Origin: Aromatoleum evansii
Lineage (GTDB): Bacteria > Pseudomonadota > Gammaproteobacteria > Burkholderiales > Rhodocyclaceae
Length of the DNA stretch: 40,928 nucleotides
Reading direction: 5' to 3'
NCBI RefSeq assembly: GCF_012910805.1
Contig: NZ_WTVK01000049.1
Span: 1 to 40,928 of the forward strand
The notes under the pieces: generated by a model
The model's input: the letters and a program-made list of their open reading frames with translations, nothing else
The model's database searches: none
What the model was told of the DNA's origin: nothing
Made by a program: the position numbers and the translations under genes
Shown here: positions 1 to 40,928 of the stretch, piece after piece
Layout of the letters: the number at the start of each line of letters is the position of its first letter
How positions within the stretch are numbered: the first letter of the stretch is position 1

Positions 1-117
1 GCCCCGACCGCCCCGACCGCCGCAACACGCTTGTGCGACGCAGGATACCGGCGTCTAATCGCCTGACATCGAGGATGCGATGCCTGCACGGTGTCGCACA
101 CGATGGGAGGAGGCGCC

Positions 118-318
118 ATGCATCGATTACTGATACTCGCCGGCAGGCTGTCGGGCCTCGGCGGGCTCGCCCTGTGCCTGATCGCCGGCCTCGCGCGGCT
201 GTCCGGCAGCTTCTGGATAGGGGGATACCAGGTCGGCACCCTGCTCCTGGCCGGAATCGGCGCACTCGCCGCCGGCAGCTTCCTGCTGCTGTGGGCGCTG
301 ACCGAGCGCATCGAATAA
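118..318 (+). CDS. Small two-helix membrane protein, function unknown
   Basis: A 66-residue protein that is almost entirely hydrophobic. Two membrane segments are visible (about residues 8-25 and 33-56), joined by a short Gly/Trp loop and ending in a charged TERIE tail. The ATG at 118 is chosen over an in-frame start at 91 because a strong GGGAGGAGG ribosome site lies at 105-113. I do not recognise a family. It stands alone, 88 bases before the haem-protein gene on the same strand. Confidence 0.6.
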   Translation: MHRLLILAGRLSGLGGLALCLIAGLARLSGSFWIGGYQVGTLLLAGIGALAAGSFLLLWALTERIE

Positions 319-406
319 TCGCCGCAGCGCCCCCCGTCCGAAGCCCCTCACCGCTGCCATTCGCAGTAATATAAGCGTTTGCTTTTATTTAAATGAGGAG
401 ATCGCG

Positions 407-982
407 ATGACGATAGTTCGGCTGGCCGTGGCGGCGGCGATTGCGGGTGCAGCCTTGCCCGCCCTGGCGGATGAACTGGCGCTGATGACCGAGGCGCGCG
501 CCGCTGCGACGAGCCTGCCGCCGCGGCTCGTGACGGCGCTCAACGAGGAGATCGCCAGGAGCGGCCCGGAAGGCGCGATTCCCGTATGCCGTGACATGGC
601 GCCGAAGATGGCCAAGGAAATCGTCGCGAGCACCGGCTGGCAGTTGAAACGCGTCACCCTGAAGGCACGCAATCCGCAGCGCGCGACGCCTGACGCATGG
701 GAGCGCAAGACACTGGAGGAATTCGACCGCCGCGCCGCGACGGGCGAGAACCCCGCGAAACTGGAGAAGGGTGAAGTGGTCGAACAGGCCGACGGCACGC
801 GCGCATTCCGCTACGCCAAGGCCTTGCCGACGCAGCCGCTGTGCCTGAACTGCCACGGAGCCGAGGACAAGCTGACGCCGGCGGTGAAGGCGCGCCTGGC
901 CGAGCATTACCCGCAGGATCGCGCGACGGGTTACAGCGAAGGCCAGATCCGCGGCGCCATCGTCGCGACGAGACCGCTGTAA
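407..982 (+). CDS. Periplasmic DUF3365 (Tll0287-like) c-type haem protein
   Basis: A 191-residue protein with a cleavable signal peptide (residues 1-21, ending ALA before DELAL). The remainder matches the DUF3365/Tll0287-like haem-binding fold, which is PAS-like. A single CLNCH haem c attachment motif lies near residues 147-151, preceded by the family-typical FRYAKAL and QPLC segment. Such proteins are small periplasmic haem sensors or electron carriers; the partner is not evident here. An AAATGAGGAG ribosome site precedes the ATG by a few bases. The trxC gene follows at once, so the two are probably co-transcribed. Confidence 0.8.
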   Translation: MTIVRLAVAAAIAGAALPALADELALMTEARAAATSLPPRLVTALNEEIARSGPEGAIPVCRDMAPKMAKEIVASTGWQLKRVTLKARNPQRATPDAWERKTLEEFDRRAATGENPAKLEKGEVVEQADGTRAFRYAKALPTQPLCLNCHGAEDKLTPAVKARLAEHYPQDRATGYSEGQIRGAIVATRPL

Positions 983-1030
983 GTGCATGTGAACAAGCCG
1001 GTCGGGATCCAGCCGGCGACGGAGTCGATG

Positions 1031-1471
1031 ATGTCCCCCGATACCCTGACCCTGCCCTGTCCGCACTGCGACGCACTCAACCGGGTGCCGGCGGCGCGCA
1101 TGAGCGACGAGCCGAACTGCGGCAAGTGTCATGCGCCGCTGTTCGCACGCAAGCCGCTGACGCTGGACGCGACGAATTTCGCGCTCCACACTGAGCGCAG
1201 CGACCTGCCGGTGCTGGTGGATTTCTGGGCGCCGTGGTGCGGCCCCTGCCGCATGATGGCTCCGGCCTTCGAGGAAGCAGCACGCATGCTCGAACCGCAG
1301 ATGCGCCTTGCGAAGGTGAATACCGAAGAGGAGCAGGCGCTTGCAGCGCGCTTCGGCATCCGCAGCATCCCGACGATGATCCTGTTCCGCAACGGACAGG
1401 AGGTGGCGCGGCAGTCGGGCGCAATGAACGCAGGGGCCATCGCACATTGGGCTCGCAGCCACGAACTGTAG
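1031..1471 (+). CDS. trxC: Thioredoxin 2 (zinc-binding thioredoxin)
   Basis: A cytoplasmic disulfide reductase of the TrxC type. The N-terminal extension carries two zinc-ligand pairs, CPHC and CGKC, and the thioredoxin domain carries the active site WCGPC followed by the cis-Pro segment SIPTM. The length (about 146 residues) fits TrxC. The ATG at 1031 is preferred because GGAG at 1021-1024 gives a 6-base spacer; ATG 1028 is also possible. An in-frame start at 983 would abut the upstream stop but adds residues absent from the family. The four zinc cysteines are often linked to oxidative-stress sensing. Confidence 0.9.
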   Translation: MSPDTLTLPCPHCDALNRVPAARMSDEPNCGKCHAPLFARKPLTLDATNFALHTERSDLPVLVDFWAPWCGPCRMMAPAFEEAARMLEPQMRLAKVNTEEEQALAARFGIRSIPTMILFRNGQEVARQSGAMNAGAIAHWARSHEL

Positions 1472-1540
1472 CGCACGGAGCGTGCAGGTAAGGTTGCGCT
1501 TCAGGCGCCAAAGCAGGCCGGGAACAAGGGAGCGAAACTG

Positions 1541-1990
1541 ATGTTGGCAGTGGTGCAGCGCGTCGCGGAGGCGCGCGTGGAGGTGGACGGCAGGATCACC
1601 GGCGCGATCGGCCGGGGTCTGCTGGTGCTGGTGTGCGCCGAGCGCGGCGATCGTCGCGCCGAGGCCGACAAGCTGCTGGGCAAGATCCTGAAGCTACGGA
1701 TCTTTTCCGACGAAGCCGGCAAGATGAACCGTTCCGTGCAGGATGTACAGGGCGGGCTGCTGATCGTCAGCCAGTTCACCCTTGCGGCCGACACCACCGG
1801 CGGAAACCGGCCGAGTTTCACGAACGCGGCGGCGCCGGATGAAGGCCGCACGCTGTACGAGCATTTCGTCGCCGAGGCGCGCAAGGCTCACGCGCAGGTC
1901 GGAACCGGAGAATTCGCGGCGGAAATGCAGGTGCACCTCGTCAATGACGGGCCGGTCACCATACCGATGCGCGTCGCACCGGCGACCTGA
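1541..1990 (+). CDS. dtd: D-aminoacyl-tRNA deacylase
   Basis: A 149-residue protein with the whole DTD fold. It hydrolyses D-aminoacyl-tRNAs (and glycyl-tRNA-Ala) in the cytoplasm. The catalytic-site segment SQFTLAAD lies at about residues 79-86 and the cross-subunit NDGPVTIPM motif near the C-terminus. The RPSF segment that lines the pocket is present. The length is that of the family (about 145-150). The gene starts 69 bases after trxC on the same strand. Confidence 0.95.
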
Positions 1991-2081
1991 ACCCGGGGCC
2001 GCGGCGGGGTGAACGACCGCGACACGAAGCCTCGTTTTTCCATCGTCCACGCCGCCGGCGTGCTCCCCGCAGGAAGTGCTC

Positions 2082-2396
2082 ATGAACACCCGCACGATTG
2101 CCCTCCCCGTCCTCCTCATTGCCACCCTGCTTGCTGGTTGCGCCCAGACCCCGCCCGCAGCGCGCCCGGTCGCCTACGCGTGCGACGCGGGGAAGCGCTT
2201 TTCGGTGACCTACCATCCGTGGGGCGATGCGAGCATCGAAATCGAGCGGATGCGCTTCGCACTGATGAGAGAGGCGGCCGATGGCGGCGGCGAACGTTAC
2301 GCCTGCGGGGCCCTGACACTGTGGCGCAGCGGTGATACGGCGCGCGTGGACATGCAGGGAGCCGGCCAGTACGAGAACTGCCGCGCCAGCCGCTGA
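2082..2396 (+). CDS. MliC-like lipoprotein (C-type lysozyme inhibitor family)
   Basis: A 104-residue lipoprotein precursor with an n-region MNTRT, a hydrophobic h-region and a lipobox LAGC. The mature part has the MliC/PliC pattern: YACDAGKRFSVTYHP, then RYACG...LWRSGDTA, and a final C. MliC proteins sit in the outer or inner membrane and inhibit host or competitor c-type lysozyme. The usual YxSGxGxKYW-like central motif is weakly conserved, so the assignment rests on overall layout and cysteines. ATG 2082 has AGGAAG at 2071-2076; a GTG at 2076 overlaps that ribosome site and is less likely. Confidence 0.65.
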   Translation: MNTRTIALPVLLIATLLAGCAQTPPAARPVAYACDAGKRFSVTYHPWGDASIEIERMRFALMREAADGGGERYACGALTLWRSGDTARVDMQGAGQYENCRASR

Positions 2397-2450
2397 ATAC
2401 GGCTGCGCGAACGCGTTATGATTGATGATCTACCGGCGGAGACCTGGATC

Positions 2451-3104
2451 ATGTTCTATGGCGTAACCGACCTGACGACTTTCATTCTCGGCACGATCTT
2501 CATCGTCCTGCTGCCGGGGCCAAACTCGCTTTACGTGACGGCGGTCGCCTCGCGCCTCGGCGTCGCGGCGGGCTATCGCGGGGCGTGCGGAATCTTCCTC
2601 GGCGACACGGTGCTGATGGTTCTGTCGGCCACGGGTGTCGCATCCCTGCTGCAGACGACCCCAGCCCTGTTCATGGTGCTGAAGTACGCCGGGGCCGCCT
2701 ACCTTGCATGGGTCGGGCTCGCGCTGCTGCGATCGGCCATCGCCGGCTGGCGCGACAGGACGGCCGGCACGGCGGCGCCCGAGCAGGCAGCCTCCGATGC
2801 GACGCGCCCCTTCCGCACGGCGCTGGTGATCAGCCTGATGAACCCGAAGGCGATCCTGTTCTTCGTGTCCTTCTTCATCCAGTTCGTCGATCCCGCCTAT
2901 GCCTACCCCGCACTGTCGTTCGCGATCCTCGGCACGATCGTGCAGGTGTGCAGCGCGATCTACCTGTCGGCGCTGATCTTCGGCGGCGCACACCTCGCGG
3001 CGCAGTTCCGTCGGCGCCGCCGCTTGTCGGCGGCGGCAACCGGGGGAGTCGGCGGGCTGTTCATCGGATTCGGCGCAAAGCTGGCGAACGCCACGCTAGG
3101 GTGA
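2451..3104 (+). CDS. LysE/RhtB-family amino-acid exporter, LeuE-like
   Basis: A polytopic inner-membrane protein of 217 residues with about six helices. The LysE signature VLLPGPNSLYV is in helix 1 and the second conserved segment SLMNPKAILFFVSFFIQF in the middle. The order of motifs and the start FYGVTDL resemble E. coli LeuE (leucine/methionine efflux). Substrate cannot be read from sequence. ATG 2451 is chosen (GGAG at 2438-2441); an upstream ATG at 2418 would add 11 polar residues. A perfect 6-bp hairpin without a T-run follows at 3115-3130. Confidence 0.85.
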   Translation: MFYGVTDLTTFILGTIFIVLLPGPNSLYVTAVASRLGVAAGYRGACGIFLGDTVLMVLSATGVASLLQTTPALFMVLKYAGAAYLAWVGLALLRSAIAGWRDRTAGTAAPEQAASDATRPFRTALVISLMNPKAILFFVSFFIQFVDPAYAYPALSFAILGTIVQVCSAIYLSALIFGGAHLAAQFRRRRRLSAAATGGVGGLFIGFGAKLANATLG

Positions 3105-3251
3105 GGCGCTGACCGGCACCATACGGTGCCGCCCACGCTATTCATAAGGGATCATCCATCCGCCATTGAGTGTGAGGCGCTGCACGGCGGCAGTGACCGG
3201 TTCACGGTAGTTTGTAACTTGTTGCAACGCCACTCCGCCCAGGATTCCACC

Positions 3252-4325
3252 ATGAACGTCGTCATCGTGGACGACACGCCGACCAACCTCGCGTTGATGC
3301 GCATGCTCGTCCAGCGACTGGACGGCTGCCAGCCCATCCCCTTCGCCGATTCGGGCTCGGGCCTCGACTGGTGCCTCGAGAATGACCCCGATCTGGTGAT
3401 CGTGGATTACATGATGCCGAAGCTCGACGGCCTGGAGTTCATCCGTCACGTGAGGCGAGAACCCCGGCATGACAGTCTGCCGATCCTGATGGTGACTGCA
3501 GACCATCAGAAGAGCGTCCGTTACGCGGCACTGGATGAAGGCGGCGTGGATTTCCTCAACAAGCCCGTCGACCGCATGGAATTCCTGGCGCGGGTCAGGA
3601 ACATGCTCGCGCTGCGGCGCAGCCAGAGGGCCTTGGCCGACCGCGCCACGTGGCTGGCCGAAGAAGTGCGGCGCGCCGTCGCGGAGATCCACGACCGCGA
3701 GCGCGAGACCATCGTGCGGCTGGCGCGCGCGGCGGAGTGTCGCGATCCGGAGACCGGCACGCACATCCTGCGCATGGCCCATTACGCTCAGCGCATCGCG
3801 GTGCAGATGGGTCTTCCGGCCGATTTCGCCGAGATGCTGCTGCATGCGGCGCCGATGCATGACGTCGGCAAGCTCGGAACCCCGGACCACATCCTGCTCA
3901 AACCCGGTCGACATAGCCCGGAAGAGTTCGAGATCATGAAGCAGCACACGCAGATCGGGTACGAAATCCTGCGTGAAAGCAGCTCGCATGCGATCCAGCT
4001 GGCCGCGTCGATCGCGCTGCATCACCATGAGAAGTTCGACGGTTCGGGCTATCCCCGGGGCCTCGCGAAGGAGGCGATCCCCATCGAAGGCAGGATCGTT
4101 GCGGTAGCCGACGTGTTCGACGCGCTGACCTCAGCGCGCCCGTACAAGCGTGCGTGGTCGCTCGACGAGGCGCGTGACTATCTGAGCGAGAACCGGGGCA
4201 CGCATTTCGACCCGGCGTGCGTGGATGCCTTCCTCGCCGTCTGGGACGAGGTGCTGGAAATCCGCGTGCGCTACGTTGACGAGGAAGAGCCTGCTTCGGC
4301 CCCGGAACCGGATGATGGACAGTGA
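3252..4325 (+). CDS. Response regulator with HD-GYP c-di-GMP phosphodiesterase domain (RpfG-type)
   Basis: A 357-residue cytoplasmic protein. The REC domain (about 1-120) has the acid pair D7/D8, phosphoacceptor D52 in IVDYMMP and K104 in FLNKPVD. A helical linker leads to an HD-GYP domain (about 155-340) with HDVGKLG and HHHEKFDGSGYP intact, so c-di-GMP hydrolysis is expected. The ATG at 3252 has AGGA at 3241-3244; the frame is open further upstream, but that part is not REC-like. It overlaps the Hpt gene by a few codons, and the cognate hybrid kinase lies convergent at 4661-6880. Confidence 0.92.
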   Translation: MNVVIVDDTPTNLALMRMLVQRLDGCQPIPFADSGSGLDWCLENDPDLVIVDYMMPKLDGLEFIRHVRREPRHDSLPILMVTADHQKSVRYAALDEGGVDFLNKPVDRMEFLARVRNMLALRRSQRALADRATWLAEEVRRAVAEIHDRERETIVRLARAAECRDPETGTHILRMAHYAQRIAVQMGLPADFAEMLLHAAPMHDVGKLGTPDHILLKPGRHSPEEFEIMKQHTQIGYEILRESSSHAIQLAASIALHHHEKFDGSGYPRGLAKEAIPIEGRIVAVADVFDALTSARPYKRAWSLDEARDYLSENRGTHFDPACVDAFLAVWDEVLEIRVRYVDEEEPASAPEPDDGQ

Positions 4326-4653
4326 GCCGCTGTTCGACCTTCGCGCGACGCTCGACAACCTCGACAACGATGTCGAGATCCTGCAGGCCATCGCCGCAAC
4401 CTTCGTCGCGGATGCACCGCGTCTGCTTGCGGACCTTTGCACCGCCCTCGCCGACCACGACGTCACGGCGGCGATCCGCGCGGGTCACAGCCTCAAGGGT
4501 TCGGCGGAAAACTTCGGTGCCGCTGCGCTGATTCGCGCGGTAAAGGCACTGGAGGACGCGTCGAGGACAGAGGACTTCCCGTCTGCAGCCGCGTGGCTGG
4601 GCGAGGTCGACCGCCTCCTCGCGCAGTTGTGCGCAGAGCTGCGGACCATTTAG
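4312..4653 (+). CDS. Histidine phosphotransfer (Hpt) protein
   Basis: A protein of about 113 residues, a four-helix Hpt domain and little else. The phosphorylated histidine is in AGHSLKGSAENFGA (H59 from ATG 4312, H58 from ATG 4315). Its start overlaps the end of the HD-GYP gene by 14 bases, so translation is probably coupled. The hybrid kinase encoded convergently lacks its own C-terminal Hpt domain, so this protein likely shuttles phosphate between that kinase and the RpfG-type regulator. Confidence 0.88.
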   Translation: MMDSEPLFDLRATLDNLDNDVEILQAIAATFVADAPRLLADLCTALADHDVTAAIRAGHSLKGSAENFGAAALIRAVKALEDASRTEDFPSAAAWLGEVDRLLAQLCAELRTI

Positions 4654-4660
4654 CGGCGTC

Positions 4661-6880
4661 TCAGCCCGTCCAGTTCTGCAGCAGAACGCTCAGCTCGCCC
4701 TTGGGGGCACGGCGATGGTCGATCGCGCGCTTGAGCAATGCGTTCAGGGCCTGACGGCGGATGGGCTTCGAGATGTAGTCGTCCATTCCGGCGGCGAGGC
4801 AGCGCTCGCGGTCCCCCTGCATCGCGTGAGCAGTCATTGCAGCGATGTAACATTGCCGCGGCCCCTCGCCAACGGCCCAGCTCCGGCTGGCTTCGCGAGC
4901 GCGGATCTTCGCGGTGGCTTCCATGCCGTCGATGAGAGGCATCTGCAGGTCCATCAGGATGAGGTCGAACGGCTGCTGCTCGAACCATTCAAGCGCCTCG
5001 ACACCGTTGTTCGCAACGGTGACGCGGTGCCCGGCCTTGGTCAGCAACTGCACGGCAAGTGCCTGGTTGACGAGCGTGTCTTCGACCAGCAGGACATTGA
5101 GCGGCTCGGCAGCATCGAGCCCGAGCACGGCCGCTTCGTCGACCTCGAAGCGCGCCAGTTCCAGCCGCCGCAGGTCCGCGACATCGAACGCGGCGCGCAG
5201 TGCATCGAACAGGTTGTCCTCGAACACCGGCTTGACGAGATGGGGGCGCGACGGAACTGCAGCGCTGCGCGCGAGCTCCTGTCTCTGGGCATGATTTGCC
5301 AGCAACAACAACACGTTGTCGAACGTCTGCAGGAGCGCGAGACCGCCTGGCGCGGGCATGCCGCCATCGGCCAGGATGAGGTCATAGGGGCGGCCGACAC
5401 GGGCGCGCTCGGCGACGAGGGCCGGAACGCGGGACGCATCGTCGGTCGTGTCGACCTCCAGCCCGAGCTGCTGCAGCATGCGCGCGATTAGCGCAAGGGC
5501 GTGGGGACAGTCGTCGATGACCAGGACGGCGCGGCCCTGCAACCCAGTCGGCAATTCGAACGACGGCGCGGCGGCATTGGGTTCGGCGGCCACGCGGGCC
5601 GTGAAGTAGAAGGTGCTGCCGCCACCCGGCTCGCTCTCGAGCCAGATCTGGCCGTCCATCAGCTTGACCAGCCGGTTCGTGATCGCGAGTCCGAGACCCG
5701 TGCCGCCGAAGCGCCGCGCCGTAGACGGGTCGCCCTGCATGAAGGCATCGAATATCTGCTCGTGAAGCTCCGGGGCGATGCCGACGCCGGTGTCGCGCAC
5801 GACGAACTGCAGGTACAGGGACATGCCGCTGTGCCGCAGCTTGCTGACCTCCACGGCGACCTCACCCCGTTCGGTAAACTTGATCGCGTTGCCGACGAGA
5901 TTGGAGAGCACCTGGCGCAGACGCGTGGGATCGCCGTAAAGTCGATCGGGAAGGTCGGGTGCGACGTCGAGCAGCACCTCCAGCCCCTTGCGATGGGCCG
6001 AGACCGCCAGCCCGCGCATGGTGTCACCCAGGACATTGCGCAGCGAGAACACGACGGATTCGAGTTCGAGACGCCCAGCTTCGATCTTGGAGAGATCCAG
6101 GACGTCGTCGATGATCGTAAGCAGCGCGTCCGCGGACGACTTGACGGTTTCCAGGTAGCCACGCTGCACTTCGTCGAGCGGGGTATCGAGCGCAAGCTCG
6201 GTCATGCCGACGACCGCATTCATCGGCGTGCGAATCTCGTGACTCATGTTCGCGAGAAAGGCTCCGCGCGCACGGTTGGCGGATTCCGCTTCTTCCTTTG
6301 CGCGCACGAGGGCCGCCTCGGAGCGCTTCTGGTCGGTGATGTCGCGATGCAGGACAAGAAGTCGTTTGGGCTTGCCCTCGCCGTCCCGCACTGAGACGCG
6401 GCAGCGCAGCAGCCACCAGCGCCACCCGTCGTCCGGATCCAGCATGCGGTGCTCGATTTCCATCAGCGGGGCACGCCGCTGCAGCACGGTGTTGAGCCGC
6501 TCGCCCACCATCGCACGATCGTCGGGCAGTATCCATTCAAGCCAGTCGTCTATGCTGCGCACCGGCGCACCGCCGATGGTGCCGAAGCGCCTCTGCCACG
6601 CGGACGATTGCTTGATCTTGCGCGAAACGAGATCCCATTCGCACAGCACATCGCCCGTCAGATCGAGACAGGCGACGAGTCGCCGCGCCTTCTCGGCCCG
6701 CCGTTCGATCTCGGCATGGCGATCGTAGGTATCCTCGATCTCGACCAGGAGATTGACGAGGTTGGCCGCAAGGTCTGAAAGGCCGGCCGACTGCAGCGCA
6801 TCCAGCGCGCCCTTGAGAGGGGCCTCCTCGCAGGTACCGAACGCGGCGGCAATCTGGCGGTTCAGGAGAACAGATGTCAT
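4661..6880 (-). CDS. Soluble hybrid sensor histidine kinase with PAS and two receiver domains
   Basis: A 739-residue protein with no membrane segment. Order: N-terminal helical part (1-70), PAS with PAC (about 72-185), HisKA with H214 in NMSHEIRTPMNAVVG, HATPase with N box NLVGNAIKFT, DTGVGI and GGTGLGL (to about 425), REC1 (about 450-565; D456/D457, D505, K550) and REC2 (about 595-720; E600/D601, D644 in LMDLQMP, K705). REC1 is divergent around its acceptor (ADGGMPAPGG), but its key residues remain. The arrangement is BarA/RpfC-like without an Hpt domain. Its stop lies 7 bases from that of the convergent Hpt gene. Confidence 0.93.
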   Translation of the reverse strand: MTSVLLNRQIAAAFGTCEEAPLKGALDALQSAGLSDLAANLVNLLVEIEDTYDRHAEIERRAEKARRLVACLDLTGDVLCEWDLVSRKIKQSSAWQRRFGTIGGAPVRSIDDWLEWILPDDRAMVGERLNTVLQRRAPLMEIEHRMLDPDDGWRWWLLRCRVSVRDGEGKPKRLLVLHRDITDQKRSEAALVRAKEEAESANRARGAFLANMSHEIRTPMNAVVGMTELALDTPLDEVQRGYLETVKSSADALLTIIDDVLDLSKIEAGRLELESVVFSLRNVLGDTMRGLAVSAHRKGLEVLLDVAPDLPDRLYGDPTRLRQVLSNLVGNAIKFTERGEVAVEVSKLRHSGMSLYLQFVVRDTGVGIAPELHEQIFDAFMQGDPSTARRFGGTGLGLAITNRLVKLMDGQIWLESEPGGGSTFYFTARVAAEPNAAAPSFELPTGLQGRAVLVIDDCPHALALIARMLQQLGLEVDTTDDASRVPALVAERARVGRPYDLILADGGMPAPGGLALLQTFDNVLLLLANHAQRQELARSAAVPSRPHLVKPVFEDNLFDALRAAFDVADLRRLELARFEVDEAAVLGLDAAEPLNVLLVEDTLVNQALAVQLLTKAGHRVTVANNGVEALEWFEQQPFDLILMDLQMPLIDGMEATAKIRAREASRSWAVGEGPRQCYIAAMTAHAMQGDRERCLAAGMDDYISKPIRRQALNALLKRAIDHRRAPKGELSVLLQNWTG

Positions 6881-7021
6881 CGGAATGATCAGCCTCTGCG
6901 CAATGGGCAGGTCACCCCGTCGGTCGCCCGCGGGGCGATAGCCATTGTATTTGCCCCGCCCGCGCCATCGCGTGAGGAATTACCGTACGCCGGACGCCCT
7001 GGTCGCGGGGGCGGCGCAGGG

Positions 7022-8455
7022 TCAGTTCTGTTGCGGCTCGGTCTTGCGCGGTCGGCGGCCTCGCGCTGCGGTCTTGCGGAGGGGCTTGGCCGCGCCATCG
7101 TCCCCGGCGACGCTAGCCGGCTCCGTCGCGGGCACCGCTTCGACTGCTGCCGGAACGGCTTGCGCCGCTTCCGGCATGGCCGCTTCCGGTTTCGCGATCT
7201 CGGCCTTCGCGACCTGGGACTTGCCGCGACGCGAACGACGGGCGCCCGCCTTGGCGGGCTCGGCCGGCGACACTTCGGCCGCTTCGACTCTGGGTTCAGC
7301 GGCTACGGGTGCGGGAGCGACCACGAACTCCTGCTCGGGCTGAGCCGGTATGCGTGCCGGAGCTTCCGCCTCGACGGTCTTCGGCGCCTCCGCCCTGCCC
7401 CCTTCCACCAAGGCCTCGGCCACGGCCTCCGCCTTTTTCGCCGCGGACTTGCGTCCGCCCCGCTTGCGGCGGGGTTCGTGCCGGGCGGAAGGCTCGTCGC
7501 CCGTCGGACGCTCCACCGGCGTCGCCGACACCGCTTCACCATGCGCCGCTTCGCCCGCCGCCGTCATGGCCTCAACCGCAGTGCCCTGCTCCGCGGCTGC
7601 GGGCGCCTCGGCAATCGCTTCCGTCACGACCGCACGGTTGCTGCGATAGACGTAGGCGCCCGATTTCTCGTCACGGCCGAACTCGAGCAGGCCGCGCGCC
7701 TGAGCCTCCTCGAGCAGGTTGCCGAAGGCGCGGAAGCCGTAGTAGGACTCGTTGAAGTCGGGCTTGCGGCGCTTGATGGCCTCCTTGAGCATCGATGCCC
7801 AGATGCGCACGCCGCTGTCGCCGCGCTCTGCCACCAGGGCATCGAAGGTCTCGACGGCGATGTTGATGGCCTTGAGCTTGCGCGCTTCGACCTCGTCCTT
7901 GCGGTGCTTTTCCTCTTCGGGCGAGCGCTTCGTCGAGGGCTGGGTTTCGCGCGTTTCGCGCTTGGCCGCGCGCTGGCTCTCGCGCACGAGGTCGTCGTAG
8001 AAGATGAATTCGTCGCAGTTGGCGATCAGCAGGTCGGAGGTCGATTGCTTCACGCCCACGCCGATGACCTGCTTGGCGTTCTCGCGCAGTTTCGACACCA
8101 GGGGCGAGAAGTCGGAGTCGCCGCTGATGATGACGAAGGTGTCGACATGCGACTTCGTGTAGCACAGGTCGAGCGCATCGACGACGAGGCGGATGTCCGC
8201 CGAGTTCTTGCCCGACTGGCGGACATGGGGAATCTCGATCAGCTCGAAGTTGGCCTCGTGCATCACGGCCTTGAAGCCCTTGTAGCGCTCCCAGTCGCAG
8301 TAGGCCTTCTTCACGACGATGCTGCCCTTGAGCAGCAACCGTTCGAGCACCGGCTTGATGTCGAATTTTTCGTATTTGGCGTCGCGCACGCCGAGGGCGA
8401 CGTTTTCGAAATCGCAGAACACCGCCATGCTGACGCTGTCATGGGCTGAGGCCAT
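7022..8455 (-). CDS. NYN-domain RNase-like protein with LOTUS/OST-HTH domain and low-complexity tail
   Basis: A 477-residue protein. Residues about 8-165 form a NYN (LabA/PIN-like) domain with the acidic residues of the nuclease fold in FCDFEN, SADIRLVVDAL and IISGDSDFSPLV. Residues about 195-270 match an OST-HTH/LOTUS RNA-binding domain (VRIWASMLKEAIKRRKPDFN, then YGFRAFGNLLEEA). The last 200 residues are Ala/Glu/Lys-rich, with basic blocks (RRKRGGRKSAAKK and RRSRRGK) likely to contact nucleic acid. This NYN-LOTUS architecture is common in proteobacteria; the substrate is unknown. Confidence 0.85.
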   Translation of the reverse strand: MASAHDSVSMAVFCDFENVALGVRDAKYEKFDIKPVLERLLLKGSIVVKKAYCDWERYKGFKAVMHEANFELIEIPHVRQSGKNSADIRLVVDALDLCYTKSHVDTFVIISGDSDFSPLVSKLRENAKQVIGVGVKQSTSDLLIANCDEFIFYDDLVRESQRAAKRETRETQPSTKRSPEEEKHRKDEVEARKLKAINIAVETFDALVAERGDSGVRIWASMLKEAIKRRKPDFNESYYGFRAFGNLLEEAQARGLLEFGRDEKSGAYVYRSNRAVVTEAIAEAPAAAEQGTAVEAMTAAGEAAHGEAVSATPVERPTGDEPSARHEPRRKRGGRKSAAKKAEAVAEALVEGGRAEAPKTVEAEAPARIPAQPEQEFVVAPAPVAAEPRVEAAEVSPAEPAKAGARRSRRGKSQVAKAEIAKPEAAMPEAAQAVPAAVEAVPATEPASVAGDDGAAKPLRKTAARGRRPRKTEPQQN

Positions 8456-8542
8456 TAGGTTCTCCGGTGGGGTGTCGTCGGGTACGGTAGCGGGAACCGC
8501 ACAAGGCGCACATGATAGCGATTCCTGCCGCGACGATGCGAG

Positions 8543-8782
8543 TCACATGCCGCGGCCGCGGGCGCTTTCGTCGCCTGCAGGGGCGTCGTCGCGCACCAGT
8601 CGCCATGCGAACCACATCCCGAGCAGCGCGTTCGCGAGGGCAACGCCGGCGACCACGACAAGGGCCGGCGTACTCAGCGGATAGCTGCGCAGGATCCACG
8701 CGAACACCGACGACAGGACGTTCAGCGCGATCATCATCCAGAAGGCGGGGTTGCGCGGCTGGTAGAGGCGCGAGAGTTTCAC
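8543..8782 (-). CDS. Small two-helix membrane protein downstream of hydroxyacid dehydrogenase
   Basis: A 79-residue protein read from a GTG at 8782 (KLSRLYQPRNPAFW...). A GAGGAGG ribosome site just upstream overlaps the end of the dehydrogenase gene region, which fixes the start. Two membrane helices (about 12-30 and 37-58) are followed by a charged tail. The open frame extends further upstream, but only as a shadow inside the dehydrogenase gene. No known family. The 10-base spacing makes it the second gene of a small operon. Confidence 0.65.
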   Translation of the reverse strand: MKLSRLYQPRNPAFWMMIALNVLSSVFAWILRSYPLSTPALVVVAGVALANALLGMWFAWRLVRDDAPAGDESARGRGM

Positions 8783-8792
8783 GGCAGCCTCC

Positions 8793-9761
8793 TCAGGCGA
8801 CGCGGTCCGGCGGCGTGCGGCCGGCGAAGAAGGCCTCGACGTTGTCGAGCACGCGCATGCCCATGCCGACGCGCGTCTCGCGCGTGGCGCTGCCGAGGTG
8901 CGGCAGCAGGACGACATTTTCCAGGGAAAGCAGCCCCTCGCTGAGCTTGGGTTCGGCTTCGAACACGTCCAGGCCCGCGCCGGCGATCGTGCCGTCGCGC
9001 AGCGCATCGACGAGCGCGGCCTCGTCGACCACTTCGCCGCGCGCAGTGTTGATCAGGAAGGCGTCGGGCCCCATCAGGGCGAGGCGTTCGCGGTTGATGA
9101 GGTGGCGCGTCGCCGCACCGCCCGGGCAATGCAGGGAGACGAAATCGGCCTGGGCCAGCACTTCCTCGACCGAGTCGCACTGGTGCGCGTCGAGCCCGGC
9201 AAGCACGTCCGCACCCACGCGGCTGCGGTTGAAGAACACGACCTTCATGCCGAAGCCGTGCTGCGCACGCAGCGCGACGGCGCGCGCGATGCGGCCCATG
9301 CCTATGAGGCCCAGCGTCTTGCCGCTCAGCTTCGTGCCGATCATGTGCGTCGGGCGCCAGCCGGTCCAGTTGCCGCTGCGCACTTCGCGTTCGCCCTCGC
9401 CGGCTCGCCGGGCGACCATGAGCATCAGCGTGATCGCGAGGTCAGCGGTGCAATCGGTGAGGACATCGGGCGTGTTCGTGACGGCGATGCCCCGCGCCCT
9501 GGCGGCGTCGATGTCGATGTGGCTGAAGCCGACGCCGTAATTGGCGATCAGCTTCGCGCTCGGGGCGGCGCCGAGCACGTCGGCATCGATGCGGTCGGAC
9601 ACCGTCGGCAGCAGTGCGTCGCACGAGGCGAGCGCCGCGCGCATCTCGTCGCGCGTGAAGGGGTGATCGTCGGCGTTGAGGCGGACGTCGAAGCGCTCGG
9701 CGAGCTCACGCTCGACTTCGGCGGGCCAGCGGCGGGTGACGATGAGGCGGGGTCGGGTCAT
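8793..9761 (-). CDS. D-2-hydroxyacid dehydrogenase (glyoxylate/hydroxypyruvate reductase type)
   Basis: A 322-residue NAD(P)-dependent oxidoreductase. The Rossmann motif is GLIGMGRIARAVA. The catalytic Arg lies in NTARGEVVDE, Glu in DVFEAEP and His in LPHLGSAT. The order and length fit the GhrB/GyaR group that reduces glyoxylate or hydroxypyruvate. The ATG at 9761 is preferred over 9770, because AGCAGG sits directly against the latter but 9 bases before the former. It is followed by a small membrane-protein gene. Confidence 0.9.
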   Translation of the reverse strand: MTRPRLIVTRRWPAEVERELAERFDVRLNADDHPFTRDEMRAALASCDALLPTVSDRIDADVLGAAPSAKLIANYGVGFSHIDIDAARARGIAVTNTPDVLTDCTADLAITLMLMVARRAGEGEREVRSGNWTGWRPTHMIGTKLSGKTLGLIGMGRIARAVALRAQHGFGMKVVFFNRSRVGADVLAGLDAHQCDSVEEVLAQADFVSLHCPGGAATRHLINRERLALMGPDAFLINTARGEVVDEAALVDALRDGTIAGAGLDVFEAEPKLSEGLLSLENVVLLPHLGSATRETRVGMGMRVLDNVEAFFAGRTPPDRVA

Positions 9762-10049
9762 GTTCTTCATCCTGCTCGTGATTCGCGGTGATCTCGGTCC
9801 GGCTAAGGGTGCAGCGCGCAGACTGTGCGGACATCTGCGGCGAAGAATGCCGTGGCAATGGGCCAGCCACCACTGCCGCGGACATACCCCGAACGATACC
9901 CGCAGGTGGCGCAGGAGGGGATCGGGCGCAACCCCAACGAGACGATCTTTTGTCCTCGGCGGCGTGCTCGCGGGAAACCTCGGGCCGGCACGAGCACTCC
10001 AAGGAATGCGATCGACCACGGATCGCAGCCGCGCGCGGGAGTCCGCCAC
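9762..10049. other. 288-bp intergenic region between divergent genes
   Basis: The region lies between the divergent dehydrogenase and FliD-C-like genes and should carry both promoters. It codes for nothing convincing on either strand, although the frame of the + strand gene stays open through it. I see no hairpin or repeat that stands out. Confidence 0.4.
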
Positions 10050-10874
10050 GTGAGCATCCTGCCCCTGAGCTCGACGCTCGGCCTCTTCGGCACGAGCGCC
10101 CTTCGCCCCGTTTCGACGAATTTCGCCGCGACGGCGGGCAGTTTGTCGCTCTTCTCCGGCTCGTCGACGATCGTCGATCTGTCGAGTTTCGGCCAACTCC
10201 TGTCGGCCGTCGCGACCTTCGGGAACCGCCTCGCCGTGCTGCGCCCCGGGTCGTCCGACAGCGGAATCGGACAAAACTTCGGCACGGACTTCGGCAGCCT
10301 CGCAGCCGAGGCGCAGTTTTTCGTCGACAGCTTCAACAGCCTGCAGGGCAGCCTCGGCGAGGTGAATGTCCTGTTCGGTACCGCCCCGGCCTCCTCCCCT
10401 GCTGCCCAGCTGTCGGCGGACCTGCGGGCACGCGTCGAAGAGGCTTTCGACAATGGCGATTCGGCCCTCACGCAGTTGTCGGACCTCGGCATCGAACTGC
10501 AGCCATCGCTGCTGCCCGGCACCGGCGGCCGCCTGGGCATCGACATGGCGGCATTGCGCGCGGCCTTCGAGGCGGATCCCGAAGGCAGCTTCTCGCTGCT
10601 CGCGCGGGCGGCCGAGGCATTCGCGACGGTGGCGACCGAATTCACTTCGTCAAACGGCGACGTGAACTCGCTTCTCGCGACCCAGCTCCGGTTCTCGTCC
10701 CTGCAGCTGACGCTCGGCCTCTTCGACAGCGGCAGTGATTCCTCGCAAGGCGGCCTGCAGAACCTCACCGACCTCCTCATGCTGGCCTCGCTCGGCAATG
10801 GCGGGCCGGAGTCGCAGACGCGCGTGGTGGCGGCGCTCAATGAGTTCTCGCTCATTTCCGCCCTGCTGCGCTGA
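10050..10874 (+). CDS. Orphan protein resembling the C-terminal domain of flagellar cap FliD
   Basis: A 274-residue protein starting at GTG 10050, with GGGAG at 10037-10041. The first 60 residues are Ser/Leu/Phe-rich. From about residue 85 the pattern follows FliD C-terminal domains: FVDSFNSLQGSL, a gap, LRARVEEAF, LSDLGIELQPS, then LGIDMAALRAAFEADPEGSFSLLARAAEAF. FliD itself is much longer and lies among flagellar genes, and none is seen here. The match is by eye. An upstream in-frame ATG at 9825 gives a low-quality arginine-rich extension and is rejected. Confidence 0.5.
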   Translation: MSILPLSSTLGLFGTSALRPVSTNFAATAGSLSLFSGSSTIVDLSSFGQLLSAVATFGNRLAVLRPGSSDSGIGQNFGTDFGSLAAEAQFFVDSFNSLQGSLGEVNVLFGTAPASSPAAQLSADLRARVEEAFDNGDSALTQLSDLGIELQPSLLPGTGGRLGIDMAALRAAFEADPEGSFSLLARAAEAFATVATEFTSSNGDVNSLLATQLRFSSLQLTLGLFDSGSDSSQGGLQNLTDLLMLASLGNGGPESQTRVVAALNEFSLISALLR

Positions 10875-11082
10875 TCATCGCGCGGTCGGCCATCGACGAG
10901 AACCTGGCCGAGTCGGGCTGTAGTTCGCAGATGGGGCCGATCGGGACGATCATCGTCACGACCACGACCGCCGGACCGTCTGCGCGGCGGCGGCCTTCAT
11001 ACGGCATCGCAACATGCCAAACAGATCACCATGCAATTACAACTCATTGATTAAACTGTTTCATTTATCGTAATAATCGGAA
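10875..11082. other. AT-rich intergenic region before the first small-RNA cassette
   Basis: There is no gene here. The last 80 bases are clearly richer in A and T than the surroundings and lead into the conserved GATAAAAAAATTT block of cassette 1 at 11083. The AT-richness may act as an UP-like element. Confidence 0.4.
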
Positions 11083-11138
11083 GATAAAAAAATTTTCAGG
11101 CAGAAGATGTTGCGTTGCACAAGCTCTTCCAATAAAGT
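11083..11138 (+). promoter_or_regulatory. Sigma-70-type promoter of small-RNA cassette 1
   Basis: The -35 is TTGCGT (11110-11115), followed by a 17-base spacer and the -10 TAAAGT (11133-11138). It aligns base for base, without gaps, with the same region of cassettes 2, 3 and 4 over 55 bases from GATAAAA. The extended -35 block TTGCGTTGCACAA is shared with cassettes 3 and 4. Confidence 0.65.
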
Positions 11139-11144
11139 TTGAAC

Positions 11145-11213
11145 CGTCTCCTCCACCCTCCTCCTTTGGTGTGGATTTAGCCCGGACCGTCAAACGTCCG
11201 GGCTTTTTCTTTT
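11145..11213 (+). ncRNA. Anti-SD small RNA, copy 1
   Basis: A predicted RNA of about 69 nt. It has a 5' arm with TCTCC, then a hairpin with stem TCCAC/GTGGA and a loop holding CCTCCTCCTTTGGT, then a Rho-independent terminator. The loop contains CCUCC, the complement of the Shine-Dalgarno sequence, and mimics the 16S rRNA 3' end CACCUCCUUU. Four more copies lie in this window. The start is placed 7 bases after the -10. From memory it resembles the Betaproteobacteria toxic small RNA family in Rfam; this was not checked. Confidence 0.65.
11179..11213 (+). terminator. Terminator of small RNA copy 1
   Basis: Stem AGCCCGGAC / GTCCGGGCT (9 bp), 8-base loop, followed by TTTTTCTTTT. Loop and lower stem differ from those of copies 2 and 3 while pairing is kept. 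Confidence 0.85.
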
Positions 11214-11251
11214 CTGCAGCCCCGCCAGTCCATAGGGGATTCTGATCGCGC

Positions 11252-11307
11252 GATAAAAACATTTGTAGGACAAACTTATTGCGCCGCATCATACGGTACC
11301 GTATGCT
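11252..11307 (+). promoter_or_regulatory. Promoter of small-RNA cassette 2
   Basis: The -35 is TTGCGC (11279-11284), with a 17-base spacer and -10 TATGCT (11302-11307). Upstream of the -35 is the inverted repeat TTTGT-AGG-ACAAA (11262-11274), matching the longer palindrome of cassette 4. Confidence 0.6.
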
Positions 11308-11313
11308 TTGAAC

Positions 11314-11383
11314 CGTCTCCTCCACCCTCCTCCTTTGGTGTGGATTTAAGCCCGGGCCTCAGTTGCTCGGGCTTTTTCTTTTC
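11314..11383 (+). ncRNA. Anti-SD small RNA, copy 2
   Basis: It has the same layout as copy 1: CU-rich 5' arm, TCCAC/GTGGA hairpin with CCTCCTCC in the loop, and terminator. Bases 11307-11383 are identical over 77 positions to copy 3 at 14063-14139, terminator loop included. This points to a recent duplication or gene conversion. Its 3' end lies 17 bases from the convergent stop codon of the LysR gene, so the terminator may serve as a barrier between them. Confidence 0.65.
11349..11383 (+). terminator. Terminator of small RNA copy 2
   Basis: Stem AGCCCGGGC / GCTCGGGCT (9 bp with one G-U pair), loop CTCAGTT, then TTTTTCTTTT. Confidence 0.85.
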
Positions 11384-11400
11384 TGCGCCCGCGAGCGACC

Positions 11401-12312
11401 TCAGGCAGTTCCCCGCGGCGTGTTCAGCAGCGCCCAGATCTTGTCCACCATCGGATTGCTGTTGTCCGCCGCGCGATGCAGGCGGACTTCCAGCGGGCAG
11501 GTCCACTGCGCGGGGCCGGCCTCCACCAGCCGACCTTCGGCGAGTTCGCGGCCCACGCAGCTCTCGGGCAACCAGCCGAGCCCGTGCCCTTCGAGCACCA
11601 TCGCCTTGAGCGCCTCCGACATGTGGGTATCGAAAGAACGGTCGAAATGGCAGCGCTCGTTGGCGCCGAGCAGGATCATCTCGACCACGTGTCCGAGGTA
11701 GGTGCCCGACGAATAGGCGAGAAAGGGCACGATCGCCTCGGCCCGCCCCGGCAGCTTGTAGCGCGGGCGGCCGTCGGCACGCGGCGCCGACAGGGGCAGC
11801 ATGCGGTCGGTGGCGAGCGCGATGTAGGGAAAGCGCACGGGGTCGAGCAGCATCGGCAGCTGCGGGTGGTGGTACGCGATGAGGAGATCGGTGGCGCCCT
11901 CGATCAGCGCGCTCGCCCCTTCGGGCACGTTCACCGCACCGACGCGCGCGACGACGTTGCCCAGCGCTTCCTTCAGTTGCCCCAGCCAGCGCGGGAAGAA
12001 GGTGAGCGACAAGGTATGCGCGACCGAGAAGCGGACGGTGTCGATGTTACCGGGCGACTGTCCGCGCAACACGGTGCGCATGTCGTAGGTGCGCCGCAGG
12101 ATGTCGGCCGCGAAGCCGCGGAAGATCCGTCCGGCGGCGGTGAGATGCACGCCCTGCGCGCGGCGGTCGATGAGCTCGACGCCGAGCCAGTCTTCCAGCG
12201 CCTGGATGTGGCGGCTGAAGGTCGGCTGGGAGACGTTGCGGCGTTCGGCGGCGCGCGAGAAGGCGCGCGCGTCCGTCAGCGTCAGGAAGTCCTCGATCCA
12301 CTTGATCTGCAT
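11401..12312 (-). CDS. LysR-family transcriptional regulator, divergent from aspA
   Basis: A 303-residue regulator. An N-terminal winged helix-turn-helix (about 1-60, with FSRAAERRNVSQPTFSRHIQALEDWLG) is followed by a substrate-binding domain of two lobes (about 90-295). The ATG at 12312 gives the normal family start. It is divergent from aspA across 164 bases that hold an ATGC-N7-GCAT motif, a T-N11-A box typical of LysR sites. Control of aspA in response to aspartate, fumarate or a related ligand is a fair inference. Confidence 0.9.
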   Translation of the reverse strand: MQIKWIEDFLTLTDARAFSRAAERRNVSQPTFSRHIQALEDWLGVELIDRRAQGVHLTAAGRIFRGFAADILRRTYDMRTVLRGQSPGNIDTVRFSVAHTLSLTFFPRWLGQLKEALGNVVARVGAVNVPEGASALIEGATDLLIAYHHPQLPMLLDPVRFPYIALATDRMLPLSAPRADGRPRYKLPGRAEAIVPFLAYSSGTYLGHVVEMILLGANERCHFDRSFDTHMSEALKAMVLEGHGLGWLPESCVGRELAEGRLVEAGPAQWTCPLEVRLHRAADNSNPMVDKIWALLNTPRGTA

Positions 12313-12396
12313 GTTGCACGCTCCTGCGGTGTTCGTGCCGCGGCATCCGGCGAGTTGTCGCGATGCGCCGCCCTATTCGGGTTCCTTGGGGATGTT

Positions 12397-12411
12397 ATGC
12401 GTTTTTTGCAT
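12397..12411 (+). promoter_or_regulatory. Probable LysR box in the lysR-aspA divergon
   Basis: The inverted repeat ATGC-GTTTTTT-GCAT contains the T-N11-A core of LysR operators. It lies 66 bases before the aspA start and 85 bases before the regulator start, a usual position for a shared activator site. Confidence 0.5.
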
Positions 12412-12476
12412 GGCGCGGCACGCAATCCGTTTTCGGTCCGTAGCATCCATGCGTCACACCACACATCGGAGGAAAC

Positions 12477-13895
12477 ATGACGCAGACGACCGAACGCATC
12501 GAACACGATCTCCTGGGGGACCGCTCCCTGCCCGCCGACTCCTACTACGGGGTCCATACGCTGCGCGCGGTGGAGAATTTCCCGATCACCGGCACGCCGA
12601 TTTCGATCTATCCCGATCTCGTGCGTGCGCTGGCCGCGATCAAGCAGGCCGCCGCACTGACCAACAACGAACTCGGCTTGCTGGATCGCGAACGCACGGA
12701 CGCGATCGTGCGGGCCTGCGAGGAGATTCGCGCCGGGGCGCTGCACGAGCATTTCGTCGTCGACGTGATCCAGGGCGGCGCCGGCACCTCGACCAACATG
12801 AACGCGAACGAGGTGATCGCGAACCGTGCACTGGAGCTGCTCGGTTGCGCGAAGGGCGACTACGCCCGCCTGCACCCGAACGAGCATGTGAACATGAGCC
12901 AGAGCACCAACGACGTGTATCCCACGGCGCTGAAGCTCGCGGGCTATGCGGGAATCTTCGAGCTGATCGAAGCGATGGAAGTGCTGAAGGCGGCGTTCCA
13001 CGAGAAGGCGGTCGAGTTCGCCGACGTGCTGAAGATGGGGCGCACGCAGTTGCAGGACGCGGTGCCGATGACGATGGGGCAGGAGTTCTCGACCTACGTC
13101 GTGATGCTGGGCGAGGACATCGAGCGGCTGAAGGAGGCGGTGCTGCTGATCTGCGAGATCAACCTCGGTGCGACGGCGATCGGCACCGGCATCAACGCCC
13201 ACCCCGACTACGCCGCGCTGGTGCGCCGGCATCTGGCCGAGATCACCGGCATCCCGGTGCTGACGGCGCCGAACCTGGTCGAGGCGACGCAGGACTGCGG
13301 CAGCTTCGTGCAGCTGTCGGGCGTGCTCAAGCGCGTCGCGGTGAAGCTCTCCAAGGTGTGCAACGACCTGCGCCTGCTATCCTCGGGGCCGCGTGCAGGC
13401 TTCGGCGAGATCAACTTGCCGGCGCGCCAGGCGGGGTCGTCGATCATGCCGGGCAAGGTGAACCCGGTGATTCCGGAAGTGGTGAACCAGATCGCCTACG
13501 AGGTGATCGGCAACGACATGACGATCTCGTTCGCCGCCGAGGCCGGCCAGCTGCAGCTGAACGCCTTCGAGCCGATCATCGCCCACAGCCTGTTCAAGAG
13601 CGTAACCCACCTGCGCGCGGGCTGCCTGACGCTGGCGGAGCGCTGCGTCAAGGGCATCACCGTGAATCGCGAATTCCTGCGCAGGAGCGTCGAGAATTCG
13701 ATTGGCCTCGTGACCGCGCTGAATCCCTACATCGGTTACGCCAACGCGACCGGCATCGCCCAGGAGGCGCTGGTCGGCGGACATAGCGTGTATGAGCTGG
13801 TGCTCGACAAGGGCCTGCTCACCCGCGAGCAGCTCGACGAGATCCTGCGGCCCGAGGTGCTCACGCAACCGCGCGCGCTGGTCGGCCTGGCCTGA
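12477..13895 (+). CDS. aspA: Aspartate ammonia-lyase
   Basis: A 472-residue cytoplasmic enzyme converting L-aspartate to fumarate and ammonia. The fumarase/aspartase signature GSSIMPGKVNPV is intact. GGAGTSTNMNANEV and QSTNDVYPTA, which line the active site, are also present, and the length is that of bacterial AspA. A GGAGGAAAC ribosome site directly precedes the ATG. The divergent LysR gene is the likely regulator. It could in principle be a class II fumarase, but the IEHDLLGDRSLPADSYYGVHTLRA start favours aspartase. Confidence 0.93.
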   Translation: MTQTTERIEHDLLGDRSLPADSYYGVHTLRAVENFPITGTPISIYPDLVRALAAIKQAAALTNNELGLLDRERTDAIVRACEEIRAGALHEHFVVDVIQGGAGTSTNMNANEVIANRALELLGCAKGDYARLHPNEHVNMSQSTNDVYPTALKLAGYAGIFELIEAMEVLKAAFHEKAVEFADVLKMGRTQLQDAVPMTMGQEFSTYVVMLGEDIERLKEAVLLICEINLGATAIGTGINAHPDYAALVRRHLAEITGIPVLTAPNLVEATQDCGSFVQLSGVLKRVAVKLSKVCNDLRLLSSGPRAGFGEINLPARQAGSSIMPGKVNPVIPEVVNQIAYEVIGNDMTISFAAEAGQLQLNAFEPIIAHSLFKSVTHLRAGCLTLAERCVKGITVNREFLRRSVENSIGLVTALNPYIGYANATGIAQEALVGGHSVYELVLDKGLLTREQLDEILRPEVLTQPRALVGLA

Positions 13896-14007
13896 GCCCG
13901 AAGGTCCGTGCGAGGCCTCAAGATGCTGCAATGCACAATTCCAGTCTTGTATAAGACATGATTAGGAATCCCCTTCACCGCCTGGCCATTCGAAGATCTA
14001 ATCGCTG
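13896..14007. other. Intergenic region after aspA with a partial promoter-like motif
   Basis: CTGCAATGCACAA at 13927-13939 resembles the TTGC-N3-GCACAA block of the small-RNA promoters. TATAAG follows, but the spacing differs from theirs and no RNA cassette comes next. It may be a lone regulator site or a decayed cassette. Confidence 0.35.
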
Positions 14008-14063
14008 GATATAAAAATTTGAAGTGCATTATTATTGCGTCGCACAAGCCGGTTCGATAGTAT
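14008..14063 (+). promoter_or_regulatory. Promoter of small-RNA cassette 3
   Basis: The -35 is TTGCGT (14035-14040), with a 17-base spacer and -10 TAGTAT (14058-14063). The alignment with cassettes 1, 2 and 4 has no gaps. The palindrome upstream of the -35 is degenerate here. Confidence 0.65.
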
Positions 14064-14069
14064 TTGAAC

Positions 14070-14138
14070 CGTCTCCTCCACCCTCCTCCTTTGGTGTGGA
14101 TTTAAGCCCGGGCCTCAGTTGCTCGGGCTTTTTCTTTT
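14070..14138 (+). ncRNA. Anti-SD small RNA, copy 3
   Basis: Its sequence is identical to copy 2 through the whole predicted transcript. The hairpin TCCAC/GTGGA exposes CCTCCTCC in its loop, and the terminator follows at 14105-14138. Copies 2 and 3 are direct repeats flanking the LysR-aspA pair. Confidence 0.65.
14105..14138 (+). terminator. Terminator of small RNA copy 3
   Basis: Stem AGCCCGGGC / GCTCGGGCT with loop CTCAGTT, then a T-rich tail; the same as in copy 2. Confidence 0.85.
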
Positions 14139-14296
14139 CCGGCTTTGGCTTTTCGCCGACGGTGCCGGAACACGAGCACCGACCGCCCCCCCCTGGAACA
14201 TCGCACACCAAACTCGGCGGCTCCCGAGTGCATCGATTGCGCGTATTGCCCGTGCATTGCAGCCCCGGGCCTGCACATTCGGATGCCTGATCGAGC

Positions 14297-14352
14297 GATA
14301 AAAAAATTTGTCGTACAAATTTATTGCAACGCACAAGCGCTACCATTAAGAT
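14297..14352 (+). promoter_or_regulatory. Promoter and palindromic operator of small-RNA cassette 4
   Basis: The -35 is TTGCAA (14324-14329), with a 17-base spacer and -10 TAAGAT (14347-14352). Directly upstream is a perfect palindrome AAATTTGT-CGT-ACAAATTT (14304-14322). It is shared in shorter form with cassette 2 and suggests a dimeric regulator acting at the -35 edge. Confidence 0.65.
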
Positions 14353-14358
14353 TTGAAC

Positions 14359-14428
14359 CGTCTCCTCCACCCTCCTCCTTTGGTGTGGATTTAGCCCGGT
14401 CCCTCACAGGTCCGGGCTTTTTTCTTTT
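14359..14428 (+). ncRNA. Anti-SD small RNA, copy 4
   Basis: It shares the CU-rich arm and CCTCCTCC hairpin loop with copies 1-3, but its terminator is distinct (stem AGCCCGG/CCGGGCT). As in copy 1, the linker before the terminator has one A fewer than in copies 2 and 3. Conservation of the promoter and hairpin with a changing terminator supports an RNA rather than a protein product. Confidence 0.65.
14393..14428 (+). terminator. Terminator of small RNA copy 4
   Basis: Stem AGCCCGG (14393-14399) / CCGGGCT (14412-14418), an inner CC/GG pair, then TTTTTTCTTTT. Confidence 0.85.
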
Positions 14429-14578
14429 GTGCCGGTTCGATGTACTCGTCAGGGTCGCACGATCCCCGGCTTGCTCGTGCGCGCGGCGCGCAACGGTCTC
14501 GGCGACCGGAGGCACATGCAATGGTGTCGGCGCACCAAGAATCTGCATTGCCGGTCATTTGCCGTGTAAATCACCGCA

Positions 14579-14631
14579 TGAGAACTTCTCACAGCGACAT
14601 TGTTGAATTACTCAACCATTTCGTTTAGTAT
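14579..14631 (+). promoter_or_regulatory. Divergent promoter of small-RNA cassette 5
   Basis: The -35 is TTGAAT (14603-14608), with a 17-base spacer and -10 TAGTAT (14626-14631). The upstream block of cassettes 1-4 is absent. Instead there are two palindromes, TGAGAA-C-TTCTCA (14579-14591) and GTTGA-ATTAC-TCAAC (14602-14616). The second covers the -35, a repressor-like placement. Confidence 0.55.
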
Positions 14632-14637
14632 TTCAAC

Positions 14638-14705
14638 TGTCTCCTCCACTTCCTCCTTTGGTGTGGATTACAGCCCGAGCCCCTCCAGAGCTCGGGCTTT
14701 TTTTT
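14638..14705 (+). ncRNA. Anti-SD small RNA, copy 5 (divergent)
   Basis: This is the most diverged copy. The hairpin stem TCCAC/GTGGA is kept and the loop is shortened to TTCCTCCTTTGGT, so UCCUCC remains exposed. The terminator AGCCCGAGC/GCTCGGGCT has perfect pairing and a run of eight T. It ends 21 bases from the stop codon of the convergent U32 gene at the end of the qhp tract, so the two transcription units meet here. Confidence 0.6.
14672..14705 (+). terminator. Terminator of small RNA copy 5
   Basis: Perfect 9-bp stem AGCCCGAGC / GCTCGGGCT with a 9-base loop and a T8 run on the + strand. The minus strand has no T-run, so it is not a good terminator for the qhp side. Confidence 0.88.
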
Positions 14706-14726
14706 GCGAATCCTGCCTGCCTCGCC

Positions 14727-15773
14727 TCAGACGGCCGTCAGCAGCTGCCCTTCGGTATCGCCAAGCTCCTGCCGGCTCCGCACCTCGGGGTAGTAGCACA
14801 TGTAGCCGCTCGCGCAATGGCTCGGCGCGTCGCGCAAGCCGACCGCGAACTTGCGCACCGCGTCGGCCGGCTCGCCCGCCTCGATGCGCTCCAGTACGCG
14901 AGCGACCAGTTCGACGCTCTTGATCTTGCGTTCGCTCGCGCCCTCGCGGCCGGCGATCTTCACCGAATGCACGCCCGCCGCATGCATCGCGGGCATCGCG
15001 CAGACGCCGCAGGGGCCCCAAGGGTAGCCGTTCGGTGCGGATGTGAAGCCGTTGCCGAAGCGGTACCAAAGCCAGCGTTTGTAATCGAGATCGTTCTGTT
15101 CCAACCGGCGCAGCGCGCGCTCCTGCGGTTGGCCGCCGCCGGTCGCCTGATACTCGAACTGGTAGTTGTCGATGCAGATCGGGCCGCCCTTGTTCATCGG
15201 CAGATGGACGGTGTGGCAGGCGCCCTCCTCGAACACGCAGCCGTCGTTGAGGACGAAGGCTTCGATGTCGAGTTCGGGCAGCTCCGTCGTGATCGCGGCG
15301 ATTTCGGCGACCGTCACGTCCCTCGGCAGGATGATGCGATTCGCGCCGAGCGCGGCGAAGAAGCGCGCGGATTCGACGTTGCGGCAGGTCGCCACCGAGC
15401 TCACATGGATGTCGAGGTCGGGCACGTTCGCCGCGAGCGAGGCGATCAGCGAGATGTCGGCGACGATCGCGGCCTTGCCGCCGATGCTCTTGAAGCGGGC
15501 GCCGATCTCGGTCAGTGCGTCGAGGTGCTGTTCGCCGTACTGCTGCGCGTTGAGGACGAGGAAGACTTCGGCGTCGAGCTCTGTGGCCTTGTCGACGACG
15601 CGCTCCAGGTCCGCATAGCCGTTGAGATTGCCGAACACGCGACGATTGACGCCGGAGGTGTTGAAGCGCTGGATCCAGTCGGGGGGGACGACGCCACAGT
15701 AGAGCTCGCGGGCGCCGGCGCGCACCAGCGGTTCGACTTCGGCGGGGGTGCTGATGGGGGCGGTAATTCGCAT
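14727..15773 (-). CDS. U32-family protein, UbiU-like; candidate O2-independent hydroxylase subunit for CTQ formation
   Basis: A 348-residue protein of the peptidase U32 family. The U32 signature is clear: EAF...GC179-x4-G-x-C186, followed by C200 and C255 (C-x6-C-x13-C-x54-C), a four-cysteine set like the [4Fe-4S] ligands of UbiU. VKIAGREGAS near residue 271 is another family segment. U32 members UbiU/UbiV hydroxylate ubiquinone precursors without O2, and TrhP/RlhA hydroxylate RNA, so hydroxylation is more likely than proteolysis. It starts one base after the UbiV-like gene and ends the qhp tract. Acting on the QhpC tryptophan is my inference. Confidence 0.75.
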   Translation of the reverse strand: MRITAPISTPAEVEPLVRAGARELYCGVVPPDWIQRFNTSGVNRRVFGNLNGYADLERVVDKATELDAEVFLVLNAQQYGEQHLDALTEIGARFKSIGGKAAIVADISLIASLAANVPDLDIHVSSVATCRNVESARFFAALGANRIILPRDVTVAEIAAITTELPELDIEAFVLNDGCVFEEGACHTVHLPMNKGGPICIDNYQFEYQATGGGQPQERALRRLEQNDLDYKRWLWYRFGNGFTSAPNGYPWGPCGVCAMPAMHAAGVHSVKIAGREGASERKIKSVELVARVLERIEAGEPADAVRKFAVGLRDAPSHCASGYMCYYPEVRSRQELGDTEGQLLTAV

Positions 15774-15774
15774 G

Positions 15775-16677
15775 TCAGGCTCCCGAGAGGACGATGCGGC
15801 TGACCCAGCCGTTGTTGACCGCCTCGGCGACCGCGGCGGCCATGCCTTTGGCGTGGCGGTAATACATGGTGTTGCCGCGCTGCGAGGTAGGGAGTTCGTG
15901 CGTGCCGGGGCGCGCGCCGACTTCGTTGAAGCCGAGGCATTCGCGGTGGCACTTGTGGCCGGGCGAGAACTTCTCCGGCATGTCGAGCGACAGCGAGCCG
16001 AGCTTGCAGATGCGGCCCTTGGCGATGTAGCCGTAGGGCGCGCGCACGCCGACGGGAAAATCGATGCCGGCATACATGTCGGCGGCGCCGAAGGGCGGAA
16101 AGTCGAGTTCCAGGCGACCGATGCCCAATCCGTCGAGGATGTCGCGGAAGGGGCCGGCGCGCAGGCCGTTGGGGTACATGCGCGCCCAGGTCGCGGACGG
16201 CAGGCGCGGGTCCTTCAGCATCTTGCCGAGAAGCCGCCCGGCGACCGGCCTCAGCTCGGGGAACTCGCGCTGCACGAGGCGCGCGACGCCCCAGTCGTTG
16301 ACGGTGACTTCGGAGCCTGCGGGCAAACGCCGGAGGGCGGCGCGCAGCGGATCGAAGAGACCGTCGCAGGCGATCGGCGTGACGAGGCCGAAGGTGAGGC
16401 CCCAGCGCTCGCACAACGCGACGGCGCGGTCGATGGATTCGACGTTCGGCAACAGGTGTTCGCAGAACTCGCTGCCGAGGAAGAAGTGCGTCGGCTCGGC
16501 GTCGTCGGGCAGCACGACGCAATCGCTGGCCTCGCCCAGCTGGGCGAGGTAGTCGTCGCGGGTGAGCCGTTCGTGACGCGCAAATCCGGCCAGTTCGCGT
16601 TCGTCGACGAGGGCGAAGCCCAGTTCGATCGGTCGGGTGGCGCTGTCGGGGGTGGGGATGTGCTGCGTGCTTGTCAT
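15775..16677 (-). CDS. U32-family protein, UbiV-like; probable partner of the UbiU-like protein
   Basis: A 300-residue protein. Four cysteines fit the UbiV layout: C72 in the N-terminal part, then C224-x18-C243-x3-C247 (GRICKLG and HKCHREC). UbiV of E. coli has one early cysteine and a C-x12-C-x3-C group that bind [4Fe-4S]. The segments TVNDWGVARLV and GRLLGKMLKDPR are typical of UbiV-type U32 proteins. The start overlaps the qhpE stop (ATGA), so it is translationally coupled to the QHNDH protease gene. UbiV works as a heterodimer with UbiU, and the two genes here are adjacent. The substrate is inferred. Confidence 0.72.
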   Translation of the reverse strand: MTSTQHIPTPDSATRPIELGFALVDERELAGFARHERLTRDDYLAQLGEASDCVVLPDDAEPTHFFLGSEFCEHLLPNVESIDRAVALCERWGLTFGLVTPIACDGLFDPLRAALRRLPAGSEVTVNDWGVARLVQREFPELRPVAGRLLGKMLKDPRLPSATWARMYPNGLRAGPFRDILDGLGIGRLELDFPPFGAADMYAGIDFPVGVRAPYGYIAKGRICKLGSLSLDMPEKFSPGHKCHRECLGFNEVGARPGTHELPTSQRGNTMYYRHAKGMAAAVAEAVNNGWVSRIVLSGA

Positions 16678-17366
16678 GAATCGATCTCCGCGATTCTCTT
16701 GTGTTCCCGCCCATGCCAGGCGGCGCGGGCGGCGAGGTGTTCCACGAGCCCGGGGAGGCTCATGGAGGGAAAGTCGGCGAGGACGCCGGCGACGATGCCG
16801 CTGAAACGGGCCGTCGCCATGCTCGCGCCGCCGGGCGTCCGCCCCGTGCCGGCCGGGGAGCAGCCCCAGTCAGCCCCGCCGGAAGTCTCGCCCTGGAGCG
16901 ACGACCACTGCCCCGCCGCGCAGCGCGCATCGCCGCTGATGGCGAGCACGCCGGGATAGGCTGCGGGAAAGACCGGCGTTCCGCGCGCGGGGGCCGCAGC
17001 GACGAGTACGATGCCGCGGGCGAGGGCCTGCGCGCAGGCGTCGCGCAGCACGCCGCGGTCTTCGAGCAGGCCGAGGCTCAGGTTGATGATGCGGGCCCCC
17101 TCCTCCACGCACCACGCGATCGCGGCCGCGACCATGGCGGGCGTCGGCGCATGGCGGTGCGAGGCGATGCGTGCGTCGATGAGGCGGGTTGCCGGCGCGG
17201 CGTCGAGCACCAGGGCGGCGACGGTTTCGCCGTGTGGCAGCGGGCGCCCGACCGCAGGGGCGCGCTGCACGCAGCCGTCGGGAGCGGGCACGAAGCTCGC
17301 CGCGCCGTGCAGTGCGTGCAGCACGCCGGTGAAGCCGCCATCGATGATTCCGACGGTGATGGTCAT
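16674..17366 (-). CDS. qhpE: QhpE, subtilisin-like protease that removes the QhpC leader
   Basis: A 230-residue compact subtilase without a signal peptide. The triad is visible as D9 in GIIDGG, H45 in LPHGETVA and S182 in GGASMATARFSG. In the QHNDH system QhpE cleaves the 28-residue leader from the cross-linked gamma subunit in the cytoplasm. The short length and absence of a prodomain fit that role. ATGA overlaps join it to qhpF upstream and to the UbiV-like gene downstream, so all four make one translational unit. Confidence 0.88.
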   Translation of the reverse strand: MTITVGIIDGGFTGVLHALHGAASFVPAPDGCVQRAPAVGRPLPHGETVAALVLDAAPATRLIDARIASHRHAPTPAMVAAAIAWCVEEGARIINLSLGLLEDRGVLRDACAQALARGIVLVAAAPARGTPVFPAAYPGVLAISGDARCAAGQWSSLQGETSGGADWGCSPAGTGRTPGGASMATARFSGIVAGVLADFPSMSLPGLVEHLAARAAWHGREHKRIAEIDS

Positions 17367-19081
17367 ACGGCCCTCAGGAGTGGCGCGGCGGTGCGGACAG
17401 GATCGGGTTCGACGAGGCGTCCGTCGCGCAGCTCGACAATGCGGTCGACGGCGCCGACGGACGCGAGGTTGTGCGTGATGAGGATGCGCGTGCGGCCGGC
17501 GAAGACGCGGTCGACGGCGCCGATGATGGCCTGCGCGACGGGAAGATCCAGCCCGGAGGTGGTCTCGTCGAGGATCAGTACCGCCGGATCCTGCAGGATC
17601 GCGCGCGCCAGCGCGAGGCGCAGGCGCTCGCCTCGCGACAGGGTCGCGGCCATCGCGCCGACCGGCCTGTCCAGCCCGCCCGCATGCGCGAGCTTGCCGA
17701 GGCCGGCGAGGTCCAGCGCGCGCATCAATCCCGTTTCGTCGGCATCGGGCGCGACGAAGCGCAGGTTGTCGCGGATGCTGCCGGGCATGAGCACTGGCTC
17801 CTGGTCGACGACGACGAGCTGGCGACGCAGTTCGGCGAGATCCACCAGGTCGAGGCGCACGCCGTCGAGCAGCAGGCGCCCGGCCTGCGGGTCGTAGTGA
17901 CGCTGCAGGAGGTCGATGAGCGTGGATTTTCCGGCGCCCGATGCGCCGACGAGTGCGAGCTTGGTGCCGGACGGGATGTCGAGCGTCGCGCCTTCCAGCA
18001 CCGCCTCCGTACCGTAGCCGAAGCGCACCGCATCGAGGCGCAGTTCGCCACGAACAGGATGCGCGAGCGGCACGGGCTGGGCGGGCGATTGCACGGTCGG
18101 CCGCTCGGCCGCGAGCTCGCGGATGCGCTCGAGGCTCACCTTCGCGCGCTGCCAGCCCATGAACACGCCGGCGAGGGTCTGCAGCGGCCCCGCGGCGCGC
18201 GTCGTATAGGCGATGAAGGCGACGACGACGCCGACCGACAAGTCACCTGCCGCCGCGAGTGCCCCCCCGACCGCGAACACCAGCAGCACGCCGAGGCCGG
18301 ACAGCACGCGCTGCAGCCCGCCTGCGCCGAGGGATGCGAGCTGCGAGCGGCGCAGCGCGGCGAAGTAGTCGCCGTGGTGGGCGCGCAAGCCGGCTTCCTG
18401 GCGCCGGGCAGCATTGGACGCCTGGATGAATTTCATCGCGCGCAGCGATTCGACGAAGAAGCTCGACATCGCGGCGCTTTCCTTGCGCATTGCATGCGTG
18501 CTCCGTTCGAGCCAGGGACGCGAGAGGATCAGCGCGGCGACCTGCAGCGGGACCAGCGCGAAGACGAGCGCGGTGAGCAGCGGGCTCAGCGACAGCATCA
18601 ACACCAGCGCGACCGCCAGCGAGAAGACGCCGTTGAGCACCGCCATCGGCGCGTCGAGCGCGAAGCGCTGCACTTCGGCGACGTCGCCGTCGAGCCGCGA
18701 CAGGATCTCGCCACCGCGGGTGCGCGCGTAATACGTCGGCGCGAGCGTCTGCAGGTGGCGCCACACCTGTTCGCGCAGGCCGAAGAGGAGGTGCGCGGAG
18801 AGCTTCAGGTAGCTCAGGCGCGACAGCGTCTCGATGAGCACGCCGCCGACCATCAGCACGAGGAAGACAGCGCACAGCTGCAGCACGAGCTCGACCTTCC
18901 CGCCGACGATGCCATCGTCGACGAGGCGCTGTGTGAGGTAGGGCGGCAGCAGCGCCGCGGCCGAGCCGAGACAGGACAGGATGACGACGGCGGCGAGGGT
19001 CGCGCCGCGCTCGCGCACGAGCGGGAGCGCCCACGCGAGGGCTTGCAGCGGCAGGGAGCGGGTGCGGTCCGGCGTGATCAT
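17363..19081 (-). CDS. qhpF: QhpF, ABC exporter of the QHNDH gamma subunit
   Basis: A 572-residue half-transporter with a membrane domain of about six helices (1-320) and an ATPase domain (about 345-560). Walker A is GASGAGKST (379-387), Q-loop QEPV, signature LSRGE (481-485, not the usual LSGGQ) and Walker B VLILDE (501-506). In QHNDH gene clusters this protein is thought to carry the processed QhpC to the periplasm, since QhpC has no Sec or Tat signal. It begins the maturation block after a 285-base gap from qhpB and overlaps qhpE by four bases. Confidence 0.87.
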   Translation of the reverse strand: MITPDRTRSLPLQALAWALPLVRERGATLAAVVILSCLGSAAALLPPYLTQRLVDDGIVGGKVELVLQLCAVFLVLMVGGVLIETLSRLSYLKLSAHLLFGLREQVWRHLQTLAPTYYARTRGGEILSRLDGDVAEVQRFALDAPMAVLNGVFSLAVALVLMLSLSPLLTALVFALVPLQVAALILSRPWLERSTHAMRKESAAMSSFFVESLRAMKFIQASNAARRQEAGLRAHHGDYFAALRRSQLASLGAGGLQRVLSGLGVLLVFAVGGALAAAGDLSVGVVVAFIAYTTRAAGPLQTLAGVFMGWQRAKVSLERIRELAAERPTVQSPAQPVPLAHPVRGELRLDAVRFGYGTEAVLEGATLDIPSGTKLALVGASGAGKSTLIDLLQRHYDPQAGRLLLDGVRLDLVDLAELRRQLVVVDQEPVLMPGSIRDNLRFVAPDADETGLMRALDLAGLGKLAHAGGLDRPVGAMAATLSRGERLRLALARAILQDPAVLILDETTSGLDLPVAQAIIGAVDRVFAGRTRILITHNLASVGAVDRIVELRDGRLVEPDPVRTAAPLLRAV

Positions 19082-19181
19082 CGGGAGAGCATCCGAACCC
19101 GCAGGTCGGATGAGCCTAAGGTCGCATTTGCGGAATAAGCCGCCGGATGTGCGGCCGAAAGCGGATGCCCGGACGCCGCGT

Positions 19182-19208
19182 GGCGGGATGCGCTTCGCTC
19201 CTCCCGCC
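19182..19208. repeat. REP-like palindrome
   Basis: GGCGGGA (19182-19188) and TCCCGCC (19202-19208) enclose a small GCG-CTT-CGC inner hairpin. The adjoining CCCTACGTCCG is repeated at 19207 and 19220. This GGCGGGA...GCGCTTCGC...TCCCGCCCTACG layout is common in dispersed REP-type elements of proteobacteria. Confidence 0.55.
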
Positions 19209-19247
19209 CTACGTCCGTCGCCCTACGTCCGCCATCGGCACGGCGCA

Positions 19248-19324
19248 GCCCCCGACGGGAGGCACTTCGTGCCGAGGCGTCCGCCACGCGTCCAACGAGG
19301 CGCGGAGTGCCTCCCGTCGGGGGC
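19248..19324. repeat. Perfect 19-bp inverted repeat with 39-base spacer
   Basis: The left arm GCCCCCGACGGGAGGCACT (19248-19266) pairs exactly with the right arm at 19306-19324. As RNA it would form a very stable stem with a GC-rich loop. No T-run follows on the minus strand, so it is more likely an mRNA-stabilising structure or a REP-pair relic than an intrinsic terminator. Confidence 0.75.
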
Positions 19325-19366
19325 AGGTTCGAGGCAACCAAGCACACGGCAACCATCGCCTCGCCC

Positions 19367-20455
19367 TCAGCGCTTCACCACCCGCATCCAGCCGATCGAC
19401 TGGTCGGCACCGCCGGGCATCTGGATCTCGCCCTTCTTCTCGAACGAATCGGCGTCGTAGATCGCGATCTTGTCCAGAGCGCCGCCGACGTAGATCTCCT
19501 TGCCGTCGCCCGAGATGTTGATCGCGTAGAAGGTCTGTTCGAGGTCCTTGCGCTTGAGGAGCTGGCCGGAGTCGACGTCGACCTTGGTGAGCTGGTTCAT
19601 CACGAGGAAGGCCTCGTTGCGCGCAGCCGGGTTGATCACCGACGAGAACATCGCCGTCGTCGCGTTCTCGAACTCCTTGACCTTCAAGGTTTCGCTGTCG
19701 AGGTCGAACACCGCGATGCCCGCCTTGAAGGCTTCGGGCGAGTCGGGCGCAGCGGCGGTGTTGGCGACGAAATACGGCGTCGACAAGGCGCGCGCCTGCT
19801 CGAAGGTGCCCCACATCGCGAGCACATCCGGTTCGCCGATGCCGGGACGGTTCCAGTGGCGGATCGGGAAGGTCTTCTCCAGCTTGCCGGTCTTCGTGTT
19901 GAAGAGGTACATGTCCCAGCCCAGCGCGATGATGTGGTCCGGGTTGCCGGTGGCGGCCATCAGGCTGATGCGGCGCGGCGCGGGGAAGGTGCGGCGCGGT
20001 TTGGCCGTCATGCCGTCGGCGGTGTCGAACACGGCGATGTAGGTATCCTCGACCTTGTACTCGGAGCGGCCGAGCTGCACCGGCGCCTGATGCACGTATA
20101 GCTCCTTGCCGTCCTCGCTCACCGCGACGGCAAAGAACCCCTTCACGCGGCGCTGCGGCGTCGAGAAATCGGCGCGGAACACAGTCTTGCCGCTGTCGAG
20201 GTCGACGCCGACGACGCTTTCCATGCGGTTCGTCAGCACATAGGCGGTCTTGCCGTCCTTGGGCACGGTTATCGCGCCGGGGATGCCGTCGCCGGGCAGA
20301 TTGATCGAGCGGACGATCGCCCGCTTGGCCGGATCGACGATGTGCAGGTTGTTCGGTCGCGTAACGGTCAGCAGGTACTCCGCGGCGAGCGCCGGCAGCG
20401 ACGCGGCGGCGCAGCATAGCGCAACGACCGCCTTCTTGATGGGCAGCATCCTCAT
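19367..20455 (-). CDS. qhpB: QHNDH beta subunit
   Basis: A 362-residue precursor with a Sec-type signal (about 1-24, ending LAA). The mature part is a seven-bladed beta-propeller with YVTN-like repeats (NLHIVDPAKRAIVRSINLPG, IPGAITVPKDGKTAYVLTN and so on). It forms part of the active-site cavity of periplasmic QHNDH together with QhpC. It starts 3 bases after qhpC, so expression is tightly coupled. The order qhpA-D-C-B matches known clusters. Confidence 0.9.
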   Translation of the reverse strand: MRMLPIKKAVVALCCAAASLPALAAEYLLTVTRPNNLHIVDPAKRAIVRSINLPGDGIPGAITVPKDGKTAYVLTNRMESVVGVDLDSGKTVFRADFSTPQRRVKGFFAVAVSEDGKELYVHQAPVQLGRSEYKVEDTYIAVFDTADGMTAKPRRTFPAPRRISLMAATGNPDHIIALGWDMYLFNTKTGKLEKTFPIRHWNRPGIGEPDVLAMWGTFEQARALSTPYFVANTAAAPDSPEAFKAGIAVFDLDSETLKVKEFENATTAMFSSVINPAARNEAFLVMNQLTKVDVDSGQLLKRKDLEQTFYAINISGDGKEIYVGGALDKIAIYDADSFEKKGEIQMPGGADQSIGWMRVVKR

Positions 20456-20458
20456 CGC

Positions 20459-20779
20459 TCAGTCTCCCGGGAACAAGGTCTGCAGTTCGCGCCAGTCGCG
20501 CAGCGCCGAGTTCTTGCCGTCGGTCCAGTCGCGCGCGGTGTTGAGGCTGTCGGCGAGCTGCGCGGGCCACCAGCAGGGGTCGGTGCAGCCGTAGAGGTCG
20601 GCCTCCATCGGCTGGCACAGGCTCGCCAGCCCGCCGAAGGCATCGACTTCCCAGCCGGGGTCGAAGGTCGTCGTGCAGCCGACGACGCTGCTCATCAGCT
20701 GCACTTCCTCGCGGTGGCCGTCGCTGGCGGCCTGTTCGATCAGGTGCGCCTTGTGGTTCAGGGCTCGCAGTCGTTTCAT
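20459..20779 (-). CDS. qhpC: QHNDH gamma subunit precursor carrying the CTQ cofactor site
   Basis: A 106-residue precursor. Residues 1-28 are the leader (polar, no export signal) and 29-106 the mature subunit. With an offset of 28 every modified residue of the known gamma subunit is present. Thioether pairs are C35-E44, C55-D61 and C69-D77; the CTQ pair is C65-W71, in [14 protein letters not shown]. QhpD makes the Cys-Asp/Glu cross-links, QhpE removes the leader and W71 must be doubly hydroxylated. ATGA overlaps with qhpD upstream and a 3-base gap to qhpB. Confidence 0.95.
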
Positions 20780-22203
20780 TGCAGGGCACTCCTTTGTTCG
20801 ATGGCAGCGTTGAAGAACGCCGGATTGGCGAGCGCGATCTCGCCGAAAGCCTCCAGCCCGAAGGCCGTCCATTCGCGAATCTGGTCGCAGTATTCGAAGG
20901 TCGGCTGGAAGGGGTCGCCGCTCTGCGAATACGATTCGTGGTAGCAGCCGCCGGCGCACAAGCTGCGCGCCGGGCAGACCTGGCAGGCGCCGTGCGGGGC
21001 CTGGGCGCGGGTCATGAAGGCGGACAGCGACTCGCGCGCGATGCCGTTATCGACGTCACCGAAGGTCTCCAGCTCGGACCCGGTGAAGCGGTGGCACAGC
21101 GAAATCTTGCCGCTGGTGCCGACCGCCAGCAGGCCGACGCCTGCGCCACAAGGCAAGACCTTCCTCGTGCCCATCCACAGGTCGGTCATCAGCTGCTGCA
21201 TGTTGCCGAACCCGTGGCGGCGGCCGCGCTTGGCCTCGCTGATGTACTCGCGGCCCAAGGCCTTGAAGGCTTCGAAGACGATGTCGAGCTCTTCGCGGCT
21301 GAGCCCGACCGGGGAGTCGGGGCCAGCGGTCGCCGGCGCGAAGCCGACTTCGAAGAAGCCCAGTTCGTCGTGCAGGTGCTTGTAGATGCCGGCGACGTCG
21401 AGGTTGCCGCTTGCGAGCGTGACGCGCGCGCCGACCGGCTTCGACTTGTACTTATCCAGCAGCCGCTTCACGCGCATCGCGACCGTCTTGTAGGTGCCGC
21501 CGCCGGCGATCGTGCGGCGATGGCGGTCGTGCTGCGCCTGGTCGCCGTCGATGCTGACCGTGATGCCGAAGCGGTGCGCGTCGAGGAAGTCGATGATCTC
21601 GTCGGTGAGCAGCGTCGCGTTGGTCGTCAGCGAGAATTCGACTTCCTTGCCGGCCGCCGCGGCCTTGTCCTCGGCGTACTCGACGAGGTCGCGGATCACG
21701 GCGATGCGGGTCAGCGGCTCGCCACCGAAGAAGACGATGCCGACGCGCTCGTGCTCGCTCGCCTCCTCCATGAGGAGGTCGATCGAGCGCGCGCCGGTCT
21801 GGAAGTCCATCACCGAGGAGTTCTTCGGCGAAGTCAGGTCCTCGCGGTAGCAGTAGCTGCAGCCGAGGTTGCAGCCGGTGGTCAGCGTCAGCACCAGCGT
21901 CTTCAGCGGCGAGCGCTCGACGACGCGCGCCGGGATCTCGTAGTGCTTGGCCTGCGGCGCGACGATGCCCAGATCGATGAAATCGCTCAGGCTGTCACAC
22001 AGCTCGGCCGGCGTGTAGCGGCCGTCGAAGCGGCTCTGGATGTCGTCCGCGCTGACCGCCGGGTTGGCCTCGAACAGGCCGAGCAGGTCGGACGCGGCCG
22101 GGTCCAGCTCGAAGATCGAGGTCGTCGGCACGTGCAGCAGCACCTGCCGGTCGCCCTTGCGTATCGCGCGGTAGTTGTGGGGTTGGATTTGGAGTGTCGC
22201 CAT
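20776..22203 (-). CDS. qhpD: QhpD, radical SAM enzyme forming thioether cross-links in QhpC
   Basis: A 475-residue radical SAM/SPASM maturase. Residues 1-90 form a peptide-recognition-type domain. The [4Fe-4S]/SAM motif is C111-NLG-C115-SY-C118. A C-terminal cysteine-rich part (CGAG..., then [17 protein letters not shown]) binds auxiliary clusters. It links Cys to Asp or Glu carbons within QhpC before export. It lies between qhpA (16-base gap) and qhpC (ATGA overlap). A GGAGAGA ribosome site precedes the ATG. Confidence 0.95.
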
Positions 22204-22219
22204 TGTCTCTCTCCTGGCG

Positions 22220-23827
22220 CTATCGCAGCGGCGGGGTATTCCAGCGCTGCACGGTCACCATCAGCTGGCCTTTCGCATCGAGCGTGCGCTCGCCGTCCTG
22301 CACGGTCGCGACGACCGACAGGTTGCCGACGTTGTTGAGGCCGCGCCGGTTCGGGTTGGGGCCCGCGAAGGACGGCAGGAACTGGCCGTGCGGCTCCATG
22401 TGGCCGGCGAACTTGAGGTCCTCGTCGTGCTTGGCACGCTCGTCGAAGGGCTCGGTGCTCCACTTCGCCGGCACGCTGCCGAGGCGCACGTCGTCATCGG
22501 TGCCCGGCTTACCGTCCGCGCCGTTGAGGAAAGCGACGGCGTCGAACTGCGCTGTCATCGGCGGATTCGTGCCGCCACCGACGCGCGCGATGCCGAAGGC
22601 CGGCTCGACGCGGACCGAGTCGATCTGGCGATACACGGCGATGGTCTTGTCCGACCCGCGCCCGCCCACCGCCAGCTTGCGCACACCCGGCGCCGCATCC
22701 GCCGCCACCTTGACGCGCACCTTCAGCTGCTCCGCGGACTTGCCGAGCCACTCCACCACCTCCACGCCCGCGCCGAGGTCGAGCTTGGCATCGAGACCCG
22801 CGCCCGCCACCGTGACGGTCGCGGTGTCACCGGCGCGCAGCATCTGCGGCGTCACCGTCGCGACCGCGTTCTTCGCGGCCTTGTCGGCGCGCACCGCCTC
22901 GAAGGTCGCCCCGATCTCGTCGGCATTGCGCAGGAACCAGCGCCCGCTCATGCGCGCGCCGTCCTCGCTCAGCGCGAAGATCGACTGCGTCTGCTCGTTA
23001 CCGAGGTGCGCCGATCCGCGCCATTCGTAGCCCGTATACACGAGCGACTCGCCCTGGCCGCGCACCGTGTTGCCCGGCCCGAAGTGCAATTCGTAGCGCA
23101 CGTCGTAGTGGTCCTTGCCCTTCGCGGTCACGGTCATCGTGCCCGAATAGGCACCCCAGCCCGGCCGCTCGCCAGCGACGACCCAGCGTCCGTCCGCCGC
23201 CTTGTGCTTGCTGCGGCTCCAGTCGCGCCAGGCGTCGGTGTTCTTCGGGTACATCGCCGCGAGCCGTCCCGGCATCTTGTCGCGCGCGATCTCCCACCAG
23301 TTGCGGTCGCGCCCGAGCGCCGAATATTCCGCACTGGGGAACTGGCCGAGGTGGGTATGCATCAGCTTGCGCCACTCGTCCTCGTCGCGCCGCTGCAGCG
23401 CGACCCGGCCGTAGCTGTGGCAGCGGCCGCACATCTGCGCCATCTCGTCGTCGGGCGGCGTGTCCTGCATGTTCGGGCGTCGCTCGGTCAGGAAGCGGAA
23501 GGGGGCCGCCTCGGACGGCGCCAATCCCTGGCGGTCGGCGAGGTACTTCACCACCGCGCGCCGCTCGTCGGCCGTCAGCTCGACCTTGTGCCAGATGCCC
23601 ATGCGCACGAGGGTCATGTCCCAGCCTTCGGGGGATTTCCGCATCTCGGGGATGCGCGTGAGCTTGCCGTCCTCCAGGTGACAGCTCGCACACTTCTTGT
23701 CGATCACCTCGCGGCCGGGATCCTGCGCCGCCGCGGCCGGCAGCGTGCCCGCCATCCCCAGCGCCAGCGCCACGGCGCCGGCAGTGCGCAGTCGTCTGCG
23801 CGTGTGTTGTGTGGTCTGCGCCTTCAC
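22220..23827 (-). CDS. qhpA: QHNDH alpha subunit (dihaem cytochrome c)
   Basis: A precursor of about 535 residues. A basic n-region and hydrophobic stretch form a Sec signal ending AAA before QDPGRE. The dihaem domain has CASCH (about 46-50) and CGRCH (about 133-137); these haems pass electrons from CTQ to an external acceptor. Further beta domains typical of the QHNDH alpha subunit follow (EPAFGIARVGGG, TVAGAGLDAKL). GTG 23827 is preferred, with GGAGACAGAA just before it; GTG 23839 adds four residues but has its ribosome site too close. Confidence 0.93.
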   Translation of the reverse strand: MKAQTTQHTRRRLRTAGAVALALGMAGTLPAAAAQDPGREVIDKKCASCHLEDGKLTRIPEMRKSPEGWDMTLVRMGIWHKVELTADERRAVVKYLADRQGLAPSEAAPFRFLTERRPNMQDTPPDDEMAQMCGRCHSYGRVALQRRDEDEWRKLMHTHLGQFPSAEYSALGRDRNWWEIARDKMPGRLAAMYPKNTDAWRDWSRSKHKAADGRWVVAGERPGWGAYSGTMTVTAKGKDHYDVRYELHFGPGNTVRGQGESLVYTGYEWRGSAHLGNEQTQSIFALSEDGARMSGRWFLRNADEIGATFEAVRADKAAKNAVATVTPQMLRAGDTATVTVAGAGLDAKLDLGAGVEVVEWLGKSAEQLKVRVKVAADAAPGVRKLAVGGRGSDKTIAVYRQIDSVRVEPAFGIARVGGGTNPPMTAQFDAVAFLNGADGKPGTDDDVRLGSVPAKWSTEPFDERAKHDEDLKFAGHMEPHGQFLPSFAGPNPNRRGLNNVGNLSVVATVQDGERTLDAKGQLMVTVQRWNTPPLR

Positions 23828-23891
23828 TTCTGTCTCCACTCTCCGGTGAGGAAAAGCGCCGCTACGGCTATCCCGAAGCGGCGCGCCGCAC

Positions 23892-25394
23892 TCACAAAGC
23901 CATGATCACGGACTTCGATTCGGTGTACAGATCGAGCACCGCCCGCCCCATCTCGCGCCCGATGCCGGACTGCTTGAAGCCGCCGAAGGGCATCGCGTTG
24001 TCGAGGATGTTGTGGCAGTTCACCCACACGGTGCCGGCCTGGATCTTGGGGATCAGGCGATGCACGCGCGTGAGGTCGTTCGACCAGATGCTCGCCGCGA
24101 GCCCGTAGGGCGTGTCGTTCGCGCGCCGGGCGACCTCGTCGAGGTCCTCGTAGGGCATCGCGACGACGACCGGCCCGAAGATCTCCTCGCGCACCACCTT
24201 CATGTCGTCGGTGGTATCGACCAGCACCGTCGGCTTGACGAAGTAGCCCGCGCCCTCGCCCGCCGCGCCGCCGGTCGCCGCGCGCGCGCCTTCGGCAAAG
24301 CCGCTCTCGATGTAGCCCAGCACGCGCTTTTGCTGCGTGGCCGACACCAGCGGACCGATCTGCGTCGTCGGGTCGATGCCGGCGCCGAGCTTCATGCCCG
24401 CAGCGATGCCCGACAGGCCTTCGACCACCTCGTCAAAGCGGCTCTTATGCACGAACAGACGCGAGCCGGCCGTGCACACCTGCCCCTGGTTGAAGAAGAT
24501 CGCCTGCGCCGCGCCGGCCGCGGCCGCGCTCACGTCCGCGTCGTCGAGCACGATCACGGGGCTCTTGCCGCCCAGTTCCAGCGACACGCGCGTCATGTTG
24601 TCGAGCGCCGCCTTGCCGACCAGCTTGCCGATCTCGGTCGAACCGGTGAAGGCGACCTTCTCGATACCTTGGTGCGACGCGAGCGCCGCGCCCGCGGTGT
24701 GGCCAAGGCCGGTCACGACGTTCAGCACGCCCGCCGGATAGCCCGCCTCCAGCGCCAGCTCCGCAAAGCGCAGCGCGGAGAGCGGCGTCTCCTCGGCGGG
24801 CTTCAGCACCATCGTGCAGCCGGTGGCGAGCGCCGGCGCCACCTTCCACGCCGCCATCAGCAGCGGGAAGTTCCACGGGATGATCGCGCCGACCACGCCC
24901 ACCGGCTCGCGGCGCGTGAAGCCGAAAAATTCGCGCTCGCGGATGATGGGCACCGACACGTCCATGGTCGAGCCTTCGATCTTGGTCGCCCAGCCCGCCA
25001 TGTAGCGCAGGAAATCGACCACCAGCGCCACATCGACGTGGCGCGCCATCGTCACCGGCTTGCCGTTGTCGAGCGACTCGATCTCGGCGAGTTCTTGCGC
25101 GTTTGCCTCGACGAGTTCGGCGAACTTCAGCAGCAGCCGCTCGCGATCGACCGGGCGCATCTTCGGCCAGTCGCCCGATTCGAAGGCCCGGCGCGCCGCC
25201 GCGACCGCACGGTCGATGTCGGCCGCGCCGCCCGCCGGCACGCTGGCGAATTTCTCGCCATTGGCCGGATCGACCACCGCCAGCGTCTCGCCGCTCGCCG
25301 CCTCCACCCACTCGGCGCCGATCAGCATGCGCCGCGGCCGCTCCAGAAAGCGCCGCGTGCCTTCGCTCAGCAGTTGTCCGTGGTAACGCTCCAT
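23892..25394 (-). CDS. NAD-dependent aldehyde dehydrogenase for the amine-derived aldehyde
   Basis: A 500-residue cytoplasmic ALDH. Key residues are N174 (PWNF), E273 (LELGGKSP) and catalytic C307 (GQVCTAGS). The sequence is of the betaine/phenylacetaldehyde dehydrogenase type. QHNDH releases an aldehyde from a primary amine, and this enzyme would oxidise it to the acid. It is immediately upstream of qhpA in the tract. The substrate (aliphatic, benzyl or phenylacetaldehyde) cannot be told from sequence. Confidence 0.9.
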   Translation of the reverse strand: MERYHGQLLSEGTRRFLERPRRMLIGAEWVEAASGETLAVVDPANGEKFASVPAGGAADIDRAVAAARRAFESGDWPKMRPVDRERLLLKFAELVEANAQELAEIESLDNGKPVTMARHVDVALVVDFLRYMAGWATKIEGSTMDVSVPIIREREFFGFTRREPVGVVGAIIPWNFPLLMAAWKVAPALATGCTMVLKPAEETPLSALRFAELALEAGYPAGVLNVVTGLGHTAGAALASHQGIEKVAFTGSTEIGKLVGKAALDNMTRVSLELGGKSPVIVLDDADVSAAAAGAAQAIFFNQGQVCTAGSRLFVHKSRFDEVVEGLSGIAAGMKLGAGIDPTTQIGPLVSATQQKRVLGYIESGFAEGARAATGGAAGEGAGYFVKPTVLVDTTDDMKVVREEIFGPVVVAMPYEDLDEVARRANDTPYGLAASIWSNDLTRVHRLIPKIQAGTVWVNCHNILDNAMPFGGFKQSGIGREMGRAVLDLYTESKSVIMAL

Positions 25395-25442
25395 GTACCT
25401 GTCTCCTCTGTCTTATTGGTTGGTCTGTTCATCGATTTCGAA

Positions 25443-25922
25443 TCACGCGTCCGGTCCGCCGTCGATCAGCCCCGCGCGCGCCACCGCCGTCGCACGTGCC
25501 GCATCCACGCCTTCCGCATCGATGTCCAGCTGCTGCCCCAGTCGCGACACCAGGCGCTCCTCCAGCCGCTCGAGATCACCGTCCGCGTAGGCGACCTCCC
25601 ACAGCATCGTCAGCACCTCGCGCCGTTCGGCGGCGTTGAAGCCGGTGCGCACCGCTTCGGCGAATTCCCAGTCGTCGAGCACCTCGGCAAAGCGCTCGTC
25701 CGCCACTTCGACGAGCTTGCGGGCCTCCTCCTCGGGCAGCGCGAAGTGCTCGCACAGCAGGCGTCGGATAGCCGCCTGCTCGCGCTCGCTCGCGCGGTGG
25801 TCGATGTGCATGGCTTCGAGCAGCAGCGCGGCCACCGCGATATGGCGGCGCTCGAACGGGCCCGTATCCAGCCCTTCCGCCTGCAGTTCGCCGGACAGCA
25901 GGGCCATCAGTTTGGTCAGCAT
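25443..25922 (-). CDS. TerB-like (COG4103 type) helical protein
   Basis: A 159-residue acidic, all-helical, soluble protein. The pattern HIAVAALLLEAMHIDHRASEREQAAIRRLL...LWEVAYADGDLERLEERLV is that of TerB-like proteins, with acidic residues that bind metal in TerB. Its role beside QHNDH genes is unknown. Spacing to the neighbours (26 and 48 bases) places it in the same operon. Confidence 0.7.
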   Translation of the reverse strand: MLTKLMALLSGELQAEGLDTGPFERRHIAVAALLLEAMHIDHRASEREQAAIRRLLCEHFALPEEEARKLVEVADERFAEVLDDWEFAEAVRTGFNAAERREVLTMLWEVAYADGDLERLEERLVSRLGQQLDIDAEGVDAARATAVARAGLIDGGPDA

Positions 25923-25948
25923 GCGTCGGTCTCCGGTGTTGTCGTTTC

Positions 25949-26917
25949 TTATTTGGACGAGCCGAGGCGTTCCACGCCCAGCTGACCGGCCACGACCAGC
26001 GCTCCGGTGGGGCCGGCCGCGACTGCGGCGAGGTTCTGCCTGTCCGGGCGGACCTCTAGTTGCAGCGGCGCATTGCCGTCCCCGCGAAGGACCGCGCCGC
26101 CCGCCCCCACGACGATGAGCCCGCCGTTCGGCAGCGCAATGCCCGACGTCAGCGACTGCTCGGTCCCGGTTTCGAGCGCGCGCCAGCTCGTGCCCCCGTC
26201 GCGGCTGGCGATCACGCGCCCGCTCATGCCGAGCAGCACGACCTCGCCATCCGCGCGCTCCAGCCCGCTCCACAGCGAACCGGTGACGCCCGTCGCGAGC
26301 TTCGCCCAGCTCGCGCCGCGGTCCGTGGAGCGGAAGGCGAGGCCGGTTTCTGCGGCAATGAAGAGCTTCCCGTCGCGCGTGCCGAACACATGGTTCAGGT
26401 GCAGGTCCGCGTCGTGCCCGCTGCCTACGGCCATCGACTTCCACTCGCGTCCGCCATCGGTCGTCCCGAAGGCCGTCCCGTAGGCACCCACTGCGTAGCC
26501 GCGCTTCGCATCGGCGAAGTACACCGACAGCAGCACCGGCTTCTCGTCCAGCGTCGCCTGCACCTGCCAGTTCGCGCCGCCGTCCGTCGTGGCGAGAATC
26601 AGCCCGCCATGCCCGACCGCCCAGCCGCGCATCTCATCGACGAAATTCACCGCCGTCAGAAGCGCGCTCACCGGCACCTCGGCCTGCTGCCAGGTCTTGC
26701 CCTCGTCGGTCGAACGCACGATCGTGCCGTAGTCGCCCACGGCAACGAGCGCGTTGCCCGCCCGCACCAATCCGGTCACAGGCACCTTCGCGGCCAGACG
26801 CGCCTTCATCGCCGGTGCGGGCACTTTGGCCGCGTCGGCCGGGGCGGCCGCGAACACTGCGGCACTTGCCGCCAGGCACAGGCCGACCAGGGTCCGCCTG
26901 ATCTGCATCGATTTCAT
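25949..26917 (-). CDS. YCF48/BNR-repeat periplasmic protein
   Basis: A 322-residue precursor with a signal peptide (residues 1-29, ending ADA). It is made of BNR/YCF48-like propeller repeats, seen as recurring T-D-G-G-x-x-W and S-x-D-x-G-x-T-W motifs (RSTDEGKTWQ, ATTDGGANWQ, GTTDGGREWK, RSTDRGASWA, ASRDGGTSWR). YCF48-like proteins often accompany RND-type permeases with DUF1302 and DUF1329 proteins, as here. It is probably a periplasmic assembly or adaptor part of that transport system. Confidence 0.82.
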   Translation of the reverse strand: MKSMQIRRTLVGLCLAASAAVFAAAPADAAKVPAPAMKARLAAKVPVTGLVRAGNALVAVGDYGTIVRSTDEGKTWQQAEVPVSALLTAVNFVDEMRGWAVGHGGLILATTDGGANWQVQATLDEKPVLLSVYFADAKRGYAVGAYGTAFGTTDGGREWKSMAVGSGHDADLHLNHVFGTRDGKLFIAAETGLAFRSTDRGASWAKLATGVTGSLWSGLERADGEVVLLGMSGRVIASRDGGTSWRALETGTEQSLTSGIALPNGGLIVVGAGGAVLRGDGNAPLQLEVRPDRQNLAAVAAGPTGALVVAGQLGVERLGSSK

Positions 26918-26929
26918 CGCGGACTCTCC

Positions 26930-29293
26930 TCAGTGGGCCATCAGCGGCGCGCGGACCGGACCGCGGCGCGGGATCAGCACGTCGATCGTCACCGCCAGCG
27001 CGGGCAGCAGCGTGATCGCCATGATCATGTTCACCATGAACATGAAGGTCAGCAGCATCCCCATGTCGGCCTGGAACTTCAGCGCCGAGAACGACCAGGT
27101 CGCCACGCCGATCGACAGCGTCACCGCGGTGAACACCGTCGCCACACCGATCTCGCGCAGCGCCTGCTTGAACGCGGTGACGATGTCCTCGCCGTGCGCC
27201 AGATGCATCTGCAACCGGTTGTAGATATAGAACGCGTAATCGACGCCGATCCCCACCGCCAGCACCATCACCGGCAGCGTCGCCACCGTCAGGCCGATGT
27301 CCAGTTCCTTCATGAACCAGTAGCCGAGAAAGGTCGCCAGCGTAAGCGGCAGGCAGCACGCGATCATCGCGCGCCAGTCGCGATACACCGCGAACACCAG
27401 CACCAGGATCGTCGCATACACATACAGCATCATCGGCAGCTCGGAATGCTCGACCACCTCGTTGGTCGCCGCCTGCACGCCTGCATTGCCGCTGGCGAGC
27501 CGCACGGTCACGCCCGGGAAGGGCTGCATCTCGCGGAAGTGCTTCACCGCGGCAACCACCTCCTTGATCGTCGAGGCCTTGTGGTCTGCGAGATACAGGT
27601 TCACCGGCAGCAGCGTGCAGTCCGCGTTGAACAGCCGCATGCCTTCCGGCACCTGGCGCACCGCCTCGCCCAGGGTCAGTTCCTCCTGCGGCAGCGCGGC
27701 CCACTTCGGATTGCCTTCATTCACGCCCGATGCGGCGAGCTTCGTGAGGCTGGGCAGCGACTGCGCCGAGAGCACGCCCGGCACGTTCGCGAGGTACCAG
27801 GTCAGCCGGTCGACATGGCTCATGACGTCGTGGCGATAGCAGCCGTCGGCCGGCGACTCGACCACCACGGTCAGCAGATCCAGCCCCAGCGCGTAGCGCG
27901 CGACCACGGCTTCGACGTCCTGGTTGTAGCGCGAGTCGTCGTGCAGCTCCGGCGCGCCGGGCAGCACGTGGCCGACATGCCGCCCCTGGCTCTGCCACAC
28001 CGCCACCACCAGCAGCGCGAGGCACACCAGTGTGCCGATCGCCGCATTCCTCGGATTCGCGATATGCACGCCCAGCGACGCCATCGTGCGATTGCGCAGC
28101 CCCTCCATCTTCGTCGCTCGCAGCACGAAGCGCTCGTCGAAGCGGAAGTAACTCGCCAGCACCGGCAGCATGATGAGGTTCGTCACGATCTTGTACGCGA
28201 CACCCACCGACGCCGTGATCGCCAGCTCGCGGATCATCGGGATCGGCACCAGCACCAGCGTCGCGAAACCGACGAAGGCCGTGATCAGCGCCAGCGTCCC
28301 CGGCACCAGCAGGCCGGTGAAGCTGCGGCTCGCCGCCGTATAGCCGTCCGCACCGTTGATGACTTCCTTGGCGATGTAATTGACCTGCTGGATGCCATGC
28401 GACACGCCGATCGCGAACACCAGGAAGGGCACCAGGATCGCCAGCGGGTCGAGGCCGAAGCCCAGCAGCGTGATCGTGCCGAACTGCCACACCACCGACA
28501 CCAGCGAGCACGCCAGCGGCAGGAAGGTCAGCAGCCACGAGCGCGTATACCAATAGACGGCCGCGGCGGTCAGCAGGAAGGCCAGCGCGAAGAACTCGAT
28601 CACGCTCGTCGCCCCCTCCGAGATGTCGCCCATCTGCTTCGCGAAGCCGATGATGCGGATCTTCACGTCGGCATCGCTGAAGGTGTTGCGCACCTCGGAT
28701 TCCAGCCTCTGGCTGAACTCCGCGTAATCGAGCCGCTCGCCGGTCTGCGGATCGGGGTCCGCCAGCTCCGCGACCACCATCGCAGACGACGAGTCGTTCG
28801 CGACCAGCGAGCCGATGAAGCCGCCGACGATCGTGCGCTCGCGGATCGCGGTGATGTTGTCCGGCGTGAGCGCCTTCACGGTGACGTCGCCGCCGATCAC
28901 GTCCTCGGCCTTCATGCCCTCCTCGGTGATCTGCACCGCACGGGTGTTCGGCGTCCACAAGGACGTGACCGTGCGCCGGTCCACGCCCTTCATGAAGAAG
29001 AGCGCCTGCGTCACGTCATAAAGTTTGGTCAGCGCCTTCTCGTTCCAGATGTCGCCCTTGGCGGCCTCGACGGTCACGATGATGCGGTTCGCGCCGAACA
29101 GCACCTCGCGATACTGGTTGAAGGTCTGGATGTATTCGTGGTCTTGCGGCAACTGCTTGTCGAAGCCGGCGCTCATGTGCAGTCGCGACGCGAACAGCGC
29201 CATGACCACCGTGAAGCCGAGCAGCGCCAGCAGGATCAGCAGGCGGTGCCTGAAGCACACGCGCTGCATCGCCAGCACGAGTTTCTCGATCAT
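26930..29293 (-). CDS. RND/MMPL-family transporter
   Basis: A 787-residue inner-membrane protein with a duplicated layout: one helix, a large periplasmic domain and five more helices, twice over. Conserved MMPL-type segments include LAILVPFLVFAIGVSHGIQQVNY in the first half and VMVLAVGIGVDYAFYIYNRL in the second. It belongs to the predicted-exporter RND group (COG1033) rather than to drug pumps. ATG 29293 is used; the frame is open upstream but proline-rich. It is followed after 12 bases by the YCF48 gene. Substrate unknown. Confidence 0.88.
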   Translation of the reverse strand: MIEKLVLAMQRVCFRHRLLILLALLGFTVVMALFASRLHMSAGFDKQLPQDHEYIQTFNQYREVLFGANRIIVTVEAAKGDIWNEKALTKLYDVTQALFFMKGVDRRTVTSLWTPNTRAVQITEEGMKAEDVIGGDVTVKALTPDNITAIRERTIVGGFIGSLVANDSSSAMVVAELADPDPQTGERLDYAEFSQRLESEVRNTFSDADVKIRIIGFAKQMGDISEGATSVIEFFALAFLLTAAAVYWYTRSWLLTFLPLACSLVSVVWQFGTITLLGFGLDPLAILVPFLVFAIGVSHGIQQVNYIAKEVINGADGYTAASRSFTGLLVPGTLALITAFVGFATLVLVPIPMIRELAITASVGVAYKIVTNLIMLPVLASYFRFDERFVLRATKMEGLRNRTMASLGVHIANPRNAAIGTLVCLALLVVAVWQSQGRHVGHVLPGAPELHDDSRYNQDVEAVVARYALGLDLLTVVVESPADGCYRHDVMSHVDRLTWYLANVPGVLSAQSLPSLTKLAASGVNEGNPKWAALPQEELTLGEAVRQVPEGMRLFNADCTLLPVNLYLADHKASTIKEVVAAVKHFREMQPFPGVTVRLASGNAGVQAATNEVVEHSELPMMLYVYATILVLVFAVYRDWRAMIACCLPLTLATFLGYWFMKELDIGLTVATLPVMVLAVGIGVDYAFYIYNRLQMHLAHGEDIVTAFKQALREIGVATVFTAVTLSIGVATWSFSALKFQADMGMLLTFMFMVNMIMAITLLPALAVTIDVLIPRRGPVRAPLMAH

Positions 29294-29352
29294 GTCGGGG
29301 TATCCATTGGGCCGGCGCGGGGGAGACTGCCCCCCCGGCGCCGGCAAGTGCA

Positions 29353-31155
29353 TCAGAACGAGTACGAAACGCTCGCCGACAGGAAGTCGCGGTCACGCAT
29401 CAGGTTGTTGGCGCCACCGCCATAGAAGGTCACCCACTGGATCGCGCCCTTCCACGCGTCGCGGTAGTTCGCGAACAAGGACAGCGTCAGCGCCTTGCGG
29501 CCTTCCACGAAAGGCAGCCCGTTGGGCGTCGTGCCGTCCACGTCGTGGTACCAGTCGATCTGAGGCGTCAGCGTCACGCCCGTACCGGCCACGTTCGGGT
29601 AGTTCAGCGCGGCCTCGACCACGTAGCCCCACGAGGTCTTGTCCGGCAGCGCATAGTTCGGCAGGAAATACGGCGTCACGCCGCTGGTATCCAGCCCCGG
29701 GTAATGCGCCACCGCCGCTTCCGCGAGGATGAAGCCGTCCGTCGCCCCCAGCGCCTTCGCGACGCCGCCCAGCGGATCGTTGTGCGAGAAGGTGTAGAAG
29801 CCCGTCAGGTGGAACTGGTACTTCTCCTCCTCGACGAAGCCCGGGTGGCTGCCGTGCTCGTAGATGCTGTACTTGCTCGACGGCCCGCCAAAGATGTTGC
29901 CGAAGGGCACGGTGGGGTCGATGCCGACGCTGTCGTTCGGCCGGTAAGACAGCTCCGCACCGACCGCCACGTTCGCGATCTTCGTGTTCGCCGAGATCGC
30001 GTACAGGTCCTTGTCCTCGCCGTAGGCGATGAAGTAGCCGGTCACCGCGCCCGCCGTGTTGCCGGTAAAGCCGAGGAAGGGCAGCTTGTCGTGATAGCGC
30101 TGGTAGGTGAAGGCGAACTCGGTGTCGATCTCCTCCGCGTTGTAGCGGAAGTTCACCCCGTACTGGCCGGAGTTCTTCGGCGCATCCGTGCGCAGGTAAG
30201 GCACCGCGATGCCGGCGGCGATCGCGTCCGCATCCGAGATGCCCGGATTGTCGCCGCAACGCCCGTTCGGCAATCCCGCACAGGCTCCCGGCCCGACGAA
30301 GTCCTCGATGATGCTGGTCGGCACGTAGGCCACCCGCCGCCCCTTGCCCAGCACGTCGGCCGCCGAGAAGAAGGTACCCACGGGGTCGAACTTGAAGCCG
30401 TTCCAGCCGAACTGGTAGTAGGCCTCCGCGCCGAGGTTCTCCGTCAGTCCCAGCGACGCCGACAGCATCGGCGCCGGGATGAAGATCTCCTTCAGCTGCG
30501 TGCCCGGCACGTGGAACTTCTGCAGGTCGATCGCGTTGATCTGGTTCACGCCGCCGATGATGAAGATGTCCTCGCCCCAGGAGATCACCTGGTTGCCGAG
30601 CTTCACCTTGCCGCGCCGCTCGCCGACGTTGAACTCCTTGGCGATCCAAAGATCCAGCAGCGTCGTCTCGCCCGAGGCCTCGCTGGCGACGTCGGTGCGG
30701 CGCGTATCGTCGGACTTCGTATCGACGAACCAGTTGAAGCGCGCCAGCGCGCTCCAGCCACCCGGATACTTCAGCGACAGATCATGCGTGCCCTTCAGCA
30801 CCGCCGAGACGATGTCGCCCTTCTTGTAGTTCAGGTTGCCGTCGTCGAAGTTCGTGTAGTTGAAGTCCGCGTTCGCGTAGCCCAGGCCGTTGCCCAGGTT
30901 GTACACCTGCGACAGCTCATTGTTCGTGCCGTTGTTGCAGCCGCCGCTGTCGTTGCTCACGGTCTTGCAGCCGGCCGACTGCAAGCGCGTCATCACGCCG
31001 TACGAAACCGTGCTGTCGAAGCTGCCCGACAGCCCCTCTTCCGAGCCGAAACGGAACGCATGGCTCGCCGGCGACCAGCATGCCGCCGCAACCGCAACTG
31101 CCAGGATCGAAGGCGCGAGCGTGCCCCGACGATCCGAAATCGTCCTTTTGTTCAT
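29353..31155 (-). CDS. DUF1302 outer-membrane protein
   Basis: A 600-residue precursor with a long signal peptide (about 1-33, ending SHA). The mature protein is rich in alternating aromatic beta-strands and ends in YSF, the terminal Phe expected for BAM-inserted barrels. It matches the DUF1302 family, which is usually encoded next to DUF1329 and an RND permease. Probably a channel for a hydrophobic compound. It lies 27 bases after the DUF1329 gene. Confidence 0.85.
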   Translation of the reverse strand: MNKRTISDRRGTLAPSILAVAVAAACWSPASHAFRFGSEEGLSGSFDSTVSYGVMTRLQSAGCKTVSNDSGGCNNGTNNELSQVYNLGNGLGYANADFNYTNFDDGNLNYKKGDIVSAVLKGTHDLSLKYPGGWSALARFNWFVDTKSDDTRRTDVASEASGETTLLDLWIAKEFNVGERRGKVKLGNQVISWGEDIFIIGGVNQINAIDLQKFHVPGTQLKEIFIPAPMLSASLGLTENLGAEAYYQFGWNGFKFDPVGTFFSAADVLGKGRRVAYVPTSIIEDFVGPGACAGLPNGRCGDNPGISDADAIAAGIAVPYLRTDAPKNSGQYGVNFRYNAEEIDTEFAFTYQRYHDKLPFLGFTGNTAGAVTGYFIAYGEDKDLYAISANTKIANVAVGAELSYRPNDSVGIDPTVPFGNIFGGPSSKYSIYEHGSHPGFVEEEKYQFHLTGFYTFSHNDPLGGVAKALGATDGFILAEAAVAHYPGLDTSGVTPYFLPNYALPDKTSWGYVVEAALNYPNVAGTGVTLTPQIDWYHDVDGTTPNGLPFVEGRKALTLSLFANYRDAWKGAIQWVTFYGGGANNLMRDRDFLSASVSYSF

Positions 31156-31182
31156 GGAGATTCTCCCTGGGTGGAGTGCGGA

Positions 31183-32559
31183 TCAGCGCTCGCCGCGGCG
31201 GCGCATCTCGTCCTGCGTGAAGTTGGCGGCGGAGATCCGCCCGTCCTTGGCTGCGGTCAGGTCCAGCACCTCGCCTTCGGCCGTCCAGTTGTCGACCACG
31301 TAGCGGCGGGCGACCAGGTCGTACATCTGCGTTTCGTACGTGATGCACGCCCCGACGTCCGGTGCCGCCCACACGCTGCCTTCCTGCACGCGCCACAGGT
31401 TGCCCTTGGCGTCGTACATATCCACCTGCAGCAGCGCCCACGAATCCTCGTCGAAGTGGAACACCCGCTTGGCGAAGGAATGGCGCTTGTCCGCCTTCAC
31501 CGTCGCCTCGACGACCCACACGCGATGCGGCTCGTAGCGCATCAGGTCGCGATTGACGTACTCGGGGCCGAGCATGTCCTTGAATTTCTGCTTCTTGTCG
31601 ATCAGCTTGTAGGAGTTGTACGGCACGTACATCTCCTTCTTGCCCACCAGCTTGTAGTCGTAGCGGTCCAGCGCCCCGGTGAACATGTTGATCTGGTCGA
31701 CGAAGTACAGGTTGTCGAAGCCCGCGATCGGGTTGTCATAGGCGAAGGTCGGCGAGCGGCGCACGCGGCGCTGGCCCGGGAAGTAGATCCACGCATCCTG
31801 CGGCTTGTCGATGTAAGCGTGGATCAGGTAGCCCTCGCCCGCACGCGACGGCGGCGTCAGCACGTCGTACAGCAGCTTCGACTCCACCCCGCCCACGTCA
31901 GCCGGCCCGGAGACCTTCGGATCGTTGAACGGATACATCTCGTACGCCCACTGCTTGTTCTCGACGTAGCTGCCATCCTTCTCGGGCATCAGCGCCGAGA
32001 TCTGCGCGCGGCGCCCCAGGCCCGTATAGCGCAGCTTGTAGTTCCACATCGCCTCCGCGCCCGTCTTCGGGATCGGGAAGGGCACTCCCGCGCCGAACAC
32101 CTGCTCGAGTTGCCAGCCGTCGGCACCCAGCTTCGCGGCGGTCGCGTTCTTCTTCGTTTGCGCGGCGACGAAATCCGGCACCGGACAGCTGCGCCGGCTC
32201 GGATACACGTCCATGCGGTAACCCTTGTACGCCTTGATCAGCGCAATCTGGCCCGCCGAGAGCTTGTCCGCGTACTTATCGACGTTGGCCGCGTCGATCG
32301 AGAACAGCGGCTTGTCGTCCTTGAAGGGATCGAGGTGCCCCGGCTTCCAGCCGGCAGGCGCCTGCGTCATCCCGCCCGTCCAGGCCGGAATCGCGCCATC
32401 CTTGCTCGCAGCCGCGTCGCCCCCCACCGGCGTCAGGCTCTTGCCCAGCGCGGCCGCTTCCGCCTCCGTCGCTGCCGCACGCGCGCCACCGCTGCCCAGC
32501 ACCGCCGCGAGCATGATGCAGATAAGCGCGCGGCGAGGCGAGCTCGTCGTCTTGGTCAT
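31183..32559 (-). CDS. DUF1329 (LolB-like) periplasmic protein
   Basis: A 458-residue precursor with a signal peptide (about 1-28, ARA). It has the DUF1329 hallmarks GKSLTPVGGDAAASKDGAIPAWTGG and GQRRVRRSPTFAYD. The family has a fold related to lipoprotein carriers and is paired with DUF1302 porin-like proteins. It is the first gene of the minus-strand tract and faces the AraC-type regulator gene across 298 bases. It could handle a hydrophobic amine or a lipid; there is no direct evidence. Confidence 0.83.
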   Translation of the reverse strand: MTKTTSSPRRALICIMLAAVLGSGGARAAATEAEAAALGKSLTPVGGDAAASKDGAIPAWTGGMTQAPAGWKPGHLDPFKDDKPLFSIDAANVDKYADKLSAGQIALIKAYKGYRMDVYPSRRSCPVPDFVAAQTKKNATAAKLGADGWQLEQVFGAGVPFPIPKTGAEAMWNYKLRYTGLGRRAQISALMPEKDGSYVENKQWAYEMYPFNDPKVSGPADVGGVESKLLYDVLTPPSRAGEGYLIHAYIDKPQDAWIYFPGQRRVRRSPTFAYDNPIAGFDNLYFVDQINMFTGALDRYDYKLVGKKEMYVPYNSYKLIDKKQKFKDMLGPEYVNRDLMRYEPHRVWVVEATVKADKRHSFAKRVFHFDEDSWALLQVDMYDAKGNLWRVQEGSVWAAPDVGACITYETQMYDLVARRYVVDNWTAEGEVLDLTAAKDGRISAANFTQDEMRRRGER

Positions 32560-32857
32560 GTTGTCGTCTCCTCACTTGATGTGATGTGCCGTTCGGTTCG
32601 GCTTTTTTTCCGGCTGTCGTCGACCGCGTCCTCACGCGGCGGCACAACCGATGGAGACGATTGTAGGAAGCGGGCTCCGGAGGCGTTATCCGAAATCGGC
32701 AATCCGCAGCGAGGAGCCCGGAGCAGCTTCAAGTGGGGCAAACGACGCGTTCATTAGAAAGATTTCACTGTTCGGCTTGCGACTTTTGTATTAGTTTTGA
32801 AAAACAATCAAAGCGATAACTACAAACGGCCCATTCCGGTCAGGAGACAATCGGAAA
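32560..32857. promoter_or_regulatory. Divergent promoter region for the qhp tract and its AraC-type regulator
   Basis: 298 bases without a gene. On the minus strand TACAAT (32660-32665) could be a -10; the sequence at the right distance for a -35 (TAACGC, 32683-32688) is poor, as expected for an activator-dependent promoter. ATCCG recurs at 32689 and 32702 next to it, a possible AraC half-site pair. Toward the regulator an AT-rich stretch (32760-32820) and AGGAGA (32841-32846) precede the ATG. I could not fix exact promoters. Confidence 0.4.
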
Positions 32858-33880
32858 ATGGATGCTCACACCCTCGCCGGACGCGAGAGCATTACGCGCA
32901 CCGCCGGCGATGACGCGTATTCCGTCGTCCATCTCGACACGCGCGACGCAGACGACCACGCAGCCTGCCTGCAACACTGGAGACAGCGCTACGACCAGCT
33001 TTCCGCCGGCACCTTCACGGGACGCTTCGACGAATTCTGGTTCGACAACGTGCAGGTCTTCCGCGAACGCACCAACCAGGTCGTGCATGAAATCGGCATG
33101 TCGTGGGAAGGCTCCCGCACGATCGGCGTGCCGGTCGAGATCGACGGCACCGGCTGGTACTGCGGCGAAACGTGCGAACTCGATTCCATCATCACGCTAA
33201 AGGGCGGGGACGATCTCGACTACCGCACGCCACGCCTGCACGACATCGTCGCCGTGACGACCGACATCGAAGCCTTCACCGATTACGCCTTCCGCGTCGA
33301 ACACCGGGATGTGGAAGCCGAAATCGGCAAGCGGCGCATCATCCCGGCAACGGCCGACCAGGCCGCCACCTTGCGCAGCTTCCTGCTCACCGTGCTCGCC
33401 AGCCTCGAGGCCACCCCAGACCTGCTGCGCCACCCGCAGATGCGCAAGGGGTTGGAACAGGCGATCTACGCCAGCATCGTCGCCGCCATCACGCCGCGCG
33501 ACGACACTCCCCGACCGGCCACGCCCTGCCGCACGCGCCAGCTCATCGTAGACCGCGCCCGCGAATACATGCGCGCGCATATCGACGCACCGATCACCGT
33601 CGCCGACCTATGCACCGAGCTGCGCGTCTCCCGCCGCACGCTGCAATACAGCTTCCAGGACATCCTCAACCTCAACCCCGTCAGCTTCCTGCGTGCCTTG
33701 CGCCTCAACGGCGTGCGCCGCGAACTCAAGAGTGCAGACCCCGCCAGCCACCAGATCGCCGACATCGCCGCGCGCTGGGGCTTCTGGCACCTCTCACATT
33801 TCGCGTCGGACTACCGCGCGATGTTCGGCGAGCTGCCTTCCGAAACGCTGCGCCAGACGGCTCCCGCGGCCCAAGCCTAG
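32858..33880 (+). CDS. AraC-family regulator, probable activator of the amine dehydrogenase tract
   Basis: A 340-residue regulator with an N-terminal ligand domain of the AraC-binding-like (AraC_binding_2) type (about 30-210) and a C-terminal double helix-turn-helix (about 230-335: ITVADLCTELRVSRRTLQYSFQDILNLNPVSFLRALRLNGVRREL, then IADIAARWGFWHLSHFASDYRAMFGELPSETLR). QHNDH genes in Paracoccus are controlled by an AraC-type activator, QhpR, responding to amine. Position and family make this the likely counterpart, though it is adjacent to the DUF1329 gene rather than to qhpA. Confidence 0.85.
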   Translation: MDAHTLAGRESITRTAGDDAYSVVHLDTRDADDHAACLQHWRQRYDQLSAGTFTGRFDEFWFDNVQVFRERTNQVVHEIGMSWEGSRTIGVPVEIDGTGWYCGETCELDSIITLKGGDDLDYRTPRLHDIVAVTTDIEAFTDYAFRVEHRDVEAEIGKRRIIPATADQAATLRSFLLTVLASLEATPDLLRHPQMRKGLEQAIYASIVAAITPRDDTPRPATPCRTRQLIVDRAREYMRAHIDAPITVADLCTELRVSRRTLQYSFQDILNLNPVSFLRALRLNGVRRELKSADPASHQIADIAARWGFWHLSHFASDYRAMFGELPSETLRQTAPAAQA

Positions 33881-33895
33881 GCGGGCCCCACGCCC

Positions 33896-35911
33896 TCAGG
33901 CCACCTTGAAGCGGCTCACGTCGGCAAGTAGCTGCTCCGCCAGGCTCTCCAGCCGATCCGCCGTGCGGTGACTGTCGACGGCGACTGCGCTGTTCTCCTC
34001 TGCCATGCGCGCAATCGTCTCCACGTTACGCGCAATCTCCGTGGACGCCACGCTCTGCTCGCGCAGGGCCTCCGATATCTCCGCCACGGTTTCCACCACC
34101 CGGCCAGCCTCGTCGCGGATGCTCGACATCGCCGCGCCCGCCTCCTGCGCCCGCGTGACACCCGCATTCACCTGCGTCACGCCGCCCTGCATGCTGCCCA
34201 CCGCCCCACGCGCATCGCGCTGAATCGCGCCCACCATCTGCGCGATCTCCTGCGTCGAATGCGTCGTGCGCTCGGCCAGCTTGCGCACCTCATCGGCCAC
34301 CACGGCAAAGCCTCGCCCCTGCTCGCCCGCACGGGCAGCCTCGATCGCCGCATTGAGCGCCAGCAGGTTGGTCTGGTCGGCGATCTCCTTGATCACGTTC
34401 ACGATCGCCGAAATTCGCTCCGAACTGCGGTCGAGCTCGGCAATCGTATCGGCCGACGCTGACACCGCCCGCGCGATCTCTCCGATATCCGCGACCACCG
34501 ACTCGACGATCTCACCGCCCTCGCCCGACAGCTTGCCCGAGCGGCGCGCAAGCTCATTGGCACTGTTCGCGTTGCTCGCGATGTGATCGATACCCACCGT
34601 CATCTCCTCCACCGCCGCCGCCATGCTCGACGCCGCCTCGCTCTGGCGTTGCGAGGCCGTATCGATCTGGCGCGCCGACTCCACCATGCCGCGGGCCGTC
34701 TCCGCCACCTGGCCCGAATTGCCCTGGATGCTCGTAATCAGGCGGCACATCGTCGACGCCATGTCGTTGAAGCTGTCGGCGATCACATGCAACTCGTCGC
34801 GCGCCTGCAGCCTGATCGCCGTCGTCAGGTCGCCGGTCGCCAGCCGGTGGCTCCCCTCGGCGAGCCGTTTCACGCTTCCCATGATCGACAGATACACCCC
34901 GATCGACAGGTAGGCGATCGCGATGGCGACGACCACTAGCACGGCGACGTTGAAATGCAGCACGCGCTGAGCCTCCGCAATCCGTTGCCGCAGCAGTTCA
35001 TCCAGCGTCGGCAACAGGATCTCGTTCATCTGTCGGTAGCCGACGGAAATCGTCTCGGTGGCCATCCCGAAATAGGCCGACGAAAGTGTGCTCTGCAGGT
35101 CGCCGCTTACGATCTCGCTCACCACCCCATTCACCGCGGAGAGCTTCTGCTTCAGTTCGGCGACCGATGACTCCAGCCGTTGCTTGAGATCGGGCCGCTG
35201 GACGACGATCTTGCCGATGTTGGTCTCCAGGTCGCCCAGCGCCTCGGCCACGTCGCCTGCGAGCACACTCACCTTGAGCTTTGCCGCATCGTCGATGGTG
35301 CCACGCGCCAGCGCGGCAGACCCCCTGGCACGCAACTGCCCCATGCGCTCCAGCAGATAGGGCATGCGGATCACCGCCGTCGACATCAGGTAATAGCTGT
35401 CCTGCTGCGGATCGAAGGTCAGGCCGTACTCGTCCGCAACCGAGATCTGGAAATCCAGCACCTGGTCGATCAATCGCGTATGCGCCTCGAAATTCTCGGG
35501 CTGGCTCAGCTTCAGCCCCTCCTGCTTCAACGCCCCCCAGCGCGAACGGATGTCGCCCCACTCGCTGTTGCGCACCGACTGCGGAAGCGCCGCCTCAAGC
35601 GTCTCGATGGCCCGATCGACTTCCACGGCCTTGTCCGCACGCGTCGCCTTGGCGCTCTCCAGACCTCCGAGCAGCGCCGACGACAAACCGCGGTGCTGCT
35701 GCATCAGCTCCACCACCCGGGAAATCGGGCGGGAGAGCTCCGACGCCACGAGTTCGCGCTCGGTCCGTTCGATCGTCGCGTTCAGCTGGCGCGCCAGCGT
35801 CAGCATCAGGCTGGCAAAGGCCACCAGGATGATCAGGCCCAGCAGGCCGAACTTCAGCGGATAGCTGCAACGATTCATCAGACCCACTGCAGGTGCAAAA
35901 ATCAGTTTCAC
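33896..35911 (-). CDS. Methyl-accepting chemotaxis protein with NIT-like sensor domain
   Basis: A 671-residue receptor. TM1 is about 18-42; a periplasmic all-helical domain (about 45-315) has the NIT-type start [21 protein letters not shown]2 is about 318-345; then HAMP and a long coiled-coil signalling domain. The hairpin tip [41 protein letters not shown] is canonical. No C-terminal NWETF-type tether is present. NIT domains are linked to nitrate or nitrite sensing, which would suit a denitrifier; the ligand here is inferred. It is convergent with the AraC-type gene. Confidence 0.88.
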
Positions 35912-35956
35912 GATTCACTCCACGAACGAGCCCGCACACATTTCCGGCATCACCGG

Positions 35957-35992
35957 ACATCCGTTGCACATCCTCCGGGCATCCGGATGTGC
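35957..35992. repeat. Cluster of CATCCG direct and inverted repeats upstream of the chemoreceptor
   Basis: ACATCCG (35957), ACATCC (35968) and GCATCCG (35979) occur at 11-base steps, followed by GGATGTGC (35985-35992), which is the exact inverse of GCACATCC (35966-35973). This helical-phase spacing could be a multi-site operator for the chemoreceptor gene. No other part of the 288-base gap stands out. Confidence 0.4.
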
Positions 35993-36199
35993 GGTATATG
36001 TCAGCGTTGTCGTCAGGGTATGGGGATTCGCCGAGAAAATACGTGATCCGCATCAAGAACACCGCCGCGCACCATACATTCGCCGCGTGACCGGGCCGTG
36101 GCATTCCCGCACCCTCGCCTCCGCCCTCCGACGCGAGCTTTTCCAAATGCGCCGCACACTGCACAATTGCGCCCTTTTTGCCCAATGGAGAGCCCCACG

Positions 36200-36613
36200 A
36201 TGAAGACCCGCCAGGTCCTGACCCTCGAAGACGCACGCAAGATCGCAAGCGCGGCGGAAAGCGAAGCCCTGCGCAACGGCTGGGCCGTCACCATTGCGAT
36301 CTGCGATGAAGGGGGCCACCTGCTGTGGCTGCAGCGTCTGGACAACGCGCCCCCGTCGAGCGCCTATGTCGCGCCCGAGAAGGCCCGCACCTGCGTGATG
36401 ATGCGCAAACCCAGCAAGGCCATCGAAGACATGGTCAACAACGGCCGCTTCGCCGGCCTCGGCCTGCCCGTCACCCCGCTCGAAGGCGGCGAGATGATCG
36501 TCGTCGGCGGCGAAGTGATCGGCGCCGTGGGTGTCTCCGGCGTCAAATCCTCCGACGACGCGCTGATCGCGCGCGCCGGCATCGCGGCCATCGGAGCCTC
36601 AATCAGCCTCTGA
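36200..36613 (+). CDS. GlcG/HbpS-like small protein
   Basis: A 137-residue protein of the GlcG/HbpS family (haem-binding or flavin-associated small fold). Typical segments are LTLEDARKIASAAESEA, VTIAICDEGGHLLWLQRLD and GGEVIGAVGVSGVKSSDDALIARAG. No signal peptide is seen from the ATG at 36200, which has GGAGAG at 36187-36192; longer in-frame starts lack ribosome sites. Biochemical role is unsettled in the family. Confidence 0.85.
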   Translation: MKTRQVLTLEDARKIASAAESEALRNGWAVTIAICDEGGHLLWLQRLDNAPPSSAYVAPEKARTCVMMRKPSKAIEDMVNNGRFAGLGLPVTPLEGGEMIVVGGEVIGAVGVSGVKSSDDALIARAGIAAIGASISL

Positions 36614-36746
36614 TCCCCCTATCGGTCGGTACGCCGCGGGGGGGCAAAATTACCTATTGATCCCTCCGCTACAAGCGCCCAAAATCCCGCTGGTATCGTG
36701 CCGGTCGCATGTGTGCCGCCGGCATCGCCGCCAGGAAGAGCACATC

Positions 36747-38075
36747 ATGCTATTCAATTCGGTCAACCAGCACTGCCTTGGACGCATCGTAGAACTCGCC
36801 GAAACCCAAACGGTGGAGGCCGCGGAAGACATCTACGATGAGCGCGGGATGAAACTCTGGGCCAAGGGCAAGCCCGTTTCCGCCGATCTGCAGGAGAAGC
36901 TCCTCCGCCGCAAACTGGCGAAGCCGCTCGAAGCCACCCTGGCGGTCGACGGCGCCATCGCATTCAGTGACGTCGCCAGCGCCTGCGTCGCGCACATCGA
37001 ACAGAATCCGCTGCTTGCCCGCATCGTCAACCGCGACGCGATCGGGCTCATCAACAACATGCGCAACGTGCCGCTCCCGCCGCCACTGCGGTTGCTGCTC
37101 ACCGCCGCACATGCAAAGGGCAGCAGCAGCTTCAAGCATGCGCTTAGCGCTGTCGTCATATGCGCCGGGATTGCCGCACGCCTGAACGCGAGCGATCACG
37201 ACGCACAACTCCTGCTGGTCGCGGCCCTGGTGCACGACCTAGGGGAGATGTACATCAACCCCGACTTCCTGCGCGACAGTTACCGCCTCCAGCCGGGGGA
37301 ATGGAAGCACGTGGCCAGCCATCCCCGCGTCGGCCAGCTCCTCATCGCCGAACTCACCACGCTGCCCGCCGCCGTCGGCCAGTGCGTCGCGCACCATCAT
37401 GAACGCCTCGACGGCAGCGGCTACCCGAATCAGGTGGGCGGCAGCAATCACAGCCGCCTCGGTTCGTGGCTCGCGGTCGCCGACTCCGTAGGGGCCATCC
37501 TCGCACGCGGCGACGACGGAGCCGCCCTGCGCGCCTCGCTGGCGCTGCGCATCGTTCCCGAAGAATTCGACCACGACGCGGTTGCGGTCGTGACACAGGC
37601 CCTGCGCAACGGCGAAGACGCGTTCGGAACGACGCCCGAGGGCGACTTCGGCGCGCGCATCCAGGAAAGCTGGCGGCACATGAACGCCGCGATGGCCGAG
37701 GCAGAGTTCCTGATCGCCAAGGGTCAGACGCCCTTCTTGCGGCAAACTGCCGGCAACGCGCTCGCCCTGCTGCACAACCTGCTCAAGTCGCTGCGCTCCA
37801 CCGGCGTCATGGAGGCCAACTCCCTCGGCGCCGGCAACCTCGACGGCGAACTCATCGCGGAAATCAATCTCGTGATCCGCGAAATCGAATGGCGCATGCG
37901 CAACCTCGCGCGCAACCTGCACCTTCGCGCCGAAGCCCAAACCGAAGGCACCCCGCTCGAACGGCTCGCCCCGCTGATTCGCGAACTCGACGGCAGCAAC
38001 GTCGCCGCGGCAACCAGCCCGCAGGCGGTTCCCGCGAGCTACCAAGCCCCGGCAGCAGCCGCGCAGGCAGGGTAA
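36747..38075 (+). CDS. HD-GYP-like protein with altered HD motif
   Basis: A 442-residue cytoplasmic protein. Residues about 135-285 form an HD-GYP-type domain with HDLGEMYI, where HDxGK is usual, and HHHERLDGSGYP intact. The N-terminal 130 residues and the C-terminal helical region (about 310-440) match no domain I know. The Lys-to-Glu change may weaken or abolish c-di-GMP hydrolysis. ATG 36747 has AGGAAGAG at 36733-36740. The HDOD gene follows after 32 bases. Confidence 0.8.
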   Translation: MLFNSVNQHCLGRIVELAETQTVEAAEDIYDERGMKLWAKGKPVSADLQEKLLRRKLAKPLEATLAVDGAIAFSDVASACVAHIEQNPLLARIVNRDAIGLINNMRNVPLPPPLRLLLTAAHAKGSSSFKHALSAVVICAGIAARLNASDHDAQLLLVAALVHDLGEMYINPDFLRDSYRLQPGEWKHVASHPRVGQLLIAELTTLPAAVGQCVAHHHERLDGSGYPNQVGGSNHSRLGSWLAVADSVGAILARGDDGAALRASLALRIVPEEFDHDAVAVVTQALRNGEDAFGTTPEGDFGARIQESWRHMNAAMAEAEFLIAKGQTPFLRQTAGNALALLHNLLKSLRSTGVMEANSLGAGNLDGELIAEINLVIREIEWRMRNLARNLHLRAEAQTEGTPLERLAPLIRELDGSNVAAATSPQAVPASYQAPAAAAQAG

Positions 38076-38107
38076 ACTCTCACGAACAACATTCATCCGG
38101 GGGCGTG

Positions 38108-38968
38108 ATGCAGGATTTCGAATCTCAGGCACGGGCATTCGGCGAGCAGATCGAGGCCGAGATCGCCGAAGGGCATCTCAGCTTCCCCACATCCCTCGAT
38201 GTCTCCCTGCGCATCAAGCGGCTCGCCGACAGCCCCGCATCCTCGCTGGAAGAGATCGCCGCCGCGGTGAAGACCGAGCCGGTCCTCAGCGCCAAGACGG
38301 TGCGCATGGCCAACGCCGTCGCGCTCAACCCGCAAGCCACCCCCATCACCAACGTCGCCGACGCCGTGCGTCGCATCGGCCTCTCGTCACTGCGCTGCCT
38401 GGCCTTCGCAGTGGCCGCCGAACAGCTCGCCCAGGATCACCGCTCGCCCAAGATGCGCGCCATCGCCTCCGGGCTGTGGATGCACTCGGTGGATGTCGCC
38501 GCGTGGTCCTCCGCCCTCGCTCGCGAACTGCGCGTCGTCAATCCCGACACCGCGATGTTCGCAGGCATGCTGGCCGACATCGGGCAATTCCTGCTGCTCG
38601 CCCGTGCCGCCGAATACCCCGCGCTGGAGGACAACCTGCCGCGTTTTGCCGAGTTCGTGACCACCTGGAGCCAACCCGTCAGCGAGGCAGTGCTCGACGT
38701 CTTCGAACTGCCCGAATCGATCCTGGACGCATTCGAGTGCAGCAACCCCTACGGCGGCTCCTGGCCCCCCGCGAACCTCGCCGACATTCTTTTCGTCGCG
38801 GAGCTTGCGGCGGAAACGCCCAACCCCTTCGACAAACTCCTCGGACTGGATCACCGTGCCAGCCTCCTCGACGCGGCCACGCACGGCATCGACCAGCAGG
38901 ACCTCGACAATCTGCTCGAATCCACTCGCGAAAACCGCCAGCTGATCCTCGCTGCGCTCTGCGGCTGA
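38108..38968 (+). CDS. HDOD-domain protein
   Basis: A 286-residue protein with an HDOD domain over most of its length: LPTSLDVSLRIKRLADSP-like start, IAAAVKTEPVLSAKTVRMANA, ITNVADAVRRIGLSSLRCLAFAVA and FAGMLADIGQFLLL. The usual catalytic HD pair is absent, as in all HDOD proteins, which act as signalling scaffolds. It likely works with the preceding HD-GYP-like protein. Confidence 0.85.
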   Translation: MQDFESQARAFGEQIEAEIAEGHLSFPTSLDVSLRIKRLADSPASSLEEIAAAVKTEPVLSAKTVRMANAVALNPQATPITNVADAVRRIGLSSLRCLAFAVAAEQLAQDHRSPKMRAIASGLWMHSVDVAAWSSALARELRVVNPDTAMFAGMLADIGQFLLLARAAEYPALEDNLPRFAEFVTTWSQPVSEAVLDVFELPESILDAFECSNPYGGSWPPANLADILFVAELAAETPNPFDKLLGLDHRASLLDAATHGIDQQDLDNLLESTRENRQLILAALCG

Positions 38969-38977
38969 CGCCCCCCC

Positions 38978-40552
38978 GTGCGCGTCACCCTCGTCCATCC
39001 GGCCGGCTTCAACTTCGTCCCCGGACAGCCCGATTTCTCGGTGCTGGCCAACCGCATGGCGCCGATCGGCATCCTGTCGCTCGCCGCCTGGCTGGACAAG
39101 CACGGTCATGAAACGGCCGTCCACGACTGCCTCGGACCCTTCGCGCCGCCCGGCATCGAAGCCAACGTCGACGCCATCCTCGCCACCGAACCCGAACTCG
39201 TCGGCTTCTCCGCGACCACCTCGGCGTTCATGGACGCCGTCGACATGGCGACGAGCATCCGACGCCGCCGGCCGGACATCCGCATCGTGCTCGGCAACGT
39301 CCACGCCTCGTCCATCGGCGCACCGCTGCTCGAGCACTTCCCCGAGATCGACTACCTGTGCATCGGCGAGGGCGAAGGCCCCCTGCTCGACCTCGCCGAC
39401 GGCAAGCCCCCTGCCGCGATCGACAACCTCGTGTGGCGCGACGGCGCGCGCATCGTCGCCAACCCGCGGCGGCCACGCATCCTGGACCTCGACGAACTGC
39501 CCTTCCCCGCCTACGAGAAGCTCGCCGGCTTCCCCGCCGGCTACCACCTGCCGCTCTTCTCCTACGCCAAGCGCCACGGCGCCACGATGATCACCTCGCG
39601 CGGCTGCCCCTACACCTGCTCGTTCTGCGACCGCACCGTGTTCGAGCGCCTCTACAAGGTGAACTCCGCCGCCTACATCTACGCGCACATGAAGCACCTG
39701 CGCGACCGGTTCGGCGTGCATCACATCAACTTCTACGACGACCTGTTCACCGCCAGCCGCGAACGCGTCGACGAGCTGTGCCGCCTGCTCATCGAGAAGC
39801 CCCTGGGCATGCAGTTCAACTGCGCGATCCGCACCGGCCACACCTCGCAGGAGATGCTGCACCAGTTGAAGCGCGCCGGCGCGCTGATGGTCTCGCTCGG
39901 CATCGAGTCCGCCGACCCGGCGATGATGGAACGCCACAAGGCCGGCGTCACCCTCGACGCCGTGCGCGACACCGTCCGCAAGATCCACGCCGCGGGGCTG
40001 CGCGCGAAGGGCCTCTTCATCTTCGGCCTACCCGGCGAGACGCCGCAGACGCTGCGCGCCACCAGCGACTTCATCCTCTCGCTCGATCTCGACGAGATGA
40101 ACATGACCAAGTTCAGCCCCATGTACGGCGCGCCGATCTGGGACGAATGCGTCGACGGCAGCAGCGGCGACTTCCGCGAGGACTGGCGCCTGATGAACTG
40201 CCTCAACTTCGTCTACCGCCCCGCAGGCTTCGCCTCGCGCGAAGAGATGGACGCCCTCTACAACTGGCACGTCCGCCGCTTCTACGACAGCGAGGGCTAC
40301 CGCCGCCGCTTCGCCCGTCGCCTGTGGGAACACCGCTGGAGCCTCTGGCACCTGGTGCGCAACCTCCCGCGGGCGGTCAAGGCCGCGCGCTACTTCAGCG
40401 CCAACCGCGCGCAGCTCGAAGCCGCGCGCCGCGACTTCCCCGTGCACGCGCGCCAGCCGGCGGGACTGAAGGCCCATCTCGGCGCGGAACTGCTGGCCGA
40501 CAAGGCACGCTCTGCGGCGCAGCAAGTTGTCATCGCCCTGCGCGGCGCATAA
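38978..40552 (+). CDS. B12-binding-domain radical SAM protein, BchE-like
   Basis: A 524-residue enzyme. Residues about 1-140 form a Rossmann B12-binding-type domain and about 195-420 a radical SAM barrel with C210-PYT-C214-SF-C217. A long C-terminal part (420-524) is rich in Arg and aromatic residues. The DxHxxG motif for the lower cobalamin ligand is not clean (AVHDCLGPF). The substrate class may be lipid, tetrapyrrole or phosphonate; I cannot tell. The start is GTG 38978, 9 bases after the HDOD stop, without a clear ribosome site. Confidence 0.8.
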   Translation: MRVTLVHPAGFNFVPGQPDFSVLANRMAPIGILSLAAWLDKHGHETAVHDCLGPFAPPGIEANVDAILATEPELVGFSATTSAFMDAVDMATSIRRRRPDIRIVLGNVHASSIGAPLLEHFPEIDYLCIGEGEGPLLDLADGKPPAAIDNLVWRDGARIVANPRRPRILDLDELPFPAYEKLAGFPAGYHLPLFSYAKRHGATMITSRGCPYTCSFCDRTVFERLYKVNSAAYIYAHMKHLRDRFGVHHINFYDDLFTASRERVDELCRLLIEKPLGMQFNCAIRTGHTSQEMLHQLKRAGALMVSLGIESADPAMMERHKAGVTLDAVRDTVRKIHAAGLRAKGLFIFGLPGETPQTLRATSDFILSLDLDEMNMTKFSPMYGAPIWDECVDGSSGDFREDWRLMNCLNFVYRPAGFASREEMDALYNWHVRRFYDSEGYRRRFARRLWEHRWSLWHLVRNLPRAVKAARYFSANRAQLEAARRDFPVHARQPAGLKAHLGAELLADKARSAAQQVVIALRGA

Positions 40553-40612
40553 GATTGATGATCTTGACCTCCCTCCAACGGCGTACATACGCCCAGCCCG
40601 AGCAGGTACCCG

Positions 40613-40828
40613 ATGACAGAGGAAGCCTTCGATCACGTCACCAGCCTGCAGATCCGGCTCACGGAGCTCCGCAACGAGCACCGCGACCTCGATGACGCCA
40701 TCACGCGTCTGCAGGGCTCCCCGCAGGAAGACGAACTGCTGCTGCGCCGCCTGAAGAAGCGCAAGCTCGCCCTCAAGGACCGCATCGCCGTCATCCAGCG
40801 CATGCTCGACCCCGACGAACTGGCGTGA
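40613..40828 (+). CDS. DUF465 (YdcH-like) small protein
   Basis: A 71-residue, highly charged protein with two predicted helices forming a coiled-coil hairpin (RLTELRNEHRDLDDAITRLQ, then ELLLRRLKKRKLALKDRIAVIQRML). The pattern LRxEHxxLD...LKKxKLxLKD is the DUF465/YdcH hallmark. Function unknown. It follows the radical SAM gene after 60 bases. Confidence 0.88.
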   Translation: MTEEAFDHVTSLQIRLTELRNEHRDLDDAITRLQGSPQEDELLLRRLKKRKLALKDRIAVIQRMLDPDELA

Positions 40829-40865
40829 GCCCCGCTCGCGCCGAGGACAACCAGCCGCCCCGCCG

Positions 40866-40928
40866 ATGACCCAACCCAAGACCTTCGGACCCGAAACCCT
40901 CGCGCTCCACGCCGGCCAGTCCCCCGAC
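40866..40928 (+). CDS. metY: O-acetylhomoserine sulfhydrylase, N-terminus only (cut by window edge)
   Basis: 21 codons are visible. MTQPKTFGPETLALHAGQSP is the characteristic beginning of MetY-type PLP enzymes, which make homocysteine from O-acetylhomoserine and sulfide. The rest lies outside the window, so the pyridoxal lysine cannot be checked. Confidence 0.6.
   Translation, partial: MTQPKTFGPETLALHAGQSPD

Follow-up and report, generated by a model that had tools for sequence, protein, structure and literature searches.

Two adjacent genes at the end of the QHNDH operon of Aromatoleum evansii, here called U and V, quite likely encode a peptidyl-tryptophan hydroxylase that works independently of O2 and replaces, or complements, the flavin monooxygenase QhpG, and the pair probably builds the tryptophan-derived quinone cofactor of this amine-oxidising enzyme without oxygen. 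This reading builds on gene order and co-occurrence, on the fact that QhpG is missing, on clades distinct from those of UbiU and UbiV, and on the conservation of both the cysteines and the substrate. From the genomes we infer the reaction itself, the heterodimer, its clusters, the use of prephenate and the independence of O2.

Organization of the qhp Locus

In the window, by which we mean the whole stretch of 40,928 nucleotides that was analysed, a complete qhp operon in the order qhpA-D-C-B-F-E is followed by the adjacent genes V and U (Table 1). The original prediction had placed these two as the last genes of the qhp tract, and both the ATGA overlap of qhpE with V and the one-base gap between V and U (TGA C ATG) that it described can be read in the sequence. 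QhpA, QhpB, QhpD and QhpE exceed their NCBIfam cut-offs and QhpC its Pfam cut-off, all together in one place, which marks the locus as a QHNDH operon, and the qhpC gene is the only one in the 5.94-Mb genome. The adjoining aldehyde dehydrogenase reaches 746.8 bits with NF045735, under the cut-off of 850 for that model. The window shows no enrichment of FNR-like boxes (7 boxes against a mean of 4.59, with 7 or more in 18 of 100 shuffles), and an FNR box at the operon is thus unsupported.

Table 1. Positions and assignments of the genes at the qhp locus of A. evansii.
Gene	Position	Strand	Assignment and evidence
U	14727..15773	-	348 aa; UbiU-like U32 protein; would be one subunit of a QhpC tryptophan hydroxylase working without O2
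V	15775..16677	-	300 aa; UbiV-like, putative remote U32 relative; proposed partner of U
qhpE	16674..17366	-	Subtilisin-like leader protease; NF049966, 233.5 bits (cut-off 165)
ABC transporter taken as qhpF	17363..19081	-	PF00664 and PF00005; name given by position
qhpB	19367..20455	-	Beta subunit; TIGR03907, 501.9 bits (cut-off 223.2)
qhpC	20459..20779	-	Gamma subunit, CTQ-bearing substrate; PF08992, 147 bits
qhpD	20776..22203	-	Radical SAM thioether-forming enzyme; TIGR03906, 743 bits (cut-off 453)
qhpA	22220..23839	-	Di-heme alpha subunit; TIGR03908, 728 bits (cut-off 274); start codon from the ORF-tool listing
Aldehyde dehydrogenase	23892..25394	-	Adjoins the operon; phenylacetaldehyde-dehydrogenase-like; PF00171, 599 bits

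The key residues of QhpC, including those of the crosslinks and the CTQ tryptophan and cysteine, are invariant in all 84 aligned rows, the window included. Trp71 and Cys65 of the precursor correspond to Trp43 and Cys37 in the mature Pseudomonas putida numbering (an offset of 28), and the roles of the single residues in crosslinking and in CTQ are those that we take them to have. For Trp43 and Asp33, roles are also given in passages of PMC7876137.

In 20 of 80 qhpC loci, as in the window, qhpC and qhpE are followed by V and U in the same orientation, and a chance layout can therefore be excluded. The resulting 21 qhpE-V-U loci include both alpha- and betaproteobacteria, and V adjoins U in the regions that were fetched. 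In some genomes the pair is located apart from the operon, as in G332, where it lies 32 kb away, and in G403, where it is found on another contig.

U and V in Relation to the U32 Family

The original prediction had described U and V as two U32-family genes, which holds firmly for U, judged by its sequence (PF01136, 144.1 bits, cut-off 22.4), whereas V, which has no match to PF01136 or to any other Pfam or NCBIfam model at E<=0.001, would belong to the superfamily as a remote relative. Neither protein is an equivalog of its ubiquinone counterpart: U scores only 76.3 bits with the UbiU model NF047963 (cut-off 440) and falls outside the UbiU clade, and V has no match at E<=0.001 to the UbiV model NF047965 (cut-off 275) and falls outside the UbiV clade. 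In profile comparisons U matched UbiU at 99.9% and the U32 RNA hydroxylases TrhP/RlhA at 99.7%, with QhpG as a control at 0.2%. V matched U at 91-93% and UbiV weakly at 12% after two over-long UbiV rows (L215 and L224) had been left out; with badly trimmed UbiV rows the values were 63% for V-U and 5% for V-UbiV. The top match of U in a fold search was 5d88, the U32 peptidase Mk0906, and V retrieved only generic TIM barrels. Sequence searches against solved structures gave four matches for U, none of them relevant, and none for V at E<=1.

The cysteines named in the original prediction are all present (C179, C186, C200 and C255 in U; C72 and C224-x18-C243-x3-C247 in V). Pairs were extracted from the 21 loci and aligned. 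Eight cysteines of U (130, 179, 186, 200, 255, 258, 320 and 326) are invariant in 38 of 38 aligned rows, and cysteines 72, 224, 243 and 247 of V are kept in 39 of 39. According to passages of PMC6747719, UbiU and UbiV bind Fe-S clusters, with four cluster cysteines in UbiU. The C-x6-C pair C169/C176 of UbiU is also found in U, and V retains the C-xn-C-xn-C-x3-C order of UbiV. The ligands of a cluster in U would include C179, C186 and C200 together with one of several fourth-ligand candidates, all of them invariant in the 38 rows, the fourth position of UbiU being unaligned. U, which has eight invariant cysteines where UbiU has four, may hold a second Fe-S cluster.

A U32 tree had been suggested as a check on the identity of the pair, and it placed U and V in clades separate from UbiU and UbiV, with TrhP and RlhA as further groups separate from U. 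The U tree comprised 76 rows, with one sequence of uncertain start (own_C221b) left out and the UbiU of A. evansii included twice; the joint tree of U and V was built from 41 rows picked by hand from 146 extracted.

QhpG and the Ubiquinone Pair in the A. evansii Genome

A QhpG elsewhere in the genome, or a U-V pair that serves as the only ubiquinone UbiU/UbiV, had been named as objections to look for, and neither was found. Among all 91 candidates scored in the 5.94-Mb genome, the best reached 31.9 bits with NF049967, for which the cut-off is 240, and a QhpG hidden in the rest of the genome can be ruled out. The genome does encode a genuine UbiU and a genuine UbiV, which score 563.7 bits (cut-off 440) and 385.6 bits (cut-off 275), beside an SCP2 gene at another location, and U-V is therefore not the ubiquinone pair of this organism. 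Likewise, UbiU scores above its cut-off in 29 of 30 pair-bearing genomes that we picked from those with V, and the pair is therefore not their UbiU.

Co-occurrence with qhpC and QhpG

Among 297 genomes of the family, with the best 8 candidates per genome scored, V was identified in 29, all 29 of which have qhpC, and in none of the 253 that lack qhpC. In a sample of 369 genomes of the class (best 6 candidates per genome scored), V and qhpC were recovered from the same two genomes, one of them being that of the window; the A. evansii genome is counted within both samples. The proposal that the pair replaces QhpG is thus supported by the absence of QhpG, by the tie of V to qhpC and by the separate clades; the chemistry, the oxygen donor and the anoxic function are putative.

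The 44 family genomes with qhpC comprise 22 with V only, 15 with QhpG only, 7 with both and none with neither (best 27-40 candidates per genome scored). The corresponding numbers for 80 species with qhpC are 19, 48, 9 and 4 (best 27-40 or up to 30 candidates per genome scored). V is thereby present in 22/22 and 19/23 of the qhp genomes without QhpG, as compared to 7/22 and 9/57 of those with QhpG, in the family and 80-species samples, respectively. Weak QhpG or V proteins may have been missed in the relatives, since candidate scoring per genome was limited there, and two of the four genomes with neither (G408 and G409) have QhpG matches below the cut-off, some of them at contig ends. The two samples overlap, with at least nine V genomes at identical coordinates, and the 80 species, being the best 80 of 504 relatives, lean toward the qhpC of the window. 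A divergent qhp cluster (G690) that retains the QhpC key residues has the pair and lacks QhpG.

Mutual exclusion of qhpG and the pair had been predicted, and it was borne out in that V is present in nearly every qhp genome without QhpG; strict exclusion can be ruled out, given that the two occur together in 9/80 and 7/44 genomes. With kinship not counted, Fisher's test gave p = 1.5e-6 for the family and 2.8e-8 for the 80 species. Because many of the 80 species belong to Pseudomonas or Aromatoleum, a tree-aware test of independent pairs on a QhpD tree was used; of its 7-8 pairs, V and QhpG differed in opposite directions in 3-4 and in the same direction in 0-1, with V not differing in the rest, and the sign test missed 0.05 (median p 0.25 and 0.125). 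Overall, V and QhpG strongly but not strictly exclude each other, and the effect is not significant when relatedness is taken into account.

Proposed Mechanism

We propose that U and V would pair up as an iron-sulfur heterodimer of the UbiU/UbiV type. Acting in the cytoplasm without O2, this heterodimer would hydroxylate the cofactor tryptophan of QhpC after QhpD has crosslinked the protein, with the oxygen probably derived from prephenate. The pair would perform the job that QhpG performs with O2, as a substitute or a complement, and later maturation would proceed as known: QhpE removes the leader, export of the protein follows, and oxidation of the catechol yields cysteine tryptophylquinone. 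In most of the pair-bearing genomes sampled, U-V would be the only hydroxylase route found, while some relatives, A. toluolicum and A. tolulyticum among them, keep both, and E. coli likewise keeps both UbiUV and UbiIHF.

QhpG (7ctq), a flavin-dependent peptidyl tryptophan dihydroxylase, would share its substrate and step with U-V and occurs in the same type of operon, and many qhp genomes have QhpG alone, many others V alone. The two systems differ in that they lack profile similarity, would use different cofactors, and in that QhpG requires O2; passages of PMC7876137 state that it adds two oxygens, with O2 and not water as the source, and call it essential. UbiU-UbiV is, like U-V, an adjacent gene pair, and has a role in O2-independent hydroxylation according to the sections of PMC6747719 drawn on here, but unlike it U-V is linked to qhp. 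Parts of a review (PMC11574389) name prephenate as the oxygen source of UbiU-UbiV and describe prephenate-linked hydroxylation by TrhP/RlhA, the substrates of which are RNAs, and also state that the U32 reaction still awaits direct evidence.

We lean, with less confidence, toward a more specific version of the proposal, in which U-V would be the first U32 hydroxylase to act on a protein: a peptidyl-tryptophan dihydroxylase that takes both oxygens from prephenate and allows anoxic cells to make a quinone cofactor derived from a protein, with U possibly holding a second Fe-S cluster. A literature search, mostly without subscription papers, found no paper that combines U32 or UbiU with QHNDH or tryptophylquinone, although the idea may already stand in Schmitt et al. 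2019.

Alternative Explanations

We also considered the possibility that U-V acts on QhpC or QHNDH at another step, by supplying electrons, caring for the Fe-S clusters of QhpD or oxidising dihydroxytryptophan, and that another enzyme hydroxylates the tryptophan where QhpG is absent. The co-occurrence data tie the pair to qhp only, it is present in some genomes with QhpG, and the invariant cysteines of U outnumber the four of UbiU, as they might in an electron-transfer protein. The distribution of V in genomes with and without QhpG is, however, that of a substitute, and UbiU, TrhP and RlhA, the relatives of U, are all linked to hydroxylation in the parts of the sources cited above. Furthermore, in a search for QhpG-like proteins, 6 of the 19 V-only genomes gave nothing at E<=1e-10, and in the remaining 13 the matches scored just 42-163 bits. 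We consider a role at another step to be unlikely.

It is very improbable that the pair hydroxylates a small molecule, such as a ubiquinone precursor or a product of amine breakdown. Aromatoleum degrades aromatic compounds, and U is related to UbiU, but a separate UbiU is present in nearly all of the pair-bearing genomes tested, V was never seen without qhpC among the best 8 candidates in each of the 297 family genomes, and the pair follows qhpE rather than catabolic genes in the 21 alpha- and betaproteobacterial loci. Even less credible is a function of U and V as peptidases acting on the QhpC leader, which the family name of PF01136 and the overlap of V with qhpE could suggest; a leader protease scoring above its cut-off, QhpE, is already encoded in the operon, U and V have invariant cysteine sets, and UbiU/UbiV have Fe-S clusters and a role in hydroxylation, as stated in passages of PMC6747719. 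The peptidase reading is not favored, given the qhpE gene and the cysteines.

Significance

Schmitt et al. 2019 are said to have reported that Aromatoleum uses QHNDH for the first step in degrading aromatic amines anaerobically. This poses a contradiction, in that the enzyme would be used anaerobically, yet O2 supplies both of the oxygens that the known enzyme puts into the cofactor precursor, and a hydroxylation by U-V would resolve it. If true, the reach of the U32 hydroxylases, which covers small molecules and RNA, would extend to proteins. Work on the unsolved reactions of organic oxygen donors would also gain a tractable substrate, in the form of a small crosslinked protein that can be followed by its mass.

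Organization and linkage of the pair

The qhp proteins of the window reached their curated NCBIfam and Pfam cut-offs, and their genes lie on the reverse strand in the order aldehyde dehydrogenase, qhpA, qhpD, qhpC, qhpB, ABC transporter, qhpE, V and U. The ATGA overlap between qhpE and V and the 1-base spacing between V and U, noted in the original prediction, were both confirmed in the sequence. The nearest relatives of the window are in Aromatoleum; five loci (L022-L025, L027) carry a qhpC 98-100% identical to its own. V lies inside the fetched qhp region in 21 loci (20 of the 80 in sample 1, and the window), all with qhpC, qhpE, V and U in this order on one strand. Sample 1 holds eight further V genomes; qhpE-V-U is retained on a short contig at L192, L193 and L194, the pair sits at the end of a contig at L195 and L197, and qhpE was not seen in the fetched regions L190, L191 and L196. 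The distance between the pair and qhpC is 13-32 kb in genomes G332, G496 and G543, and in G403 they are on different contigs. U adjoins V in every fetched V region, one of which is cut by a contig end.

Location of the pair, of qhpG and of neighboring or related gene clusters
Feature	Location	Strand	Remarks
ABC transporter (qhpF)	window	-	between qhpB and qhpE; named by position
V	window 15775-16677	-	directly after qhpE
U	window 14727-15773	-	directly after V
YCF48-like, MMPL-family, DUF1302 and DUF1329 genes	window 25949-32559	-	upstream of the aldehyde dehydrogenase gene
qhpG	L132 8518-10179		Aromatoleum genome with the pair; efflux genes on one side, long RTX-repeat gene on the other; no qhp gene in fetched region
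qhpG	L133 9639-11039		Aromatoleum genome with the pair; no qhp gene in fetched region
Second qhp operon of G548	L183 3536-17830		qhpG and a U32 pair, the latter on the opposite strand beyond qhpA
Divergent qhp-like cluster of G690	L184 390-6872		V and U directly after qhpB
Four clustered U32-family genes	L146 5102-10080 (contig C221 of the window's genome, about 8.1-13.1 kb)		NMT1/THI5-like gene among them; aminotransferase-like gene and MFS gene beside them
Second QhpC-like match of G375 (weak, 24 bits)	contig C13, near 634733-640964		QhpG-like flavoprotein match (103 bits) at a distance of about 5 kb

Distribution of QhpG and the pair

The NCBIfam QhpG model gave 403-558 bits with the QhpG proteins of three qhp loci carried on plasmids in Pseudomonas, Cupriavidus and Paracoccus; the Pseudomonas one matches 7ctq, a solved structure. 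V and U were found in none of these three loci. The expectation that qhpG would be absent from the rest of the window's genome was borne out, the best of 91 scored candidates reaching 31.9 bits.

In sample 1 (80 species with qhpC, the best 80 of 504 relatives), QhpG was above the cut-off in 57 (27 of 50 and 30 of 30) and V was present in 28; both were found in 9, only V in 19, only QhpG in 48 and neither in 4 (G395, G399, G408 and G409), all among the matches listed. G408 and G409 have QhpG matches below the cut-off, some at contig ends. For sample 2, made up of 297 genomes from the same family as the window, the matches listed place qhpC in 44 genomes, including all 29 with V, and QhpG in 22 of the 44, which divide into 7 with both, 22 with only V, 15 with only QhpG and none with neither. 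Scored alongside these 44, G332 from another family has qhpC and V without QhpG among the matches listed. Three genomes (G548, G551 and G662) have two qhpC and two V genes; G483 and G617 have two qhpC genes and QhpG, without V among the matches listed. Of 369 genomes sampled from the class, two had qhpC and the same two had V among the matches listed, one being the window's genome.

With kinship ignored, Fisher tests gave p = 2.8e-8 (sample 1) and p = 1.5e-6 (sample 2) for avoidance between QhpG and V, and p = 1.6e-29 for the association of V with qhpC. The fewest changes on the QhpD tree (81 rows) were 10 for QhpG and 7 for V; of the 7-8 independent pairs, 3-4 showed V changing against QhpG, 0-1 showed the two changing together and the others showed no difference in V, and a sign test on them did not reach 0.05. 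The avoidance is therefore clear in the counts and of consistent direction, but it depends on few independent switches. The predicted mutual exclusion stands as a tendency in both samples, but not as a strict rule, given the genomes that hold both.

Among the genomes with both, no qhp genes were found near qhpG in the fetched 19.0 and 11.8 kb of G370 (A. toluolicum) and G374 (A. tolulyticum), respectively; in G370, qhpG is downstream of efflux-pump genes. Genome G381 has it some 6 kb past the pair, and at L046, L056 and L058 it is upstream of qhpA. One of the two qhp operons of G548 has a pair with no QhpG beside it. The two weak matches in G375 (table) might belong to a LodB/GoxB-type system.

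Conservation of the QhpC substrate

Residues C7, E16, C27, D33, C37, C41, W42, W43 and D49 of QhpC (mature P. putida numbering), which serve the three thioether bridges and CTQ, do not vary in any of the 84 sequences, drawn from genomes of both kinds. The corresponding motifs are kept in the alignment of a far relative, G690 (QhpC 61 bits), in whose genome QhpG had no match at E <= 1e-20. Judging from this conservation, hydroxylation of the same tryptophan must still be needed where QhpG is absent.

Relationship to UbiU and UbiV

The description of the pair as two U32-family genes is firm for U, which matched the Pfam U32 model at 144 bits; V, which no Pfam or NCBIfam model matched at E <= 0.001, would be a remote relative. 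Against the UbiU equivalog model, which has a cut-off of 440, U reached just 76 bits. Cysteines 72, 224, 243 and 247 of V are present in 39 of 39 rows, and cysteines 130, 179, 186, 200, 255, 258, 320 and 326 of U in all 38 rows, 37 of which also have Cys 26. The ligands are C39, C180, C193 and C197 in UbiV and C169, C176, C193 and C232 in UbiU (PMC6747719); the first two of UbiU align with C179 and C186 of U, whereas its fourth has no aligned U position. In profile comparisons, U matched UbiU (99.9%), TrhP/RlhA (99.7%), UbiV (94%) and V (91-93%), whereas V matched UbiV, TrhP/RlhA and UbiU at only 12%, 9% and 7%; QhpG, as the control, gave 0.2%. The predicted models (pLDDT 79.6 for V, 79.7 for U) had generic TIM barrels as fold matches for V and the U32 protein Mk0906 as the first for U.

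We also considered that the pair could be the organism's ubiquinone UbiU/UbiV, and rejected this because the window's genome has separate UbiU (563.7 bits) and UbiV (385.6 bits) proteins, with an adjoining SCP2 protein, on another contig. A separate UbiU above the cut-off was found in 29 of 30 selected pair-bearing genomes, the exception being a draft genome (G388). U formed its own clade apart from UbiU in a tree of 76 rows, including 38 qhp-linked U rows (SH-aLRT 100) and 31 UbiU rows (SH-aLRT 95), and a joint tree of 41 hand-picked rows separated U, V, UbiU and UbiV into four distinct groups; the deeper branching order of the trees is unsure because of long branches. Clustered U32 matches were also seen in G369, G372, G373 and G661, as at L146 (table), where the four genes possibly represent another O2-independent hydroxylation pathway.

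A candidate O2-independent route

QhpG, complexed with QhpD, places two O2-derived oxygens onto the crosslinked QhpC tryptophan (PMC7876137), UbiU-UbiV has a role in O2-free ring hydroxylation (PMC6747719), and a review names prephenate as the oxygen source for UbiU-UbiV, with direct proof of the U32 reaction still awaited (PMC11574389). Neither U nor V is assigned to QHNDH as a factor by any NCBIfam (June 2026) or Pfam model, and a literature search, with much literature outside its reach, found no paper linking U32 or UbiU to QHNDH. The economical reading is that U-V is an O2-free stand-in at the step of QhpG, which it would perform without O2. A 2019 study by Schmitt et al. reports in its title that, in A. 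aromaticum EbN1, the anaerobic breakdown of aromatic amines begins with two QHNDHs. E. coli retains UbiIHF and UbiUV together (PMC10470549), and the genomes with both QhpG and the pair likewise look like cases in which O2-dependent and O2-independent routes are retained in parallel.
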